This document shows, piece after piece, positions 1 to 64,000 of a DNA stretch of 64,000 bases (position 1 is its first letter; each line of letters begins with the position of its first letter). The notes under the pieces were generated by a model. It was not told the origin of the DNA. It did not search any database and worked only from the letters and a program-made list of their open reading frames with translations. The DNA lies in assembly GCF_000307105.1 (NCBI RefSeq), contig NC_018645.1, positions 1,872,578-1,936,577 on the forward strand, in the 5' to 3' direction. Position numbers and translations under genes: made by a program. Source of the DNA: Desulfobacula toluolica Tol2 (lineage in GTDB: Bacteria > Desulfobacterota > Desulfobacteria > Desulfobacterales > Desulfobacteraceae).

Positions 1-136
1 GGTGGGGGCTTTGGAGCAGGGCACCGTACAACATGCCGGGCTTGGAAATATCAGCTGTAAAAATAGCTTTTCCCGTTGCCTTGTCCGGCGTATCAATTCG
101 ATGGGCTCGGGTACTGATAACATCAAAATTTTTCAT
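1..136 (-). CDS. Molybdenum hydroxylase (xanthine dehydrogenase family), molybdopterin-binding subunit, N-terminus only
   Basis: Only the first 45 residues are visible; the gene runs off the left edge. The peptide starts MKNFDVISTRAHRIDTPDKA and continues with a G-K-A-x-F-T-A-D segment and a P-G-M-L-Y-G-A segment, the usual opening of the large aldehyde oxidase/xanthine dehydrogenase subunit that binds molybdopterin cytosine dinucleotide. A GGAGG box sits about 6 bases before the ATG. It is the last gene of a minus-strand set, after the FAD and 2Fe-2S subunits, separated from the latter by 10 bases. The substrate cannot be read from this fragment; 4-hydroxybenzoyl-CoA is one candidate because of the phenol cluster 12 kb away. 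Confidence 0.85.
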   Translation of the reverse strand, partial: MKNFDVISTRAHRIDTPDKATGKAIFTADISKPGMLYGALLQSPH

Positions 137-146
137 GGGTGCCTCC

Positions 147-611
147 TTATTTGTCCGAACATTGAGATGAAATGGCTTCAAAAATTTTCTGGTATCCGGT
201 ACACCGGCAAAGGTTACCTGAAATGCCTTCTCTGATCTCCTGGTTATTTGGGTTGCTGTTTTTGTCCAAAAGGTTTTTGGCAGACATGATAACTCCGGGA
301 GAACAGAATCCGCATTGGATGGCCCCATGTTCAACAAAGGCTTCCTGCAGAGGATGCAGGCCGTCTTCAGTGCTTAAGCCCTCAATAGTTTCAATGGTTG
401 CGTTATTTGCCTGAACCGCCAGAACAAGGCAGGAATTGACGGCATCGCCGTTTAAAATAACAGTGCAGGCACCGCAATCGCCCGTGTCACACCCTTTTTT
501 TGTACCGGTCAGGCCCAGGTCGTTTCGGAGAAGATCCGCAAGCGTTTGATTGGGTTCTATTGCAAGTTCGTATGTTTCTTTATTTATAGTACATTTGATG
601 ATCCGTTTCAT
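147..611 (-). CDS. Molybdenum hydroxylase, [2Fe-2S] subunit
   Basis: This 154-residue protein carries both 2Fe-2S clusters of the xanthine dehydrogenase family and passes electrons between the molybdenum centre and FAD. The plant-type ferredoxin cluster is bound by Cys41, Cys46, Cys49 and Cys61. The second cluster, in the helical domain, is bound by Cys100, Cys103, Cys135 and Cys137 (motifs QCGFCSPG and NLCRCTGY). The length is normal for CoxS/HcrC/NdhS-type subunits. It lies between the FAD subunit (18 bases upstream) and the molybdopterin subunit, so the three are almost surely one operon. The family call is firm. The substrate is unknown. Confidence 0.93.
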   Translation of the reverse strand: MKRIIKCTINKETYELAIEPNQTLADLLRNDLGLTGTKKGCDTGDCGACTVILNGDAVNSCLVLAVQANNATIETIEGLSTEDGLHPLQEAFVEHGAIQCGFCSPGVIMSAKNLLDKNSNPNNQEIREGISGNLCRCTGYQKIFEAISSQCSDK

Positions 612-629
612 ATGGTCTCCTGATATCTT

Positions 630-1511
630 TTATTGGGCTGTGGCCTGTTTACAGGCTTTTTCAAGGGTCCTTTTGGTCAATACGCCGATCATGGCCCTTC
701 TGTAGTCGGCTGTTCCCCTGAAATCATCAATGGGTTTGCAGTCTTGGCGTCTGGCTGCTTCACCGGCTTCATAAAAAGCCGCTTCATTTGCGGCGCTGTT
801 TTTTAATGCTTCTTCAGCATGAAAAGACCTGATTGGGGTTGCTGCAACAGATCCCAGGGCAATAATGGCATTTTTAACAGTCTGATTTGCCGGATCGATT
901 TCAATAAATGAGGCCACATTAACAACATTGATTTCAGATGATTTTCTTTTTCCTAACTGGATATAGTGGGCACCACTGTTTTTGCCCGGCAAAGGCAATT
1001 GAAATCCAACCAGGATTTCATCGTCTTTTATATCGGTTTTGCCCGGACCCTTGAAAAAAGATTCAATGGCCATTTTGCGCTGTCCTTCCGGACCTTGTAA
1101 GACAACCTGTGCCTGGTAGACAATAAGAGAGCAGATAGTGTCGCCAGCCGGACTTGCATTGCAGACATTCCCGCCAATGGTTGCCCTGTTTCTGATCAGG
1201 TGGGTGCCAAGATTGTCTGCACCAGCTTTGACGGCACAAAATTTTTCCTGAATGATCTTTGATTTGGACAGCTGGGCCATGGTTGCACAGGCACCGATTG
1301 TAACGGCATCCCCTTCTTCTTTGATCTGGGACAGCGCCTCAATTTCGGATAGGCTGATAATGTGGTCTGCTGTGACCAGCTTTTTTTTAAGATGGACCAG
1401 AAGATCCGTACCGCCAGCCAGGAACTTTGCTTTTTTACCATGTTTTTTCTTTAATTCAATGGCTTCCTGGATGGAGGTCGGTTCATGGAATTCAAACTTG
1501 GGTAATAACAT
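630..1511 (-). CDS. Molybdenum hydroxylase, FAD-binding subunit
   Basis: This 293-residue protein is a CoxM-type FAD subunit. The FAD-binding signature AGGTDLL is near residues 32-38, and a second one, ATIGGNVCNASPAGD, lies mid-protein; the C-terminal part fits the CO dehydrogenase flavoprotein C-domain. In 4-hydroxybenzoyl-CoA reductase this subunit has an insertion of about 40 residues that binds an extra [4Fe-4S] cluster. No such insertion or cysteine group is seen here, and the protein is correspondingly shorter than HcrB. A classical 4-hydroxybenzoyl-CoA reductase is therefore not supported. It is the first structural gene of the minus-strand set and follows the iclR gene by 15 bases. 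Confidence 0.92.
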   Translation of the reverse strand: MLLPKFEFHEPTSIQEAIELKKKHGKKAKFLAGGTDLLVHLKKKLVTADHIISLSEIEALSQIKEEGDAVTIGACATMAQLSKSKIIQEKFCAVKAGADNLGTHLIRNRATIGGNVCNASPAGDTICSLIVYQAQVVLQGPEGQRKMAIESFFKGPGKTDIKDDEILVGFQLPLPGKNSGAHYIQLGKRKSSEINVVNVASFIEIDPANQTVKNAIIALGSVAATPIRSFHAEEALKNSAANEAAFYEAGEAARRQDCKPIDDFRGTADYRRAMIGVLTKRTLEKACKQATAQ

Positions 1512-1526
1512 ATAAATTTCCCCTCC

Positions 1527-2288
1527 TTAAATTGATTGTAAAGATATTTTGCTTTCGATTTTGTTTGCGATCTCTTTTAAAAGATCCTTATATGACTGAA
1601 GTGATTTTTCTGTGATCTGGTTTTTTAGTCCAACCGCCCAGATAGCACATTGAAAATCTTTCCGGTTAAGCTTTAATGGTACTGCCAATGCGCTTATTCC
1701 TTCTATATATTCATCGCTTTCATAGATGATTCCTTCTTTTCTGGTCGTTGTGATGGCGGCTCGATATTTTTTTTTATCCAGGACTGGCAGGCGTTTATTG
1801 TTTTTACGGCTGATGGATGACAGGATCTCTTGAATCTCGTGATCCTGGAGCGGCGACAGAAGGGCTTTGCCATGAGCACCGCTAATTATGGAAATTTTAG
1901 TACCGATATCAGCTGAAATCTTGAGATTATAAGAAGAATCCGACTTGTCAATTATAACTGCCTTTAAGCCGGAAAGTATGCCCAGAAAGGCGGAAAGATT
2001 GGTTTTTAGGCTGATCTTTTTCAAGTATGGATGAATGCTTCGTATCAGATTAGATCCTTGCTCGGCAGCTTTCCCCAGTGTATAAAGTTTTGCTCCAAGA
2101 ATAAATTTGTTTTCACTGTCCTCCAAAATGTGTAAGTCCAACATTGTGTATATAATATTAAAAACCGTACTTTTGTTAAGATTTAGTTCATTGGATATGT
2201 CGGTTATGCCCAAAGGCTCTTTTCTTTTTCTGAAAAGTTCCAATATCTGAAAGCATTTATCAATAGCTGGGACACGGTTAAATTTCAT
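1527..2288 (-). CDS. IclR-family transcriptional regulator
   Basis: The 253-residue protein starts at the ATG giving MKFNRVPAIDKCFQILELF, with an AGGA box 7 bases before it; the reading frame stays open further upstream but those 27 residues look non-coding. Residues about 8-70 form the winged helix-turn-helix (ITDISNELNLNKSTVFNIIYTM), and the rest is the IclR effector-binding domain (SGAHGKALLS, ESDEYIEGISALAVPL). IclR proteins often control aromatic and organic-acid catabolism. The gene is 15 bases before the molybdenum hydroxylase FAD gene and on the same strand, so it probably controls its own operon. Its first 80 codons and the upstream DNA are duplicated in decayed form just upstream. 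Confidence 0.92.
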   Translation of the reverse strand: MKFNRVPAIDKCFQILELFRKRKEPLGITDISNELNLNKSTVFNIIYTMLDLHILEDSENKFILGAKLYTLGKAAEQGSNLIRSIHPYLKKISLKTNLSAFLGILSGLKAVIIDKSDSSYNLKISADIGTKISIISGAHGKALLSPLQDHEIQEILSSISRKNNKRLPVLDKKKYRAAITTTRKEGIIYESDEYIEGISALAVPLKLNRKDFQCAIWAVGLKNQITEKSLQSYKDLLKEIANKIESKISLQSI

Positions 2289-2724
2289 GTTCAATCCTAT
2301 GTTTCTCTGTAAGGAACGGTTGTTCTTATTATCAAACAGAATAAAACAACATAAAATGACTTTTGTCAACCATAAATTACTTTTGAAATTAGCCTCGTGT
2401 TTTTTGGATGGGCTGTTTGAATTTTAATCGGGGGATTTTTTAGATTAAGTGCCTATCGTCAGCATGGCTATGTCCAAAGGCTCTTTTCTTTTTTTGAAAA
2501 GTTCCAATATCTGAAAGCATTATCGATGGCTGGGACACGATTAAATTTTATGTTTAACTCTATATGTTGTTGTAAATAACGGTTGCTTTTACAATTAAAC
2601 AGAATAAAATAACTTTTATTAACTATAAATAACTTTTAAGACTCACTGCGTGTTTTTGGATGGGTTTGTTTAAATTTGAATCGGGGGGATAGATCAAGTG
2701 CTTGTCGTCAGTATGGAGATGTCC
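2209..2724. repeat. Degenerate tandem duplication (two copies of about 260 bp)
   Basis: Copy A (2209-2473) and copy B (2474-2724) are direct repeats that align along their whole length with scattered substitutions and short indels. Shared blocks include CCAAAGGCTCTTTTC, AAAAGTTCCAATATCTGAAA, TGGGTGGGACACG-like and AAACAGAATAAAA stretches, a TTTTTGGATGGG block and a final GTC-AGNATGG-NATGTCC block. Copy A spans the 5' end of iclR plus its upstream region; copy B repeats both without a working gene. The right end of each unit matches the 3' part of a GAF-domain gene, so the unit joined iclR and a GAF gene before it was duplicated. Confidence 0.85.
2474..2551 (-). pseudogene. Truncated, frameshifted copy of the iclR 5' end
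   Basis: This is the coding part of repeat copy B. It matches the first roughly 26 codons of the neighbouring iclR gene. The start codon has changed from ATG to ATA, one base is missing in the run that reads GCATTTATC in copy A and GCATTATC here, and the gene stops at the duplication junction. It cannot make a regulator. It may still hold an old operator or promoter, because the upstream region of iclR is repeated with it. Confidence 0.75.
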
Positions 2725-2760
2725 ACATGATCGGTAAACAGTACCAATTTTTGACAAATT
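2700..2760 (-). pseudogene. Fragment of a GAF-domain gene
   Basis: One minus-strand frame reads LVLFTDHVDISILTT, which matches LMLFTDHVGMAMTYT in the intact GAF gene at 3067-3627. The DNA also matches, for example CCACATGATCGGTAAACAG against CCACATGGTCGGTGAACAG. The match ends abruptly on both sides. It is a relic of a second GAF gene that was joined to the iclR region and then partly duplicated. Confidence 0.6.
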
Positions 2761-3010
2761 CAATAAGGGCTTGAGCCTTGATGTTTTCCTGTATATCTTC
2801 AGAAACTGTGTAAACAAGAACCGTACAGCCGTTTTTTATCAGCTTGACAATTACAGTACCATGGAAGATGTAGGACCGGTAAATAAGAAATTTTGACACC
2901 TGATGCAAAAGTCATTTTGGATCAATTTAGGCAACTCCGGCAACGACTCAATGATATATCGCAAAAAGTTTATAAAGATATTTATTGTGAGGGCTAATGA
3001 GGGTCTGTTT
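2761..3010. other. Gene-free stretch with a decayed open frame
   Basis: No intact gene is seen. A minus-strand frame at 2708-2908 could encode 66 residues, including a protein-like stretch VIVKLIKNGCTVLVYTVSED, but it has no ribosome binding site and overlaps the GAF relic in another frame. It is best read as leftover coding DNA from a lost gene. Confidence 0.4.
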
Positions 3011-3049
3011 AAAAAATGTGATGGGTTTTTTTTAAATTAACCCATCACA
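3011..3049 (-). terminator. Rho-independent terminator of the GAF gene
   Basis: The perfect 11-base arms TGTGATGGGTT and AACCCATCACA are separated by 11 bases. Read on the minus strand, the stem is followed by six T residues. It lies 18 bases past the stop of the minus-strand GAF gene. Confidence 0.85.
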
Positions 3050-3066
3050 AAGGGTGAAACAGAATA

Positions 3067-3627
3067 TCAACAGGGGTCCACCCAAATGTCGTGAACATCT
3101 TGAACTGTATCCTTGATCAGCATAAACGCGTTTAAAAGGCGTGTATACGTCATAGCCATGCCCACATGGTCGGTGAACAGCATCAATGTTTCAAGATCAT
3201 GATCTGATACATCCCATGATTGATGATGGTATAGACGAATCGCACCGATGATCTTGCCTGAAAAAACAACCGGCAGTGAAATGATTGATTTTATGCCTTC
3301 TTTTTGTGCAGCCTCAGGATATTGAAGAAGGTCTGTATTTGATGTGTCTTTAATCACAACCGGTTTTTTGTTGTAAATGGCTGCAATGCTTTTTTTGGAC
3401 GAAATCGCACCTTTTCTCAGATATGTTGTACTCAAGCCAAAGGTGGTGAAAATATCCAGTTCTTTTTTTTGGGGGTTTGCTGCAAAAAGGCTGCATCCCT
3501 TGATATCCAGGGCACCGGTCATAAGCTGAACCAGATTGTTGCCCATGCTTTCCAGGTCTGCAGATGTGTGCATGGCACTTTTAATAACTTTAAATAGATC
3601 TATATTGATTTTGTTTTCAATGCTCAT
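3067..3627 (-). CDS. GAF-domain protein
   Basis: This 186-residue soluble protein is nearly all one GAF domain: a helical start to about residue 35, CSLFAANPQKKELDIFTTFGLS, a YPEAAQKEGIKSIISLPVVF segment, then IIGAIRLYHH and a C-terminal helix. No output domain (kinase, GGDEF or HTH) is attached, so it is a stand-alone sensor of a small ligand or redox state. A GGAGAA box precedes the ATG. It has a clear paralogue at 31537-32154 and a relic copy at 2700-2760. The neighbouring gene on the same strand is a universal stress protein, so a role in stress or energy status is possible. The ligand is unknown. Confidence 0.8.
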   Translation of the reverse strand: MSIENKINIDLFKVIKSAMHTSADLESMGNNLVQLMTGALDIKGCSLFAANPQKKELDIFTTFGLSTTYLRKGAISSKKSIAAIYNKKPVVIKDTSNTDLLQYPEAAQKEGIKSIISLPVVFSGKIIGAIRLYHHQSWDVSDHDLETLMLFTDHVGMAMTYTRLLNAFMLIKDTVQDVHDIWVDPC

Positions 3628-3703
3628 ATATCTTCTCCTTGATTATTTTTAAATTTAAAGTCTTACAAGCAGGAGTGCGAAATTAAATTTTTGATCATGG
3701 TTT

Positions 3704-4165
3704 TCAGGTGATAATCGTTATAGTGACATTTTTAAGAGTTGTCACAACTTTGTTGAATACACTGGGTATGAAAAAACTTGTTACGGTTCCGGACCGGCTC
3801 AGCACAATTGTATGATATCTTTCGTCTCTGGCCAGCTGGATGATTTCTCTGGCAATATCCTTTTTCTTGGGCAGATACAAATAATTCACCCGGCTGTCTT
3901 TAAATCCCTCGCTTAAAAGATATTGTTTGATTTCAATCATCCTGCTTTCCTGGTCTATGACCTGACGGCGAAGATAATGCAGGTTGCTTGACATTTTTTC
4001 CATCACGCTGCTTTTGCTCACATCAATATCAGGAACCGGAGAATACGCATGGAAAACCGTCACACTCACATCGTCATGATTAACATAAGTCCGGCAAATA
4101 AACTCCAGTGCTTTTTTATCCATATCTGTAAAATTATAGGGAAGTAAAATTTTATTTTCGTCCAT
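3704..4165 (-). CDS. Universal stress protein, single domain, no ATP motif
   Basis: This 153-residue protein begins ENKILLPYNFTDMDKKALEF, the first strand and helix of the UspA fold, and ends with a strand reading NVTITII. The usual ATP-binding motif G-x2-G-x9-G-S/T before the last strand is not present: the region reads SRSGTVTSFFIPSVFNKVV. It therefore probably belongs to the UspA subgroup that does not bind ATP. It is a separate gene upstream of the GAF gene (77 bases), perhaps cotranscribed. Confidence in the fold is good; the role is unknown. Confidence 0.75.
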   Translation of the reverse strand: MDENKILLPYNFTDMDKKALEFICRTYVNHDDVSVTVFHAYSPVPDIDVSKSSVMEKMSSNLHYLRRQVIDQESRMIEIKQYLLSEGFKDSRVNYLYLPKKKDIAREIIQLARDERYHTIVLSRSGTVTSFFIPSVFNKVVTTLKNVTITIIT

Positions 4166-4689
4166 AGCTATCTCCTTATTTTGGGGTTAATAGGAACCTG
4201 GAATTTGATCATTTAGAATAAAAAAAAATTAAAGTTGGCTGCGACAGCACATGGTTACGATGGAGTTTAAAAAAAGAGAATTGAGAAAGAGAACTGATTG
4301 AGGCTTCAAAATTGTATGTATACGTTTAAAATAAACCATGTACCTGAGTTCTGTCAAGATAATTAACTTCCTGCCGGCCTGAAATCCTTGGTGTTAATCA
4401 TTGACATTGAATCCGGTAACTTGTTACACTGCATAATAACTGAAAATCGTCAGAGTGCTGTGTCTGAATCCGGCTGAAACTAATGTTTTCTAAAGTTCTT
4501 TTAAACAATCACCACCAACTGATCCTCAATTTACACTCAACTTCACCTCAACTTCAATATTTGAGTATTATCCAACCGTTTTTTTTATTAATGGCTTCTC
4601 TGTGGGTTTTGTCAGGCAGGCAATAATAATACCCGATTTTATCAAAGGAAGCCTTAACTTATTTATTATGGTTAGAAAAGGAGGTTGTT
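4166..4689. other. Intergenic region between divergent genes
   Basis: This 524-base AT-rich stretch separates the minus-strand stress gene from the plus-strand ABM gene. It should hold both promoters. No conserved reading frame, RNA gene or strong hairpin was found. A TTGACA near 4404 is followed 17 bases later by TTACAC, a weak promoter match. An AAAGGAGG-type ribosome binding site for the ABM gene lies at its right end. Confidence 0.4.
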
Positions 4690-5016
4690 ATGGCAGTTTG
4701 TGTAATTATAAGGCGAAGCGTAAAAGATAAAAAAATAGCAGATAAGCTGGTTCCCCTGATTCTAAAACTCAGGACCAAGGCTATCGTCCAGCCAGGGTAT
4801 ATTACAGCCCAGACATTTTCAAGCCTGGCCGTTGAGGGTGAATATCTTATCATCAGTACATGGAATAAGATTGAAGACTGGAACCGGTGGATGAACAATG
4901 AGGAACGGCTGGCTATCCAAAAGAAGATAGACGAATTAATCGGAGAAAAAACCCAATATCAATATTACGAACCTGTTATCGGTGGTATTATGCCGAGATT
5001 TGAAGGCAAAATTTAA
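4690..5016 (+). CDS. ABM-domain (antibiotic biosynthesis monooxygenase-like) protein
   Basis: This 108-residue protein has the dimeric alpha-beta ABM fold: a first strand VCVIIRRSV, a helix, then PGYITAQTF, GEYLIISTWNKIEDWNRWM and a final helix before TQYQYYEPVIG. The W-x-x-x-x-D-W pattern is typical. Members degrade haem, oxidise quinones or have no known activity, and the sequence alone cannot tell which. A strong GGAGG box precedes the ATG by 7 bases. A shorter paralogue is at 44424-44708; this copy has about 15 extra C-terminal residues. Confidence 0.75.
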   Translation: MAVCVIIRRSVKDKKIADKLVPLILKLRTKAIVQPGYITAQTFSSLAVEGEYLIISTWNKIEDWNRWMNNEERLAIQKKIDELIGEKTQYQYYEPVIGGIMPRFEGKI

Positions 5017-5077
5017 TTGTAAGATATCTTTTATGATGCGTTCTCTGTGATGCGTTTTTATTGTCAAGCGGGTTAAA

Positions 5078-6166
5078 ATGGGGTATACGATTTTGATCAC
5101 CGGGGCATCCGGTTACCTGGGCTCGGCACTGTGTGCGGAATTGTCCCGGGATCATCATATTATCGGACTTTACAGGCGCTTTCCGTCTGAAAAACTACAG
5201 ACAGTTGCGCCAAATGTCAGATGGGAAAAGGGTGATGTCGTTGATGAAGATTGCCTGGACCTGATTTTTAAAAATGGGATTTCACGGGGCCGGCCCATTG
5301 ATTATGTGATTCATTTTGCAGCCTTTACGGGTTTTGGTGAAAAATGGCAGGATGAATACAGCGATACCAATGTTATCGGCACCCGGAATATTATCAAATC
5401 CGCCTGTGCAGCAGGTGTGAAACGGATTCTTTTTGCCGGGAGCATTGCCGCACTTGAGCCTCTTGCCCAGGGAGAAGTGTTGACGGAAAAATCATTGGTC
5501 TATGGTCGCATGGCATATTCTAAAAGCAAGGCCATGGGAGAAAAACTGTTTGCCAAAAATTCAGACCGGGTCCCGGCAATAGTACTGAGGCTTGGCGGGG
5601 TGTTTTCAGACTGGTGTGAACTTCCTCCTTTATTCAGTGTCATGAATCTTTGGAGCAAACCGTTTGTCGGAAAGATGGTGCCGGGACAGGGAAAGTCAGG
5701 ATTCCCTTATATTCACCGCAGGGATGTGGTTAAAATTGTCCGGAGAATCGTTGAGAAAAATGATAGTCTTGACCGGTTTGAAATATTGTTTGCATCCCAG
5801 TCCGGCTGCACATATCAAAAAGATTTGTTTCCGATAATTCGAAGGGAATGCAAGAAGAATTTTTCGGATAAACCTGTGAACATGCCTTTGTTTCCTTTGA
5901 AAATAGCTTTGCATGGAAAATTTATTGTCAATACTCTTGCCGGAAAAAAAACTTATGAAAGGGCCTGGATGATTGATTATGTCGACAGGCCCCTGGTGGT
6001 CGATACCTCCTATACCCGTAATAAACTGAACTGGAAGCCCAGTCCAGGGCTTCACATCCTTGAGCGTTTACCGGTTTTGATGTATTATTTTAATCATCAC
6101 CACCGCAAATGGTATGCCCGGAATATTAAGCGTAATGATCAAAATTATGAATATGAGCCGGATTAG
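5078..6166 (+). CDS. NAD-dependent epimerase/dehydratase (extended SDR)
   Basis: The 362-residue protein has the N-terminal Rossmann motif GASGYLG near residues 8-14 and the catalytic Y-x-x-x-K as YSKSK near residue 149. The upstream segment FAGSIAALEP provides the usual Ser. It matches extended short-chain dehydrogenases acting on nucleotide sugars, 3-beta-hydroxysteroids or similar alcohols, and the C-terminal half is too divergent to name a substrate. It starts 61 bases after the ABM gene. Its stop overlaps, by 4 bases, the stop of the convergent stress protein gene. Confidence 0.75.
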   Translation: MGYTILITGASGYLGSALCAELSRDHHIIGLYRRFPSEKLQTVAPNVRWEKGDVVDEDCLDLIFKNGISRGRPIDYVIHFAAFTGFGEKWQDEYSDTNVIGTRNIIKSACAAGVKRILFAGSIAALEPLAQGEVLTEKSLVYGRMAYSKSKAMGEKLFAKNSDRVPAIVLRLGGVFSDWCELPPLFSVMNLWSKPFVGKMVPGQGKSGFPYIHRRDVVKIVRRIVEKNDSLDRFEILFASQSGCTYQKDLFPIIRRECKKNFSDKPVNMPLFPLKIALHGKFIVNTLAGKKTYERAWMIDYVDRPLVVDTSYTRNKLNWKPSPGLHILERLPVLMYYFNHHHRKWYARNIKRNDQNYEYEPD

Positions 6167-7155
6167 CAAGCAGAAGGCCCTTTTCTTTTTTTTAGATGAA
6201 AAAGATTAATAGATCGGTCCGTTGCAGTTTCCCTGTTTTGATCCGGTATCTGGATATCATGCCATTTTTCAAGTGCTTTAGGGTCGTTCAAGACCAGAAC
6301 CGGACAATCGGCTCTAAAGCTGACGCGCTCTACAACACTTCCGGCATACCATTTTCCCGCATAGTTTTTTCCAGTATCATTTTTTGTGTGTGATCCAAGG
6401 ATGATCAAATCTGCATCTGTTTTTTCTGCACATTTCAGCACTTCCTGATGCGGCAGGGCACCTCCCCAGATCTTATATTCATGCTCTGTTCCATCCAGGT
6501 AAACATCACAGAATTCCTCAAGTTTTTTTGTTAACGCATCCATATCCGTCTTGTAGTGAACCCCATTATATTTCGGATATGGCGGAATCGGAATCATGAA
6601 AAACGGATAAAGAATTGAGTTGAAATCCCGGGATAATTTAACAGAAAGGCAAAGCGCGCATTCACAGGATATGGAAAAATCAATGCCCACAATTATTTTT
6701 TGGAACTTGAGCTTTTCTTTTGCAATTGGTTTGTTAATGATCATCATTGGACAGTTTTTCCGGGTGAGTATCTTTCGGGCAGTATTTCCGATTTTTTTGT
6801 TTTTCCTGACCGCCTCTTTTTTTTCAGTCTGTTTGGAGTGCGGACCTAAAATGATCAGGTCTGTATCCGGATTATGGGCCTCATTGAGTATTTCTTTCCA
6901 TGGGCAACCAGTTCGTATGGTGAATCTGACGATATGGGAGTAAGTTACATCACTCTCATAGGTCTTGTGCAGTTTGGTTTTTATGGTTTCAGTATAGTCG
7001 GGGCTAACCTGTTCCGTGTTGCTTGTGAAACCAGGCTCAAGGACGTGAAGGACGGTCAGTTTGGCATGGTATTGTCCGGCAAGATCAAGGGCCGTCAATA
7101 CCGGAGCATCGGCACGGCTTACCCTGTCTGTTGCAACCAGGATATGTTTAAACAT
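6163..7155 (-). CDS. Tandem universal stress protein (two UspA domains)
   Basis: The 330-residue protein has two UspA domains, about residues 1-142 (MFKHILVATDRVSRADAPVL to NCPMMIINK) and 150-290 (FQKIIVGIDFSISCECAL to CPVLVLN). Both last strands follow a glycine-rich loop: ILGPHSK...GNTARKIL in the first and ILGSHTK...AGKWYAGSVVERV in the second, so ATP binding is likely at least in the second. A basic tail of about 30 residues follows. It is transcribed towards the epimerase gene. Tandem Usp proteins act in survival under starvation or oxidative stress; the specific role is not known. Confidence 0.85.
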   Translation of the reverse strand: MFKHILVATDRVSRADAPVLTALDLAGQYHAKLTVLHVLEPGFTSNTEQVSPDYTETIKTKLHKTYESDVTYSHIVRFTIRTGCPWKEILNEAHNPDTDLIILGPHSKQTEKKEAVRKNKKIGNTARKILTRKNCPMMIINKPIAKEKLKFQKIIVGIDFSISCECALCLSVKLSRDFNSILYPFFMIPIPPYPKYNGVHYKTDMDALTKKLEEFCDVYLDGTEHEYKIWGGALPHQEVLKCAEKTDADLIILGSHTKNDTGKNYAGKWYAGSVVERVSFRADCPVLVLNDPKALEKWHDIQIPDQNRETATDRSINLFHLKKRKGPSAC

Positions 7156-7242
7156 GATACCCTCCTTATCTTAAATCATGGCTTTGAAAAGCCTGTTTTA
7201 AATCATTGAGCATCTGTATTACATCTGTTTTGAACTTAAGTC

Positions 7243-8877
7243 TTATCTGTTGTTATATGCCATTTTTGATTCGGTTTGACCGATATCAATCATGGCTTTT
7301 GCATCAATTCGGAATGCTTTAATTAAAATTTTTCTTAAGACATCCTCAAGGGGAAATGCCGTGTCCACACTAATGTGAAGAGCATTCCCGGCATACCGGA
7401 ACCGTTCGTATCGGGCAGTGAGTTTTTCAAAATGATCAATTCTTGCATCTGAAACCGATGGGCTGAATTGCCTTTCCAACAATCTCTCTTTTATTGTTTT
7501 TTCTCCGGCACGGCATTCAATGAAAACAGGTTTAATACCTTTTTCCTTTGCCAGACAGATCACTTCTTTTCTGTGCTTTGCCTTGCTGTAAGTTGCATCC
7601 AGAATAACGGATCTTCCTTTTTTGATTTCTTCTCCTGCCAGACATAAAAGTTTTCCATAGGTTAGAGATGTTACCAAAGGTGAATATAGTTTTTCTCCAA
7701 AAAGGTCCGTGCCGCTTTCGTAGGGCTGGAGCCCGAACATCTGTTTTCGAACGGCATCGGATCGAATCGTTTTTATTCCAAGCACAGCAGATAATTTTTT
7801 TGCAATGGTGCTTTTTCCTGTTGCCGGTTTTCCGAAAATTACCCATATGCGGGGCCTGAAAAACTGGAGCGCATACTGAGATGCAAGATCAAGATATTTG
7901 ATGGCATCCAGATGAACAAATTTTCTTTTTGCTTTCAGAAGATCGTGGGATTGCAGGAAAATACAATTGACTTTGCACCGTACCAAAGCCCTGTAACATT
8001 TATAAAAAGCAAGGATCAAAAATCCATTCAAGTCGTTTGTATGCCGGAGAAATTCATTTAAAAGGCAGTCTCCAAAGCCGGGTTCTTCATTAAAATCCAG
8101 ATCCATCAAAAGAAAAGCCAGATCATTGATAACATCTATATGGCGCAGACGGTCATTGAATTCAATGCAGTCAATGATCTGAATACCGGTATCTGTAAAA
8201 TAAATATGGTCGGTTCGAAGGTCTCCATGGCAATCACGGATCTTGCCTGCCTTTAGCCGACGGTTAAAATAAGATTGATGATTTTTTAAAAAGGACAGGG
8301 TTGCTCCCCGCACTGTTTCCCATATCTCTTTGTCTATAAAGATTCCGCAGCTGTCTTTTGTCTGTCTGAAATTTTCCCGGCAGGCATCATAAATATTTTC
8401 CCATCCTTCCCCTGTATGGAGCAATTCGCTTTTAGGTGTCTGAAAGTGGAATTGAGCAAGTATCCTGCCCAGTGAAACCAAATCCATTTTGTTGATTTCT
8501 CCGGCTTTGATCATATTATGCAATGATTTTGAATCACTTAGCTGACGCATTCTGACAGCGTATTCTATTGGCTCTCCTTTTCCTCCAAGATAAATAACAC
8601 CATTTTTGCGGGTAATGGCTACCACATCCAGATAAATATCATTTGTCAGCCGGCGGTTTAAAAAAAATTCCCTGCAGCAATAATAACGGCGTTTTTCAAG
8701 ACTGGAAAAATCCAGGAATCCAAGATCAAGGGGCTTTTTGATTTTGTATACATAATTTCCGGTTAAAAATATTTTTGAAATATGCGTGTCTTTTTGACGT
8801 ATACCGGCAACAGGATGAGGGTAGAACGATGAATCTTCCATAGCCTGGAATACACGTTTTTGAATCTGCTTGTCCAT
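7243..8877 (-). CDS. Fusion of an aminoglycoside-phosphotransferase-like kinase and a P-loop kinase
   Basis: The 544-residue protein has two parts. Residues about 40-320 match the aminoglycoside/choline kinase fold, with the catalytic loop CHGDLRTDHIYF followed by IIDCIEFND. Residues about 345-510 are a P-loop kinase with the Walker A motif GKPATGKST and a later SVILDATYSKAKHRK segment like the AAA_33/zeta-toxin and polynucleotide-kinase groups. The fusion is widespread in bacteria but its substrate is not known. It is not evidence for drug resistance. An AAGGAG box precedes the ATG. The gene stands alone. Confidence 0.8.
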   Translation of the reverse strand: MDKQIQKRVFQAMEDSSFYPHPVAGIRQKDTHISKIFLTGNYVYKIKKPLDLGFLDFSSLEKRRYYCCREFFLNRRLTNDIYLDVVAITRKNGVIYLGGKGEPIEYAVRMRQLSDSKSLHNMIKAGEINKMDLVSLGRILAQFHFQTPKSELLHTGEGWENIYDACRENFRQTKDSCGIFIDKEIWETVRGATLSFLKNHQSYFNRRLKAGKIRDCHGDLRTDHIYFTDTGIQIIDCIEFNDRLRHIDVINDLAFLLMDLDFNEEPGFGDCLLNEFLRHTNDLNGFLILAFYKCYRALVRCKVNCIFLQSHDLLKAKRKFVHLDAIKYLDLASQYALQFFRPRIWVIFGKPATGKSTIAKKLSAVLGIKTIRSDAVRKQMFGLQPYESGTDLFGEKLYSPLVTSLTYGKLLCLAGEEIKKGRSVILDATYSKAKHRKEVICLAKEKGIKPVFIECRAGEKTIKERLLERQFSPSVSDARIDHFEKLTARYERFRYAGNALHISVDTAFPLEDVLRKILIKAFRIDAKAMIDIGQTESKMAYNNR

Positions 8878-9405
8878 AACGGCTCCTTTGAGTCTTTAAT
8901 TCTTACAATAAAAGCCTGGAGATCTGTTTATGTATAATTAAGTTATGAGAATGATGAGAAGCAAGAATCATTCAAAAAGAGCAAATTTACAAATTTCAAT
9001 AGGACATTAATCTGCACAAGTTAACTCATATAAGAAAATCTAAATTACTGTTACGGGTCAAAAGAGGGGGGGGCAAATACTGTGAATGAAATATCTGATA
9101 TCAATACCTCATAATACTTTCATTTATAAGGTATGTCAACAATCGCAGGACAGGCACATCCGGCAGCTTTTATAATCGTCTTGATGCCGATTGTTAGATC
9201 ATTCCATGCCGGAAAATTCCAGAATGAGAGGCATCCTGACCTCATAAGCAAATCTTATAGATTGCATCAGGTTATATAAATTGACATTACGGGTATCCAT
9301 CCATATCATTTATTTACATTGTTTTGCCAACTTGTCATGAGGTTGAATTGTGAATATAAGGCTGTTTTTTAAATGTGTGACTTAAAAGCCGGCAGGAGAT
9401 GAAAT
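8878..9405. other. Intergenic region with one possible short ORF
   Basis: This 528-base region between divergent genes has no convincing gene. A 41-codon minus-strand frame (9120-9245) reads in part LTIGIKTIIKAAGCACPAIV and looks protein-like, but it lacks a ribosome binding site and could be a gene relic. A run of eight to nine G residues occurs near 9065-9073. The promoter of idi should lie at the right end. Confidence 0.35.
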
Positions 9406-9951
9406 ATGGAAAACTGCGAAGAATATGTGGTTATAGTGGATGAAGAGGACAAGCAAATAGGCATTGAGAGGAAACTTACGGTACATTCAAAAAACACACC
9501 TTTGCACCGGGCTTTTTCTCTTTTTTTGTTTAACTCCACAAAGGAACTTCTATTGCAGCAAAGAGCGAAAGATAAAAAAACATGGCCCCTGGTATGGTCA
9601 AATTCCTGTTGCGGCCACCCGTTGCCGGACGAATCCTACACAAGTGCCGTTATAAGGAGGACCCTCTATGAACTCGGGATAAAATTAAATGCCGTTGAAA
9701 AAATTTCAGACTACCGGTATTGTTTTTCCCGGGACGGCATCATGGAAAATGAAATTTGTCCTGTTTTTGTGGCATTTTATGATGGCAGTGTGGTGCCTAA
9801 TCCCAAAGAAGTACAGGCTGTCAAGTGGATAAAATGGGAGGATTGGCTGAAAGAAACAGGCAAACACCCGAACAGGTATTCACCCTGGTGTGTCGAGGAA
9901 ACCCTTATTTTAGCTGCAGATAGCAAATTTAACAGACTGCACGTTTTATAG
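9406..9951 (+). CDS. idi: Isopentenyl-diphosphate delta-isomerase, type I
   Basis: This 181-residue Nudix-fold enzyme interconverts isopentenyl and dimethylallyl diphosphate. The active-site cysteine is in NSCCGHP (residues 66-72), and the catalytic glutamate is in MENEICPVF (Glu114/Glu116), as in the Escherichia coli enzyme. The length is normal. A CAGGAG box lies 8 to 12 bases before the ATG. It complements the methylerythritol phosphate pathway gene dxr found at 55290. Type I enzymes are not essential in that pathway, but balance the two C5 units, for example for prenylation by UbiX, which uses dimethylallyl phosphate or diphosphate. That link is an inference. Confidence 0.93.
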   Translation: MENCEEYVVIVDEEDKQIGIERKLTVHSKNTPLHRAFSLFLFNSTKELLLQQRAKDKKTWPLVWSNSCCGHPLPDESYTSAVIRRTLYELGIKLNAVEKISDYRYCFSRDGIMENEICPVFVAFYDGSVVPNPKEVQAVKWIKWEDWLKETGKHPNRYSPWCVEETLILAADSKFNRLHVL

Positions 9952-9952
9952 A

Positions 9953-9986
9953 TCTGCAAAAAATTGACGGTTTGTTTTTTTGCAGA
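9953..9986. terminator. Bidirectional terminator between idi and the phosphoesterase gene
   Basis: The arms TCTGCAAAAAA and TTTTTTTGCAGA pair around a short loop. The A and T tracts are part of the stem, so the structure can work in both directions. It starts right after the idi stop and is 41 bases from the stop of the convergent gene. Confidence 0.65.
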
Positions 9987-10026
9987 CTTGCCTGGTATGA
10001 AACAGGTGTTTACTATATTGCAGACG

Positions 10027-10686
10027 TCATGTTTTTACCATCCGAACGATAATATGCTTGTTCTCCGTATCATATATGGCATATTTTGATGCGTCAAAAT
10101 TATCCCTTGAAAATCCGATACTGCCAACGTTCAAAAGAATTTTTTGATTTTCTTCCAAAGGGATGGTGCAGTTTTTTGTGATTCTTCTGCGATATACGAT
10201 TTGGTCTTTGTAGGTGATCAATTTTAATTTGTGGGTATGGCCGGTGAAAAAAATCTGTTCTTTGGAATTGTTAAACAAAGATTTTAAATAGTAATCTGTG
10301 ACATCATAAATATAGGTGGTTAATTTATCAGGTGGTGTGCCATGGACAAAATGACAATTTGCCAATTTTAAATAATCAGGGGTGTTTTCAAGGTATCGGA
10401 CGGATCTGGTTGAAATTGCCGCAATATTATCCAGCAGGGGCTGTTTGATGGACTTGGGAAAAACTTCAAGATAATCCCTGTTAAACATGGCAAGTTCATG
10501 GTTGCCCCTAACTGAGATTACGTTTTTTTCCATTAACAATTTGATGGTTTCTTCGGGCTGATCGCCATACCCGATAATATCGCCTAAGCAGACATATTGA
10601 TCAATTTGATAATTTTTCATATCTTTAAAAACCGTGGCCATTTTCGAATAGCAGGAGTGGACATCGGAAAAAACAGCTATTTTCAT
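10027..10686 (-). CDS. Calcineurin-like metallophosphoesterase
   Basis: The 219-residue protein shows the metal-binding motifs of the family in order: FSDVHS at the N-terminus (D-x-H), CLGDIIGYG (GD), VRGNHE (GNHE), VHGTPPD, and FTGHTHK (GHTH). It resembles YfcE/YtgA-type single-domain phosphodiesterases, usually acting on cyclic nucleotides or nucleic-acid ends, but the physiological substrate cannot be predicted. It ends close to the terminator shared with idi. The neighbour upstream, on the same strand, is the LysR gene (99 bases apart). Confidence 0.82.
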   Translation of the reverse strand: MKIAVFSDVHSCYSKMATVFKDMKNYQIDQYVCLGDIIGYGDQPEETIKLLMEKNVISVRGNHELAMFNRDYLEVFPKSIKQPLLDNIAAISTRSVRYLENTPDYLKLANCHFVHGTPPDKLTTYIYDVTDYYLKSLFNNSKEQIFFTGHTHKLKLITYKDQIVYRRRITKNCTIPLEENQKILLNVGSIGFSRDNFDASKYAIYDTENKHIIVRMVKT

Positions 10687-10785
10687 ATTTCAACCTTTTT
10701 TTAAAAAAAATATATGTTGCTAAATATAATAAAACCTTATCATGAGAAGTAAATCCCGATGTTTTTTTTCAGGCATGCTTGCCAT

Positions 10786-11745
10786 TTATTCATTCTGGGG
10801 ATGCTCGGCAAGAATTTTTGCCATTATGGATCCTATACCTCCCCGGGGCGTTCCTTCAATAAAAGAATTTTTAAAAACATCGAAGAAAGCCTTTGCAGCA
10901 GGCGAAAGCGGTGTGTTTTTAATATAAGCAAAGCTGACATTAAGAAATATTCTGGTGTTCTTCAAGCTGCGTGAAATTAGTTTTTTTTCTTTTGTTTTAT
11001 GATCAATAGCGGGTTTGACCAGAAAAGATATCCCATCCCCTCTTTCCACAAGATTCATGATAAATTCGGTATTATTGGATTCCATGAAGATATTGGGTGT
11101 GGCGTTGTGCTTTTTGTAAAGATCCATTATTTTTTTTCGGGTTCCGGAACCTTGCCCCCTCATGATAACCGGTTCCAGGGCAATATCATTAAATTCAATT
11201 TCTTTTTTTCGGTTCAACGGATGGTTTACAGGAAGAATAATGACGATTTCTTCCAGGCTGAAAGGAATAAATTGAATTTTTGGATCAGTGACTTCCATTT
11301 GTGCCACCACAACCACTTCATTTTCAAATTCCAGCAGGCTTTTGATCATGGTCATGGAGCTGCCTTCTTGAAGAATGATTTTTATTTTGGGATAGGCCCT
11401 GTGAAAAACTGAAATAATGGACGGCATGATATGTTTGGCATAGGCTTTGGTACAACCCAGTTCCAAAAGTCCCTGATTCAGTTCTTTTATCTGGCTCAGA
11501 ATGTTTTCAACCTTATCCTCAATCTTGAAAATGCGTTCCGCCTGTTCAAACAATAATTCCCCCAGGTGGGTGAGAATAAGCCTCCTCCCTGTTTTTTTGA
11601 ATAATTTCATATCATAAAAATTTTCAAATAATTTAATCTGGGCCGTTACAGCAGGTTGGGAAATAAAAAGTTTTTCAGCGGCAATAGTATGGCTTGAGTG
11701 CTTTGCAACATAATAAAACGCCCTCAATTGATTCAAATTGATCAT
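10786..11745 (-). CDS. LysR-family transcriptional regulator
   Basis: The 319-residue protein starts at the ATG giving MINLNQLRAFYYVAKHSSHT; an upstream TTG is also possible. Residues 1-60 are the LysR winged helix (TIAAEKLFISQPAVTAQIKLFE), and the rest is the two-lobed effector domain. It is transcribed away from the phenylphosphate-synthase-like genes, the classical arrangement in which a LysR protein controls the divergent operon. A good T-N11-A site lies between them. The expected inducer is a phenolic substrate or product, by inference from the genes controlled. Confidence 0.9.
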   Translation of the reverse strand: MINLNQLRAFYYVAKHSSHTIAAEKLFISQPAVTAQIKLFENFYDMKLFKKTGRRLILTHLGELLFEQAERIFKIEDKVENILSQIKELNQGLLELGCTKAYAKHIMPSIISVFHRAYPKIKIILQEGSSMTMIKSLLEFENEVVVVAQMEVTDPKIQFIPFSLEEIVIILPVNHPLNRKKEIEFNDIALEPVIMRGQGSGTRKKIMDLYKKHNATPNIFMESNNTEFIMNLVERGDGISFLVKPAIDHKTKEKKLISRSLKNTRIFLNVSFAYIKNTPLSPAAKAFFDVFKNSFIEGTPRGGIGSIMAKILAEHPQNE

Positions 11746-11789
11746 GTGTCTCAATCCTCAACTTAGGTTGTTGCCTGGAAAAATATACT

Positions 11790-11804
11790 ATAAGAAAATC
11801 TTAT
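11790..11804. promoter_or_regulatory. Candidate LysR-type operator (T-N11-A)
   Basis: ATAAGAAAATCTTAT is a perfect dyad (ATAAGA/TCTTAT around AAA) that fits the T-N11-A rule for LysR binding sites. It lies 23 bases upstream of a good -35 box, so roughly -58 to -72 from the expected start, where LysR activators normally bind. A looser dyad, ATAAATGTCATAAGTTTAT, lies just downstream (11803-11821) and could be the inducer-responsive second site. Confidence 0.55.
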
Positions 11805-11826
11805 AAATGTCATAAGTTTATATGAA

Positions 11827-11855
11827 TTGACACTTTTTTTGTCAACACATATTAC
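11827..11855 (+). promoter_or_regulatory. Candidate sigma-70 promoter of the aromatic cluster
   Basis: A consensus -35 box TTGACA (11827-11832) is followed after 17 bases by TATTAC (11850-11855), which matches four of six bases of the -10 consensus. The weak -10 box fits an activator-dependent promoter. It would leave a leader of about 180 bases before the first gene. Confidence 0.5.
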
Positions 11856-11980
11856 TAAATACAACATACTTGCTATTTTTATTAAATTTGACTTGTTTTT
11901 AGATGTTGACGGCTTCTATCGTCATCCCACGCATCGCGTTTTATTTTTTGTAAGTATGAATTTAAGATTTCCAGATTTTA

Positions 11981-12007
11981 TTTTAGTCGGTTTTGTTTTA
12001 GTCGGTT
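11981..12007 (+). repeat. Direct repeat in the leader of the aromatic cluster
   Basis: TTTTAGTCGGTT occurs at 11981-11992 and again at 11996-12007, 15 bases apart, in the leader RNA or its DNA. It ends about 25 bases before the ribosome binding site. Upstream in the same leader are two small stems, GACG/CGTC and ACGC/GCGT, the latter followed by a T-rich run that could act as a weak attenuator. Confidence 0.4.
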
Positions 12008-12042
12008 CTTTTTAACACTTAAAATTTTTTATGGAGGTAAAA

Positions 12043-13884
12043 ATGGCTGATAAGAATTTTCCTAATCCCCACGAGATAGAAGCAATACCCGGCACGGAAG
12101 GGTGGGAGAGAATGTATCCGTATCATTATGTCTTTTCAACTAAAGACAAAGAAAGGGAAGCGTATGAGAACAATACGTTCTGGTTCAATGATGCACTTCA
12201 CTACCCTGAACCCTTGTATCCCTTTGATATTATCTGGGATGAGGCATGGTTTCTGGCACTGTCACAATTTAATACCCGGATTTTCAGTGTTCCACCGGTT
12301 TATGGCGTAGATCATAGAATTATCAACGGAAATGTTTATATTTCTCCGGTACCTGTAACTGATCCTGAAGAGGTTCAAAAAAGAATCCCCATGTTCATGG
12401 AAAGAGCCGGATATTATTATGAAAATTGGGATGACCTCCATAATCAATGGGAAAATAAAATGAAGGGAATCATTTCAGAAATTGAAAATCTTGAAATTGC
12501 CTCCCTGCCGGACATGGAAGATATCTCGGTGGTTAAAAACGGACTTGGAACCTCAAGCGGGTATGAGTTGCTCAAGAACTATGACAAGCTTATAGATTTG
12601 GGCATCAGGTGCTGGCAGTATCATTTTGAGTTTTTAAACCTGGGATATGCCTCCTATGTCACATTTGTTGATTTTTGTACCAAAGCCTTTCCTGATATCC
12701 CCCTCCAAAAAGTCACCCAGATGGTCGCAGGAATTGATGTTATTTTGTACAGGCCTGATGATGAATTGAGAAAATTGGCTAAATTGGCGATTGAGCTGGG
12801 CATTGATTCTCAAATCGGAGGAGATACCAAGGATATTGACGATGTTATTTCGGAACTTCAGGGTTCTGAAAATGGTAAAAAATGGGTCGCTGCATGGGAT
12901 GAAGCTAAATATCCATGGTTCAATATTTCAACAGGAACCGGATGGTATCATCAGGATGTTTCATGGAACGACAACCTGAATATCCCTTTAAGTTCCGTTA
13001 GAATATACATTGGCAAACTCAATGAGGGTAAATCCATAGACAGGCCCCTTGAACAAATAAAAATCGAACGTAAAAAACTTATTGTGGAATACAGAGGCTT
13101 GTTAAAAACAGATGAAGACCGGCAGACCTTTGATCAACTTCATGGTACGGCAGAACTGGTATTTCCCTATGTCGAGAATCATATGTTTTATGTGGAGCAT
13201 TGGTTTCATTCCGTATTCTGGAACAAGATGAGGGCTGTTGCCGCCATCATGGCGGATAATAATTTTCTTGAGGGGCAAGAGGACATCTGGTACATGTCCC
13301 GCAGTGAAATAAAAGAAGCATTATGGGATCTGGTCACTGCCTGGGCAAGTGGTACAAAGGGATATGGTCCCTTGCACTGGCCTGAAGAGATCCAATGGCG
13401 AAAAGGGGTTTATCAAAAATTCAAGGAAAATATTCCAATCCCAGCAGTTGGCAAACCGCCTGAAACAATTGCAGAACCGTTTACCATTGTGCTTTGGGGA
13501 ATTACCAATGAAAGCATGTCAGCATGGGCGAAGTTAAAAGAAATCGGTGATCCTGATAAAGTAAACGAGATGGAAGGTTTTGCAGGATCTCCGGGTGTTG
13601 CTGAAGGCATTGCAAGGGTATGCCGGTCAGTAGAAGATATCGGCGAACTCAAAGAGGGCGAAATCCTTGTAGCACCAACGACATCACCGTCCTGGGCACC
13701 GGTATTTCAAAAAATCAAAGCAGTTGTAACGGATGTGGGCGGCATCATGTGTCATGCCGCTATTGTTTGTCGTGAATACGGCATGCCCGCAGTTGTCGGA
13801 ACCGGCCAGGGAACGACAATCATAAAATCCGGCATGAAAATCAAGGTAAATGGCGATACAGGCAAAATCCATATAGAAAGGTAG
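12043..13884 (+). CDS. ppsA: Phenylphosphate synthase subunit A-like protein (phosphohistidine subunit)
   Basis: The 613-residue protein starts at the ATG with GGAGG 6 bases upstream; an ATG 12 bases earlier overlaps that box and is unlikely. In the known Thauera enzyme, subunit 1 (about 70 kDa) resembles the middle and phosphohistidine parts of PEP synthase and carries the histidine that transfers a phosphoryl group to phenol. Here, residues about 510-613 are the PEP-utiliser swivelling domain (GSPGVAEGIARV, TTSPSW) with the histidine in GGIMCHAAIVCREYGMPAVVG (about His571). The bulk of the protein has no other recognisable domain. Subunit B follows after 9 bases. The symbol is by similarity. 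The true phenol (phenol, cresol or catechol) is not shown. Confidence 0.8.
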   Translation: MADKNFPNPHEIEAIPGTEGWERMYPYHYVFSTKDKEREAYENNTFWFNDALHYPEPLYPFDIIWDEAWFLALSQFNTRIFSVPPVYGVDHRIINGNVYISPVPVTDPEEVQKRIPMFMERAGYYYENWDDLHNQWENKMKGIISEIENLEIASLPDMEDISVVKNGLGTSSGYELLKNYDKLIDLGIRCWQYHFEFLNLGYASYVTFVDFCTKAFPDIPLQKVTQMVAGIDVILYRPDDELRKLAKLAIELGIDSQIGGDTKDIDDVISELQGSENGKKWVAAWDEAKYPWFNISTGTGWYHQDVSWNDNLNIPLSSVRIYIGKLNEGKSIDRPLEQIKIERKKLIVEYRGLLKTDEDRQTFDQLHGTAELVFPYVENHMFYVEHWFHSVFWNKMRAVAAIMADNNFLEGQEDIWYMSRSEIKEALWDLVTAWASGTKGYGPLHWPEEIQWRKGVYQKFKENIPIPAVGKPPETIAEPFTIVLWGITNESMSAWAKLKEIGDPDKVNEMEGFAGSPGVAEGIARVCRSVEDIGELKEGEILVAPTTSPSWAPVFQKIKAVVTDVGGIMCHAAIVCREYGMPAVVGTGQGTTIIKSGMKIKVNGDTGKIHIER

Positions 13885-13893
13885 GATGATATC

Positions 13894-14976
13894 ATGGAAA
13901 AGAGATCTGATTACGTCCGCTGGTTTGAAGAATGCGACTTGGAATTGATTCCCGTTGTGGGGGGTAAAAACGCAAGTCTGGGCGAGTTGCTAAAAGCCAA
14001 AATCCCTGTTCCTCCGGGCTTTGCAATCACTACAAAAGCCTATAAGCTTTTTCTTGAACAGGGAAAGATCAAACAGAAAATATTTAAGATTATAGATGGC
14101 ATCAAAGCAGATGATGTGGACTCTGGCGAAACAGCCAGTAAAACCATCCGTGATCTCATTGAAAAGACACCGGTAAGTGACGACCTTCAGGATTATATCT
14201 GCGAATTTTACAGACTGCTTTCCAAAAAAAGCAACGTCCCTGCGGTTCCGGCTGCCGTCAGATCCAGCGCAACGGCTGAAGATCTCCCCGGTGCAAGCTT
14301 TGCCGGTCAGCAGGATACTTTTCTCTGGATAAGGGGGGCGGATGATATCCTCAAGCATGTAAAAAAATGCTGGTCAAGTCTTTTTACCTCCAGGGCCATT
14401 TACTATAGAACAAAAATGGGATTTCCTCATGAACAGGTGGAGATTTCCGTTGGTGTACAGAAAATGGCCAATGCATGGACAGCCGGTGTGATGTTTACCT
14501 TAAACCCTGCCACCGGAGACAGATCCACTGTTGCCATAGATGCAAATTGGGGATTTGGAGAGAGTGTTGTAAGTGGTGAATGCACGCCGGATAATTTTAT
14601 CATTAATAAAATTACGGATGAAGTGATTAAAAAATCAATTTCCCATAAAACCATTGCATATACTCGTGATCCCAAAACACATTGCGTTGTAAAAACCAAT
14701 GTTCCGGTGGAAAGAGCCGATATGCAATGCGTTGTTGATAAAGACGCCGTTTCGCTTGCCATCATTGGAAAACGAATTGAAAAACATTACGGCAAGGCCA
14801 TGGATATTGAATGGGCCATTGATAAAGACACGCCCGGCAAAGCCAAAATACTGATTCTTCAAAGCCGGCCGGAAACCGTATGGAGTGACAAAAAAGCAAA
14901 ACCGGTCATGAAAACAAGATCATCAGCTCTTGAGCATATTTGCGCAGGACTTGTTGCCGGCAGAAAAGTCAATTAA
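13894..14976 (+). CDS. ppsB: Phenylphosphate synthase subunit B-like protein (ATP-binding subunit)
   Basis: The 360-residue protein is the N-terminal ATP-binding half of a PEP synthase, made as a separate chain. It shows VGGKNASLGELL and PPGFAITTKAY at the start, RSSATAEDLPGASFAGQQDTFL (about residues 125-146), an AGVMFTLNPATGDR segment, and the closing ILQSRPETVW. In the Thauera model this 40 kDa subunit and the 70 kDa subunit together use ATP to phosphorylate the catalytic histidine, releasing AMP and phosphate, and so activate phenol. The length fits. A gap of 150 bases then precedes the UbiD gene. Alternative: a split PEP synthase of central metabolism, made less likely by the context. 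Confidence 0.82.
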   Translation: MEKRSDYVRWFEECDLELIPVVGGKNASLGELLKAKIPVPPGFAITTKAYKLFLEQGKIKQKIFKIIDGIKADDVDSGETASKTIRDLIEKTPVSDDLQDYICEFYRLLSKKSNVPAVPAAVRSSATAEDLPGASFAGQQDTFLWIRGADDILKHVKKCWSSLFTSRAIYYRTKMGFPHEQVEISVGVQKMANAWTAGVMFTLNPATGDRSTVAIDANWGFGESVVSGECTPDNFIINKITDEVIKKSISHKTIAYTRDPKTHCVVKTNVPVERADMQCVVDKDAVSLAIIGKRIEKHYGKAMDIEWAIDKDTPGKAKILILQSRPETVWSDKKAKPVMKTRSSALEHICAGLVAGRKVN

Positions 14977-15126
14977 TGATTGCATAAATTAATTTTGTTC
15001 AATTCCCGGTCCTTGATGTTTAAGTACCGGCTAAAAATATAACCCAGTGCGCATCGCGCCTGTAACCCTATGGTTGCGTCATGATTATTACATCATGGGG
15101 TTGCACCTGAAAAAGGAGAAAAATTT

Positions 15127-16533
15127 ATGAAGGACATGAGAGATTTTGTAGCTGTTTGTGAAGAAAAAGGTCTTTTGAAACGGATTACAGCTGAAGTTGA
15201 CACCCACCTGGAATTGTCCCATATTGCAAAATTAAATGAGGAAGCCCAGGGTCCTGCCCTGCTTTTTGAAAACGTTAAGGGTTTTGACTCACCTGTTATT
15301 ACAAGTGCCGCCACAACTGTTGAACGCCTTGCTATTATTATGGGTGAGTCGGAAAAATCAAGCCTTACCGATCTGTATGGCGCATGGGCGGAAAAAGCAA
15401 AATCGCCGATCAAGCCAAAATATGTGGATAAAAGCCAGGCACCTTGCAAGGAAAATATCCTGATGGGCGATGATGTGGACCTCAATAAATTTCCGGTCCC
15501 ACATTATTATCCTCTGGACGGCGGTAAATATTTTGGGACGGCTCATTTTATAATTACCAAAGATCCCGACTCAGGATGGGTTAACCTGGGCACCTATAGG
15601 AGTCAGCTTCTGGGTAAGGATAAGATCGGCACCCAGTTTATTAAAGGTAAACATGCCGATATTATGCTGAAAAAATACCAGGCATTGGGCGAACCCATGC
15701 CGGTGGCATCCATTGTAGGTTGCGATCCCATATTGTTTATCCTTGGCGCAGCAAGGGTCGGTGCTTTCACCAGTGAATATGATGTAGCCGGTGCCTTTCG
15801 CGGTGAGCCCGTGGAAATTGTCAAAGGCGAAGTGGTTGACCTGCCCATTCCAGCCCATGCGGAAATCGTGGTGGAAGGGTTTGTGGATGCGGAAAAATTC
15901 ATGGAAGAGGGCCCGTTTGGCGAATATACCGGATATTATTCTGGTGTGGGCACTGATCCCAGAAATTTTATTGATGTCAAATGTATTACCTACAGGAACA
16001 ACCCGATATTCTGGGGAACCACTGTCGGGCGTGCGGTAACGGATTCTCACATGGTTATGGCCCTGTCCTATGGTGCCACCTTGTGGCAGCAGCTCAATGA
16101 AATGAATATCCCTGGCTTGAAAGCAGCTTATTGCCCGCCGGAAGGAGCCGGAAGATTCCTTGCCATTATTTCCATGAAACAAATGTATCCGGGACATGTT
16201 GATCAGGTTCTTACCGCATCAATATCAACGGAAATGGGTGCTTATGGCCTTAAGACCGTGATAGTGGTGGACGAGGATATTGATCCATGGGATATTCCCA
16301 GGGTGATGTATGCCTTGAGTTTCAGGTTCCAGCCCAACCGTTCCCAGGTGATCAAACGGGGCCGTTCAACTCCGCTTGATCCTTCATTGCCCATTGAAGC
16401 AAGGGAGATTACAGGAAGACTTCTCATGGACGCCACTATTCCTTATGAATGGAAAGACAAACCAATTCCCATCGAACTTGATTCTGACATGGTTGTACAG
16501 GTGAAAGAAAGATGGTCAGAGCTTGGGTTATAG
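15127..16533 (+). CDS. UbiD-family (de)carboxylase, phenylphosphate carboxylase alpha/beta-like
   Basis: The 468-residue protein is a prenylated-FMN enzyme of the UbiD family. The conserved arginine is in NLGTYRSQLLGKD and the two catalytic glutamates are in EEGPFGEYTGYY. The C-terminal IPWEW-like part (ATIPYEWKDKPIPIELD) is also typical. In phenylphosphate carboxylase, UbiD-like subunits add CO2 para to the phosphate-bearing carbon to give 4-hydroxybenzoate. Here there is one UbiD gene, not two as in Thauera. A UbiX gene for the cofactor is in the same cluster. A GGAG box lies 9 bases before the ATG. The direction (carboxylation) is an inference from the Pps genes. Confidence 0.85.
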   Translation: MKDMRDFVAVCEEKGLLKRITAEVDTHLELSHIAKLNEEAQGPALLFENVKGFDSPVITSAATTVERLAIIMGESEKSSLTDLYGAWAEKAKSPIKPKYVDKSQAPCKENILMGDDVDLNKFPVPHYYPLDGGKYFGTAHFIITKDPDSGWVNLGTYRSQLLGKDKIGTQFIKGKHADIMLKKYQALGEPMPVASIVGCDPILFILGAARVGAFTSEYDVAGAFRGEPVEIVKGEVVDLPIPAHAEIVVEGFVDAEKFMEEGPFGEYTGYYSGVGTDPRNFIDVKCITYRNNPIFWGTTVGRAVTDSHMVMALSYGATLWQQLNEMNIPGLKAAYCPPEGAGRFLAIISMKQMYPGHVDQVLTASISTEMGAYGLKTVIVVDEDIDPWDIPRVMYALSFRFQPNRSQVIKRGRSTPLDPSLPIEAREITGRLLMDATIPYEWKDKPIPIELDSDMVVQVKERWSELGL

Positions 16534-16570
16534 GAAAATACCATTGACTTACAGCTTGCGATAAATCTGT

Positions 16571-16622
16571 TGTGGCAGGCCGGAAGGCCTCAGATAATAA
16601 ATAAATATTTCGGCCTGCCACA
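16571..16622. promoter_or_regulatory. Inverted repeat between the UbiD and CoA-ligase genes
   Basis: The perfect 12-base arms TGTGGCAGGCCG and CGGCCTGCCACA flank a 28-base AT-rich loop. No T tract follows on either strand, so it is not a classical terminator. It might be an mRNA-stabilising hairpin, a partial terminator, or a protein-binding site. Confidence 0.55.
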
Positions 16623-16696
16623 TGGTTTTGCGAGCAGCTCTGAAATCGAATGATAATTGATATTGGAAAAAAATGCTACAAAGGAAAGGATGAATT

Positions 16697-18352
16697 GTGA
16701 AACCAATTCGATATACCAAAGAGATGACTGATGAATTCCTGGAGGATGGATACTGGACCCGGGAAACATTTTATGATTTCTGGGAAAAGAATGCCAGGGA
16801 GATACCGGATCAGGAAGCATTGGTGGATTCAAAATACCGGCTGACATGGAAACAGGCTGTGGAACTTGTGGATGCCATGGCCATATCCTGGGTTGAAATG
16901 GGGATTGAAAAACACTCCAGGGTGATCATTCAGTCTCCTAACAGCGTATACGGCTTTCTGGCAAGAATTGCATGTGAACGGGCAGGGCTGATTTCCCTGA
17001 CGGTTTATCCGTATTTGAGAAAAAAAGAACTGACCTACATGGTTGACCGAACCAAGGCCTCGGCCGTGATTATTCTTGCCAACTATAACAAGTTCAACTA
17101 CCTTGAAATGTACGAAGATCTTCAAAAGGATTTTCCCCATCTGAAAAATATATTTTTGTTTGATGACATGGTTCCTCAGGATGCACCAAAAGGAACGTTT
17201 TCATTGACCTCAATGGTTGAAAAAAGAGTTCTTTTGCCGGTGGACAAGTCAGTTCTTGTAAAAAGACGCTTTGACCCTGTTGGAAATATTGCCATTCTCA
17301 CCACCACCTCCGGTACTACGGGTATCCCGAAATTGGTTGAATGGCCGCCTGCTCCCAGAATATGCACCTCAAAAGGCCGGGTGGATATCTGGAATCTGAC
17401 CAAAGACGATATCACCATGGCCATTGCCCCTCATGCAGGCGGGGCTGCCGGAACTCTGACCTATTTTGCAGCGCCTATTGCGGGAGCCAAAACCGTTATG
17501 CTGGAAGAGTTTTCCCCGGATGCGGCATTGGCCCTGATTGAAAAAGAAAAAGCCACTGCCATTGGCGTGGTGCCGACCCATCTGATAAGGATGCTTGAGG
17601 CGGATGTGTCAAAGTATGATTTAAGCTCGTTGAGGTTTATCCGTTCCGCAGGCGGGTATCTGGCTCCCCAGGTGGCAGAGGAGGCAGAAAAAGCCTTTGG
17701 AGCCTCCATCACAAGTGATCTGGGCACCCAGGACATGGGGTCTGTTTCAGGCTGCAGGGTTGAAGATTCCAAAGATCTGAGACGGCGGACCGTGGGCAGA
17801 ATGCTGCCAGGCAATAAGGTACGGCTGGCAGACAAAGAAAACAAGGAGAAAACAGTTCCCGATGGTGAACCCGGTATTCTGTATTTCAGGGGGCCTCATG
17901 CACCGGCCGGGTATTACCGCGACGAAGAACTCACCTCCACGGTATTTGACAAAGACGGCTGGACAACTACGGAAGATATTGTCAAGTTTGACCAGGGGTG
18001 TCTCTGGATACTGGGCCGTGCAAAGGATATGATCATCCGGGGCGGTCAAAATATTTATCCTGCCGAAGTGGAAGGCCTGCTCAACGATCATCCTGCCGTG
18101 GCATCGGTTGCCATTGTTGGGTATCCTGACAGGGAAATGGGAGAAAAATGCGCAGCCTATGTTATTCCGAAAAAAGGCGAGCAATTTGATTTTAAGACTA
18201 TGGTCGATTATTTGAAATCCAAAGATATCGCCATGTTCAAACTCCCTGAACATCTTGAAATCGTGGATGAATTCCCGGCTGTTGGAGATTCCGGCAAGGT
18301 GAATAAAGAGACACTTAAAAAAGATATTCGCAAGAGATTGGGTTTAAATTAG
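16697..18352 (+). CDS. Aryl/acyl-CoA ligase (AMP-forming)
   Basis: The 551-residue protein starts at a GTG with AAGGAAAGGA upstream. It has the adenylate-forming signature TTTSGTTGIPK (about residue 197), the DLGTQDMGS motif, the GWTTTEDIVKFD motif, the hinge LGRAKDMIIRGGQNIYPAEVE, and the C-terminal catalytic lysine in GDSGKVNKETL. The likely job, given the carboxylating genes upstream, is to activate 4-hydroxybenzoate (or a related aromatic acid) with CoA and ATP. The sequence also resembles 2,3-dihydroxybenzoate-AMP ligases, so the exact acid is uncertain. Long inverted repeats flank the gene on both sides. Confidence 0.85.
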   Translation: MKPIRYTKEMTDEFLEDGYWTRETFYDFWEKNAREIPDQEALVDSKYRLTWKQAVELVDAMAISWVEMGIEKHSRVIIQSPNSVYGFLARIACERAGLISLTVYPYLRKKELTYMVDRTKASAVIILANYNKFNYLEMYEDLQKDFPHLKNIFLFDDMVPQDAPKGTFSLTSMVEKRVLLPVDKSVLVKRRFDPVGNIAILTTTSGTTGIPKLVEWPPAPRICTSKGRVDIWNLTKDDITMAIAPHAGGAAGTLTYFAAPIAGAKTVMLEEFSPDAALALIEKEKATAIGVVPTHLIRMLEADVSKYDLSSLRFIRSAGGYLAPQVAEEAEKAFGASITSDLGTQDMGSVSGCRVEDSKDLRRRTVGRMLPGNKVRLADKENKEKTVPDGEPGILYFRGPHAPAGYYRDEELTSTVFDKDGWTTTEDIVKFDQGCLWILGRAKDMIIRGGQNIYPAEVEGLLNDHPAVASVAIVGYPDREMGEKCAAYVIPKKGEQFDFKTMVDYLKSKDIAMFKLPEHLEIVDEFPAVGDSGKVNKETLKKDIRKRLGLN

Positions 18353-18363
18353 GTTTATAATAT

Positions 18364-18417
18364 TAGAACTGCAGTAATTGCAGGTTTTAATTGTATTGCA
18401 CAATTACTGCAGTTCTA
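18364..18417. promoter_or_regulatory. 17-base perfect inverted repeat between the CoA-ligase and UPF0261 genes
   Basis: The arms TAGAACTGCAGTAATTG (18364-18380) and CAATTACTGCAGTTCTA (18401-18417) are perfect complements around a 20-base loop. It starts 12 bases after the ligase stop and ends 4 bases before the GAGG box of the next gene. There is no T tract. The stem would be very stable in RNA and close to the ribosome binding site, so it could separate expression of the two gene groups. Confidence 0.7.
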
Positions 18418-18432
18418 TCAGAGGTTAAAAAA

Positions 18433-19671
18433 ATGACAAACTCAAAAACCGTTTTAATTATATCTACCCTTGATACCAAAAGAGAAGAAACACGGTATTT
18501 GAAGTACAAGTTTAAGGAAATTAGTGTTTTACCTCTTTTAATGGATCTTTCCATGCGGGGAAAGGAAAAGTCCCATGCTGAATTGACTCCGTCCGATGTG
18601 GCGTCGGCAGGTGGAAGCACCATAGAACAAATTAATAATTCCAAAGAGCGGTCTACCATAACCAATATTATTATTGACGGGGCAACGAAAATTGCCAAGG
18701 ATCTGTATGCGGCAGGAAAAATTCACGGAGTTATGGCCCTTGGCGGGTCAACCGGATCTTTGATGGCAACAGATGTCATGCGGGCATTGCCCTTTGGGAT
18801 TCCAAAGCTTATGATCTCTTCAACAGCAGCGCTTCCCGGACTTTCCACAAAGTATATCGGTACAGGTGATATTTTATTGTTCCATTCAGTCATTGAAATA
18901 TCCGGTGTGACGGATATGCTAGCCAATGTTATGGACAGGGCCTGTTATGCCATGAAAGGCATGATAAAGTATGTTAACAATTCCTTTGCAGGAAGCGACA
19001 AAAAAACCATTGCCATGACCATGCTGGGTCCTTGTGAACAATGCGCCAGTTCAGTCAGACAAGCCCTGGAAAAAGAAGGATACCAGGTCACCGGGTTTTC
19101 CGCAGCCGGTGTCGGGGACAGGGCCATGGAAAAGATGATTGCCGAAGGGTTTTTCCAGGGGGTCATTGACCTGGCACCGGGCGGTGTGGGAGAACATTAT
19201 TTCGGGTATATGCGCGACGGCGGTCCTGATAGGCTGGAATCCGCCGGAAATAAGGGAATTCCCCAGATTATTTCCTTTTGCTCGGTTAATCACATGACCC
19301 CGTCCAGGTCAAAATATAAAAAAGAATTCCATGAACGGCGGAAATATGATCTGGATAAGTTTCGGACCTGGCTTCGTTTGTCTCCGGATGAACTCAAAGA
19401 GGTGGCCTGTGAATTTGCAAGAAAACTCAATGGTGCAAAAGCTCCTGTGAAGCTTCTGATCCCCACCCGGGGGTGGTCGTCGGTGGATTGCAAGGGCAAT
19501 CCAACCTATGATCCGGAAGAAGATAAAATTTTTGTGGAAACATTGAAAGACGGTTTGAATTTTGGAAAAGCCGGTCTGGATTCCGGGATAGAAATTATTG
19601 AAGTGGATGCTAACATGGAAGATTCAGCGTTCAGTCAACAGGTAACTATGGCGGCATTGGAGCTTTTTTAA
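18433..19671 (+). CDS. Tm-1-like ATP-binding protein (UPF0261)
   Basis: The 412-residue protein starts at the ATG giving MTNSKTVLIISTLDTKREET, 9 bases after a GAGG box. It fits the UPF0261 family, related to the plant resistance protein Tm-1: an N-terminal ATP-binding fold with GVMALGGSTGSLMATDVMRALPFGIPKLMISS, and a C-terminal domain like TIM-barrel PEP-hydrolase-type proteins (VIDLAPGGVGEHYFGYM, LLIPTRGWSS). The biochemical function of bacterial members is not established. The next gene starts within its stop codon (TAATG), so the two are translationally coupled. Its place inside a phenol-activation cluster suggests a role with ATP- or phospho-intermediates, but this is a guess. Confidence 0.8.
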   Translation: MTNSKTVLIISTLDTKREETRYLKYKFKEISVLPLLMDLSMRGKEKSHAELTPSDVASAGGSTIEQINNSKERSTITNIIIDGATKIAKDLYAAGKIHGVMALGGSTGSLMATDVMRALPFGIPKLMISSTAALPGLSTKYIGTGDILLFHSVIEISGVTDMLANVMDRACYAMKGMIKYVNNSFAGSDKKTIAMTMLGPCEQCASSVRQALEKEGYQVTGFSAAGVGDRAMEKMIAEGFFQGVIDLAPGGVGEHYFGYMRDGGPDRLESAGNKGIPQIISFCSVNHMTPSRSKYKKEFHERRKYDLDKFRTWLRLSPDELKEVACEFARKLNGAKAPVKLLIPTRGWSSVDCKGNPTYDPEEDKIFVETLKDGLNFGKAGLDSGIEIIEVDANMEDSAFSQQVTMAALELF

Positions 19672-20273
19672 TGGATGCATTGTTTGAACAGCGGCTGGTT
19701 GAAATGATTGAGCCAATATACCAAAAGGGCCGTGACGGAGACTGGGACCATGTTCAGCGTATGGTAAAATTTTGTAAATTCCTGCTGAAACATGAAGACG
19801 CAGATGAAAATATCGTGCTGCCGGCAGCATATCTCCATGATATCGGCTGGACTGCCATTGATTTTTCCGACTTTAACATCGCAACTCCCAAGGTTAAAGC
19901 CAAGGCATCAAGCGTTGCTTTGCATATGGAACAAGGTGCGTTCATTGCCGGTAAAATTTTGACGGATCTTGAATATGATCAAGCCAAGATCAAAGAGATA
20001 CAGGATATCATTAAGGTTCATGATTTGCCGGAAACGGTTTTTAAAATGAACAATATTTGTGCAACCCTGGTCGTTGAAGCAGACCGGCTGGACAGATACG
20101 GCAAAACAGGTCTTGCCAGGTTTAAAACCATGTTTGGAAAAGATAAGCTTGAGGGACAATACTGGGAAGAAGCCAGGCAATTAAGGCTTGACGGTCTTAA
20201 AAAATGGTTTAGAACACGAACGGGAGTTGCTTTGTCTGAAAAACTGGCCATGGAGATGGGGTTGTTTGATTAG
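19671..20273 (+). CDS. HD-domain protein
   Basis: The 200-residue protein has the metal-binding HD superfamily pattern: H in WDHVQRMVKF near residue 27, the HD pair in AAYLHDIGW near residues 61-62, a later HM in VALHMEQGA, and D in EADRLDRYG. HD proteins of this kind hydrolyse phosphate esters or nucleotides. The substrate is unknown. Translation is coupled to the upstream UPF0261 gene by a one-base TAATG overlap, so the two products probably act together. A pair of an ATP-binding and a phosphohydrolase protein within a cluster that makes an aryl phosphate is striking. Confidence 0.78.
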   Translation: MDALFEQRLVEMIEPIYQKGRDGDWDHVQRMVKFCKFLLKHEDADENIVLPAAYLHDIGWTAIDFSDFNIATPKVKAKASSVALHMEQGAFIAGKILTDLEYDQAKIKEIQDIIKVHDLPETVFKMNNICATLVVEADRLDRYGKTGLARFKTMFGKDKLEGQYWEEARQLRLDGLKKWFRTRTGVALSEKLAMEMGLFD

Positions 20274-20340
20274 CAGAAGGGCCTTGCCTGTTTTTTTTGA
20301 GCAGGGGTTTAACAAAACCAAAATATAAGGAGAGATAAGG

Positions 20341-20991
20341 ATGATTGTTAAAAACTGGATGTCCAAAAATCCTGATACAATGTCAAGTGATCTTTCAGCA
20401 AAAGAGGCCATGGATTTATTTGAAGAAAAACGGGTTCCTTTTATGTCAGTTGTCGATAACGGCAAGTTCAGAGGGCTTATTGCCAGGCGGGATTTAAGAG
20501 CGGCTGCTGCCTGGGCCATTGCCAGTCAGGATATTTATGAAATAGAATATTTTAACGAACGATTAAAAGTAAAAGATATCATGGTCAGAAAACCGGTCAC
20601 GATTACTGTGGATGATTCTGTTGAAACCGCCCTTGAAAAGGGCAAGGCTTTCGGCAGAAGTTTTTTGCCGGTCATGGATAATGATACACTTGTGGGAACC
20701 CTTTCAAACAGGGATTTTTCCAATGCTTTGGGTCAGCTTTTGGGAACCTATGAGGGGCTGCACAGTGCTTCCATCGAGATAAGCGGTAATTCAAGGGACA
20801 GCATCAGAAAAATCCTGGAAGATATTTTTGCCATGGGACTTGAAATAAAGGGGTTATTTACCTTGAAAAATCCTGATTCCGGTAAAAAAAGACTTATCCT
20901 CCGGTTTCAGGCCAAATGCTTTAAAAGAATTATCTCGTTAATTAAAGAAAAAGGTTATAATTTGATAGAAGTTGTCAAACACGAACAATAA
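20341..20991 (+). CDS. ppsC: Two-CBS-domain protein, phenylphosphate synthase subunit C-like
   Basis: The 216-residue protein has two CBS domains, about residues 1-70 (VKNWMSKNPDTMSSDLSAKE, RGLIARRDLR) and 75-135 (VKDIMVRKPVTITVDDSVET, LVGTLSNRDFSN), then an ACT-like C-terminal part (IRKILEDIFAMGLEIKGLF). In Thauera a 24 kDa protein with two CBS domains stimulates phenylphosphate synthase. Size, domains and context fit that protein, so the symbol is by analogy. CBS pairs bind adenine nucleotides, so it may tune phenol activation to the ATP/AMP balance. Unlike in Thauera, as I recall it, the gene is separated from ppsAB by several others. Confidence 0.68.
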   Translation: MIVKNWMSKNPDTMSSDLSAKEAMDLFEEKRVPFMSVVDNGKFRGLIARRDLRAAAAWAIASQDIYEIEYFNERLKVKDIMVRKPVTITVDDSVETALEKGKAFGRSFLPVMDNDTLVGTLSNRDFSNALGQLLGTYEGLHSASIEISGNSRDSIRKILEDIFAMGLEIKGLFTLKNPDSGKKRLILRFQAKCFKRIISLIKEKGYNLIEVVKHEQ

Positions 20992-21029
20992 TAAATAGTT
21001 TTTAACCGACAAACCCAAAGGAGTCATGT

Positions 21030-21671
21030 ATGGCAAAACGATTAATTGTAGGGATAGCCGGGGCAAGTGGTGTGATTTATGGGGTCAGGATGCTGGAAGT
21101 CCTTAAAAATCAAGGCATTGAAACCCATCTGATTATTTCAGAGGCTGGAAAACTCAATATCAGGATAGAAACCGATTATGATGTGGATGACGTTCTTGCC
21201 ATGGCTGATTTCACCTATACCAATAAAGATATTGCCGCATCTGTTGCAAGTGGGTCTTTTTTGACCATGGGCATGGTGGTTGCGCCCTGTACGGTTAAGA
21301 CTTTGTCCGGAATCGCCAATTCCTATAATGAGAATCTTCTGATCCGGGCCGCAGATGTTCAGCTCAAAGAAAAACGCAAAGTTGCGCTGCTGTTCAGAGA
21401 AACCCCTTTGCATAAAGGACATTTAAGGCTTTTAACCCAGGCTGCGGACATGGGAGCCCATATTATTCCGCCTGTACCGGCATTTTATCATCATCCCAAA
21501 ACCATTGATGATATTATCAACCAATCCGTGGGAAAAGTTTTGGATTACATTGGTATCGAACATGATCTGTTTCAACGCTGGGATAATTCAGAACTGGATA
21601 AACTTATGAACAACTCTGCAGCCGGTAAAAACAAGAACACCTGTGAGAAAAAGATGGTCGCCATAAAATAA
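21030..21671 (+). CDS. UbiX-family flavin prenyltransferase
   Basis: The 213-residue protein begins with the UbiX signature GIAGASGVIYGVRMLEVL, followed by SGSFLTMGMVVAPCTVKTLSGIANSYNENLLIRAADVQLKEKRKV and the FRETPLHKGHLRLLTQAADMGAHIIPPVPAFY block. UbiX attaches a dimethylallyl group to FMN to make the cofactor of UbiD enzymes. It lies in the same cluster as the UbiD gene at 15127, so it most likely serves that enzyme. An AAAGGAG box precedes the ATG. A basic C-terminal tail of about 20 residues (KNKNTCEKKM) is unusual. Confidence 0.9.
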   Translation: MAKRLIVGIAGASGVIYGVRMLEVLKNQGIETHLIISEAGKLNIRIETDYDVDDVLAMADFTYTNKDIAASVASGSFLTMGMVVAPCTVKTLSGIANSYNENLLIRAADVQLKEKRKVALLFRETPLHKGHLRLLTQAADMGAHIIPPVPAFYHHPKTIDDIINQSVGKVLDYIGIEHDLFQRWDNSELDKLMNNSAAGKNKNTCEKKMVAIK

Positions 21672-21735
21672 AAAAGATATCAGGAGCAATCGAACCTGAA
21701 CATACAGATAAAATTTATGATGAAGAAATAATCAA

Positions 21736-22050
21736 ATGATTCAACATCCAAAATGCAGGATCACAGTCATAAAAAGATCGCTTAACCGAGATATTATTGA
21801 CGCCTATGTGAAAGAAGAAATGAAAAGAATCAGTTTGTGCAGCAAGTTCAAGGAAGGGGACCAATTTTTGGTATATTCTGAATTTGACATGCCGGATAAA
21901 TTTTGTCACTGGGCCTGGGCGGATATCAGACATGATATCATGGCTGTTGTTAACAGTGTCCGATTTCCCTGGTTCAAGGAAAAGGCAATGACCATATCCG
22001 GTTGTACAGACTGGCTTAAGCCGGTTCTGTTTAAAATTGAAAAATTATAG
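21736..22050 (+). CDS. TIGR04076-family small protein
   Basis: The 104-residue protein has the features of this family: an early C-x-I-T-V-I-K segment (KCRITVIKRSLNR), a C-x-x-F-K-E-G-D-Q-F segment, the FCHWAWADIRHDIMAV block, and a closing SGCTDWLKPVLFKIEKL. Conserved cysteines and tryptophans point to a small metal- or cofactor-binding protein. No function is known to me. It sits 12 bases before the HAD gene and 64 bases after the UbiX gene, inside the aromatic cluster. Its size (about 12 kDa) is near that of the small gamma subunit of phenylphosphate carboxylase, but I see no sequence evidence that it is that subunit. Confidence 0.72.
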   Translation: MIQHPKCRITVIKRSLNRDIIDAYVKEEMKRISLCSKFKEGDQFLVYSEFDMPDKFCHWAWADIRHDIMAVVNSVRFPWFKEKAMTISGCTDWLKPVLFKIEKL

Positions 22051-22062
22051 GAGAGAACCGCC

Positions 22063-22737
22063 ATGTTTGAAGACCGGCAATTTGAACTTATACTGTTCGA
22101 TCTTGAAGGCACTTTGGTGGATTTTCAATGGCACCTGAAGGATGCGGCAACAAAGCTCCTTCAGGTTCTGTTCAATGCCGGCATTGATCCTGCCCGATAC
22201 GGAGAGTCTCCGGGATATGCCGGTCTTTACAATACTACCAGGGATATTACGGGTGACTGGGATATTCAAGAGGCTGAGCAATTGTTTGGGCAACTTGCCA
22301 TGATTTATGATTTTTATGATCTGGATGCTTTGAGCAGATGGACCCCATACCCGGACGTACGGCCTGTACTGGAAAAGCTTTCAGCCTGCAAGTATCGTAT
22401 GGGCGTGGTGAGCAACTGCGGGTATTATGCCGCAGAGACCGTCCTGGAACGTTTCGATCTGGCCGGATATTTTGAACTGGTTGTGTCAAGAAACGATGTT
22501 TTGTATTTAAAACCTTTTCCTGACGGATTGAATCTGGCCATAGAGAAGCTTTGCATGCCCGCTGACAAAACTCTGTTTGTCGGTGATTCGATCAACGATA
22601 TTCTGGCTGCAAATAAAGTTCCCGTAACATCATGTTTTCTATCCGGCGGAGAAAGCCGGGTTACCGGTGAGGACAGTCTTACGGCAGATTTCCGGATATC
22701 GTCTTTTTCAGGGCTTGCCGATATCCTGGTCCACTGA
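22063..22737 (+). CDS. HAD-family hydrolase, possibly phenylphosphate carboxylase delta-like
   Basis: The 224-residue protein has the HAD motifs in order: I, LFDLEGTLVDF with the nucleophile Asp; II, GVVSNCG; III, the lysine in LKPFPDG; IV, FVGDSINDILAA. In motif I the second aspartate (the general acid/base in DxDGT) is replaced by glutamate. In Thauera a smaller HAD-type delta subunit of phenylphosphate carboxylase has phosphatase activity; this protein may be a functional equivalent or may simply remove aryl phosphate. It is the last gene of the cluster. Its last 30 bases overlap the end of the convergent molybdenum hydroxylase gene. Confidence 0.75.
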   Translation: MFEDRQFELILFDLEGTLVDFQWHLKDAATKLLQVLFNAGIDPARYGESPGYAGLYNTTRDITGDWDIQEAEQLFGQLAMIYDFYDLDALSRWTPYPDVRPVLEKLSACKYRMGVVSNCGYYAAETVLERFDLAGYFELVVSRNDVLYLKPFPDGLNLAIEKLCMPADKTLFVGDSINDILAANKVPVTSCFLSGGESRVTGEDSLTADFRISSFSGLADILVH

Positions 22738-25017
22738 TTTGGTTTGTTCCAGATCCAGCATGCCCATTAAAATGTTTTCACAGGTCATGGGAAGGGTTCT
22801 CAAGTAAATCCCGGCGGCATTATGGATGGCGTGGGCAATGGCCGGTGACGGAGTGTTGATGACCACTTCCCCGATTGATTTGGCACCAAATGGGCCTGTT
22901 GGTTCATAGCTGCTTTCAAATTCAACCCGAATTTTTCCCACGTCCTGGCGGGAGGGTATTTTATATTGCATAAAAGAACTGGTGATCATTTTCCCTTTTG
23001 TGCTGCAGGCAATATCCTCATACAAGGCCATGCCGATTCCCTGGACAATGCCGCCTTCCGCCTGTATCCTGGCAAGGTTCGGGTTTATGGGGGTGCCGCA
23101 GTCAATCACTCCCACATAATCCACCACCTTTGTTTCCCCGGTTTCAAGATCCATTTCAATTTCCGCAAACCCTGCCATGAACGGCGGCGGAGAGACAGGG
23201 CTTGAATGGGATGCCCCGGCTGTAAGGCTGGTGTGATTGCCGACTGCTGTTTTTTGCGCCAGATCATCAAGGGTAATTATAGCTTGATCATTGAATATCT
23301 TGTTTCCGTCAAACTCCAGAGTTTCTGCCGTGGTTTTCAGCAAAGCGGCCGCCCTGGAAACAATTTTTTTCTTGAGTTTTTCACAGGCTTTAACCACTGC
23401 CGTGCCGGTCAAATATGTGGTGCTGGAAGCATAGGACCCGGTATCATATGGGGAGTGATCCGTGTCGACTTGGCTGACAATGATTTGTTCCATGGGGCAT
23501 CCAAGGCATTGGGCAGCCATCTGAGCTAAGATGGTATCACATCCGGTACCCATGTCTGCGGCACCGATCATCAAGGTGTAAAATCCATCATCCTGAAGCC
23601 GGATCTGAGCCGATGCAGTATCAATATTGGCGATCCCGGAACCCTGCATGGTGATGGCGGCTCCCACTGCCCGGACTTTTGTGCTGCTGATTTTTCGGCA
23701 CGGGTATTTTGTATGCCACCCGATCATTTCCCTGCCTTTTTTGATACAGGCTTCAAGAGCGCAGGAGTTGAGGGGTTCGCCATAATAGGCGCTCAGAGTA
23801 TCTCCTTTGCGTAACAGGTTCTTCAACCTGAGATCCAGGGGGTCCATGTCAAGTTCGTCCGCCAGTTCGTTTATGGCTGACTCAAGGGCAAAGGTTCCCT
23901 GGGTGGCGCCGTATCCTCTGAAGGCTCCTGCGGGCAGGGTGTTGGTATACACCACCTGGTAGCTGAACTTAAATGCCCGGGCCCGGTTGTACAGCGCCAT
24001 GGTCTTGTGGCCGGACAGGTTGACGGTTGTGGGGGCATGCTCCCCGTAGGCACCTGTATTGGAAAGGGTGTCGATGTGAATGGCCAGGATGTTGCCGTGG
24101 CGGTCCGCTCCCGCCCTTACCCGGATGATCATTTCGTGGCGGCTGGTGGAGGCGGTAAAAGATTCATGCCGGTCAAACACCATTTTGGCGGGTTTGCCGG
24201 TTTTTAATGTTACAATGGCCGGGAAAAGTTCGCTTATAACGGTCTGCTTGGCGCCAAACCCGCCCCCGATCCTGGGTTTGATTACCCGGACCTTTGCTTT
24301 TGGAATATCCAGGGCCTTTGCCGTAATCCTACGGACATGGAAAGGAATCTGGGTTGATGTGACAAGGGTCAGTCGTCCGGCATGATCCAGGTATGAATAG
24401 GTTCTGAAGGTTTCCATCATGGCCTGGCTATTAGGCTTAGTATGATAGACACGGTCCACCACACAGTCACATCTGGCAAATTCGGTTTCCACATCTGAGC
24501 TTTCAAATCCGCCTGCACAGCACAGGTTTCTTTTTCTATCATTGCCGATGTCAACATTCACATGATAGTTTTTTTCCGGGTGTATTATACTTTCATTGTC
24601 CAGGGCCTGTTTTAGATCAATCACCGGCTCAAACTGTTTATATGAAACCTTGATGGATTTTAACGCCCGGTTTACGGTCTTTTCATCTGTGCCGGCCACT
24701 ATGGCTACAGGATCACCCACATACCGGACTGTTTTATCCAGGATCAGGCGGTCATAGGGGCTGGGTTCGGGATAGGACTGGCCTGCCGTGGTAAATCGTT
24801 TGCCCGGCACATCCTGCCAGGTGAGGATACAGTCTATTCCTTCCGTTTCCCGGGCTTTTTGTACATCAATGTCCAGAATTTCGGCAAAGGCATGGGGGCT
24901 TCTCAATACTTTGACCACCAGGCAGTTTTCCGGTGCCAGGTCATCTGTGTAAACGGGTTTGCCCGTTACCAGGGCAGCTGCATCAATTTTCTCAACCCCT
25001 TTGTTAACATATTTCAT
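22708..25017 (-). CDS. Molybdenum hydroxylase, molybdopterin-binding subunit
   Basis: The 769-residue protein starts at the ATG giving MKYVNKGVEKIDAAALVTGK, with AAGGAG 7 bases upstream. It is a full-length xanthine dehydrogenase-type large subunit: the N-terminal a/b-hammerhead part up to about residue 120, then motifs RIGGGFGAKQ, AFRGYGATQGTFALES, GAADMGTGCDTILAQ and YASSTTYLTGTAVV. The active-site glutamate is expected in FGAKSIGEVVINTPSPAI near the C-terminus. The substrate is unknown; purines, nicotinate-like compounds or aromatic CoA esters are all possible. Its start overlaps the 2Fe-2S gene by 14 bases. Confidence 0.9.
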   Translation of the reverse strand: MKYVNKGVEKIDAAALVTGKPVYTDDLAPENCLVVKVLRSPHAFAEILDIDVQKARETEGIDCILTWQDVPGKRFTTAGQSYPEPSPYDRLILDKTVRYVGDPVAIVAGTDEKTVNRALKSIKVSYKQFEPVIDLKQALDNESIIHPEKNYHVNVDIGNDRKRNLCCAGGFESSDVETEFARCDCVVDRVYHTKPNSQAMMETFRTYSYLDHAGRLTLVTSTQIPFHVRRITAKALDIPKAKVRVIKPRIGGGFGAKQTVISELFPAIVTLKTGKPAKMVFDRHESFTASTSRHEMIIRVRAGADRHGNILAIHIDTLSNTGAYGEHAPTTVNLSGHKTMALYNRARAFKFSYQVVYTNTLPAGAFRGYGATQGTFALESAINELADELDMDPLDLRLKNLLRKGDTLSAYYGEPLNSCALEACIKKGREMIGWHTKYPCRKISSTKVRAVGAAITMQGSGIANIDTASAQIRLQDDGFYTLMIGAADMGTGCDTILAQMAAQCLGCPMEQIIVSQVDTDHSPYDTGSYASSTTYLTGTAVVKACEKLKKKIVSRAAALLKTTAETLEFDGNKIFNDQAIITLDDLAQKTAVGNHTSLTAGASHSSPVSPPPFMAGFAEIEMDLETGETKVVDYVGVIDCGTPINPNLARIQAEGGIVQGIGMALYEDIACSTKGKMITSSFMQYKIPSRQDVGKIRVEFESSYEPTGPFGAKSIGEVVINTPSPAIAHAIHNAAGIYLRTLPMTCENILMGMLDLEQTKSVDQDIGKP

Positions 25018-25486
25018 CGGCTTCTCCTTTTTTTTGCCCTTGTGATTGAAGGTAGGCTTCAACAGCTCTTAACTGCCCTTCATATCCTGAGCAGCGGCAA
25101 AGGTTCCCGGAAAGATATTGCAGAATGTCTTGCCTTGAAGGATTTTCAAGTTCGTTTTTCATTGCCAGGACATTCATGATCAAACCGGGAGCGCAAAATC
25201 CGCATTGTTCAACACCCTGGGCCGCCATGAACCGTCCGAATTCCAAGGCCTGGTCTTCCAGTCCCTCCAAGGTGGTCACCTGTCTGCCGTTTACCCTGGC
25301 GGCAAGGACAGCACAGGACAATACGGATACACCGTCCACCCACAAAGTACAAAGACCGCAATTGGCCGTATCACATCCGCATTTTACGCTTTTGAATCCC
25401 AGGCTCCTTACAAAATCAATGAGGAGAAGATCCGGGGCAATATCCTTGGTGAATTTTTTGTTGTTTATGTGGCATGTTATCTGCAT
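25004..25486 (-). CDS. Molybdenum hydroxylase, [2Fe-2S] subunit (second set)
   Basis: The 160-residue protein carries the cysteine patterns CGCDTANCGLCTLW with a later SCAV (plant-type cluster) and QCGFCAPG with NLCRCSGY (second cluster). It is clearly related to, but distinct from, the subunit at 147-611. Its start overlaps the FAD gene by 10 bases and its end overlaps the large subunit by 14 bases, so the trio is tightly coupled. It ends with a charged tail, KKGEADEIC. Confidence 0.92.
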   Translation of the reverse strand: MQITCHINNKKFTKDIAPDLLLIDFVRSLGFKSVKCGCDTANCGLCTLWVDGVSVLSCAVLAARVNGRQVTTLEGLEDQALEFGRFMAAQGVEQCGFCAPGLIMNVLAMKNELENPSRQDILQYLSGNLCRCSGYEGQLRAVEAYLQSQGQKKGEADEIC

Positions 25487-26265
25487 ATGGCTTGAATCCC
25501 CCTTTTAAGCAAAACTTTTGCCAGAATTTCCCGGTATGCTTTGCTTCCCCGCAGGTCATTTCCAAACGATAATTCTTTGACAACGGCATCACAGGCAGAG
25601 TTTATCTGTGCGTCATCAGGATGCCGGGACAATAACCCGGCTGATATTTGTGCCTGTCGGGCTTTGTCTGGTCTTGCACCCAGGGAAAGCCTCCATTGTT
25701 CGTTGCACCTGCCTGCGGCAACACAAAGAATCGGAAAATCAGTGGCACTCAGCCGTTGGCTCTGGTAACATGTTTCCCATGCCTGTTTTTTTATGCAAAC
25801 CTTTACCAGGATATCTTTTTTCCGGGGCATCAGCAGAAATTCAGACAGGGGAACAATCCCTCCATGATACAAGTGGACATGGGTATCCGGGATCATCATG
25901 GCGGTTAATACATCTGAGAATCCAAATCGTGAATACACACTGCCGCCAATGGTTGCACAGTTTCTAAACTGGATGCCGACAATATGTCCCAATGCGTTTG
26001 AAAAAAGGGAACCAAACCATTTATGAAGCAGGGGGCTTGTCTCCGCCTGCCTGAGACTTGTCATGCATCCGATATCAATGCTTTCATCATTTTCAACGAT
26101 CTTGTTCAGTCCCAGCCCTGACAGGTCAATGCCGGTGTGATAGGTCTTTTTGCCCATTTTCATCCAGAGCAGTCCACCCAGGATGACATTGTTTTTATCT
26201 TTCATAAGCAGATCATGACCTTGTTCAAGACTTTGAACCGATACATATTCTTTTAGTTCAAACAT
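25477..26265 (-). CDS. Molybdenum hydroxylase, FAD-binding subunit (second set, short)
   Basis: The 262-residue protein is a small, divergent CoxM-type subunit. FAD-binding elements are NVILGGLLWMK near residues 26-36, where the usual G-G-T-D has become G-G-L-L-W, and ATIGGSVYSRFGFSDVL mid-protein. It lacks the 4Fe-4S loop of HcrB, as does the subunit in the first set. It resembles the short XdhB-like subunits found in anaerobes. It is the first gene of the minus-strand trio, and its upstream neighbour is siaD-like (101 bases away). Confidence 0.85.
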   Translation of the reverse strand: MFELKEYVSVQSLEQGHDLLMKDKNNVILGGLLWMKMGKKTYHTGIDLSGLGLNKIVENDESIDIGCMTSLRQAETSPLLHKWFGSLFSNALGHIVGIQFRNCATIGGSVYSRFGFSDVLTAMMIPDTHVHLYHGGIVPLSEFLLMPRKKDILVKVCIKKQAWETCYQSQRLSATDFPILCVAAGRCNEQWRLSLGARPDKARQAQISAGLLSRHPDDAQINSACDAVVKELSFGNDLRGSKAYREILAKVLLKRGIQAICR

Positions 26266-26365
26266 AATGATGCCCCTCCTTTAAAAAAAACGAATTAAAT
26301 TGCGGTCGGGCATGATGCGACCGTGGACCGGCCGGGAAGAATGGCATGACTGCAGGGGCAAACAG

Positions 26366-27088
26366 CTATGAACATACCCTGTTGCGTCCGCTGCTTTTGG
26401 CCTTGTATAGCATGTCATCTGCCACTTTGATAAGGGTTTCAGGTGTGTGGCTGCTGCGCATCGGGGTTTGAATGGAGCTTATGCCTATGCTCACGGTTAC
26501 ATGATCGGCCACTTTTGATTCCACATGAGCAATATCCAGGGCTTCTACCTGTTGTCTCATGTTTTTGGCAACAATTTGAGCCCCTTCAATATTCGTGTCG
26601 GGTAAAACAGCTGCAAATTCTTCTCCACCGTATCGGGCAACAATATCCATGGGGCGTTTGCTTGCTGAAGACAACGCAGATGCCACCCGTTTTAAACAGG
26701 TGTCTCCTGAGGCATGCCCGTAGGTATCGTTAAATAGTTTAAAATAATCAATATCCACCATGATAATGGATAAGGCTGTTCCGTTTCTTTGAGCCTGCTT
26801 CCATTCTTTTTCATAGGCATTATCAAAACATCTGCGGTTGGGGATTCCAGTCAGCCCATCCAGTGATGAAAGTTGTTCCAGGCGGCCATTTAGTTCATTA
26901 AGATCACTTTGCATGATGTCAGACATTTTAACAAGGCGTCTGGTCTGCTTTAGTAATTTGTTGTAGTGTTTTACCATCAGCTTATATTCCGGCAGCATGC
27001 AGTTTTCGGAATAGGTTTCATCTTGAATCAGTTGCCTGGCTTGGGTAAGAATGTTGATTTCCCTTTGAAACAGGTCACTAAAACTCAT
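26366..27088 (-). CDS. siaD: Diguanylate cyclase, SiaD-like
   Basis: The 240-residue protein has an N-terminal coiled region (about residues 1-75, with repeated leucines) and a GGDEF domain with the active site GGEEF at residues 154-158. Five residues before it is an RxxD inhibitory site (Arg145-Asp148), so the enzyme is probably inhibited by its product, cyclic di-GMP. No membrane segment is seen. In the siaABCD system of Pseudomonas, the cyclase is switched on by the unphosphorylated SiaC protein, which here is the gene just upstream with a 4-base ATGA overlap. That mechanism is inferred from the shared gene order. Confidence 0.88.
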   Translation of the reverse strand: MSFSDLFQREINILTQARQLIQDETYSENCMLPEYKLMVKHYNKLLKQTRRLVKMSDIMQSDLNELNGRLEQLSSLDGLTGIPNRRCFDNAYEKEWKQAQRNGTALSIIMVDIDYFKLFNDTYGHASGDTCLKRVASALSSASKRPMDIVARYGGEEFAAVLPDTNIEGAQIVAKNMRQQVEALDIAHVESKVADHVTVSIGISSIQTPMRSSHTPETLIKVADDMLYKAKSSGRNRVCS

Positions 27089-27483
27089 ATCGTTTGGCCG
27101 CTGTTCAAAACAACCAGATTAAACGGCAGGGTTTCCAAGTCTTCTTGAAATTCTTCTCCGCATTCTTCAGCGGTTTCATTTTCTTCCATATAGATCCAGT
27201 TGACATTGATTTTTTTGCCATTATCATAGGCTTCTTCAAGCATATCGAAAAAATTCATCAATGCTTTGGAACTGCTGCTGTTGAAATAACTGATATTTAA
27301 ATTAACGGTTAAAACAGGAGTGTCCAGTTTTTTTGTTTCAGTGTTCAGCCATTCAAAAACCGGGGAAAAAAATTTAACTGCGTTTTCCGGATAGCACTCG
27401 CCTGTAATTTCCAGGGTATTGGATTCAATGTTATATTTCACAAAAGGAGATGATTTGGTAGCCTCAATATATAATGTATCCAT
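27085..27483 (-). CDS. siaC: SiaC-like regulatory phosphoprotein (DUF1987)
   Basis: The 132-residue protein matches DUF1987: strand LEITGECYPENAVKFFSPVFEWL, then LTVNLNISYFNSSSSKALMNFFDMLEE. In Pseudomonas SiaC the phosphorylated residue is a threonine near position 68; here a run of four serines (69-72) lies at that place, so one is a likely phosphosite. It acts like an anti-sigma-antagonist in a partner switch: SiaB phosphorylates it, SiaA dephosphorylates it, and it activates SiaD. The DNA order siaA-siaB-siaC-siaD is kept here. The gene begins 10 bases after siaB. Confidence 0.85.
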   Translation of the reverse strand: MDTLYIEATKSSPFVKYNIESNTLEITGECYPENAVKFFSPVFEWLNTETKKLDTPVLTVNLNISYFNSSSSKALMNFFDMLEEAYDNGKKINVNWIYMEENETAEECGEEFQEDLETLPFNLVVLNSGQTI

Positions 27484-27493
27484 ATGGTTCTCC

Positions 27494-28051
27494 TTATATT
27501 ACAGCTTTGATTGAAATAAAATCATGTTGTTTGTCAGTGCTGCCGGTCAGTGTATATTCAATGGGACGACTTGCTTTACGGGCGGTTTCAATCATTCCAA
27601 GGCCGGCACCTTTTCCGCCTTTGCGACGTTCAAGTTTGCGCTGCTCCTTGTAAAATATTTTAAGTTCGTTTTTGTCCATTCCTTTTAATTTGTCCAGCAG
27701 ATCAACAATACGCCGGGTATCATCTTTATGAATATAATTACCGCTTGAAATATAAAATTTATCCTTGCCATCTCTGCCGACAACGATGATTCCATAACTT
27801 AGACATCCTTCTGTTTCTTGCTGGTCGCTGTCATCCTTTTCAGCAGAATAGTGGACAACATTCTGCATCTGTTCCACAAAGATTGAGAAAACATGCCTGG
27901 AGGCGGTTTGTGTCATGGCCTCCAGTTCCATCTTTTGTTTCAAGGCATCTCCTATGCCTTCAACAACACTCTGGGATGTAGGGCCGCTGAAGCAAAAAAT
28001 AATTCCTTCTTTTTTCATGGTCTGATAAAATGGAAACATATCATTGATCAT
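27494..28051 (-). CDS. siaB: SiaB-like protein kinase (DUF6272)
   Basis: The 185-residue soluble protein has an ATPase-like segment of the HATPase type: HVFSIFVEQMQNVVHYS, with an asparagine in the N-box position, and a glycine-rich GGKGAGLGMIETARKASRP segment like the G box. In the Sia system SiaB is the kinase that phosphorylates SiaC and keeps the cyclase off. It starts 11 bases after siaA, and siaC follows. The symbol is given on gene order plus these motifs. Confidence 0.8.
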   Translation of the reverse strand: MINDMFPFYQTMKKEGIIFCFSGPTSQSVVEGIGDALKQKMELEAMTQTASRHVFSIFVEQMQNVVHYSAEKDDSDQQETEGCLSYGIIVVGRDGKDKFYISSGNYIHKDDTRRIVDLLDKLKGMDKNELKIFYKEQRKLERRKGGKGAGLGMIETARKASRPIEYTLTGSTDKQHDFISIKAVI

Positions 28052-28062
28052 GTGTGAACTCC

Positions 28063-30138
28063 TTATTTATAAGTTAAGCCGATAACAGTAATGTCATCCC
28101 GTTGTTCCTCATTTCCCTGATATTGAGTTAGAATTTTTTTAAGGGCTTTTTTCTGGTCTGAGAAGCCGGATTGATGATGCTCGGAAATGAATTTGAGAAA
28201 TCGCCGTCTGCCAAAGGGCAGGCCATGGGTTCCACCGGCTTGGCCAATTAAGCCGTCCGTGGTCATGTAAAGCTGTTTTCCCCTGTTCAGTTTAATTTTG
28301 TGTTCCTTAAAGTCAAATTTAATGTTTGAAGATTTATATCCAATACTTTGCTTGTCTCCCTTTATCTGTTGTATGCCGGTCTCTTCTTGAACAAAAAGGC
28401 CTATATTGGCTCCGGCAAATGTGAGTATATCCGTAGCCGTATCCACGGAGCAAAGGGCAATGTCCAGGCCGTCATCTGATTTAGCATCCTTGGAATGCTG
28501 GCCCAATGAAAATTGGATGATCCTGTTGAGTTCTTTGAGGATCGCTCCTGGACTTGCCGTACCCAGTTCCTGGACGACATGGTGGATTGCCATGCTCGCA
28601 ATCATGGTCATGATTGCTCCTGGAACCCCATGCCCGGTACAGTCGATAATCGCAAAAACAAAGCCGTTACTATTATGCTTCAGCCAGAAGATGTCTCCAC
28701 CGATGATATCCTTGGGCCGCCACAGTATGAAACTATCTGAAATTTCTTTTGGTTTGGTATCAGGCTGCGGTAAAATTGCCTTCTGAATAGTTCTGGCATA
28801 CCGGATACTTTCCATGACCTGGCTGTTGGCATATTCCAGTTCTTTGTAATTTTCAGCCAGTTCCCGGGTTTTTTCTTTGACTTTTTGATCAAGAACTTCA
28901 ACGTGATTGTCCAGTTTTTCCACCATTGCATCGAATTCACGGGCCAAAATACCGATTTCATCATTGCTGACAATGCCGCTTCTGATTTTTAAATCACCGC
29001 CTTGGATTTTTAAAACCGTTTTTGATAATTTTTCAATGGGGCTGACAAATTTTTTCAAACAATAAATTCCAATGAACAATGAAAGCAATAGGATTATTAT
29101 GGTGATAAATGCTATTCGGGAAGTCAGGAAGCGAGATTGACTGTAAAGTTCATCAGTGTAAACGGAACTTGCAATATACCATTTAAAATGGCTGTTATAC
29201 CGCACCCAACTGATTTTTTCATATACATAATTCCCGGGGTCTTCCGGGTGGTCCCAGGGGTATTCCATGTGAGATTCTTTAATGTCGACTTTTTCCATAA
29301 GCTCTTTTAGAATCGGTCTGCCTGTCCTGGGATTGCGCAATTCATTGAGTTTGGCAGTAGTAAGTTTTTCATCGGGGTGAATAATCAAGTGCATATCAGC
29401 ATTGAAAATATACATATATCCTGATTTTCCGATTGTGACTTCTTGCATGACCGCCCGAAGATCATCAACCAGTTCTTTTTTTTGCCGGTCAATTTCCTGT
29501 AAAATGTCATCCATATAAACACCAGTGCCATACACCCAGTTCCAGGGGGGGAACAGGGTGGAATAGGTCAGTTTTTCCGAAGGGGAATTCTTTTCCAGGC
29601 GGTTCCACCAATAAGATGTAAAGCCTTCGCCGTTTTTTCGGGCAATATCCACCATTGGTGGTACAATAAGGTTTCCATACACATCTGTGATTTTAGAAAA
29701 GTCAGCATTATGAAGTTTTGGATCAGGATGAGAAATCAGCACGGAATCAAAATTTGATATCCACATATAATCCTTATTCCCATAGCGTATGGGCTGCATC
29801 TGCTTGATTGCACGCTGTTTGGCTTCGGCTTCGGATATTTCTCCGGCTTTTGCAGCCGAATATTGATTTTTAATGATATATCCTGCTGCAGAGGTAATAT
29901 CCTTCATTTGACGTTTGCGTGACGTGATGGCAAAGTTTTTGTAAGATTTTATTTCCTTATGCTTGATTTCAACAAGATTATACACATGATCAAGCAAGGC
30001 TGTAGCATGGTTTTCCGCCATTTTATAGGTAATTTCCCGGGTAAGGGGGATCGTGTATAGGGCAATGGACATGGAACTGATTAGTATAATAACCAAAATC
30101 AGCAATGTTGCTTTGAACCAGAGTCTGGATTGAATCAT
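28063..30138 (-). CDS. siaA: SiaA-like membrane phosphatase (Cache, HAMP and SpoIIE domains)
   Basis: The 691-residue protein starts at the ATG after an AAGGAT box. A first membrane helix is near residues 10-30 (ATLLILVIILISSMSIALYT). The periplasmic part, to about residue 335, reads like Cache domains, with NKDYMWISNFDSVLISHPDP and KSGYMYIFNADMHLIIHPDE, two copies of the same motif. A second helix follows (AFITIIILLLSLFIGIY), then HAMP and a coiled coil. The C-terminal SpoIIE/PP2C phosphatase domain shows IIGGDIFWL, IIDCTGHGVPGAIM and DDITVIG. It likely senses a small periplasmic ligand and dephosphorylates SiaC. Confidence 0.88.
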   Translation of the reverse strand: MIQSRLWFKATLLILVIILISSMSIALYTIPLTREITYKMAENHATALLDHVYNLVEIKHKEIKSYKNFAITSRKRQMKDITSAAGYIIKNQYSAAKAGEISEAEAKQRAIKQMQPIRYGNKDYMWISNFDSVLISHPDPKLHNADFSKITDVYGNLIVPPMVDIARKNGEGFTSYWWNRLEKNSPSEKLTYSTLFPPWNWVYGTGVYMDDILQEIDRQKKELVDDLRAVMQEVTIGKSGYMYIFNADMHLIIHPDEKLTTAKLNELRNPRTGRPILKELMEKVDIKESHMEYPWDHPEDPGNYVYEKISWVRYNSHFKWYIASSVYTDELYSQSRFLTSRIAFITIIILLLSLFIGIYCLKKFVSPIEKLSKTVLKIQGGDLKIRSGIVSNDEIGILAREFDAMVEKLDNHVEVLDQKVKEKTRELAENYKELEYANSQVMESIRYARTIQKAILPQPDTKPKEISDSFILWRPKDIIGGDIFWLKHNSNGFVFAIIDCTGHGVPGAIMTMIASMAIHHVVQELGTASPGAILKELNRIIQFSLGQHSKDAKSDDGLDIALCSVDTATDILTFAGANIGLFVQEETGIQQIKGDKQSIGYKSSNIKFDFKEHKIKLNRGKQLYMTTDGLIGQAGGTHGLPFGRRRFLKFISEHHQSGFSDQKKALKKILTQYQGNEEQRDDITVIGLTYK

Positions 30139-30404
30139 CAATAGAATCCTTGGGTATGGTATATCAAATGCCGCTTCTTTAATTACTTACAAAGTAAACA
30201 GATATCTATTGAAATAATAAAATTCTGTCAAGATTAAATTTATTAAATACAATCCAGTGGCATCAGGTTGAGACGTTTGGTGATTCAGCAGAATAAAAGT
30301 TGATCAGAATAGTGATATGGTGTATAAACAACCATTTGTACTCATTTGGAAGATAATATCTTTGACATCAGTACCTTGTCGGGTCTGGAAGGGAAGTTTA
30401 ACGC

Positions 30405-31448
30405 ATGAGCAGGATGATGGATACGGCAACAACTAAGATAGGGGTTGTGGGTGCCGGAAGCTGGGGGACAGCCCTTGCAAAATTGCTTGCAGATAAAGGA
30501 TTTGTTCTGGACCTCTGGGTGTTTGAACAGGAAGTAAGGGAACAGATTGAAACAGACAGGGAAAACAAGGTATTTCTTCCAGATATAAAACTGCCGGATA
30601 ATATCATTCCAACCAATGATCTTGACATCGCTGTAAAAGATAAAAATCTTGTACTTGTGGTGGTTCCGTCTCATTGCATGCGGGATGTTGCAGGCCGGAT
30701 AAAGGATTTTATAAACCCTGGGACCATTGTTGTGACTGCATCCAAGGGGATTGAGAATAAAACTCACCTGACCATGACTCAGATTCTTGAGGAAAAAATT
30801 GATTTTCTTTCCAAAGAGAATCTTGCTGTGCTGTCAGGACCAAGTTTTGCAAAAGAAGTTGCCAATAAAGTGCCTACGGTTGTGGCTGCCGCTTCAATCA
30901 GCCGTGATACTGCTGAATATGTCCAGAAAATATTTTCCTGTCCTACTTTCAGGGTCTATATTAATGACGACCCTATAGGCACTCAGATCGGCGGTGCCGT
31001 GAAAAATGTGCTGGCAATTGCCGCCGGTATCTGTGACGGTATGAGCATGGGGCTTAATCCAAGGGCTGCCTTGATTACCCGGGGGCTTACCGAGATGAAC
31101 CGGCTGGGAACAAAACTGGGGGCTGATCCGTTGACACTTTCCGGGCTTGCCGGTGTAGGGGATTTGTTATTAACCTGTACTGGTGATTTGAGCCGGAACT
31201 ATACCGTGGGCAAGCAGATCGGAGAAGGCAAAAAACTCGATGAGATTATTTCCGAAATGAGAATGGTGGCAGAAGGGGTTAAAACAACCCGGTCCGTATA
31301 CAACCTGTCAAAGAAACTGGGGATTGATCTTCCCATATGCAATGAAGTGTATTCCGTCCTTTTTGAAGGCCGTTCCGTTGAAGAGACGGTTGAACGTCTG
31401 ATGAACCGCTCTTTAAAACATGAATTGGACGGGGTTGTGGATGGTTGA
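30405..31448 (+). CDS. gpsA: Glycerol-3-phosphate dehydrogenase [NAD(P)+]
   Basis: The 347-residue cytosolic enzyme makes sn-glycerol 3-phosphate from dihydroxyacetone phosphate for phospholipid synthesis. It shows the nucleotide-binding motif GVVGAGSWGTALAKLL near residue 13, GPSFAKEVANKVPT, the catalytic lysine region GGAVKNVLAIAAGICDGM, and GLAGVGDLLLTCTGDLSRNYTVG. The length is normal with about 8 extra N-terminal residues, and GGAAGGGAAG-like purines precede the ATG. A hairpin lies downstream at 31479. Confidence 0.95.
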   Translation: MSRMMDTATTKIGVVGAGSWGTALAKLLADKGFVLDLWVFEQEVREQIETDRENKVFLPDIKLPDNIIPTNDLDIAVKDKNLVLVVVPSHCMRDVAGRIKDFINPGTIVVTASKGIENKTHLTMTQILEEKIDFLSKENLAVLSGPSFAKEVANKVPTVVAAASISRDTAEYVQKIFSCPTFRVYINDDPIGTQIGGAVKNVLAIAAGICDGMSMGLNPRAALITRGLTEMNRLGTKLGADPLTLSGLAGVGDLLLTCTGDLSRNYTVGKQIGEGKKLDEIISEMRMVAEGVKTTRSVYNLSKKLGIDLPICNEVYSVLFEGRSVEETVERLMNRSLKHELDGVVDG

Positions 31449-31478
31449 TTGTTAAGCATCCATCCGTTTGAAGGTCTT

Positions 31479-31510
31479 CAGGCAGCTTTAGCTTATCTAA
31501 ATGCTGCCTG
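31479..31510. terminator. Hairpin between convergent gpsA and GAF genes
   Basis: CAGGCAGCTTTAG pairs with CTAAATGCTGCCTG through a stem of about 12 base pairs with one bulged T. There is no clear T tract on either side, so it may stop transcription weakly or protect the 3' end of gpsA mRNA. Confidence 0.5.
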
Positions 31511-31536
31511 GGAGGCGCGTTCGTTCACTTAAAAAA

Positions 31537-32154
31537 TTAATGTTCGCGTATTGATTTGTCCACGCTTTTGGGAACTCCTTCATATGGGGTCCATTTGTTT
31601 GTGCCGTATGTATCTTTTCCCCTCATGTTTTTAAGAATCTCAATACTGGTTTTATACCCTTTGTACATCCTGCACATATCCATGGCCATGCCGCAAATTA
31701 ATGCAACGGCCTGAGCAAGGTTGATATCGTTAAAGGAAAATTCCCATGGGGTTTTTGTGTAAATACGAAGCGCACCAATGATTTTATCGTGGCTGATAAT
31801 GGGAACTCCCAATAAAGAAGCTATCCCCTCTTTTTTTGCCTCCTCGGGATATTCGATTCTCGGATCATCCATTACATCATAAATGGCAATGGGAATGGCA
31901 TCTTTTGCTTCCCTGATGGTCTGCATAAAATGGATCGGTCCCTTGGTCAGGTATTCTGTGCTTAATCCGGATGATGCGACAAGACCAAGTTCGCGGGTCT
32001 CCCGGTCGACAAGAAATACCGAGCAGCCTTTGGCATTGAATGCTGTTTTTACGCTCTCTGCAGTTGTCAAAGCCACTTCTTCCGGGTCCTTGCACTGGGA
32101 AATGGCGGTGGTTAAGCGGGTGATTGTGTCATACTGCATGGTATGATTTTCCAT
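31537..32154 (-). CDS. GAF-domain protein (second copy)
   Basis: The 205-residue protein is one GAF domain with short extensions. It shares blocks with the protein at 3067-3627: CSVFLVDRETRELGLVASSGLS against CSLFAANPQKKELDIFTTFGLS, and YPEEAKKEGIASLLGVPI against YPEAAQKEGIKSIISLPV. The C-terminal 25 residues (KNMRGKDTYGTNKWTPYEG) are outside the domain. No output domain is present. The gene stands alone between gpsA and waaA. Ligand and partner are unknown. Confidence 0.8.
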   Translation of the reverse strand: MENHTMQYDTITRLTTAISQCKDPEEVALTTAESVKTAFNAKGCSVFLVDRETRELGLVASSGLSTEYLTKGPIHFMQTIREAKDAIPIAIYDVMDDPRIEYPEEAKKEGIASLLGVPIISHDKIIGALRIYTKTPWEFSFNDINLAQAVALICGMAMDMCRMYKGYKTSIEILKNMRGKDTYGTNKWTPYEGVPKSVDKSIREH

Positions 32155-32359
32155 AACGGCCCCCTTTTATTTCGGATTATGAAACAACAGCGCCCTGATA
32201 AAGATCAGAGTGCCTGATAAACAAAAACCGGAGCATTGAAAAACAAGCGCAAAAGCAAATGAGAGTGTAAACAAATGAGTGGAAACAAACATTTCAGAAA
32301 ATACCGGATTAATAAATAAGAACGGAGTGGTCTACTAATATTTCTAAATTATATACCAA

Positions 32360-33640
32360 TCAAAAAAAATCGTCAAAGGCTTTTAAAATTTCATCACACA
32401 CCTGCCCGGCACCGCCCTGGTGTGTTTTGATAAATTTTTGTGCCATGTGTTTGCAGGTTGATTGGGAGGAGGGGTTTTCAAGGGTTTTAAGAATGGTTTC
32501 AGCCACTGTTTTCCAATGGCTTTTTTTGATGACAATTCCTTGTTTGAAGATCTCGTCCGTTACCCAGGCAAAATCATCATAATGCGGGCCAATAACTGTG
32601 ACTGCACCCTGCATGGCCGGTTCAAGGAAATTTTGTCCGCCCAGTGGTTTCAGGCTGCCGCCGACAAAGACAACCGATGCACAGCTATAGGCGGTTTTAA
32701 GTTCTCCAAAAGTATCCCATAAAATGATGCCTGGTTTGGCTGGAAAATCGGTTATCTCTGACCTTAAACAAAATTTTAAACCAGATGATTTTAAGTGCCT
32801 TTTACATGCGTCTATCCTGTGCATATGACGGGGAAAGACAGCTATAACCTGGTTGGGAAAGGCCTTTAAAATTGTTTTTATAATAAGGATAACCTCTTTT
32901 TCTTCCTGTTTTCTGATTGACGCAAGGATGGTCAGGGGAACGGTTTGGGGAAAAATATTTCTTATGCGTTTTTGGGTGGCGGATTCAAGGATATCCGTAT
33001 CAATGGATTCAAACTTGATGTTGGACATGGTTTTAATTCGTTTTGTTTCAAAAATTTGTCCGTATTTTTGAGCATCTTGTCTGGAGGTTGACAGGATCAC
33101 ATCAGGTTCCAGGTGTTTCCATAAGATTTTTGTTTTCCGGTAATGGGTATAACTTTTTTGGGAAAGCCGTGCATTGATGATAAAAATTTTTGTTTTGTTT
33201 TGTTTCAGATAATAGAGCAGGGCAGGCCAGATTTCGGTTTCAAGCAATACCATGATACAGGGATTGATTTTTTTTACGGCTTTTTTAATGTTTTGGGGCA
33301 TGTCAAATGGAAACCACTCGATTTTCAGATTAATACATGAACTGATTGTCTTTCGGGTTAACCTGGTTTTTAAAATGTCCATGCCCTGGGATGTTATTGA
33401 GGTTGCTAAAATCGTCAAGGGTGTCTGAGGGGTAAGTTTTTTGATGATTTGAACGGCAAGGTAGGCTTCGCCTGCGGAAGCGGCTTGAATCCAGATGTCA
33501 GCTCTTGAGTGGTGAAACGAGGTGATCCGTTTTTGAAATCCATGCTTGAGACGTTTGTTTCTTGCAAGAAAAGGAAGGCACAGTTTCCAGAGCATATTGT
33601 AAAGTTTAAAAAAATTGAGTATAAAGGCATTCTTTGTCAT
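32360..33640 (-). CDS. waaA: 3-deoxy-D-manno-octulosonic acid transferase
   Basis: The 426-residue protein adds Kdo residues to lipid A on the inner face of the cytoplasmic membrane. It has a hydrophobic N-terminal segment (FFKLYNMLWKLCLPFL), then DIWIQAASAGEAYLAVQIIKKL, the N-terminal GT-B domain signature, and a C-terminal FVGGSLKPLGGQNFLEPAMQGA block that binds CMP-Kdo. The start chosen is the ATG giving MTKNAFILNF; a TTG 36 bases upstream is also in frame. It is divergent from msbA, so lipopolysaccharide genes are grouped here. The cell is therefore Gram-negative. Confidence 0.92.
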   Translation of the reverse strand: MTKNAFILNFFKLYNMLWKLCLPFLARNKRLKHGFQKRITSFHHSRADIWIQAASAGEAYLAVQIIKKLTPQTPLTILATSITSQGMDILKTRLTRKTISSCINLKIEWFPFDMPQNIKKAVKKINPCIMVLLETEIWPALLYYLKQNKTKIFIINARLSQKSYTHYRKTKILWKHLEPDVILSTSRQDAQKYGQIFETKRIKTMSNIKFESIDTDILESATQKRIRNIFPQTVPLTILASIRKQEEKEVILIIKTILKAFPNQVIAVFPRHMHRIDACKRHLKSSGLKFCLRSEITDFPAKPGIILWDTFGELKTAYSCASVVFVGGSLKPLGGQNFLEPAMQGAVTVIGPHYDDFAWVTDEIFKQGIVIKKSHWKTVAETILKTLENPSSQSTCKHMAQKFIKTHQGGAGQVCDEILKAFDDFF

Positions 33641-33749
33641 GGGGCGTATGCTCTCATGTTTTTTAAATATTAACAATACCCTTTTTAGTATTTAATTTGG
33701 GGCGTATTTAGCTGGGGCATATTAAATTGGTTATAGTAAATAAAGGTCT

Positions 33750-35513
33750 ATGAAAAAGAAAAACTCGAAACTCACCAAATCAAGGCGGAAAGAAATTATT
33801 TCACTGGTTGTTGTCTACTGGAAAAGGCTTTTACTGGCAGCTCTATGTATGGTCATTGTGGCTGGTGCCAACGGTGCCATGGCTTTTCTGGTCAAACCGG
33901 TGATGGACGATATTTTTATTCGTCAAAACCGTGATATGCTCTTGCTCATTCCTGGGCTTGCCATCCTGGTTTTTTTTTTAAAAGGCGCGGGTTCCTATGG
34001 GTCGGAATATTTTATGAACTATATCGGAGAAAATATCATTCGATTTTTCAGGGATTCTTTGTATGAAAAGATCACCGACCTTCCCATCTCTTTTATTCAC
34101 AAGGAAAAAACAGGGGCATTGATGTCCCGCATTACAAATGATGTAAACATCGTTAAAGGCATGGTTTCCACGGCTGTGATCAATGTTTTCAGGGATTTTT
34201 TTTCAGTGATTGCCTTTTTGTTTGTTATTTTTTACAGGGACTGGCAACTGGCATTGGGCGCATTTATCGTTTTGCCCTTGGCCTTTTATCCCATTGTTTT
34301 GTTTGGCCGCAGGGTTAGAAAGTTTTCTACCGGCACTCAGGAAACTATGGCGGATTTGAACTCGTTTTTGCATGAAACTTTTACCGGCAGCAAGATTATC
34401 AAGATTTTTAATCTTCAGGTTTTTGAAAAGAATCGGTTCAAAGAAAAAACCCGGGAACTTTTCAGGCTTGAGATGAAAAAAGTTGTTGCTAAAGCTCTGT
34501 CTTCTCCTGTTATGGAGTTTTTAGGAGGGCTTGGTATTGCTTTTATTATCTGGTTTGGCGGTATTCGGGTGATTAACGGCACTTCAACCCCTGGAACTTT
34601 TTTTTCTTTTCTCACGGCTGTGATGATGCTGTATGATCCTGTAAAAAAATTGTCCAAGCTGAACAATACCATACAAGAAGGGATTGCCTCTGCCACAAGA
34701 ATATTTGATGTGTTGGAAGAACCGTCTGTTATCATGGAAAAAGAAAACCCTGAAATCCTTGAAGGTAGCTCTTTTGACGTTGAGTTTGATAATGTTGGTT
34801 TCTCTTATAACAAAAACGAAGCCTCGGCTTTAAATGATATCAATTTAAAAGTGGCACCAGGTGAGGTTCTGGCCCTTGTGGGAATGAGCGGAGGTGGAAA
34901 AACCAGCCTTGTCAATTTGGTTCCGCGGCTGTATGATGTCACAACGGGTTCGGTATTTATTGCGGGAAAAAATGTAAAAGATCTTTCAATCAAATCATTG
35001 CGGGATCATATTTCAATTGTGACCCAAGAACCAATCCTGTTTAATGAGTCGGTAAAAGATAATATCAGGTACGGCAAAATGGATGCCACGGACCTTGAAA
35101 TTGAAAACGCTGCAAAGGCAGCCTTTGCCTATGATTTTATTCAAGGGTTTCCCAACGGGTTTGATACTGTTATAGGTGAGCTTGGCTCCCGGCTTTCAGG
35201 CGGGGAAAAACAAAGAATCTGTATTGCACGGGCCCTGATCAAGGATGCACCGATCCTTATTTTGGATGAAGCCACTTCCGCACTGGATTCAGAGGCGGAA
35301 CAAGTTGTGCAAAAGGCTTTGGAAAATTTGATGAGGGGCAGAACATCATTTGTGATTGCACACAGGCTGTCCACCATTAACTATGCGTCAAGGGTTATTT
35401 TATTGAAAGACGGAGCCATAAAAGAACAAGGCACCCATGAGGAATTGATGGCCCTGAAAGGGGACTATTTTAAACTTCAAATCATGCAGGCTGCTAAAGG
35501 GTTGGAAAATTAA
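33750..35513 (+). CDS. msbA: Lipid A export ABC transporter, ATP-binding/permease
   Basis: The 587-residue half-transporter has a six-helix membrane part (residues about 25-320, with FIHKEKTGALMSRITNDVN in the first intracellular loop) and an ATPase domain. That domain has Walker A GMSGGGKTS, Q-loop VTQEPILF, signature LSGGEKQR, Walker B ILILDEATSALD, and the H-loop AHRLSTI. It flips lipid A-core across the inner membrane as a homodimer. It is the first gene of a run that continues with a Trm112-like gene 11 bases downstream. Confidence 0.93.
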   Translation: MKKKNSKLTKSRRKEIISLVVVYWKRLLLAALCMVIVAGANGAMAFLVKPVMDDIFIRQNRDMLLLIPGLAILVFFLKGAGSYGSEYFMNYIGENIIRFFRDSLYEKITDLPISFIHKEKTGALMSRITNDVNIVKGMVSTAVINVFRDFFSVIAFLFVIFYRDWQLALGAFIVLPLAFYPIVLFGRRVRKFSTGTQETMADLNSFLHETFTGSKIIKIFNLQVFEKNRFKEKTRELFRLEMKKVVAKALSSPVMEFLGGLGIAFIIWFGGIRVINGTSTPGTFFSFLTAVMMLYDPVKKLSKLNNTIQEGIASATRIFDVLEEPSVIMEKENPEILEGSSFDVEFDNVGFSYNKNEASALNDINLKVAPGEVLALVGMSGGGKTSLVNLVPRLYDVTTGSVFIAGKNVKDLSIKSLRDHISIVTQEPILFNESVKDNIRYGKMDATDLEIENAAKAAFAYDFIQGFPNGFDTVIGELGSRLSGGEKQRICIARALIKDAPILILDEATSALDSEAEQVVQKALENLMRGRTSFVIAHRLSTINYASRVILLKDGAIKEQGTHEELMALKGDYFKLQIMQAAKGLEN

Positions 35514-35524
35514 AGGAGAATATA

Positions 35525-35692
35525 ATGGCTGTTTCCAGAGAATTATTGGAAATACTGGTTTGCCCCAAATGCAAGGGTGAAATCAGGTTAAATGATAAAC
35601 AAGACGGGCTTATCTGTGATGCATGCAAACTTTTATACGAAATAAAAGATGATATACCCATCATGCTCATTGATGAAGCAAAGCCGCTGTAA
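35525..35692 (+). CDS. Trm112/YcaR-like zinc-ribbon protein
   Basis: The protein has only 55 residues: MAVSRELLEILVCPKCKGEI, then CDACKLLYEIKDDIPIML. Two C-x-x-C pairs bind zinc, and the closing IPIML segment is the family hallmark. In bacteria such proteins are often next to lpxK or kdsB; here msbA and waaA play that part. It may assist a methyltransferase or a lipopolysaccharide enzyme. A GGAGA box precedes the ATG, and the next gene begins 3 bases after its stop. Confidence 0.85.
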   Translation: MAVSRELLEILVCPKCKGEIRLNDKQDGLICDACKLLYEIKDDIPIMLIDEAKPL

Positions 35693-35695
35693 AGG

Positions 35696-36244
35696 ATGAG
35701 TATTCCCAAAAATCCTGACCCGGCAAAACTGGTTGTCGGCTGTATCATGAATGATAAAGCATCTGTTGAAACGCTTTATCCAATGCTTGAACAGGAATTC
35801 GGACCTGTGGACATGATCAGTCGCTGGCTTGATTTTGATTATACCGATTATTATTACAAAGAGATGGGGTCTCCTTTGTTTCGAAAGGTTTTTGTGTTTA
35901 AACAATTGATTGCCCAGGATGACCTGGCCCTGATCAAAGAAAAAACCAATAAAATTGAAACCCGATTCACAAGTTCCGGGCGGCGGGCTGTGAATATTGA
36001 TCCTGGATATCTTGTTTCTTCGCGGTTTATACTGGCCACGGGAAAAGAATATTCCCACAGGATATATATCGGCCGGAAAATTTATGCAGACTTGACCTTG
36101 ATGTATTCGAAAAAAGAGGGTTTTAAAACCCTGGACTGGACCTATCCTGATTATGCATCAAAAAACATGATTTTATTTTTATCAAAGGTCAGGGATAAAT
36201 ATCTGCTGGATTTAAAGGCAGACAAAGGAAAAAAAAATGATTAA
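35696..36244 (+). CDS. DUF4416 family protein
   Basis: The 182-residue protein reads KLVVGCIMNDKASVETLYPM at the start, then MISRWLDFDYTDYYYKEMGSPLFR, GRRAVNIDPGYLVSSRFILATGK and HRIYIGRKIYADLTLMY, all typical of DUF4416, found mainly in deltaproteobacteria and related groups. No function is known. It lies in the msbA operon and overlaps the yicC gene by 8 bases. No signal peptide is visible. Confidence 0.85.
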   Translation: MSIPKNPDPAKLVVGCIMNDKASVETLYPMLEQEFGPVDMISRWLDFDYTDYYYKEMGSPLFRKVFVFKQLIAQDDLALIKEKTNKIETRFTSSGRRAVNIDPGYLVSSRFILATGKEYSHRIYIGRKIYADLTLMYSKKEGFKTLDWTYPDYASKNMILFLSKVRDKYLLDLKADKGKKND

Positions 36245-37118
36245 AAGCATGACCGCTTTTTCCCAGGGTTCACATACATTTGGAACCATCACGGCCGATG
36301 TTACAATTCGGTCCTATAATTCACGACATCTTGATATCGCATTTTATTGCCCGGAATCCTGCCAGGTGTTTGAAGATAGTATCAAAAAAATTATTGCCAA
36401 AACCCATGACCGGGGAAGAATTGAGATTCGGCTGTCTGTTCAGGATGATGCCCAGGATCTGGATCAGTTTGAGGTGGACGGGGCCAAAGCCACATCCTAT
36501 TACCAGGCTTTAAAAACAATAAAACACGATTTGAATCTTGCAGGTGATATCTCTGTGGACAATATTTTGACTGCCCGTAATGTTATTGTCCCTTCTAAAA
36601 AGGAGCAGGATTCAAAAAATCTTTGGAATGCGATAGAACCGTCCGTGGAAATGGCCAGTAATCATCTGGACATCATGCGTAAAACAGAAGGAAAAAACCT
36701 TTTGTCGGATTTGACTGCACGAATGGATTATATTGAAAAGAATTTAGCATTGATTGAAGCAGATGCCGCTACAATTCCACCGATTTATAAGCAACGGCTC
36801 ATAGAGAGAATTTCCTGTCTGACCTCTGATACGGAAGGGCTGGATCCGGTCCGTATCGCTCAGGAGGCAGCCATTTTGGCTGATAAGAGTGATGTATCAG
36901 AAGAGATTGTTCGGCTTTACAGTCATATCAAACAATTCAGGGATATTCTGGATTCAGATGAAGCAGGCGGCAGAAAACTTAATTTTTTAATCCAGGAATT
37001 TAACAGGGAATTTAACACCATCGGCTCAAAGGCTGGAAATGCGTCCTTGTCCCATAAAGTAGTTGATCTGAAATCAGAGCTTGAAAAGATCAGGGAACAA
37101 GTACAGAATATTGAATAA
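36237..37118 (+). CDS. YicC-family endoribonuclease
   Basis: The 293-residue protein begins MIKSMTAFSQGSHTFGTITA, like the YicC N-terminal domain, and ends with DUF1732: VRIAQEAAILADKSDVSEEIVRLYSHIKQF, LNFLIQEFNREFNTIGSKAGNASLSHKVVDLK. YicC proteins are ring-shaped RNA endonucleases that act on small RNAs. The order yicC-remA-gmk is widely conserved and is seen here. It overlaps DUF4416 by 8 bases. Confidence 0.92.
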   Translation: MIKSMTAFSQGSHTFGTITADVTIRSYNSRHLDIAFYCPESCQVFEDSIKKIIAKTHDRGRIEIRLSVQDDAQDLDQFEVDGAKATSYYQALKTIKHDLNLAGDISVDNILTARNVIVPSKKEQDSKNLWNAIEPSVEMASNHLDIMRKTEGKNLLSDLTARMDYIEKNLALIEADAATIPPIYKQRLIERISCLTSDTEGLDPVRIAQEAAILADKSDVSEEIVRLYSHIKQFRDILDSDEAGGRKLNFLIQEFNREFNTIGSKAGNASLSHKVVDLKSELEKIREQVQNIE

Positions 37119-37143
37119 CTGCTATAAATATAAAGGTTAAATA

Positions 37144-37404
37144 ATGGAGCCGCTCCTTTTAAATATTGGGTTTGGAAATACGATTGTGGCGGATAAAATC
37201 GTGGCAATTTTGTCTCCCAACTCCTCTCCCATGAAACGGGTCAAGGATGAAGCCAAAGAGGAAAAACGTCTGATTGACGTGACTCATGGCAGAAAAACCA
37301 GGGCAATTATTATTATGGAAAGCAATCATGTTATTTTGTCCTCAATTCAGCCCGAGACTGTTTCTCAGCGATTCGAATCCCTGGTAAAAAAGGAAGAAGA
37401 ATAG
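37144..37404 (+). CDS. RemA-like regulatory protein (DUF370)
   Basis: The 86-residue protein shows [34 protein letters not shown] and the closing [22 protein letters not shown]. In Bacillus, RemA forms ring-shaped oligomers that bind DNA and activate matrix genes. The role in Gram-negative anaerobes is unknown, though the position between yicC and gmk is conserved. Confidence 0.85.
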
Positions 37405-37408
37405 AATC

Positions 37409-37972
37409 ATGACGGGTATTGGAAAACTTTTTGTCATCTCCGCTCCATCAGGAGCCGGGAAAACCACATTAATCAGGCAGGTATTAAACCGGTTTAACAG
37501 TCTTTCTTATTCCGTTTCTCATACTACCCGGAATCCAAGAAAAAATGAACAGGACGGACGTGATTATTTCTTTATCAGTACAGAGGCATTTGAACAAAAA
37601 ATTGATCAGGGCGACTTGCTTGAATGGGCAAAGGTTCATGATAATTATTACGGCACATCTATGGAAATTGTCAAAAAGACTCTGGACAAGGGCTTAAATC
37701 TTCTTCTGGATATTGATGTCCAGGGTGCAGGACAGATTATGGCATCAGACCTGGACCCGGTGACCATATTTATTATGCCGCCTTCCTTTGAAATTTTATC
37801 TCAGCGTCTTGAGTGCAGGGGAACGGATTCCAAAAACGTGATTTCCAGACGCCTTGAAAATGCAAAGTTTGAGATGGCTCAAAAAGACCGGTATCAGCAT
37901 GTGGTAATTAACGATGATCTTGATGAAGCCATAGAAGCGCTTTGCTTGATTTTTGAAAAAGAGATGGCTTGA
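37409..37972 (+). CDS. gmk: Guanylate kinase
   Basis: The 187-residue cytosolic enzyme makes GDP from GMP and ATP. It has the P-loop SAPSGAGKTTLI, the GMP-binding region SVSHTTRNPRKNEQDGRDYFFI, LLDIDVQGAGQIM, and SRRLENAKFEM in the lid. Length is normal. It follows the RemA-like gene by 4 bases. Confidence 0.95.
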   Translation: MTGIGKLFVISAPSGAGKTTLIRQVLNRFNSLSYSVSHTTRNPRKNEQDGRDYFFISTEAFEQKIDQGDLLEWAKVHDNYYGTSMEIVKKTLDKGLNLLLDIDVQGAGQIMASDLDPVTIFIMPPSFEILSQRLECRGTDSKNVISRRLENAKFEMAQKDRYQHVVINDDLDEAIEALCLIFEKEMA

Positions 37973-37975
37973 AAT

Positions 37976-38719
37976 ATGAAAGATAAAACTGATATTTTGT
38001 TTGGATTTCATTCCGTTTATGAGGCTTTAAAGGCTGGAAAAAGAAAATTTTATTCTATACTGATTTCAAAAAAAAGATCTCAGGGCAGAACTCAAAAGAT
38101 TGAGGCTCTTGCCAGGGAAAAAAATATTCCTGTTGAAGCGGTTGAACCTGAACTTCTTGACAAGATAACCCTTTTTTCAAAGCACCAGGGTATGGTTGCC
38201 AAAACTTCTTTTTTTCCTGTCAAAAAAGCCACAGAAGTGGTTACCAAAATTAGTAAAAACAAGGAATCCTGTTTTATCCTGATCCTGGAAAATATTGAGG
38301 ATCCCCATAACTTAGGGGCGTTGATCAGAACTGCACTGTGTGCAGGCGTCGATCATATCCTGATTCCCAAAGACCGGTCTTCCGGGCCGTCTTCAACTGT
38401 TTCCCGAAGTTCTGCAGGTGCCATGGAGCATGCCGATATTTATATGATCACCAATACAGCAGCCATTTTAAGAACCTTGAAAGAAAACAACGTATGGGTA
38501 TTCGGTCTTGATGCCGACGGGGATAAGTCTTTGTTTGGTTCTGATATGGCCGGAAATATCGCCTTGGTTATCGGTGGTGAACACAAAGGGATCAGGCCGC
38601 TTGTGAAAAAAGAGTGCGATTTTTTATTGTCCATTCCCAATAAAGGAAATATAAATTCCCTGAATGCTTCTGTTGCAGGCGGCATTGCCATGTTTGAAGC
38701 CCTTCGCCAGCGAACCTGA
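37976..38719 (+). CDS. rlmB: 23S rRNA 2'-O-ribose methyltransferase (RlmB-type SpoU)
   Basis: The 247-residue protein has an N-terminal substrate-binding domain (DILFGFHSVYEALKAGKRKFYSIL) and a SpoU knot domain with LENIEDPHNLGALIRTA, VIGGEHKGIRPLV and IPNKGNINSLNASVAGGIAMFE. It probably methylates guanosine 2251 in 23S rRNA. The start is 3 bases after gmk. Some TrmH paralogues look alike, so the exact target is less sure than the family. Confidence 0.88.
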   Translation: MKDKTDILFGFHSVYEALKAGKRKFYSILISKKRSQGRTQKIEALAREKNIPVEAVEPELLDKITLFSKHQGMVAKTSFFPVKKATEVVTKISKNKESCFILILENIEDPHNLGALIRTALCAGVDHILIPKDRSSGPSSTVSRSSAGAMEHADIYMITNTAAILRTLKENNVWVFGLDADGDKSLFGSDMAGNIALVIGGEHKGIRPLVKKECDFLLSIPNKGNINSLNASVAGGIAMFEALRQRT

Positions 38720-38746
38720 AACTCAATAAAACAAGGAAAAGGTAAT

Positions 38747-39595
38747 ATGTTTAAAATTTTCAAGATCTGTTACAAGACCTGTTTCAAGGTCAGTGAAAAG
38801 ATCTGTTCCAGAGCATATTACATATCAGTTGTAAAAAAAAGCATTCGGCTTTTTGGGCAGCTGCTGTATCCGTTAAAGTGTTTAAAATGTGGCGCTTATA
38901 TTGATTCGGATGAGTTTGACCCGTATTCAATGGAGACCTGTTTTTGTGATAAGTGTATGGCAGAGGGATTTTACCCCATGGAAACACCTTTTTGTATTAA
39001 ATGCGGGGTTAAATTCCCCTGGACTTTTGATGAAAATCATCTGTGTGAAGCTTGTTTAAAAACCCCTTTAATGCTTGAACAGGTAAGGGCGGTGGCAGAA
39101 TATAAAGGCATTATAAAAGATGCGGTTCCGCTTTTTAAATATCATTCAAAACTGGCGGTTTCAAAAGTGTTTGAACATCTGATGTTTCAGGCTTTTTTGC
39201 GGTATTATGAATCTGCTGGGGTTGATTTGATCATGCCGGTGCCGCTGCATAAAAAAAAGCTGAAACAAAGAGGATTTAACCAGGCATTTTTTTTGATTCG
39301 AAATTTTGTAAAACAGTATCGGCAAAATTTTGATTGCCTGCCGTCATGGAAGATTGATACAAATTCGCTTGTCAGGTTCAAGCATACACCGTCACAGACA
39401 GAACTTGACATGGAACAACGCAAAATAAATTTGAAAAATGCATTTAAGGTTGTTGCTCCAACGACTATTGATAAAAAACATATCCTGTTAATAGATGATG
39501 TGTTTACCACTGGTGCAACCTGCAATGAAGCCGCAAAGGAATTGTTGAACCACGGGGCCGGAAAAGTGACGGCACTGGTTCTTGCCCGAACCTGA
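38747..39595 (+). CDS. ComF-family phosphoribosyltransferase-like protein
   Basis: The 282-residue protein has an N-terminal cysteine-rich zinc ribbon (PLKCLKCGAY, CFCDKCMAEGF, FCIKCGVKF, LCEACLKTP). A PRTase domain follows with VPLHKKKLKQRGFNQAFFLIRNF and the PRPP-binding loop ILLIDDVFTTGATCNEAAKELL. ComF is needed for DNA uptake in naturally competent bacteria; in others its role is unclear. The first 40 residues before the ribbon are unusually basic and may not be the true start. Confidence 0.88.
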   Translation: MFKIFKICYKTCFKVSEKICSRAYYISVVKKSIRLFGQLLYPLKCLKCGAYIDSDEFDPYSMETCFCDKCMAEGFYPMETPFCIKCGVKFPWTFDENHLCEACLKTPLMLEQVRAVAEYKGIIKDAVPLFKYHSKLAVSKVFEHLMFQAFLRYYESAGVDLIMPVPLHKKKLKQRGFNQAFFLIRNFVKQYRQNFDCLPSWKIDTNSLVRFKHTPSQTELDMEQRKINLKNAFKVVAPTTIDKKHILLIDDVFTTGATCNEAAKELLNHGAGKVTALVLART

Positions 39596-39741
39596 TTCCA
39601 AGAAATACCGACAAAATAACAGCAATAACATTATTATCCCTGCCTTGAAAGAAAAGTCCAAAAGGATTGAAAAAAGTAAGTGGTAACGATATCTTTGGAA
39701 TTTTCCACAATCTTTTTGAACTTGTCAGTCTTAAAGAGGGA

Positions 39742-40977
39742 CTAATGACGGTAAACCATGGGACGGTCTTCAGCATCAATGTCAATGGCAATGGTATCGC
39801 CGGTTTTAAATCCAAGACGCAAGAAATCCTTGACCACCTGATCGTGGCGGTCAATGTTCCAATATGCCGACCAGAGGGGATTACGAACAGAGTCAATGCC
39901 ATATGCGTCATGACTGCACAGGTTGAGTCTGAATTTATCTTTTGCAATCAATGTGTCTGCTTCAGACAGAAAAATATCAATCTTGTAAATGTTGTTGTGC
40001 AGGGCTTTTGACAGGGTGTTTTGAAGATCAGGCAAATCATCCAGATAGTGGTTGGCGATCTGGTAAAGTTCCCCTGTGTCCTGTATGGAAAATCCAATAA
40101 CCGCAAATCGCTGGTGCCTCAGGGCAAAGGATTCAAGTTCCTTTTCATATGCCTTTATACCAGCGAGGATGTCGTTGATATCAGGCTTTGGACCTTTGTT
40201 CACCTGAATAAGGTTTTCGCATTGGCTGATTATATTGATATAAAAGGCCTTGTTATCCATTATATAAACCGGCCGCTCTCTGTAATTTTTTCGTTTTCGC
40301 ATGCGTCTGACACCATCAAGCATGATGGAGCGTTCACTCTCTTTTTCTTCCAAGGTCTCAATATTTGAAATGTCTTTGGCCTGAACAACATGGATTTCTC
40401 CATCAGTTGAGACAATATATTCGATCTCGCAACTGAACCCCAGGTTTTTTTGTATGTCTATTGAAAGCTGCAAAAGCTTTCGGTCGTGGGGCACCTTGGT
40501 GATGTAAGGTTCCCTTTGGACTTTGCGCTCACGATCCCTGCAGTAACCAAATTCCCAGTGATTAACGATCATTTTTGCCATCACGCTGGATCCGTTGATA
40601 AAGGGCATTACAATGACACCCATTTCATTGATATTGATATCCGGTGCATGGTTAAATATCTGTTGTCGCTGTATGGAAAGTCGTTTCGACGTTTCTGCTA
40701 TTTTAATCATCCTCTTTCTGGCATATTTTATTCCGGCAATATCCGCATATGTTTCAAGAGAATCAAAGGTGCCTCCCTTATAATTTGATTCCATTGGGTG
40801 GGCGCTTCTTGCAATAACCTTATAGCTTTCACGGTGTTTGTCTAAAAAAGAATTCAGTTGCGTAAAATCTTCGCTGTTGAATTTGTCTGCAGGCACATAA
40901 ATAAAATCCGGGACATTAAATCCATTTTTTCGGAGTTTGTCTAGTAATTTCGCTTTTTCAGGTATAGTGTTTTTCAT
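39742..40977 (-). CDS. PEP/pyruvate-binding domain protein with unknown C-terminal half
   Basis: The 411-residue protein starts with an ATP-grasp-like domain of the PEP synthase N-terminal type: KVIARSAHPMESNYKGGTFDSLETYA (about residues 48-73), then GVIVMPFINGSSVMAK and EIEYIVSTDGEIHVVQAKDIS (to about residue 215). The last 195 residues have no recognisable domain and lack the phosphohistidine domain. It is related in fold to PpsB at 13894 but clearly different. It may be a nucleotide-dependent kinase of unknown target. No partner gene is adjacent. Confidence 0.7.
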   Translation of the reverse strand: MKNTIPEKAKLLDKLRKNGFNVPDFIYVPADKFNSEDFTQLNSFLDKHRESYKVIARSAHPMESNYKGGTFDSLETYADIAGIKYARKRMIKIAETSKRLSIQRQQIFNHAPDININEMGVIVMPFINGSSVMAKMIVNHWEFGYCRDRERKVQREPYITKVPHDRKLLQLSIDIQKNLGFSCEIEYIVSTDGEIHVVQAKDISNIETLEEKESERSIMLDGVRRMRKRKNYRERPVYIMDNKAFYINIISQCENLIQVNKGPKPDINDILAGIKAYEKELESFALRHQRFAVIGFSIQDTGELYQIANHYLDDLPDLQNTLSKALHNNIYKIDIFLSEADTLIAKDKFRLNLCSHDAYGIDSVRNPLWSAYWNIDRHDQVVKDFLRLGFKTGDTIAIDIDAEDRPMVYRH

Positions 40978-41306
40978 ATTTAGTCTGGGCTTTTACAGCA
41001 GAGGTTATTTTTTTGATAAATAAAACCGACCGTTTTTATAAAATCAGCCGATCAATCATTCAGTTGACTCTTTTTAGTTAGCATATGTCAAAAACAAAAG
41101 CAATACTTGCGTTTGCCATTTTGCAATAGTCTTCACCCCGCAGCATATCACATTGTATTAAATTGAAATTATAGACAAAATACGGCACTGGTTCAGTTGA
41201 ATAGATATTATATATTATTGAAAATATTCAATAAATAGCCTTGATGCATCATGATGAAGAGTGTGGGTAATACCATCTTCAATATTGATCCGACAAGGAG
41301 TAAATT
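40978..41306. other. Intergenic region at the left edge of a decayed island
   Basis: This 329-base AT-rich stretch has no supported gene. A short dyad, TATTGAA/TTCAATA around four bases, lies at about 41216-41233. The right end has an AAGGAG box serving the next open frame. It may contain one end of a former insertion sequence. Confidence 0.35.
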
Positions 41307-41528
41307 ATGACTCTGTTTGCATGTGAATGCCCCAATTATTCGTCTGAAAATATCCGATTTGACTATGGTTACGATATATTTTGTAGTGGGTATCGGCAAA
41401 TGCTTCTTTGTATGTTCTGTGGATTATCATTTTCAGAGACAAAAAACACTTTCTTGGAAGGTATCAGAACTCCTGTCAGCATTATCTGGAAAATTTTAAA
41501 TACACGAAATCCTCCTGTGTCAGGATAG
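41307..41528 (+). pseudogene. N-terminal transposase fragment with zinc-ribbon
   Basis: The 73-residue frame reads CECPNYSSENIRFDYGYD, then QMLLCMFCGLSFSETKNTFL with a C-x-x-C pair, and ends after TPVSIIWKIL. This is the zinc-ribbon plus first helix-turn-helix element of IS1-type or related transposases. The catalytic domain is absent. It has a good AAGGAG box but is most likely a remnant. Confidence 0.5.
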
Positions 41529-41575
41529 ATGTCGCCTCAATTAAAAATTAAATTTGGGGCATTGAGGTGATAAAT

Positions 41576-41996
41576 ATGGGATATCCTATCCAAATTAAAA
41601 GAAGCTGTGTTAAAAAAGGTGTTACAGGGAAACAAACCCCACCATGAAATTGCAAAAGAATTAGGTGTCGGCCGGTCTACAATCAGCAAATGGTTAAGAG
41701 AATACAAACAAAATGGAAGCATAAAATTGAAATCAAAAGAAAAACGCCCCAAAGACTGGACAGTCGAAGAACGTATTTCAGCAATAATTAAAACTGGTTC
41801 CATGACTACTGAAGAACGAACTGCCTGGTGCCGCAAAAATGGTATTTTTATCCATAATCTGGACCAGTGGAAAAAAGATGCCATATCAGCAATAATCCCT
41901 AAGCCGAATAAAGAACAAATTGAAGAACACAAAAATCTTAAAAAAGAAATCGCTGTCAGGGTTGAAAACAAGGACTCTCAGGCACATAAGAAATGA
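41576..41996 (+). pseudogene. IS3-type transposase OrfA remnant with a frameshift
   Basis: From 41607 the frame encodes 129 residues beginning with a GTG: VLKKVLQGNKPHHEIAKELG, then a helix-turn-helix VGRSTISKWLREY and EERTAWCRKNGIFIHNLDQW, like the HTH part of IS3-group transposases. A start at ATG 41576 is in another frame (MGYPIQ), but the in-frame text just after it, SKLKEA, is the usual start of such proteins, so a frameshift near 41585 is likely. The end (KEIAVRVENKDSQAHKK) departs from the expected coiled coil, and no DDE catalytic domain follows. Confidence 0.6.
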
Positions 41997-42071
41997 TATA
42001 AAAGATCAAAGTACCAGACAACATGACTACTGCACCCTGAAACCTCAAACAACATTTCAGGGCCTATTCAA

Positions 42072-42219
42072 CTAAACCAGTGCCATGTCCTCGTCAATCT
42101 TATCAAAAATATTGCGAATGGCAGACAAGAGGTCTTTTGTAACGATAGGTTTTATGAGAATTTTTTTAATTCTTCGTAGGTAAGATCTGTTGTCATCTTC
42201 ATTGAATATCCATGGGGGT
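42072..42219 (-). pseudogene. Tail of a response-regulator receiver domain
   Basis: One minus-strand frame reads KILIKPIVTKDLLSAIRNIF and then DKIDEDMALV before a stop. This is the end of a receiver domain: the conserved Lys-Pro pair followed by the last helix. Upstream of it the frame breaks, and the phospho-accepting aspartate is missing. It is a fragment of a histidine kinase or response regulator that was lost here. Confidence 0.5.
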
Positions 42220-42453
42220 TATCTGTGTGCAATAATATTGAGTCTTCGCTTTTTGGCAGAGACTATTGTGACGTTTCAAATTTTTAAGAAATTGAAATGA
42301 ATATTATCCCAATTTGAGCGAAGTATCAAATAATTAAATAATTGATTAATGCCACCTTGTGGTGTAAATTGTTTGTATTCAGCCTGCTTGGGTAGGAAAA
42401 TCGGTAATTTTTCCACCTGAGAAAAGAGTTACAAAATTTGTAAAGTAATATAG

Positions 42454-42635
42454 AGGATTTCAGAAGTTTTAAATATCAAAGAAAAAGAGATTGAGGACAC
42501 CCCGGCATTCGGCACTCAGCTGAATGCCGACTACATCCTGGGTATGGCAAAGATGAAGGGAGGGTAAAGATTCTTTTAAATATCGATAGGGCTTTAAGTC
42601 AGGAAGAGGTGACTTCATTTGATAAAAGTTTATAA
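42454..42635 (+). pseudogene. Frameshifted C-terminal fragment of a CheW
   Basis: Reading frame one gives RISEVLNIKEKEIEDTPAF, GTQLNADYILGMAKMKG and then a stop. Shifting by one base restores RVKILLNIDRALSQEEV and a natural stop at 42633-42635. Together they make the last 60 residues of a CheW coupling protein (motifs VSEVL-I, Y-I-L-G, K-I-L-L-x-I-D). The N-terminal part is absent. It directly precedes the methyl-accepting chemotaxis gene. Confidence 0.7.
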
Positions 42636-42670
42636 TTATTTTATTTTTTTTACAGCAAAGGAGGAAAATA

Positions 42671-43924
42671 ATGTCATTACAAAAAAAAATCGGTTTAGGT
42701 TATCTTATTGTTGCTATCTTACTTTCATTTTCGCACTGGAACAATTGGGATCTTTATTTTTTTACTGCCCTTTTATTTGTCGTTGGCTTAGGGGTTATTT
42801 CAGTCCGTATGGCAGCAAAACACCAAAAGCGGATGCTTTTCCTTGAGGGAACTCTGGATGCGGTACAATTGCCGATTACGGTTACGGATATGGATATGAA
42901 TTGGGTTTTCATCAATAAAGTAACAGAAAGCCTGCTTGCTATGCAGAACCTGGATAAAAAAAGCTGTATTGGGAAACATTGTTCCAACTGGAAAGCCGCC
43001 ATATGCGGTACTGAAAAATGTGGCATAGCCAGCTTGCGTAATGGACAGCCTATGACAAATTATAATCAGGAATACCCGGATCAACCCAGCACATATATGC
43101 AAGTGGATACCTCCTATATCAAGGATGGTAACGGCAATCCCATGGGTCATGTTGAGATTGTTACCAATATAGACGCCGAGCATCGACTCCAGGCCATGAT
43201 AGGAAATGTCGCTGCTTCCCTGGAAGAGTCATCGGCATCCCTGGAGGAATTATCTTCTGTGACCAAAAGCACGGCGGAAATGGCCACCAATGCGGATAGT
43301 CTCATGTCCGACACAAATGGGACAATGGGTAAAGCAAAAAATAATATGGCGGGTCTTACAGAAGCCATGGAGGATATTTCTAAATCCAGTGAGGAAACTT
43401 CTAAAATTATCAAAACAATTGATGAGATCGCTTTTCAAACCAATTTGCTTGCTTTAAATGCCGCCGTGGAAGCCGCCCGTGCCGGAGAGGCCGGAGCTGG
43501 ATTTGCAGTGGTCGCTGATGAAGTAAGAAATTTGGCATTGCGGGCCGCCGAGGCTGCCAAGAGTACCGCAGAACTCATCGAAGGGACGGTGAAAAAAATC
43601 CAATCGGGACATGCCCTGGTTGAAACAAATAACACGGAATTTGTAGGAATGTCCGAGAAAATGGGTCGTGTAGCAAAAATGTTTAATGATATCACAAGCT
43701 CATCCCAGGAACAGGCTACGGGGATAGAACAACTCAATCAGGCTATTCGCAATATCGAAGGCACTATGCTTGATGCAAATGGTATCGCCTCTGAAAATTC
43801 TGAAAAAGCGCTGATTGCTGAATCCAACAAGCGCCTGGCCATAAAATCTAATGTCCGGTTGGGCACAGAAATTACCCCGGAAAATGTTATTCCCATGGAA
43901 ACGGATTCTTTTAGCGATTATTAA
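42671..43924 (+). CDS. Methyl-accepting chemotaxis protein with PAS domain
   Basis: The 417-residue protein has two N-terminal membrane helices close together (residues about 10-25 and 28-48: [11 protein letters not shown] and [16 protein letters not shown]). It therefore has no periplasmic sensor. A PAS-like domain follows at 55-170 ([33 protein letters not shown]). The cytoplasmic signalling hairpin has [37 protein letters not shown] and [19 protein letters not shown] box precedes the ATG. It is intact, though its neighbours are remnants. It probably reports a redox or intracellular signal to CheA and CheW encoded elsewhere. Confidence 0.92.
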
Positions 43925-43994
43925 TTCCACCGCAACGATAGGGGGGGGCAAATTTTGAATGAATATAAAACGAAAATAATAATGGAGCATACAG

Positions 43995-44090
43995 ATGCTG
44001 AAAATATCTCATAAAATAAAAATGAATATTATGGGATAAATTGGTCTGTTTGAAATAATGTGTGATTTTTTTTGAGAGAGGGAAGGACTA
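43995..44090 (+). pseudogene. Start of a second chemotaxis receptor gene, truncated
   Basis: ATG at 43995 begins MLKISHKIKMNIMG and then a stop. The next text in another frame, IGLFEIM, fits a first membrane helix. The pattern of a short basic start followed by a membrane helix is typical of methyl-accepting chemotaxis proteins. The rest is missing, so it would be a remnant; the evidence is thin. Confidence 0.3.
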
Positions 44091-44154
44091 TGTATTGCCC
44101 TGTTTTGCTGCGGTTAAATTGTGTGAAAAATAACATTATAGTTACACGGGAAAC

Positions 44155-44185
44155 AAAAAAAGCTTTCAACGGAAACGCTGAAAGC
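44155..44185 (-). terminator. Rho-independent terminator of the tRNA-Gln gene
   Basis: The arms GCTTTCA and TGAAAGC (extended by CG/CG around a GAAA loop) form a stem. On the minus strand it is followed by seven T residues. It starts 13 bases after the CCA end of the tRNA. Confidence 0.85.
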
Positions 44186-44198
44186 CTTGGCTGTTTAA

Positions 44199-44272
44199 TG
44201 GCTGGGTGATAAGGATTCGAACCTTAATTGACGGAGTCAGAGTCCGTAGTCCTGCCGTTGGACGATCACCCA
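44199..44272 (-). tRNA. tRNA-Gln (anticodon CTG)
   Basis: The 74-base gene reads on the minus strand from TGGGTGATCG to CACCCAGCCA, with the CCA end encoded. The acceptor stem TGGGTGA/TCACCCA is closed, and the T arm has GGTTCGAATCC. The anticodon stem ACGGA/TCCGT holds the loop CTCTGAC with anticodon CTG, so it reads CAG codons. The weak first pair and the G discriminator base are normal for glutamine tRNA. A terminator follows directly. Confidence 0.95.
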
Positions 44273-44423
44273 GCAAATTTAATGTTGGGTTTATATATAC
44301 CAAGCTTGTTGCTTAGTCAAGAATTATCTTGAGGATTGGTTTGTTAAAATTAGGTGGAAATGGTATATATGACAACAGGTGTTCCGTGTGTTTCCATAAT
44401 AACATAATATTGGGGAGGTAAAG

Positions 44424-44708
44424 ATGGCCGTTACAGTATTGATCAAAAGAAAAGTCGTGCCTGAAAACGAAAGCCTGCTGATAGAGTTATACCGGGAAAT
44501 GAGAGGTAGTGCGTTAAATCAGGAAGGCTATATCGGGGCTGAGACCTTAAAACGGGTAGACCAGACAGGGGAGTTTCTCATCGTCAGCAAGTGGCGGCAT
44601 ATTGATGACTGGTCAAAATGGCTTGTCAGCAAAGAAAGAAGAGCTTATCAGAAACGGATTGATACCCTTACCAATGCTGAAACCAAATTTGAGATTTATG
44701 TTCATTAA
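44424..44708 (+). CDS. ABM-domain protein (second copy)
   Basis: The 94-residue protein is a paralogue of the one at 4690-5016: VLIKRKVVPEN, QEGYIGAETL, GEFLIVSKWRHIDDWSKWL and a final TKFEIYVH. A GGGGAGG box precedes the ATG. The larE gene starts 15 bases downstream, so they may be cotranscribed. Activity is unknown; many members are not oxygenases at all, and this organism is likely anaerobic. Confidence 0.78.
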   Translation: MAVTVLIKRKVVPENESLLIELYREMRGSALNQEGYIGAETLKRVDQTGEFLIVSKWRHIDDWSKWLVSKERRAYQKRIDTLTNAETKFEIYVH

Positions 44709-44723
44709 TTCGAGTAAAACCGG

Positions 44724-45554
44724 TTGCAAAATAAAATCAAGAAAATTGAAAAAAGATTAAAAAGACTGTCTGCTTTTGTTGTGGCGTTTTCAGGCGGTGT
44801 TGACAGTACCTTTCTTTTGGCATTGGCAAAAAAAATTGCTCCACAAAAATTGCTTGCCATCACGGTGTCATCACAATTCGTGCCGGAAAGGGAAATTGAT
44901 TTTGCAAAGCAAATTGCCCGTTCAATAGGTGTTGAACATATCTGTATTGACGTGGATATTCTTGAAAATAAAGATGTGGTTTGCAATCCGGTTGACCGTT
45001 GTTACTATTGCAAAAAGCAAATGTTTTCGCTGATCAAAAAGATGGCTGAAAAGCAGAGCATTGAGTTTTTGCTTCATGGGGTAAACCAGGATGATCTAAA
45101 AGAGTTTCGGCCGGGGTTAAAGGCTGCAGGAGAGCTTGGCTTTCTTTCTCCCCTGGCCGATGCAAAGCTTACCAAATCTGATATCAGGCTTTTTTCAAAA
45201 CACATGGGGCTTGAAACCTGGGACAAGCCTTCTCAATCATGTCTTGCAACGCGGATTCCCTATCATAAACCAATAAAAGATAGACATCTTATTATGGTGG
45301 ATAAGGCAGAAGCATTTTTGCAGAATTTGGGATTTGCTCAGGTGCGGGTGAGATATAATGGGAAATCGGCCAGTATTGAAGTTGAACCCGACCTCATAGA
45401 CAGAATATCAAATGTGCTTATTCGACAGAAGATATCAAAGAAATTTCGAGCCATAGGATTCAAGCAGGCTAATATTGATATTAATGCTTATATGCCGGGA
45501 AAGACGGATTATGAAATGTTCAATGGGCAAATCGGGTCGGATATTTATCTTTAG
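44724..45554 (+). CDS. larE: ATP-dependent sacrificial sulfur transferase LarE-like
   Basis: The 276-residue protein appears to start at a TTG. It has the PP-loop FSGGVDSTFLL near residues 21-31, a CNPVDRCYYCKKQMF segment, and the cysteine in KPSQSCLATRIPYHKP that corresponds to the sacrificial cysteine of LarE. LarE adds sulfur to pyridine biscarboxylate mononucleotide to build the nickel-pincer cofactor of lactate racemase. Neither larB nor larC is in this window, so the partner genes would be elsewhere, or this homologue has another sulfur-transfer role. Confidence 0.82.
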   Translation: MQNKIKKIEKRLKRLSAFVVAFSGGVDSTFLLALAKKIAPQKLLAITVSSQFVPEREIDFAKQIARSIGVEHICIDVDILENKDVVCNPVDRCYYCKKQMFSLIKKMAEKQSIEFLLHGVNQDDLKEFRPGLKAAGELGFLSPLADAKLTKSDIRLFSKHMGLETWDKPSQSCLATRIPYHKPIKDRHLIMVDKAEAFLQNLGFAQVRVRYNGKSASIEVEPDLIDRISNVLIRQKISKKFRAIGFKQANIDINAYMPGKTDYEMFNGQIGSDIYL

Positions 45555-45773
45555 ATTCTACCAGGTTTTTATTTAAAGATTTTAGTGTCGTTTTGGCAAA
45601 AAATAAGAAAAAATCTTTGATTTTTGCTTGTTAAGGCTAATGTTGAAGATGATGATATCGTACATGACGAATTTGAAGGATTTGTAAGAAAAAAAAGGGG
45701 TTAAAGCTGTATCACTGATTGTTTTGTGAGGAGGGTGGGGGTGCTGATACTGAAAGTGTTCTGGTCGCCTGAT

Positions 45774-45812
45774 AAAAAACCGCAGCCTTAAAATTAAAAT
45801 ACGGACTGCGGC
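45774..45812 (-). terminator. Rho-independent terminator of ndk
   Basis: On the minus strand, GCCGCAGTCC pairs with GGCTGCGG (one bulge) around an AT-rich loop and is followed by TTTTTT. It lies 39 bases past the ndk stop. Confidence 0.85.
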
Positions 45813-45850
45813 TATGCTTTTACGCAGATAGACATTATATCAATGCCGGG

Positions 45851-46270
45851 TTATCTTTTCTGGATCTCAAGGTCATTGAAAAAATATCCGATTTCAAAGG
45901 CGGCAGTTTCAGGCGCATCAGAACCATGGACAACATTTTTTTCTATGTCTGTTGCATAATCTTTTCTGATGGTGCCTTCTTCTGCTTCTTCAAAATTGGT
46001 AGCACCCATGAGTTTTCTGTTTTTTGCAATCACATCTTCTCCTTCAAGAACCATAACAACAATCGGCCCTGAAGTCATGAAATCCGTCAGACTGCCAAAA
46101 AAAGGGCGTTCTTTATGAACAGCATAAAATCCTTGGGCCTGTACTTTTGTGAGCTGAATCATTTTCATAGCAGCAATTTTTATGCCAGCAGTTTCAAACC
46201 TTTTAATTACTTCACCAATTACGTTTTTGGCAACCCCATCGGGTTTGATTATTGATAATGTTCTTTCCAA
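45851..46270 (-). CDS. ndk: Nucleoside-diphosphate kinase
   Basis: The 139-residue enzyme passes phosphate from ATP to nucleoside diphosphates through a phosphohistidine. The active site is His115 in [12 protein letters not shown]. The start [14 protein letters not shown] and the [10 protein letters not shown] strand are also typical. Length is normal. It stands alone, with a terminator downstream. Confidence 0.96.
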
Positions 46271-46472
46271 AATCTAAAATCCTTTCAATTATTATTATAA
46301 AAATAGGCTTGAAAACTACCACAAAACCGTATTATAGTCAACAAAGGCGAGTGGTGAATTATGGGTAGCGGGTTATGAGAAAAGCAGAACTGATAATTTA
46401 ATTTTCACTGCTCAAATAATGTTCAAGCACTGCTCAAAACTCATTTTTCCCTATATTTGGTTTTAAATTTAT

Positions 46473-47087
46473 ATGAAAATTTTAAGGATTGCGGTTACAG
46501 GGTCGGCAGGCTCCGGAAAAAGTCTTGTGTGTCGGCGGTTTAAAGAAATCGGCTTGGTCACTTTGGATTGTGATGTGATTGCAAGGCAGGTTGTTGAGCC
46601 TGGGATGCAAGGGTTTACAAAAATAACACAATTGTTTGGTCAAGAAATAGTTTTAAAAGACGGCTCTTTAGACAGACCAAGGCTGCGAAATATAATTGTG
46701 AATGATCCAAAGATGCGAAAAAAAATGGAGGATATTTTGCATCCCCAAATCATTAAAGAAATGGTTGCCCAGATGAAAAATGCTGCATATACTGATAAAA
46801 AAGCGGTTGCAGTTGAAGTGCCGTTGTTGTTTGAATTGGGTATGGAGAAACAATTTGATGTTACAATTGTTGTCACGGCAAATGATCCGGACCTTGTGAA
46901 AAGAATTTCAGATAGGGATAAGGTGACATTGAAAGATGCTCAAAAAATGCTTGATCTTCAGATGCCTCAGGAAGAAAAAACGGTCAAGGCGGATTATGTT
47001 ATCATAAACAAAGGAACAAGCTCCGAACTCTTTGAATCTGTTGATAATCTCTTTGAAGAAATTCAAAAAGAATTCTTGACAACATGA
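46473..47087 (+). CDS. coaE: Dephospho-CoA kinase
   Basis: The 204-residue enzyme does the last step of coenzyme A synthesis, phosphorylating the 3' hydroxyl of dephospho-CoA. It has the P-loop TGSAGSGKSLVCRRF, LDCDVIARQVVEPG, and VAVEVPLLFELGMEKQFD. The length is normal. It starts the long housekeeping run, 164 bases before rho. Confidence 0.93.
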   Translation: MKILRIAVTGSAGSGKSLVCRRFKEIGLVTLDCDVIARQVVEPGMQGFTKITQLFGQEIVLKDGSLDRPRLRNIIVNDPKMRKKMEDILHPQIIKEMVAQMKNAAYTDKKAVAVEVPLLFELGMEKQFDVTIVVTANDPDLVKRISDRDKVTLKDAQKMLDLQMPQEEKTVKADYVIINKGTSSELFESVDNLFEEIQKEFLTT

Positions 47088-47251
47088 GTTTTTTGCCTTA
47101 ATAGTTAAATTTTAGGAAACTTAATTTCAACCATCTGTCTGTTTTTTCCATGTCATTTTTGGCTTTCAGACTTCAAAAAGGCGCACTTCAATTACAACTT
47201 TTATACAATCTTAGCCTGTAAAAGATAATAAACAAAAATTTGGGAGAGGGA

Positions 47252-48499
47252 ATGAACCTTGTAAAATTAAATAAGATGAAGATTAGTGAGCTTTCAAAGC
47301 TTGCTAAGGACTACAAAATCCAGGGGATTGGCGGGCTTAAAAAGCAGGAATTGATATTTGCTTTGCTTCAGGCAAACATTGAAGAAAGCGGTCAGATTTA
47401 TGGTGAAGGAACACTGGAAATTCTCCCTGATGGTTTTGGTTTTTTAAGGGCTCCCGGATATAACTATCTTCCCGGTCCGGATGATATTTATGTTTCTCCT
47501 TCCCAAATAAGGCGGTTTAATTTGAGGACCGGTGATACTATTTCCGGTCAGGTTCGGCAACCTAAAGATTCCGAACGGTATTTTGCATTGTTGAAAGTGG
47601 AAGCCGTTAATTTTCAAAATCCAGAACTGGCTGCGGAAACCATTCTTTTTGATAATTTATTGCCTCTTTATCCTGATCGGAAAATGAATCTTGAGGCTGA
47701 ATCAGATAATTATTCCATGCGTGTGATTGATATGATGTGCCCAATCGGCTTTGGTCAGCGCGGATTGATTGTATCACCGCCAAAAGCTGGAAAGACAATG
47801 TTGCTGCAGAATATTGCCAACAGCATGATCAAGGCCCATAAAGATATCATTCCGATGATTGTGCTGATTGATGAACGCCCGGAAGAAGTTACGGATATGG
47901 CACGTTCCGTTGATGCGGAAGTCGTCAGTTCAACCTTTGATGAACCTTCGGAACGACATGTTCAGGTGGCGGAGATGGTTATTGAAAAAGCCAAAAGAAT
48001 TGTAGAGCAGGGCCATGACGTTGTGATTTTGCTTGACAGCATTACAAGGCTTGCCCGGGCATATAACTCAGTAATGCCGCCATCAGGTAAAATTTTGTCC
48101 GGCGGTGTTGATTCAAACGCCCTTGACAGGCCCAAAAGATTTTTCGGGGCTGCAAGAAATATCGAAGAAGGCGGCAGTTTGACTATTATCGCAACAGCTT
48201 TGGTGGATACCGGCAGTCGTATGGATGAAGTCATATTTGAAGAGTTTAAGGGTACGGGAAACATGGAGCTTGTGTTGGATCGAAAGCTTGCTGATAAAAG
48301 AGTTTTTCCTGCCATTGACATGAATAAATCCGGGACGAGAAAAGAAGAATTACTGCTTGATCCAATGGTTTTAAATAGGGTTTGGATTTTAAGAAAATTG
48401 TTGTCCAGTTTAAATTCTGTTGACAGTATGCAGTTTTTACTTGAAAAAATGGAAGGAACAAAGGATAATAAAGAGTTTCTTGAATTGATGAATTCATAG
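47252..48499 (+). CDS. rho: Transcription termination factor Rho
   Basis: The 415-residue protein starts at the ATG giving [18 protein letters not shown]. It has the Rho N-terminal helical domain, the RNA-binding cold-shock-like domain ([33 protein letters not shown]), then an ATPase with P-loop PKAGKT (residues 177-182). The second RNA-binding loop follows. It unwinds RNA from paused polymerase as a hexamer. The closing part, [10 protein letters not shown], is normal. Confidence 0.96.
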
Positions 48500-48553
48500 A
48501 GTGAGAATTAAATGAATGCCTGAAATAAGGCGTGGTAAGGAGTTTAAAGAGAA

Positions 48554-48772
48554 ATGAAAAAAGACATACATCCAAAATACACACAATCAACAGCCTCCTG
48601 TGCTTGTGGTGCAAAATTTGAAGTCGGGTCAACAAAAGAAAATATTAAAGTGGAAATTTGTTCCAAGTGTCATCCTTTTTTTACAGGAAAACAAAAGCTG
48701 GTTGACTCTGCAGGAAGGATTGACCGCTTTAAAAAGAAATATGCAGGGTTTGACGTTACAAAACTTATTTAG
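48554..48772 (+). CDS. rpmE: 50S ribosomal protein L31 (zinc-binding form)
   Basis: The 72-residue protein begins [20 protein letters not shown]. It is the zinc-binding type, with Cys16, Cys18, Cys36 and Cys39. Its gene follows rho, as in many deltaproteobacteria. A strong terminator follows, so rpmE may close a rho-rpmE transcript. Confidence 0.96.
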
Positions 48773-48791
48773 CATATCCTGATAATCTGCA

Positions 48792-48834
48792 ATCAAAAAG
48801 GGGACTTGATAAAAAGTACCCCTTTTGATTTTTT
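48792..48834 (+). terminator. Rho-independent terminator between rpmE and prfA
   Basis: ATCAAAAAGGGG pairs with CCCCTTTTGAT across a 16-base loop and is followed by a run of T residues. It lies 20 bases after the rpmE stop. Some transcripts probably continue into prfA from a promoter near it. Confidence 0.8.
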
Positions 48835-48858
48835 AAAACCCTTTGAGTTTTTAAAATT

Positions 48859-49923
48859 ATGATAGAGAAATTAAGAGGCATAGAAGAAAGGTTTGTTAAA
48901 CTTGAGCATCTTTTGAGTGATCCGGCCGTTATTAGTGACCAGAAAAAATATCAGGAGTATTTGATAGAACATGGGGAGCTTAATAAGATTGTTCCGTTGT
49001 TCAGAGAATATGAAGGGCTTTTGGAAGAACTGAAAGAGGCAAAGGAGCTTTTAAAGGATGATGATTCTGAGATAAGGGCCATGGCAAAAGAAGAAGTTCC
49101 GGATCTTGAGGCAAGAATAGGTGCGGCACACTCTCAGATCAATCTTCTTTTGATGCCCAAGGATCCCAGGGACAGTAAAAATGTCATTCTTGAAATTCGG
49201 GCTGGAACCGGAGGAGAAGAGGCGGGTATTTTTGCGGGTGACTTGTTCAGAATGTATTCAAGGTATGTTGAATCCAAAAACTGGGCCATGGAAATTATCG
49301 AGAAAAATGTCTCCGGTTCGGGCGGGTTCAAAGAAGTTGTCGCTCTGGTGAAGGGTAAAGGTGCTTTCAGCAGTTTTAAATATGAAAGCGGTACTCATCG
49401 TGTCCAGCGAGTACCTGAGACGGAAACCCAGGGCCGGGTACATACGTCTGCTGTGACTGTGGCCGTTCTTCCTGAGGCTGAAGATATTGATATTGATATT
49501 AATCCTGCCGATCTGAAAGTTGATGTGTTTCGGTCTTCAGGTCCTGGCGGACAGTCGGTCAACACCACGGATTCTGCGGTGAGGATTACCCATCTGCCTA
49601 CTGGTGTGGTGGCCACCTGTCAGGATGAGAAATCCCAACACAAAAATAAGGTCAAGGCCATGAATGTTCTCAAGTCCCGTATTCTTGATGCCAAGGTAAG
49701 AGAAGAAGAGGGTAAGCGGGCGGCTGATAGAAAAGGACAAGTCGGTTCAGGTGATCGCAGCGGCAGGATAAGAACCTATAATTTTCCTCAGGGCAGGATG
49801 ACAGACCATAGAATAGGTCTGACGCTTTATAAATTGGACAGCATTATGGAAGGCAGTATTCAGGAAATTATTGATGAACTTAAAACACACAATCAGGCAC
49901 AGGCATTAAAGGAAATTGTCTAA
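48859..49923 (+). CDS. prfA: Peptide chain release factor 1
   Basis: The 354-residue protein has the GGQ peptidyl-hydrolysis motif at residues 230-232 ([12 protein letters not shown]). The domain II/IV region around [20 protein letters not shown] decodes UAA and UAG. The length is typical. prmC, which methylates the GGQ glutamine, follows 17 bases downstream. Confidence 0.96.
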
Positions 49924-49940
49924 AACAATGCAAAAAAACA

Positions 49941-50831
49941 ATGCCTGACTGGACAATCATTAAAATTCTTTCCTGGACAGAATCCTATTTCAAGGAATAC
50001 TCCATCGACAGTCCGCGGCTGACGGCCGAGATTCTGTTGTCCCATTGTCTTGGCATAAAGCGACTTGATCTTTATCTTCAGCATGATCGGCCGCTTCAGA
50101 AAAATGAGTTGTCCATTTTCAAAATTTTAATCAAAAGAAGAATACAAAACGAGCCGGTTGCTTATATCACAGGGAAAAAAGGTTTCTTTGAATCTGATTT
50201 TGAGGTGGAAAAAGGTGTTTTGATTCCCAGACCTGATACGGAAACCATTGTTGAAGAAGCATTAAAAATATTACTTTCAGATCCAAAAAATATTAATCCC
50301 AAAACCGTTCTTGAACTTGGAACAGGCTCTGGTGCGATTATTGTTTCTTTGGCAAAGGCAGCTCCCGGACATTCCTATTTTGCAAGCGATATTTCTGATA
50401 CAGCACTTGAAATAGCTAAAAAAAATGCTGAAAAAATTGTCAAGGGCAAAGTCAGGTTTTTGGGAAGTGCCTGGTTTTCATCTCTGAAAAAAATACCCAG
50501 GTTTGATTTGATTGTTTCAAATCCGCCTTATATTCCGTCTGGAGATATTCAATATCTCCAGCCTGAAATAAGGAAGTTTGAACCCTTGCTTGCTCTTGAC
50601 GGGGGTAGTGATGGACTTGACTGTTTTAGATCTATCCTATACGAAGCGCATCATTATCTTGTTCCCGGAGGGATAGTTTTGTTTGAAATGGGATTTGACC
50701 AGAAAAATGGGATTCAGGGTGTTTTTGAACGGTATCCTCAGTATGGATCTATTGATTTTATAAGGGATCTGGCAGGTCGTGACAGGGTTGTTTTGATAAA
50801 AAAAACAATTGATAAAAATAATAATTATTGA
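49941..50831 (+). CDS. prmC: Release factor glutamine methyltransferase
   Basis: The 296-residue enzyme methylates the GGQ glutamine of release factors using S-adenosylmethionine. The SAM-binding motif is VLELGTGSGAIIVSL (residues about 123-137) and the NPPY motif is at 194-197. The N-terminal helical domain reads RLTAEILLSHCLGIKRLDLY. It pairs with prfA just upstream. Confidence 0.94.
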   Translation: MPDWTIIKILSWTESYFKEYSIDSPRLTAEILLSHCLGIKRLDLYLQHDRPLQKNELSIFKILIKRRIQNEPVAYITGKKGFFESDFEVEKGVLIPRPDTETIVEEALKILLSDPKNINPKTVLELGTGSGAIIVSLAKAAPGHSYFASDISDTALEIAKKNAEKIVKGKVRFLGSAWFSSLKKIPRFDLIVSNPPYIPSGDIQYLQPEIRKFEPLLALDGGSDGLDCFRSILYEAHHYLVPGGIVLFEMGFDQKNGIQGVFERYPQYGSIDFIRDLAGRDRVVLIKKTIDKNNNY

Positions 50832-50966
50832 TATATAAATTAGGATTTTTGTTGGATTTTAAGAAAACTCACACTCAGGGACTTGAAAATCAGGTGCTTT
50901 TAAAAAAGTCGAATTTCAGGGATGATCTGAGTGGTGGAAAAAACCATTAATTAATTTGGAGAACAA

Positions 50967-51821
50967 ATGGCTTATATTACAATTAGAGAACTTTTGGAGG
51001 CTGGTGTTCATTTCGGCCATCAGACAAAGCGCTGGAACCCAAAGATGAAAAAGTATATCTTTGGCGCGAGAAATGGAATTTATATTATTGATCTGCAACA
51101 GACTGTAAAATTGTTCAAGCAAGCCCATGATTTCATTAAGGATGTAGCGGCCAACGGTCAGGACGTCCTGTTCGTCGGTACAAAAAAACAGGCATCCGAA
51201 GCAATCTATGAAGAAGCAAACCGTGCTGAACAGTTTTATGTTCAAAACAGATGGCTCGGCGGCATGTTGACCAATTTTCAGACAATAAAGAATAATATCA
51301 CCCGATTTCATTTTTTAAATTCAATTGAAAATGACGGAACCCTTGAAAATTATCCCAAAAAAGAGCAGGGAAAAATGCTCAAAGAGAAAGGTAAACTTGA
51401 GTTTGCCATTGGTGGTATCAGCCATATGAAAAGATTGCCCGGCGCAATTTTTGTTATTGATCCCAAAAATGAAGCAATTGCAGTAAAAGAGGGTAAGCGG
51501 CTTGGGATTCCGGTTGTTGCTGTTGTTGATACAAATTGTGATCCTGATGATATTGATTATGTGATTCCTGGAAATGATGATGCCATCAGATCCATTCGTC
51601 TTTTTGCTTCCAGTATTGCAGATGCCTGTATAGAAGGAAGAGAGCTTTATGAAGAAAAACAAAGAGCTGAATCCGATAAGGATGATATAGAGGAAAAGAT
51701 TGAATTTTCCGATGAAAAAGTGGCGATTGAAGTCGTTTCCGATGGGACAGATGGCCCTGTGGTTGAAAAGATTAAAAGACGAACCACACCGGTTGAAGAG
51801 ATAAAAGAAGCTACTGAGTAA
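50967..51821 (+). CDS. rpsB: 30S ribosomal protein S2
   Basis: The 284-residue protein starts [20 protein letters not shown], with [27 protein letters not shown] following. It is longer than most S2 proteins because of an acidic tail of about 45 residues ([20 protein letters not shown]) after the core. A GGAG box precedes the ATG, after a 135-base leader where autoregulation could act. tsf follows after 19 bases. Confidence 0.97.
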
Positions 51822-51840
51822 AGATAAGGAGTGAAATAAA

Positions 51841-52437
51841 ATGGTGCAAATTTCCGCAGCAATGGTAAAAGAGCTTCGTGAGGCGACAGGTTCAGGTATA
51901 ATGGATTGCAAAAAAGTCCTTGGCGAAGCAGAAGGTGATATGGAAAAGGCGATTGATCTTCTGAGAACAAAAGGCTTGGCTAAAGCCGCCAAAAGAGCAG
52001 GCCGCTCTACCTCTGAAGGTGTTATTTATTCTTATATTCATACTGGTGCTAAATTAGGTGTTCTTCTTGAGGTGAATTGTGAGTCTGATTTTGTCGCTAA
52101 AACAGAAGATTTTCAGGCGTTTGCAAAAAATATTGCCATGCATATTGCCGCATCAAATCCTGCCGGTTTGAATCCTGAGGATGTTGACGCTGCAATTATT
52201 GAAAAAGAGAGAGAAATTTACCGGGCACAAATGCTTGAAGAAGGTAAACCGGAAAATATTATTGACAAAATCGTTGATGGTAAAGTGGAAAAATTTTACA
52301 AGGATGTCTGTCTGATGAGTCAGCAGTATGTAAAAGATCCCCAGAAAACCATTACGGACGTGGTAAAAGAAACCATCGGTAAAATAGGTGAAAATATTCA
52401 GATTAAAAGATTTGCACGTTTCCAGATAGGAGAATAA
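51841..52437 (+). CDS. tsf: Elongation factor Ts
   Basis: The 198-residue protein begins [30 protein letters not shown] and contains a coiled-coil region. It is the short form of EF-Ts, common outside the gamma-proteobacteria. It recycles EF-Tu. It lies between rpsB and pyrH, the usual order. Confidence 0.96.
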
Positions 52438-52441
52438 AATC

Positions 52442-53167
52442 TTGAACAAAGAGCCGGAATTTGAACGGGTTTTAATCAAGTTAAGCGGTGAGGCCCTGAT
52501 GGGAAATCAGGGCTTTGGCATTACCCCTGAAATGATTCATTATGTTGCAGAAGAAATTGCAAAAGTTTACCGCCTGAATGTGCAGATTTCCATTGTTGTA
52601 GGTGGGGGCAATATATTCAGGGGGGTTGCAGGAAGTTCGGCCGGTATGGATAGAACATCTGCCGATAATATGGGAATGCTGGCAACTGTTATAAACAGTC
52701 TGGCTCTTTGTGATGCTTTGGAAAAGTGTGATGTCCCAACACGGGTGCAGTCTGCCATCCCCATGGACAGGATTGCGGAACCGTTTATTCGTCTAAAAGC
52801 CATTCGACACCTTGAAAAGGGTCGAGTGGTTATCTTTGCCGCCGGCACTGGAAATCCTTATTTTACAACGGATACAGCTGCTGTGTTGAGGGCTCATGAA
52901 ACTCATGCCCAGATTCTTTTTAAAGCCACCCAGGTAGATGGCGTTTATGATAAAGATCCGGTGGTACACGATGATGCTGTCATGTTCAGAGAATTATCTT
53001 ATATGAGGGTTATTGAAAAACAGCTTCATGTCATGGATATGACTGCTATTTCTTTGGCCATGGAACATGATTTGCCATTGCAGGTTTTTGATCTCCATCA
53101 GGAAGGTAATATCTATAAAGCTGTAACGGGGCAGGAGGATATAGGGACTCGAATTTATAATAAATAG
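52442..53167 (+). CDS. pyrH: UMP kinase
   Basis: The 241-residue enzyme phosphorylates UMP to UDP. It starts at a TTG with AGGAGA upstream; [21 protein letters not shown] and [11 protein letters not shown] are the amino-acid kinase-fold motifs, followed by [14 protein letters not shown]. It begins 4 bases after tsf. Confidence 0.95.
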
Positions 53168-53193
53168 CTAACCACTATTGAGGACAGGTTGTT

Positions 53194-53751
53194 ATGATAA
53201 ATGAAGTGATCCAGGAAACCAGAGAAAGAATGGGCAAATCTGAAAAAGCCTTTGAAAAAGAGTTGTCAAAGGTGCGTACCGGAAGAGCCTCCCAGGCAAT
53301 ACTTGATGGTGTTAAAGTCGATTACTACGGCACCCAGACGCCTTTGCCGCAAATGGCAACCGTATCCATTCCTGAAAGCAGGCTGATTACCGTGAAGCCA
53401 TGGGATGTCAGTGTCATAAATCAGGTTGAAAAAGCAATATTGAAAGCCAACCTAGGTCTTACACCCTCCAATGATGGCAAGTTAATCAGAATATCCATAC
53501 CCCCTTTGACTGAAGAGCGAAGAAAAGAGATTGCCAAAAGCGCTTCCAAAATTTGTGAAGATTATAAAGTGGCGATTAGAAATATCCGCAGAGATTCAAA
53601 TGAAATCCTGAAAGACCTTCAAAAAGAAGGGGATATTTCAGAGGATGACAGTTTTAAGGCTCAAAAGCTGGTTCAGGAAAGTACGGATCAATTTATTAAA
53701 AAGTTAGACGAAATTTTTGCCGGAAAAGAAAAGGAAATTCTTGAAGTCTGA
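53194..53751 (+). CDS. frr: Ribosome recycling factor
   Basis: The 185-residue protein has VRTGRASQAILDGVKVDYYG, TPLPQMATVSIPESRLI and IPPLTEERRKEI, all typical of RRF. It splits post-termination ribosomes with EF-G. The frame overlaps the next gene's TTG start by 11 bases. Confidence 0.96.
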   Translation: MINEVIQETRERMGKSEKAFEKELSKVRTGRASQAILDGVKVDYYGTQTPLPQMATVSIPESRLITVKPWDVSVINQVEKAILKANLGLTPSNDGKLIRISIPPLTEERRKEIAKSASKICEDYKVAIRNIRRDSNEILKDLQKEGDISEDDSFKAQKLVQESTDQFIKKLDEIFAGKEKEILEV

Positions 53752-54502
53752 CTCAAAACAAAATGTAACTCCTGATCTTAAAGACTTGCCGGCCCATGTG
53801 GGAATTATCATGGATGGCAACGGCAGGTGGGCTAAAAAAAGGTTTATGAATCGTGTCAAAGGGCATGAGAGAGGGTCTCAAGTTGTTCGTTCCATCGTGA
53901 CTTCCTGTATGGAATTGGGGATCGGAATACTTACCCTGTACGCATTTTCCACGGAAAACTGGGCAAGGCCGAAGTCTGAAGTAAAAGCATTAATGATGCT
54001 GCTGAAAAAATTCATTGTATCGGAAAGAGAAGCATTTTTAAAAAATAATATTCGTGTTCATGTGATTGGTCAAAAAGACAAGCTCCCTTTGGATGTTCAA
54101 CAAGAAATTGACACAACAATGGAGTTGACAAAACATAATAACAAACTTCTTTTGAATCTTGCACTGAGCTATGGTTCAAGAGAAGAAATTACAACTGCTG
54201 TAAGGGAAATTGCAAAAAAAATCAACTCAAATGATTTGGAATTTTCTGATATTACACAGGATCTTATTTCAAATCATCTTTATACGAAAACAATGCCTGA
54301 CCCTGATTTGATTATTCGCACCAGCGGGGAATATCGCTTGAGTAATTTTTTGTTATGGCAGGCGGCATATTCTGAAATTTATATTTCCGATACATTATGG
54401 CCGGATTTTTCCAGGGCTGAGTTTGTCGAAATTTTAAAAAATTTTCAAAACAGGGATCGACGGTTCGGAAAGGTATCATGCAGCACTTCAAACGCTGGGT
54501 AA
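53741..54502 (+). CDS. uppS: Undecaprenyl diphosphate synthase (isoprenyl transferase)
   Basis: The enzyme adds isopentenyl units in cis to make undecaprenyl diphosphate for cell-wall synthesis. A TTG at 53741 with AAGGA upstream is the most likely start, giving 253 residues. The motif HVGIIMDGNGRWAKKR contains catalytic Asp25. YAFSTENWARP and LLWQAAYSEIYI are also typical. It is membrane-associated. It overlaps cdsA by 25 bases. Confidence 0.93.
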   Translation: MKSDSKQNVTPDLKDLPAHVGIIMDGNGRWAKKRFMNRVKGHERGSQVVRSIVTSCMELGIGILTLYAFSTENWARPKSEVKALMMLLKKFIVSEREAFLKNNIRVHVIGQKDKLPLDVQQEIDTTMELTKHNNKLLLNLALSYGSREEITTAVREIAKKINSNDLEFSDITQDLISNHLYTKTMPDPDLIIRTSGEYRLSNFLLWQAAYSEIYISDTLWPDFSRAEFVEILKNFQNRDRRFGKVSCSTSNAG

Positions 54503-55293
54503 CTTCACTCATACTTGTCCCTGTCTTATTATTAATTCTCATCAAGGGCAGTACTCTTTTGTTCGCTGTTGTGGTTTCAGCTATTGCTGTGTTTGCCATC
54601 AGGGAATATTTAATAATTATTTTTGGCAATGAAAAAAATCCTGTTTCAAATACCATCAAGATCATTTCCTATACCGTTTCAATGACACTGGTTATCAGTG
54701 CCTGTTTAGGATCATGGGAAGTATTGTTCTTGATCCTTGCCATGAACCTGATGGCCTTATCCATTTTTGTTCTGTCACGGTTTGCCGTTACTCCCGGCAT
54801 ATTCGATGCCATTTCCAGGCAGGTTCTGGGGGTTGTTTATGTCCCGGTATCCTTGTCCCTGTTGATTTTTATTAAGGAATTGGAGGGGGGAACATTATGG
54901 ATCATATGGCTTTTGATAGTTATTTTTGCCAATGATACAGGTGCATTTTACACGGGTACGTTTTTTGGAAAAAGAGCGCTTTGTCCTAACATAAGTCCTA
55001 ATAAAACCATTGAAGGATCATTGGGTGGTGTTGCAGCCGCTATGGTTGCAGGTTTTATTTTCTGTAGAATATTTTTCAATGATTTTTCCCTTGCATTTTT
55101 CAGTCTGCCGGGAGCTTTTCTGCTTGCCGTTGCCGGACAAATTGGCGATTTGTTTGAATCCGCCATGAAACGTGCAGCTCATATTAAAGATTCAGGCAGG
55201 ATTCTTCCCGGACACGGCGGGATGCTTGATCGAATAGACGGGTTGCTGCTGGGCATACCTGTTGTATATGTTTGCCTGGTGTTTGTTTTATGA
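54478..55293 (+). CDS. cdsA: Phosphatidate cytidylyltransferase
   Basis: The 271-residue membrane enzyme makes CDP-diacylglycerol from phosphatidate and CTP. Six to eight hydrophobic helices are visible. The C-terminal signature is in SAMKRAAHIKDSGRILPGHGGMLDRIDGLL (residues about 225-254). dxr starts in its last codons (ATGA overlap). Confidence 0.94.
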   Translation: MQHFKRWVTSLILVPVLLLILIKGSTLLFAVVVSAIAVFAIREYLIIIFGNEKNPVSNTIKIISYTVSMTLVISACLGSWEVLFLILAMNLMALSIFVLSRFAVTPGIFDAISRQVLGVVYVPVSLSLLIFIKELEGGTLWIIWLLIVIFANDTGAFYTGTFFGKRALCPNISPNKTIEGSLGGVAAAMVAGFIFCRIFFNDFSLAFFSLPGAFLLAVAGQIGDLFESAMKRAAHIKDSGRILPGHGGMLDRIDGLLLGIPVVYVCLVFVL

Positions 55294-56438
55294 AACGTCT
55301 GTCAATTTTAGGATCAACCGGTTCCATTGGTACAAGCGCACTGGATATTGTCAGGATGCATCCTGATCGCTTCCGGGTAAAAGCATTGACAGCTGCGAAT
55401 AATATAGATTGTTTTGCAAAGCAAATTGATGAATTTGAACCGGAACTGGTTTCGGTTTTTGATGAAGCCAAAGCTCTGGAACTGTCAAGAGCGCTGACAG
55501 GAAAATGCAGACCTGAAATCTTGTTTGGTGAGGCCGGATATAGTGAAGCCGCATCATATCATGGTTCAGACATGGTTCTTCTGGCCATGGTTGGTGCAGC
55601 AGGTTTAAAGCCAGCTCTTTGCGCCATTGAGGCAAAAAAACAGATTGCCCTTGCCAACAAGGAGACTCTTGTCATGGCAGGTGAAATTGTCATGGCCAAA
55701 GCCATGGAAAATGGTGTTTCAATTCTGCCTGTGGACAGCGAACACAGTGCCATTTATCAATGCCTCAAGGGCAACCAGAAAAAAGATTTAAAAACCATAT
55801 TTTTGACGGCTTCAGGCGGGCCTTTCAGGGAAAAACCATTTCAAGCATTCAAGGAAATTACCTTAAAAGACGCTCTGAATCACCCCACCTGGAATATGGG
55901 ACATAAAATTACTATAGACTCTGCCACACTCATGAATAAAGGTCTTGAGATTATTGAGGCGGTTCATCTGTTTGATGTTACCCCTGATCAAATCCAGGTG
56001 CTTGTTCATCCCCAGAGTATTATCCATTCCATGGTCGGGTATAAAGACGGCAGTATTCTTGCACAAATGGGATGCCCGGATATGAAGGGGGCGATTGCTT
56101 ATGCCTTGTCTGAACCTGATCGAATTGAACTGCAAATGGATTTTCCTGATTTTACAGCACTTCATTGCCTGGCATTTGAAAAACCTGATACCCAAAGGTT
56201 TCCCTCCCTTTTATTCGCAATTGAGGCCTGTCGGCAAAAAGGAACTTTGCCGGCTGTCATGAATGCCGCCAATGAAGTGGCGGTCAATGCCTTTCTTCAA
56301 AAACGCATCGGTTTTTTAGATATTTTTAAATTGATTTCCAAAACAATGGAACTTCATACCCGGATTGACAATCCCGATCTTTCAGGTATTATTGAAGCCG
56401 ATGGTTGGGCACGGGACAAAGTGCAATCTCTGATATAA
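55290..56438 (+). CDS. dxr: 1-deoxy-D-xylulose 5-phosphate reductoisomerase
   Basis: The 382-residue enzyme is the first committed step of the methylerythritol phosphate pathway to isopentenyl diphosphate. Its ATG overlaps the cdsA stop. It has the NADPH-binding start MKRLSILGSTGSIGTSALDI, ALANKETLVMAG, VDSEHSAIYQCLKG, and LTASGGPFRE. Length is normal. Together with the type I isomerase at 9406 this shows how the cell makes its prenyl groups. Confidence 0.95.
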   Translation: MKRLSILGSTGSIGTSALDIVRMHPDRFRVKALTAANNIDCFAKQIDEFEPELVSVFDEAKALELSRALTGKCRPEILFGEAGYSEAASYHGSDMVLLAMVGAAGLKPALCAIEAKKQIALANKETLVMAGEIVMAKAMENGVSILPVDSEHSAIYQCLKGNQKKDLKTIFLTASGGPFREKPFQAFKEITLKDALNHPTWNMGHKITIDSATLMNKGLEIIEAVHLFDVTPDQIQVLVHPQSIIHSMVGYKDGSILAQMGCPDMKGAIAYALSEPDRIELQMDFPDFTALHCLAFEKPDTQRFPSLLFAIEACRQKGTLPAVMNAANEVAVNAFLQKRIGFLDIFKLISKTMELHTRIDNPDLSGIIEADGWARDKVQSLI

Positions 56439-56452
56439 ACAGTGAGGTCTTT

Positions 56453-57523
56453 ATGGGGCATTCGGCTATAGCATTTATTATTGTTATTGGTATTCTTGTT
56501 TTTATCCACGAATTTGGACACTTTATTGCGGCCAGGCTTTGTGGTGTAGGTGTTGAGGTGTTTTCCCTGGGTTTTGGACCTAAAATTCTTAAAAAGAGAT
56601 ATGGCCGCACTCAGTATTGCCTGTCTGCAATACCTCTTGGCGGATATGTTAAAATGGTGGGAGAAGAGCCTGGAAGCGAAATTGATCCGGAAGATATCAA
56701 CTCTTCTTTTACTCATAAATCTTTGTTGCAAAAAAGCATCATTGTTGCAGCAGGTCCGTTCTTTAATTTTTTTCTGGCTATTTTTATTTTTTTTATCCTT
56801 TACCAGTTTTCAGGTATTTACCTGGCAGAACCGGTCGTGGGTCAAGTTTTGGAAGATACGCCGGCTTTTACGGCAGGAATAAAACCGGGGGATGTGATCA
56901 AAGAGATCAACCAGGTTAAAATCGAATCTTTTGAAGATATTCCCAGGATTATAGCTACAGGTTATGGAAAACAATTGGATTTTATTGTTGAGCGTGACGC
57001 AAGACTTATTGAGCTTGTTATATCTCCTGTTCTTTCGCCAGGTAAAAATGTATTTGGTGAAGAAATTGAAAAATATATTATTGGTATTGTCGGCAGCGGG
57101 GAATCTTATCACAAGAAACTTAATCTTTTTCAGGCTTTGCAGCATTCCATCAAGGATACTTATGGGCTTGTGAAGTTAACCCTGCTGTCTGTTGTGAAAA
57201 TGATCAATGGCAGTATTTCAGCAGATAACCTGGGCGGTCCTTTAATGATTGCTCAAATGGCCGGTGAGCAGGCAAAAGCAGGTATGATGAATTTTGCCTG
57301 GTTTATTGCCTTGCTGTCAGTAAATCTTGGTATCATCAATCTTTTTCCAATTCCCGTTTTGGACGGCGGCCATCTATTGTTTTTCGGCATTGAAGCTTTG
57401 ACCGGCAAAGCCGTCAGTGATAGCTTGCGGGAAAAATTGATTAAATTCGGCGCAGCAGTGCTTGTGGCACTCATGGTTTTTGTTTTTTATAATGACATTG
57501 TAAGAATGTTCAATGGTGGATAA
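56453..57523 (+). CDS. rseP: Site-2 protease RseP
   Basis: The 356-residue membrane zinc metalloprotease cuts anti-sigma factors such as RseA within the membrane. It starts at the ATG with GAGG upstream. The zinc motif HEFGH is at residues 19-23, in the first helix. One PDZ domain is seen (PVVGQVLEDTPAFTAGIKPGDVIKEIN). The second zinc ligand is in the LDGGH motif near the end. Escherichia coli RseP has two PDZ domains, whereas one is visible here. Confidence 0.94.
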   Translation: MGHSAIAFIIVIGILVFIHEFGHFIAARLCGVGVEVFSLGFGPKILKKRYGRTQYCLSAIPLGGYVKMVGEEPGSEIDPEDINSSFTHKSLLQKSIIVAAGPFFNFFLAIFIFFILYQFSGIYLAEPVVGQVLEDTPAFTAGIKPGDVIKEINQVKIESFEDIPRIIATGYGKQLDFIVERDARLIELVISPVLSPGKNVFGEEIEKYIIGIVGSGESYHKKLNLFQALQHSIKDTYGLVKLTLLSVVKMINGSISADNLGGPLMIAQMAGEQAKAGMMNFAWFIALLSVNLGIINLFPIPVLDGGHLLFFGIEALTGKAVSDSLREKLIKFGAAVLVALMVFVFYNDIVRMFNGG

Positions 57524-57524
57524 T

Positions 57525-60500
57525 ATGATTTGCTGTATTGAAATCGCTCTTAAAAAAGAGCTCAGGGATGCTGAAGCATCTTCTCTGATAAAAAAGGCCG
57601 CTTCCTATTTTGGAATTAATATTCAAGAGGCGCGATGCATTAATATCGTGACCATTGAATCAGATTTTGATCACGGGCAGCTTGGGCGTGTAAAAGACGA
57701 GATCTTTACCAATCCGGTAACCCAGGTGTCAAGTCTTACTCCTCTTGATATTGATTTTCACTGGTGTATCTGGGTCGGATTCAGGCCAGGGGTAAAAGAT
57801 AACCCGGGTTCCACGGCAATGGAAGCCATAAAAGACCACCTGGGAAAAACCTTTGGACCTGATGAAGGTATTTATACATCAAAACGGTACTGCCTGAAAG
57901 GCGATACACTGGTTCGTGAGGATGTGGAAAAACTGGCTTCCGAGCTTTTGTCCAATAGTATCATTCAGCAATTTAAAGTTTTTTCCATGGATGAATGGGA
58001 TAAAAAAATCGGTGCAGATGTCAAGCCTGCCAAGGTTATCCTTGACCACACACCCTGTTTTGAAGTTATCAGCATTGACTCTGATGAACAGCTTGCAAAG
58101 ATTTCCGATGAGAGAAATCTTGCATTAAATCCAAGAGATATCCCGGTGATTCGCGAGTATTTTCTGGATCCGGATGTAATGGCATCCAGAAAAAAAGCAG
58201 GGCTTTCCAAGCCAACAGATGTGGAACTGGAATATATTTCACAGGCCAGAAGCGATCATTGCAATCATAACACCTTTCAGGGAATTTTCAGGTATACGGA
58301 TGCATCCAATAACGAACAAGTTGTTGAAAACAGTCTGTTTAAAACCTATATCCAGGAACCGACCTTAAAGCTTAAAGATCAAAAAGAGTGGGTGGTTTCC
58401 GTATTATGGGATAATGCAGGGGTTGGCAGGTTTGATGCTGAAAATAATTATGTGGTCACCGGTGAAACCCATAATTCACCCTCCAATATGGAAGCCTACG
58501 GCGGTGCCATAACCGGTATCGTAGGGGTTTACCGAGATCCCATGGGAACCGGGCTTGGCTCCAAGCTGTTTATGGGCAGTTTCGGGTATTGTGTGGGAGA
58601 CATAAATTATAACGGCCCCTTAAGGCCTCCTCTCCATCCCCGGCGTCTTCTGGACGGCGTTATCGAAGGGGTCAAAGACGGGGGAAATAAAAGCGGTGTT
58701 CCCACCACCTTTGGCCAGACACTATTTAATCCGGGGTACATGGGCAAAAGCCTGGTGTTTGTGACGGCGTTGGGAATCATGCCCAACCAGGTCAAGGGAA
58801 AGCCCAGCCATGAAAAGAAAACATCCCCTGGGGAACTCATTATTATGAGTGGCGGTCGGGTTGGAAAAGACGGCATTCACGGCGTAACAGCCTCTTCGGA
58901 AAGTTATTCGGAAAACACGCCTGCCGGTCATGTCCAGATCGGTGATCCTTATACCCAGAAGAAAATGCATGATTTTCTGCTGATCTGCCGGGATGAAGGC
59001 TTGATCCCGTTTATTACGGATAATGGCGGCGGCGGTTTATCTTCTTCTGTTGGTGAATCCGCAATGATCTCCAACGGGTGTGTAGTATGGCTGGATAAAG
59101 TTCCCTTGAAATACGAAGGGCTGGACATGTGGGAAATCTGGATTTCAGAATCCCAGGAAAGAATGACCATTGCCGTTAAACCCGAAGATCTGGACCGGTT
59201 TATGGAACTTTCAGCCGAACATGAAGTGGAAAGCACTGTGATCGGTGAATATACTGATACCGGCAAACTGCATATCAAATATAAGGACGAAACCTGTGCT
59301 TATGTGGATATGGATCTTCTGGACAAAGGGTTTCCCTCATGGGAATTTGATGCAGTCTGGCTTTCGCCTGAAACCAGAGGCTTGACAGAACCTGTGATCA
59401 GCTCTCCTTCTGATTTTAATTCATTGCTGCTCAGCATGCTTGAGCGGCCCAATATCAGCTCCAAAGAGTGGATTATCCGTCAATATGACCATGAAGTCCA
59501 GGGTGGTTCCGTGATCAAACCCCTTGTGGGGGTTAACCATAATATTCCATCCGATGCCAGCGTGACACGTCCGGTTCTGACCTCCCAGAAAGGCTTGGCG
59601 TTTTCCCAAAGTATTCTGCCGTGGTATTCAAAAATTGATGCCTACCATATGATGACCTGTACCATTGATGAAGCGGTGCGGCGTTTGATTGCCGTGGGTG
59701 GTAATTTTGAGCATATTGGCGGGCTGGATAATTTTTGCTGGCCCAACATACAATTTGATCCAAAGAAAAATCCCGATGGAAAGTTCAAGGCAGCGCAGCT
59801 GGTCAGGGCATGCAGGGCATTAAAAGAAGCTTGCGAAAAATATGAAATCCCGCTTCTTTCGGGCAAGGACAGCATGTATGTGGACGGCCACCTTGAAGGA
59901 GAATTTGGAGAGCGCATAAAAGTGTCAGCCCTGGAAACCGTTCAGTTTTCAGGCACATCGGTTATTGAGGATATCTCAAAATGCGTGTCCATGGAACCAA
60001 AGGTTTCCGGCGACCTTGTTTATGTGCTGGGCACAACAGCCAATGAACTCGGGGCATCTGAATATTATGAGGCGTTTGATGAAATTGGTCTGAATATCCC
60101 ACATGTTGATTTTAATAAATTTAAAGTGGTCTACAGGGCAATGCAAAGTGCCATTGAAAATGAACTTGTGGCGTCTTGCCACGCCGTTGCAAGGGGCGGT
60201 CTTGGAGTTCATCTGTCATACCTGACACTGGCAGGAGGAATGGGCCTTGAGGTCAATTTGTCGGATCTTCCAATGGATGTGAGCCGTGGCGGACTTTTAA
60301 ATGAAACCCTGTTGTTTTCAGAATCAGCAGGCAGATTTATTGTTACTATTGCCCCGGAAAACAAATCAATTTTTGAAAAATTATTCAAAGGCATGGCGGC
60401 AAATTGTATAGGCATGGTAACAAAAGATCATGATCATTTGAAAATTTTCGGCTTTGACAGCGAAACGCTGGTAGATCTAACAACAACACAACTTGATAAA

Positions 60501-60533
60501 GCATTTAACAAGACCTTTGGAGACATGATATGA
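57525..60533 (+). CDS. purL: Phosphoribosylformylglycinamidine synthase, PurS-PurL fusion
   Basis: The 1002-residue protein is the fourth step of purine synthesis. The first 200 residues resemble PurS, probably as two tandem repeats (CIEIALKKELRDAEASSL and IYTSKRYCLKGDTLVREDVE). The rest is PurL, with RSDHCNHNTF, VVTGETHNSPSNMEAYGGAITGIVGVYRDPMGTG, and ISGGRVGKDGIHGVTASS-like segments, and AVARGGLGVHLSYL. The start is the ATG with GGTGGA upstream; another ATG 12 bases earlier overlaps rseP. The glutaminase subunit PurQ follows with a 4-base overlap. Confidence 0.93.
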   Translation: MICCIEIALKKELRDAEASSLIKKAASYFGINIQEARCINIVTIESDFDHGQLGRVKDEIFTNPVTQVSSLTPLDIDFHWCIWVGFRPGVKDNPGSTAMEAIKDHLGKTFGPDEGIYTSKRYCLKGDTLVREDVEKLASELLSNSIIQQFKVFSMDEWDKKIGADVKPAKVILDHTPCFEVISIDSDEQLAKISDERNLALNPRDIPVIREYFLDPDVMASRKKAGLSKPTDVELEYISQARSDHCNHNTFQGIFRYTDASNNEQVVENSLFKTYIQEPTLKLKDQKEWVVSVLWDNAGVGRFDAENNYVVTGETHNSPSNMEAYGGAITGIVGVYRDPMGTGLGSKLFMGSFGYCVGDINYNGPLRPPLHPRRLLDGVIEGVKDGGNKSGVPTTFGQTLFNPGYMGKSLVFVTALGIMPNQVKGKPSHEKKTSPGELIIMSGGRVGKDGIHGVTASSESYSENTPAGHVQIGDPYTQKKMHDFLLICRDEGLIPFITDNGGGGLSSSVGESAMISNGCVVWLDKVPLKYEGLDMWEIWISESQERMTIAVKPEDLDRFMELSAEHEVESTVIGEYTDTGKLHIKYKDETCAYVDMDLLDKGFPSWEFDAVWLSPETRGLTEPVISSPSDFNSLLLSMLERPNISSKEWIIRQYDHEVQGGSVIKPLVGVNHNIPSDASVTRPVLTSQKGLAFSQSILPWYSKIDAYHMMTCTIDEAVRRLIAVGGNFEHIGGLDNFCWPNIQFDPKKNPDGKFKAAQLVRACRALKEACEKYEIPLLSGKDSMYVDGHLEGEFGERIKVSALETVQFSGTSVIEDISKCVSMEPKVSGDLVYVLGTTANELGASEYYEAFDEIGLNIPHVDFNKFKVVYRAMQSAIENELVASCHAVARGGLGVHLSYLTLAGGMGLEVNLSDLPMDVSRGGLLNETLLFSESAGRFIVTIAPENKSIFEKLFKGMAANCIGMVTKDHDHLKIFGFDSETLVDLTTTQLDKAFNKTFGDMI

Positions 60534-61354
60534 AAAAGGTTAACGCACTTATATTAACAGGGTTTGGATTAAACTGTGATAATGAAACCGCCCATGTGTT
60601 TGAACTTGCCGGGGCTAAGTCTCATAGAGTTCATATCAATGCCCTGGTTTCCGGAAAAATTGCATTAAAAGATTTTCATATCCTTGCCTTTGGAGGTGGA
60701 TTCTCCTGGGGGGATGACCATGGTGCCGGTGTGATTCAGGCCTTAAAGCTTAAAAATCACATTGGCAAAGATCTTTTGGATTTTGTGGATCAGGGAAAAC
60801 TTATGATCGGTATTTGCAACGGATTCCAGGCCCTGGTCAACCTGGGGCTGCTGCCCGGACTTAACAAGGATTACACAAAAAGAAGCGTTTCCATTACATT
60901 CAATGATTGCGGGAATTTCAGGGACCAATGGGTCCATCTGGCTGCAAACAATCAAAGCCCCTGTGTTTTTACAAAGGGCATGGATACAGCCGATTATCCG
61001 GTTCGACATGGAGAGGGTAAATTTATTGCAGACCAGAAAGTGATTGACACTCTTTTGGCAAATCATCAGGTGGTGTTTCAATATGCCGACGCTCAAGGAG
61101 TTCCTGCAAAAGGCGAATTTCCTTTGAATCCAAATGGTTCTTTAGAAGATATTGCCGGCATCTGTGATCCGTCAGGGAAAATTTTCGGGTTGATGCCTCA
61201 TCCTGAAGCATATAATCATTTTACCAATCATCCGGACTGGACGCGTCAGACCCAGCTGCTTAGACGGGAAGGCAAAACTCTTGGCCAAGAGATGACAATT
61301 GGTGTCAAATTGTTTAAAAACGGGGTTGATTATATCAAAGAGTCATTTTTTTAA
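60530..61354 (+). CDS. purQ: Phosphoribosylformylglycinamidine synthase, glutaminase subunit
   Basis: The 274-residue protein is a class I glutamine amidotransferase that supplies ammonia to PurL. The nucleophile cysteine is in LMIGICNGFQALVNLGLLPG, and the His/Glu pair is in LMPHPEAYNHFTN near the end. At 274 residues it is longer than the usual 220-230-residue PurQ; the extra part is the DCGNFRDQWVHL and NQSPCVFTKGMD region. It overlaps purL by 4 bases. Confidence 0.93.
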   Translation: MKKVNALILTGFGLNCDNETAHVFELAGAKSHRVHINALVSGKIALKDFHILAFGGGFSWGDDHGAGVIQALKLKNHIGKDLLDFVDQGKLMIGICNGFQALVNLGLLPGLNKDYTKRSVSITFNDCGNFRDQWVHLAANNQSPCVFTKGMDTADYPVRHGEGKFIADQKVIDTLLANHQVVFQYADAQGVPAKGEFPLNPNGSLEDIAGICDPSGKIFGLMPHPEAYNHFTNHPDWTRQTQLLRREGKTLGQEMTIGVKLFKNGVDYIKESFF

Positions 61355-61364
61355 TATCTTAACT

Positions 61365-61420
61365 TGAGAAATTTCTCCGGCCATTTCAGGTTTGTTTCTG
61401 AAGGCCGGGGGAATTTCTCA
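61365..61420. promoter_or_regulatory. Long imperfect hairpin after purQ
   Basis: TGAGAAATTTCTCCGGCC pairs with GGCCGGGGGAATTTCTCA over about 18 positions with two or three mismatches, and TTTCAG/CTGAAA extends the inner loop. No T tract follows. It begins 10 bases after the purQ stop and could protect the 3' end of the long mRNA, or separate purQ from the next genes. Confidence 0.6.
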
Positions 61421-61516
61421 GCCTTGAGCAAACGGCAGGCATTTTCAGTCTGATTCCTTAATTTATTACCAATACGGGTTGCATATCCCAATAGATATAT
61501 GCTAATTAGGTTCGGT

Positions 61517-61849
61517 ATGAAACAGTATTTAATAGATGGGTTGCGGCTTGCGGATTATCAAAAATTAAAATCCTATTTTGATGAATACTTGATATCTTCG
61601 CCTCTGGGCGGGATTTATTGGCTTGAATTGGATAAAAAATTATTAACCCCCATTCAAAAAGATCATGAAGGGTGTCATCCTCATGTGTTCGCTTTAGAAT
61701 TGGGAGAGACTTCCCTGTCCTGTGAATTTTTGGTGAGAATTAAAAAAAATATAAAATGCGATTGCATGGATTATGCAACAAGAAAACAGCGCAATTGGCT
61801 CATTGATCAGGCTGATGCCATTCTTGAACAACTTGATATTTGTATTTAA
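61517..61849 (+). CDS. Conserved small protein of unknown function
   Basis: The 110-residue protein from MKQYLIDGLRLADYQKLKSY is not one I recognise. An upstream in-frame ATG (61499) would add six residues. It has no signal peptide or membrane segment. It contains PLGGIYWLELDKKLL, a histidine/glycine region DHEGCHPHVFAL, and a cysteine pair CDCMDY. The mix of helices and strands and its place just before rnj suggest a real, conserved gene. Function unknown. Confidence 0.6.
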   Translation: MKQYLIDGLRLADYQKLKSYFDEYLISSPLGGIYWLELDKKLLTPIQKDHEGCHPHVFALELGETSLSCEFLVRIKKNIKCDCMDYATRKQRNWLIDQADAILEQLDICI

Positions 61850-61870
61850 TCAACTTCTTAGGGTATTCAG

Positions 61871-63520
61871 ATGCTTAAAATAATTCCACTCGGCGGTCTT
61901 GGCGAAATCGGTCTTAACATGATGGTGATTGAATACGATGATGTCATATTTATCATTGATGCCGGTCTGATGTTTCCGGAAGAATACATGCTCGGCATTG
62001 ATATCGTTATCCCGGCCATGGATTATATAAGAGAAAATCGTGATAAAGTACAGGCCATCATCATTACCCATGCCCATGAAGATCATATCGGGGCGTTGCC
62101 TTATCTTTTAAGGGAAATCAGGCTCCCTGTATATGGCACAGCCTTTACCCTGGGGATCGTCAGGAACAAGCTGATTGAGTTTGATCTCAATAAATACATT
62201 GATTTGAATCTTGTCAATCCCGGAGAAACCCTTTCAATTGATCCTTTTGAAATAGAATTTATCCGTGTCAGCCACAGCACGGTTGAGGGTGTTGGTCTTG
62301 CTATTAAAACCCCTGAAGGTGTTGTGGTTCATACAGGTGATTTCAGGATCAATCATGATTCCGACAAAATGAAAAACACGGATATTTCAAGTTTTGCAAG
62401 ATTTGGCGAAGAAGGTGTCCTTGCCCTTATGTCGGATTCCACCAATGTTGAGGTTGAAGGTTATACCATGTCTGAACAGGAAGTGGCAAAAAATCTTGAA
62501 GACTTGATCACTGTTGCCAAAGGCAGGGTTATTGTCGCCCTGTTTGCCTCAAATGTGTTCAGAATACAGCAGCTGGTGGATATAGCTATTCGCAATAATA
62601 GAAAGGTTGTTTTTCATGGTCGGAGCATGGAACAGATAGTTGCCGTGGCCACACAGCTTGGGCATATCCATTATCCCCCAAACACCATTCTTAATATAAA
62701 GCAGATTAGCAGACAAGAGGATGACGAAGTTCTCATCATCACCACCGGCAGTCAGGGAGAACCAATGTCTGCTTTGGTAAGGATGGCTTCAGGCATGCAC
62801 AAGCACATTAATATTAAAAAAGGTGACAATGTGATTTTGTCATCCAAATACATCCCGGGAAATGAAAAGGCCATTGCAAATATTATCAATAAACTCTACC
62901 GCAGAGGCGCGGATGTGGTGTATTCAAAAATTGCAAAGATTCATACCTCGGGACATGCCCACCAGGAAGAGCTCAAATTGATGTTGAATCTGACCAAACC
63001 CAAATATTTCATACCGATTCATGGGGAATATCGTCATTTGGTCGTTCATGCCAGGCTTGCCGAAGGACTTGGACTGCCAAGAGAAAATGTCATTGTTGCC
63101 GAAGACGGCAAAATCATTGCCTTTGATAAGGACGGCGGCAGGATAGAAGGCAGTGTTCATACAGGTAGAATCCTTGTTGACGGTAAAGGTATAGGTGATG
63201 TTGGAAGAAGCGTTTTAAAGGAGAGGAGGGAACTTTCCGAAGGCGGCCTTGTTGTTGTCACCATGATCATTGATGAAGAAACAGGTGTTGTTCTTTACGG
63301 GCCGGAGTTGATTTCAAAAGGATTTGTTTTTGATTCAGCCACAGGATACCTTGTTGATGATGCACAGTGTGTTATACTTGAAATCGTTGAAGAGATAGAA
63401 GCCGGGTTTGAATCCCGTGTTGAGTTGATCAGAAAAAAATTAAAAAAAGCCTTGAAACAATATTTTGCTTTTACCATAAATCGCAGGCCTCTAATTGTGC
63501 CAATTATCATTGAAGTATGA
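61871..63520 (+). CDS. rnj: Ribonuclease J
   Basis: The 549-residue protein is a metallo-beta-lactamase/beta-CASP ribonuclease with endo- and 5' exonuclease activity. It has the metal-binding ITHAHEDHIGALPYL (His67, His69, Asp71, His72), VHTGDFRI, MSDSTNVEVEG, and the beta-CASP blocks TTGSQGEPMSAL and TSGHAHQEELKLM. It ends with a C-terminal dimerisation part. The ftsK gene starts in its last codons (ATGA). Confidence 0.96.
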   Translation: MLKIIPLGGLGEIGLNMMVIEYDDVIFIIDAGLMFPEEYMLGIDIVIPAMDYIRENRDKVQAIIITHAHEDHIGALPYLLREIRLPVYGTAFTLGIVRNKLIEFDLNKYIDLNLVNPGETLSIDPFEIEFIRVSHSTVEGVGLAIKTPEGVVVHTGDFRINHDSDKMKNTDISSFARFGEEGVLALMSDSTNVEVEGYTMSEQEVAKNLEDLITVAKGRVIVALFASNVFRIQQLVDIAIRNNRKVVFHGRSMEQIVAVATQLGHIHYPPNTILNIKQISRQEDDEVLIITTGSQGEPMSALVRMASGMHKHINIKKGDNVILSSKYIPGNEKAIANIINKLYRRGADVVYSKIAKIHTSGHAHQEELKLMLNLTKPKYFIPIHGEYRHLVVHARLAEGLGLPRENVIVAEDGKIIAFDKDGGRIEGSVHTGRILVDGKGIGDVGRSVLKERRELSEGGLVVVTMIIDEETGVVLYGPELISKGFVFDSATGYLVDDAQCVILEIVEEIEAGFESRVELIRKKLKKALKQYFAFTINRRPLIVPIIIEV

Positions 63521-64000
63521 AAAAAGAACTTTATGGTATATTTCTTTTTTTTCTCATTGTACTAACAGCGGTCAGTCTTTTTTCCTATAATGTTTCCGAT
63601 CCTTGTGTGGGGAATCGTTTTTTTGACATTCCAGATCATATCCACAATGCCTTTGGTTTGTTAGGGGCACATCTTGCCGGTTTTTTTGTTTTTCTGTTCG
63701 GGTTGGGTGCATTCTGGATTCCTATTGTCCTGGGACTTGTCAGTGTCTGGTTATTAAAAGGGAAACCTGCAAATATCATCTGGCTGACCCTTCTGGGTGG
63801 CCTTTTTTTAATTGTCAGTACCGGCGGTCTGCTTTTCCTTTTTAAAGACAACTATGAGCTTTTAGGCACTCATGTCTCATCAGGTGGGGTTATCGGGATT
63901 ACAATCACATCCTTTTTATTAAAATATGCCAATATTATCGGCAGTATTATTATTCTGATGTTTCTTATGATACTCGGCATTATTTTTGCTACAGGGATAT
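63517..64000 (+). CDS. ftsK: DNA translocase FtsK, N-terminal part
   Basis: The gene runs off the right edge; 161 residues are visible. They begin MKKELYGIFLFFLIVLTAVS and contain four hydrophobic helices, spaced as in the FtsK 4TM domain (for example, LAGFFVFLFGLGAFWIPIVL and IIIWLTLLGGLFLIV-like segments). The motor domain is not in the window. It overlaps the end of rnj by 4 bases. FtsK moves DNA at the septum. Confidence 0.85.
   Translation, partial: MKKELYGIFLFFLIVLTAVSLFSYNVSDPCVGNRFFDIPDHIHNAFGLLGAHLAGFFVFLFGLGAFWIPIVLGLVSVWLLKGKPANIIWLTLLGGLFLIVSTGGLLFLFKDNYELLGTHVSSGGVIGITITSFLLKYANIIGSIIILMFLMILGIIFATGI

Follow-up and report, generated by a model that had tools for sequence, protein, structure and literature searches.

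A cluster of ten full open reading frames on the plus strand of the marine sulfate reducer Desulfobacula toluolica Tol2 (positions 12031-22737 of the window, the whole 64,000-nucleotide stretch that was analysed), downstream of a divergent LysR gene, combines a phenylphosphate-type core with a UPF0261 protein that is near-obligate in this type of cluster and goes with its CoA ligase. We propose, with moderate confidence in the reading as a whole, that the cluster leads from phenol to 4-hydroxybenzoyl-CoA and that UPF0261 acts in it as an aromatic phosphotransferase partner. The computed results cover gene content and adjacency as well as homology, clade and residue pattern; all enzymatic activities are predicted from these, as are phenol as the substrate and the role as a kinase. 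The features are collected in the table. The LysR gene is the probable regulator of the cluster, a function suggested for it by prediction. Position 11790, where the cluster had been said to start, is intergenic and lies 5' of the first cluster gene.

Features of the phenol cluster and its flanks (positions in the window)
Feature	Position	Strand	Evidence
LysR-type regulator	10786..11754	-	divergent; homologue upstream in same-genus loci
PpsA-like subunit, 617 aa	12031..13884	+	PF00391; NF006152 1023.9 bits (cut-off 723)
PpsB-like ATP-binding subunit, 360 aa	13894..14976	+	PF01326
UbiD-family carboxylase, PpcB type	15127..16533	+	TIGR02724 488.8 bits (cut-off 468.95)
AMP-forming aromatic acid CoA ligase (AMP-binding)	16697..18352	+	domain, alignment, nearest solved relatives
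UPF0261 (Tm-1/MarK family) protein	18433..19671	+	PF06792 and PF23189, both above cut-off; UPF0261 fold
HD-domain protein	19671..20273	+	PF01966
Two-CBS protein, PpsC-like	20341..20991	+	two CBS domains
UbiX flavin prenyltransferase (cofactor for UbiD)	21030..21671	+	domain/family models; 58% to Azoarcus UbiX
TIGR04076 protein	21736..22050	+	55.1 bits (cut-off 33)
HAD-IA hydrolase (phosphoglycolate-phosphatase-like)	22063..22737	+	domain/family models
Molybdenum hydroxylase genes, facing cluster	22708-26265	-	xanthine-dehydrogenase-like by score

All the genes that the sequence-only reading had named for a phenol-activation cluster were present as full plus-strand reading frames, and the phenylphosphate-type core that it had proposed held up. 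PpsA shares 64% identity, and PpsB 54%, with its counterpart in a complete Thauera-type cluster on plasmid pAZKH of Azoarcus sp. KH32C, in which the gene for the PpsB homologue adjoins ppsA. Being this close to Pps proteins encoded together with ppc genes, the two are not a split PEP synthase. The UbiD protein exceeded the PpcB cut-off and was 48% identical to Azoarcus PpcB, and both UbiX and a PpsC-like CBS protein (32% identity to Azoarcus ppsC, E 8e-40) were there. PpsA, a separate PpsB and a CBS subunit together give the sequence picture of a phenylphosphate synthase PpsABC. The phosphohistidine domain of PpsA carries Cys574-His575, of which His575 is predicted to be catalytic by analogy with His581 of HpeH (available text of PMC12167813).

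The cluster resembles the Azoarcus sp. KH32C arrangement (pps-ppcBDAG-ubiX) in PpsA, PpsB, the PpsC-like CBS protein, the PpcB-like UbiD and UbiX, but differs from it in that PpcA, PpcD and PpcG are absent beside the PpcB-like gene, in that its CoA ligase belongs to a different type, with a partial match at 25% identity, and in the addition of UPF0261, HD, TIGR04076 and HAD proteins. The UbiD passed the model for the beta subunit of phenylphosphate carboxylase (TIGR02724). No alpha subunit (TIGR02723) was found in the cluster, whose single UbiD is of the PpcB type; a PpcA-like UbiD elsewhere in the genome scored 334.4 bits against a cut-off of 564.6 (best of three other UbiD types tested). No delta subunit, PpcD, was found in the cluster either, and its HAD protein was rejected for that role because it did not significantly resemble the Azoarcus PpcD. 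The TIGR04076 protein was likewise rejected as the missing PpcG on finding no significant similarity to Azoarcus PpcG; the gamma model TIGR02725 matched in none of the 34 ligase-UPF0261 genomes described below, but the controls had no match too. In the phe cluster of Desulfatiglans anilini, as far as the available text of PMC6114531 and PMC7500099 describes it, ppsA, ppsB, a ppcB-type UbiD gene and a ubiX-like gene stand together, ppc-alpha lies elsewhere and ppc-gamma was not found; judged by the named genes, the window has the same four, with its PpcA-like UbiD also elsewhere in the genome. Unlike the ligase of the window, that of D. anilini is annotated in the same accounts as a phenylacetate-CoA ligase, and the term UPF0261 is absent from the main text of both papers.

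The CoA ligase of the cluster is probably a 4-hydroxybenzoate-CoA ligase, a substrate suggested by relatives in which it precedes genes resembling those for 4-hydroxybenzoyl-CoA reductase; in the two loci tested, the reductase following UPF0261 scored best as the 4-hydroxybenzoyl-CoA reductase alpha subunit. Its closest solved relatives belong to the salicylate/2,3-dihydroxybenzoate arylation enzyme family, but an enzyme of that specificity was rejected, as Gly-Gly aligns where DhbE has the His-Asn pair that binds the 2-hydroxyl. In the window itself, the molybdenum hydroxylase genes facing the cluster did not score as 4-hydroxybenzoyl-CoA reductase with TIGR03194/TIGR03193, the alpha protein reaching 469.9 against a cut-off of 994.55, and more with the XdhA model (647.6), and the gamma protein 114.9 against 257.8.

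The neighbourhood of UPF0261 was surveyed in genomes of the phylum. Among the matches listed, the CoA ligase of the cluster was found in 34 of 395 genomes, and UPF0261 was the next gene downstream in at least 33 of them, 32 by listed coordinates (gap of at most 379 bases) and one (G047) by tblastn; in the remaining one (G300) the contig ends 154 bases from the ligase. UPF0261 also adjoined the ligase in 73 of the 76 named loci that extend 400 bases or more upstream, a proportion that is biased upward because the search patterns behind the named loci (80 kept of 123 found) were drawn from ligase-linked sequences, a bias of which the 395-genome survey is free. The two sets are not independent, since some genomes occur in both; three of four pairs checked share the tested stretch, and L094/L129 does not. 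UPF0261 lay within 15 kb of PpsA-like genes in at least 50 of 108 loci, about 1.6% being expected on a crude estimate. The 108 were entered from 112 PpsA-like rows of at least 100 bits among the matches listed; the other four are a fragment (G224:C123:2463, near UPF0261) of a gene already among the 108, and three rows scoring 103 to 108 bits (G208, G349, G331) with no listed UPF0261 near, and with all rows taken the count is at least 51 of 112. These co-location counts are lower bounds, with at most three candidates scored per genome and many genomes fragmented. Unlike Tm-1 and the bacterial UPF0261-TBST pairs, where the usual partner is the TIM-barrel protein TBST (PF09370; available part of PMC5028733), none of the 34 ligase-UPF0261 genomes had a PF09370 match, and one of 14 control genomes did. 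A gene-pair co-evolution analysis (42 of 53 loci used after removal of duplicates) gave no discrimination. In a literature search with subscription papers (the 2013 Tol2 genome paper, the MarK paper) outside its scope, the ligase-UPF0261 pair was nowhere described.

UPF0261, HD and TIGR04076 all recur beside ppsAB in the genomes or loci examined, and the variant cluster suspected in the sequence-only reading is a recurring variant, not a chance neighbourhood. The treatment of the three as one set did not stand: UPF0261 is near-obligate with the ligase, whereas HD and TIGR04076 recur but are optional. To our knowledge, the UPF0261 family is widespread and for a long time had no known function. 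In the PDB, both sequence and Foldseek comparison place the window protein closest to 9MPY, a Novosphingobium UPF0261 protein with bound acetovanillone. According to the accessible text of PMC13101465, acetovanillone catabolism in Novosphingobium begins with MarK, a single-component kinase that does the same job as the two-component HpeHI/AcvAB. The 9MPY protein (Saro_1862) is probably MarK, and this UPF0261 member that binds a phenol is most likely an ATP-dependent phenol kinase. A UPF0261 gene on a Pseudomonas plasmid, 53% identical to 9MPY, takes the kinase position in an hpe-like set that also has a CoA ligase gene, three genes of biotin-carboxylase type, a HAD gene and an amidohydrolase gene. 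With these two links, the earlier statement that no role is known has been overtaken as far as the UPF0261 family is concerned. Carboxylation in the related hpe pathway is by a biotin enzyme (available part of PMC9618137), in contrast to the UbiD of the window.

The residues D14, K16, E19, G104, G105, K125, S129 and D146 were conserved in 90% or more of the 34 family sequences compared. The ligase-linked proteins formed a clade of their own (support 100/100), separate from MarK, and differed from it by a two-residue insertion and at positions 155, 223, 229, 251, 254, 286, 394 and 396, the eight quoted here from 16 group-differing columns in all (L188 falls in neither group of the column count). 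The window protein shares neither clade nor residue pattern with MarK. E155, D229, E254 and N286 were strictly conserved in the clade, in 83 of 83 sequences (identical sequences counted once, matches of fewer than 330 columns dropped). We propose that the window protein represents an aryl phosphotransferase subfamily, with activity predicted.

In the proposed conversion of phenol to 4-hydroxybenzoyl-CoA, PpsA and PpsB with the CBS protein would phosphorylate phenol, UbiD with prenylated flavin from UbiX would swap the phosphate for a carboxyl group, and the CoA ligase would activate the resulting 4-hydroxybenzoate. UPF0261 would be a fixed functional partner of the UbiD-ligase pair, with an aromatic pathway intermediate as the substrate of its ATP-dependent phosphotransferase or phosphate-handling activity, most simply as a second, single-component route to an aryl phosphate with a remodelled active site. 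This suggests that two families of phenol-phosphorylating enzymes, unrelated to each other, operate from one operon in bacteria living on very little energy. By standing almost invariably beside one CoA ligase clade, UPF0261 gains a concrete, testable pathway outside that of acetovanillone, and UbiD-ligase-UPF0261 may serve as a marker for the sulfate-reducer/syntroph type of anaerobic phenol cluster.

Alternatively, kinase chemistry might have been lost from the ligase-linked UPF0261 proteins, which would then serve as a ligand sensor or scaffold controlling the ligase or UbiD in response to an aromatic compound and ATP; we regard this as possible, though rather unlikely. The fixed adjacency to the ligase and the replacement of family-common residues at 251, 254, 286, 394 and 396 would suit such a role, but a new activity fits better than decay because E155, D229, E254 and N286 are strictly conserved, and the two UPF0261 domains are the only Pfam domains in the protein. 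It is unlikely that UPF0261 simply duplicates PpsAB as a phenol kinase of the ordinary kind, with identical substrate and product but yielding ADP and not AMP, hence cheaper, and used at high phenol concentrations. The single-component MarK, which does the HpeHI/AcvAB job (PMC13101465, accessible text), and the same gene swap in the Pseudomonas plasmid point that way, but the residue pattern is unlike that of MarK and UPF0261 adjoins the ligase rather than PpsAB. There is, moreover, little sign of interchange, since a PpsA-like gene above 400 bits was absent in only two of the 34 ligase-UPF0261 genomes (G231, 95% complete; G042, 67% complete). As a general replacement for PpsAB, UPF0261 was rejected: among 12 genomes checked (14 entries, G453 being taken as G231 and G451 as G042 on identical coordinates), nine carry a PpsA above 500 bits, G231 and G042 are without PpsA, and G452 has only a PpsA fragment at a contig end.

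A more speculative form of the aromatic phosphotransferase reading, to which we give little credence, is that the ligase-linked proteins are repurposed aryl kinases acting after carboxylation, on the ring hydroxyl of 4-hydroxybenzoate or 4-hydroxybenzoyl-CoA. If true, sulfate reducers and syntrophs that degrade phenol anaerobically would form a second phospho-intermediate, so far undescribed, through an enzyme family with no relation to PpsAB. That the substrate of the cluster is some other phenol, as also suggested earlier, is very improbable and went unsupported: the accessory set is unlike that of the Thauera-type cluster and the Cys before the catalytic His of PpsA is as in HpeH, Ser being reported for PpsA and CreH (PMC12167813, in the text available), but Cys and Ser both occur at that position among relatives at least 80% identical, PpsA is nearer the ppc-linked PpsA (64%) than uncharacterised Rhodococcus plasmid relatives (about 45%), UbiD lies over the PpcB model cut-off, and the reductase after UPF0261 in the two loci tested scores best as 4-hydroxybenzoyl-CoA reductase alpha.

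The HD, TIGR04076 and HAD proteins would be optional accessories of the proposed phenol pathway, the HD and HAD proteins probably hydrolysing phosphate esters. TIGR04076 occurred in seven of 80 named loci, usually with a HAD gene, which adjoins it in five of the seven; its predicted model (mean pLDDT 55) was too poor to use, and a search of the protein against the PDB gave no lead. An HD gene lay within 300 bases in 14 of 71 named loci, a count outside which L196 was left, its HD gene being 967 bases away and 30% identical. The HD protein has the conserved residues H27, H56-D57, H85, H117-D118 and D138, and the HD motif is borne out by six aligned sequences in which H27, H56, D57, H117 and D138 are invariant. 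It is possibly a phosphohydrolase, and extra control of the phospho-intermediate, which the sequence-only reading had raised, is a possible, putative role for the HD and HAD proteins. Position 19671 is common to the stop codon of UPF0261 and the ATG of the HD gene, an overlap of one base.

Ten genes on the forward strand, with intergenic gaps of -1 to 163 bases and a divergent LysR gene before them, make up the cluster, and Pfam and NCBIfam recovered all of the families named in the sequence-only reading. The Azoarcus sp. KH32C plasmid was used for comparison; there, three genes that we took as ppsA (PEP-utilising enzyme), ppsB (PEP/pyruvate-binding protein) and ppsC (CBS protein) precede the annotated ppcB, ppcD, ppcA and ppcG. 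The window PpsA, PpsB and UbiX were 64%, 54% and 58% identical to their Azoarcus equivalents, while the CBS protein matched PpsC at 32% (E 8e-40) and the UbiD, 48% identical to PpcB, passed the PpcB model. The window PpsA also retains the histidine corresponding to the one described as essential in the homologue HpeH (PMC12167813). These matches, together with the retained histidine, point to a core predicted to carry out ordinary anaerobic phenol activation, and the earlier assignment of the core to phenylphosphate chemistry was borne out by the Azoarcus identities and the PpcB model. Neither the alpha nor the delta carboxylase subunit is encoded in the window cluster, and no gamma-like carboxylase gene was found in a search whose controls gave no match either; a PpcA-like UbiD encoded elsewhere in the same genome scored below the PpcA cut-off. 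Residue 574 of PpsA, just before the catalytic histidine, is cysteine in the window and serine in Azoarcus PpsA, both being found among relatives at least 80% identical.

Coordinates of the cluster and neighbouring features in the window
Feature	Position	Strand	Remark
Ten-gene cluster	12031-22737	+	
PpsA	12031-13884	+	first gene of the cluster
Three-subunit molybdenum hydroxylase	22708-26265	-	xanthine-dehydrogenase-like; converges on the cluster, with a 30-base overlap with its last gene
Type 1 isopentenyl-diphosphate isomerase	9406-9951	+	near the cluster

A single set of 395 genomes from the phylum was searched for proteins like PpsA, for UPF0261 and for the CoA ligase, the last at a threshold of E up to 1e-150 with at most three candidates scored per genome. 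The ligase was found in 34 genomes, as a single match in each. Going by the coordinates among the matches listed, 32 of these have UPF0261 3' of the ligase, in the same orientation and no more than 380 bases away. A tblastn search placed UPF0261 after the ligase in a 33rd genome (G047, locus L105), and in the 34th (G300) the contig stops 154 bases past the ligase. The UPF0261 family as a whole occurs in 91 of the 395 genomes, and a PpsA-like gene above 400 bits was present somewhere in the genome in 32 of the 34 with the ligase. Among named genome contigs, the best 80 of 123 relatives, 76 loci had 400 or more bases of upstream sequence, and the ligase was immediately upstream of UPF0261 in 73 of them (exceptions L138, L188 and L194), a count biased upward by search patterns drawn from ligase-linked sequences; where at least 7 kb was available upstream in this same set, UbiD was present in 44 and PpsA in 39 of 46. 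The cluster was rightly singled out and is a real variant, since its extra genes recur in related genomes. The suggestion that it varies in substrate, using a different phenol, was not supported: the variation lies instead in an added, putative enzyme of the UPF0261 family, linked to the steps of UbiD and the ligase.

UPF0261 lay within 15 kb of a PpsA-like gene in at least 50 of the 108 loci entered, some of these belonging to other subfamilies, which lie downstream of PpsB or sit between UbiD and a ligase of the PaaK type. A second, more distant UPF0261 (31-37% identical) follows PpsB in L171, L173, L174, L178, L182, L183 and L198, loci that hold the ligase-linked copy as well, so that a single stretch in some organisms encodes PpsAB together with two UPF0261 proteins. 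Locus L188 (4404-13352) lacks the ligase but has a UPF0261 of the ligase-linked type; an aldehyde ferredoxin oxidoreductase, a transglutaminase-like gene and another UPF0261 lie nearby.

The predicted structure of the window UPF0261 (mean pLDDT 88) matches Tm-1 and 9MPY, 'Structure of Saro_1862, a UPF0261 domain protein from Novosphingobium aromaticivorans with bound acetovanillone'. By sequence, 9MPY is the closest relative with a solved structure, and it also came first in Foldseek; VIA-align ranked Tm-1 first. We infer that Saro_1862 is MarK, the single-component kinase of acetovanillone catabolism. A Pseudomonas putida plasmid lends independent support: its UPF0261, 53% identical to 9MPY, belongs to a gene set with a CoA ligase, three biotin-carboxylase-type genes, a HAD hydrolase and an amidohydrolase, which we read as the content of an hpe operon with UPF0261 in the kinase slot; HpeHI is described as a phenylphosphate synthase homologue (PMC9618137). 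UPF0261 is otherwise reported to pair with the TIM-barrel TBST protein, being present in 491 of 504 TBST-bearing bacterial genomes (PMC5028733). The TBST partner gave no match in any of the 34 ligase-UPF0261 genomes, and one control genome was positive.

In a tree of 34 UPF0261 sequences, the 13 ligase-linked ones formed one fully supported group, separate from MarK and from the Tm-1/TBST group, and the UPF0261 of L188 fell within it. Sixteen columns distinguished the 13 from 20 other sequences, and we singled out eight at which MarK agrees with the other sequences (155, 223, 229, 251, 254, 286, 394 and 396). E155, D229, E254 and N286 were invariant in all 83 distinct ligase-linked sequences, where position 251 was G in 75 and A in 8, 223 was S in 78, and 394 and 396 were N and E, each in 79. 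Among 39 other distinct sequences, including eight clade members with the ligase missing or off the contig, the common family residue occurred at the eight positions, in ascending order, in 28, 31, 28, 25, 22, 16, 26 and 19, so the remaining family members vary among themselves too, most of all at 286 and 396. D14, K16, E19, G104, G105, K125 and D146 were conserved in at least 90% of the 34. From these alignments we read the ligase-linked UPF0261 as a protein whose substrate or chemistry would have changed on a preserved scaffold, and this is the main argument against the window protein being simply a MarK.

Among solved structures, the window ligase was closest to 2,3-dihydroxybenzoate- and salicylate-activating enzymes. 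In two relatives, the best model for the reductase encoded after UPF0261 was 4-hydroxybenzoyl-CoA reductase alpha (897 and 887 bits, against 603 and 584 for the next-best model), neither reaching the curated cut-off of 994.55; the FAD-type subunit of locus L173, the sole one tested, scored higher as other members of its family. The reductase scores in these two relatives place the ligase at 4-hydroxybenzoate, its predicted substrate, albeit with some doubt.

PpsAB appears exchangeable and the remainder of the cluster less so. In G232, a genome from another family of the order, PpsA was only 39% identical to that of the window, against 83% for UbiD, 78% for the ligase, 76% for UbiX, 73% for TIGR04076, 67% for HAD and 64% for UPF0261. 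Over 42 loci, pairwise distances correlated weakly between PpsA and UbiD (0.19), while those of UPF0261 correlated best with UbiX (0.87), followed by PpsB (0.67) and the ligase (0.65). We read UbiD, ligase, UPF0261 and UbiX as travelling as a unit that acquires either type of PpsAB.

The HD, TIGR04076 and HAD genes are accessory. Within the best 80 of 123 relatives, 71 named loci had 1 kb or more of downstream sequence, and in 14 of these HD lay within 300 bases after UPF0261; ten of the 14 share 63-78% identity with the window HD, and four are more distant at 47-55%. TIGR04076 was present in 7 of the 80, and in 6 of the 38 that had 5 kb or more downstream. HD was present in three of nine same-genus stretches with a complete region, plus the window. 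TIGR04076 adjoins the HAD gene in five of its seven loci, one of them (L162, from G232) on the opposite strand. Four same-genus stretches (L082, L083, L088 and L092) instead have genes of 87 and 660 amino acids in the slot after UbiX, and the L082 gene there is an aldehyde ferredoxin oxidoreductase. Alignment showed the HD metal-binding residues to be conserved, and PDB matches were to small HD hydrolases; a putative role for HD and HAD in hydrolysing phosphate esters, either within the pathway or for synthesis of the UbiX substrate, is plausible.

The nearby isopentenyl-diphosphate isomerase, with homologues in L084, L087, L088, L093, L094 and L096, could be a source of dimethylallyl for UbiX. 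In L094, a protein combining DUF120 (CTP-dependent riboflavin kinase) with a HAD hydrolase (948-2093, reverse strand) adjoins an isomerase-like NUDIX gene and possibly serves flavin supply for UbiD; DUF120 and NUDIX genes are likewise present in the Azoarcus KH32C cluster. Outside the window, at about 3166137-3253808 of G000:C1, five UbiD-family stretches of 3,630 bases (L204-L208) are mutually 100% identical and spaced 19.3 to 23.5 kb apart, perhaps a region amplified recently in units of about 20 kb.
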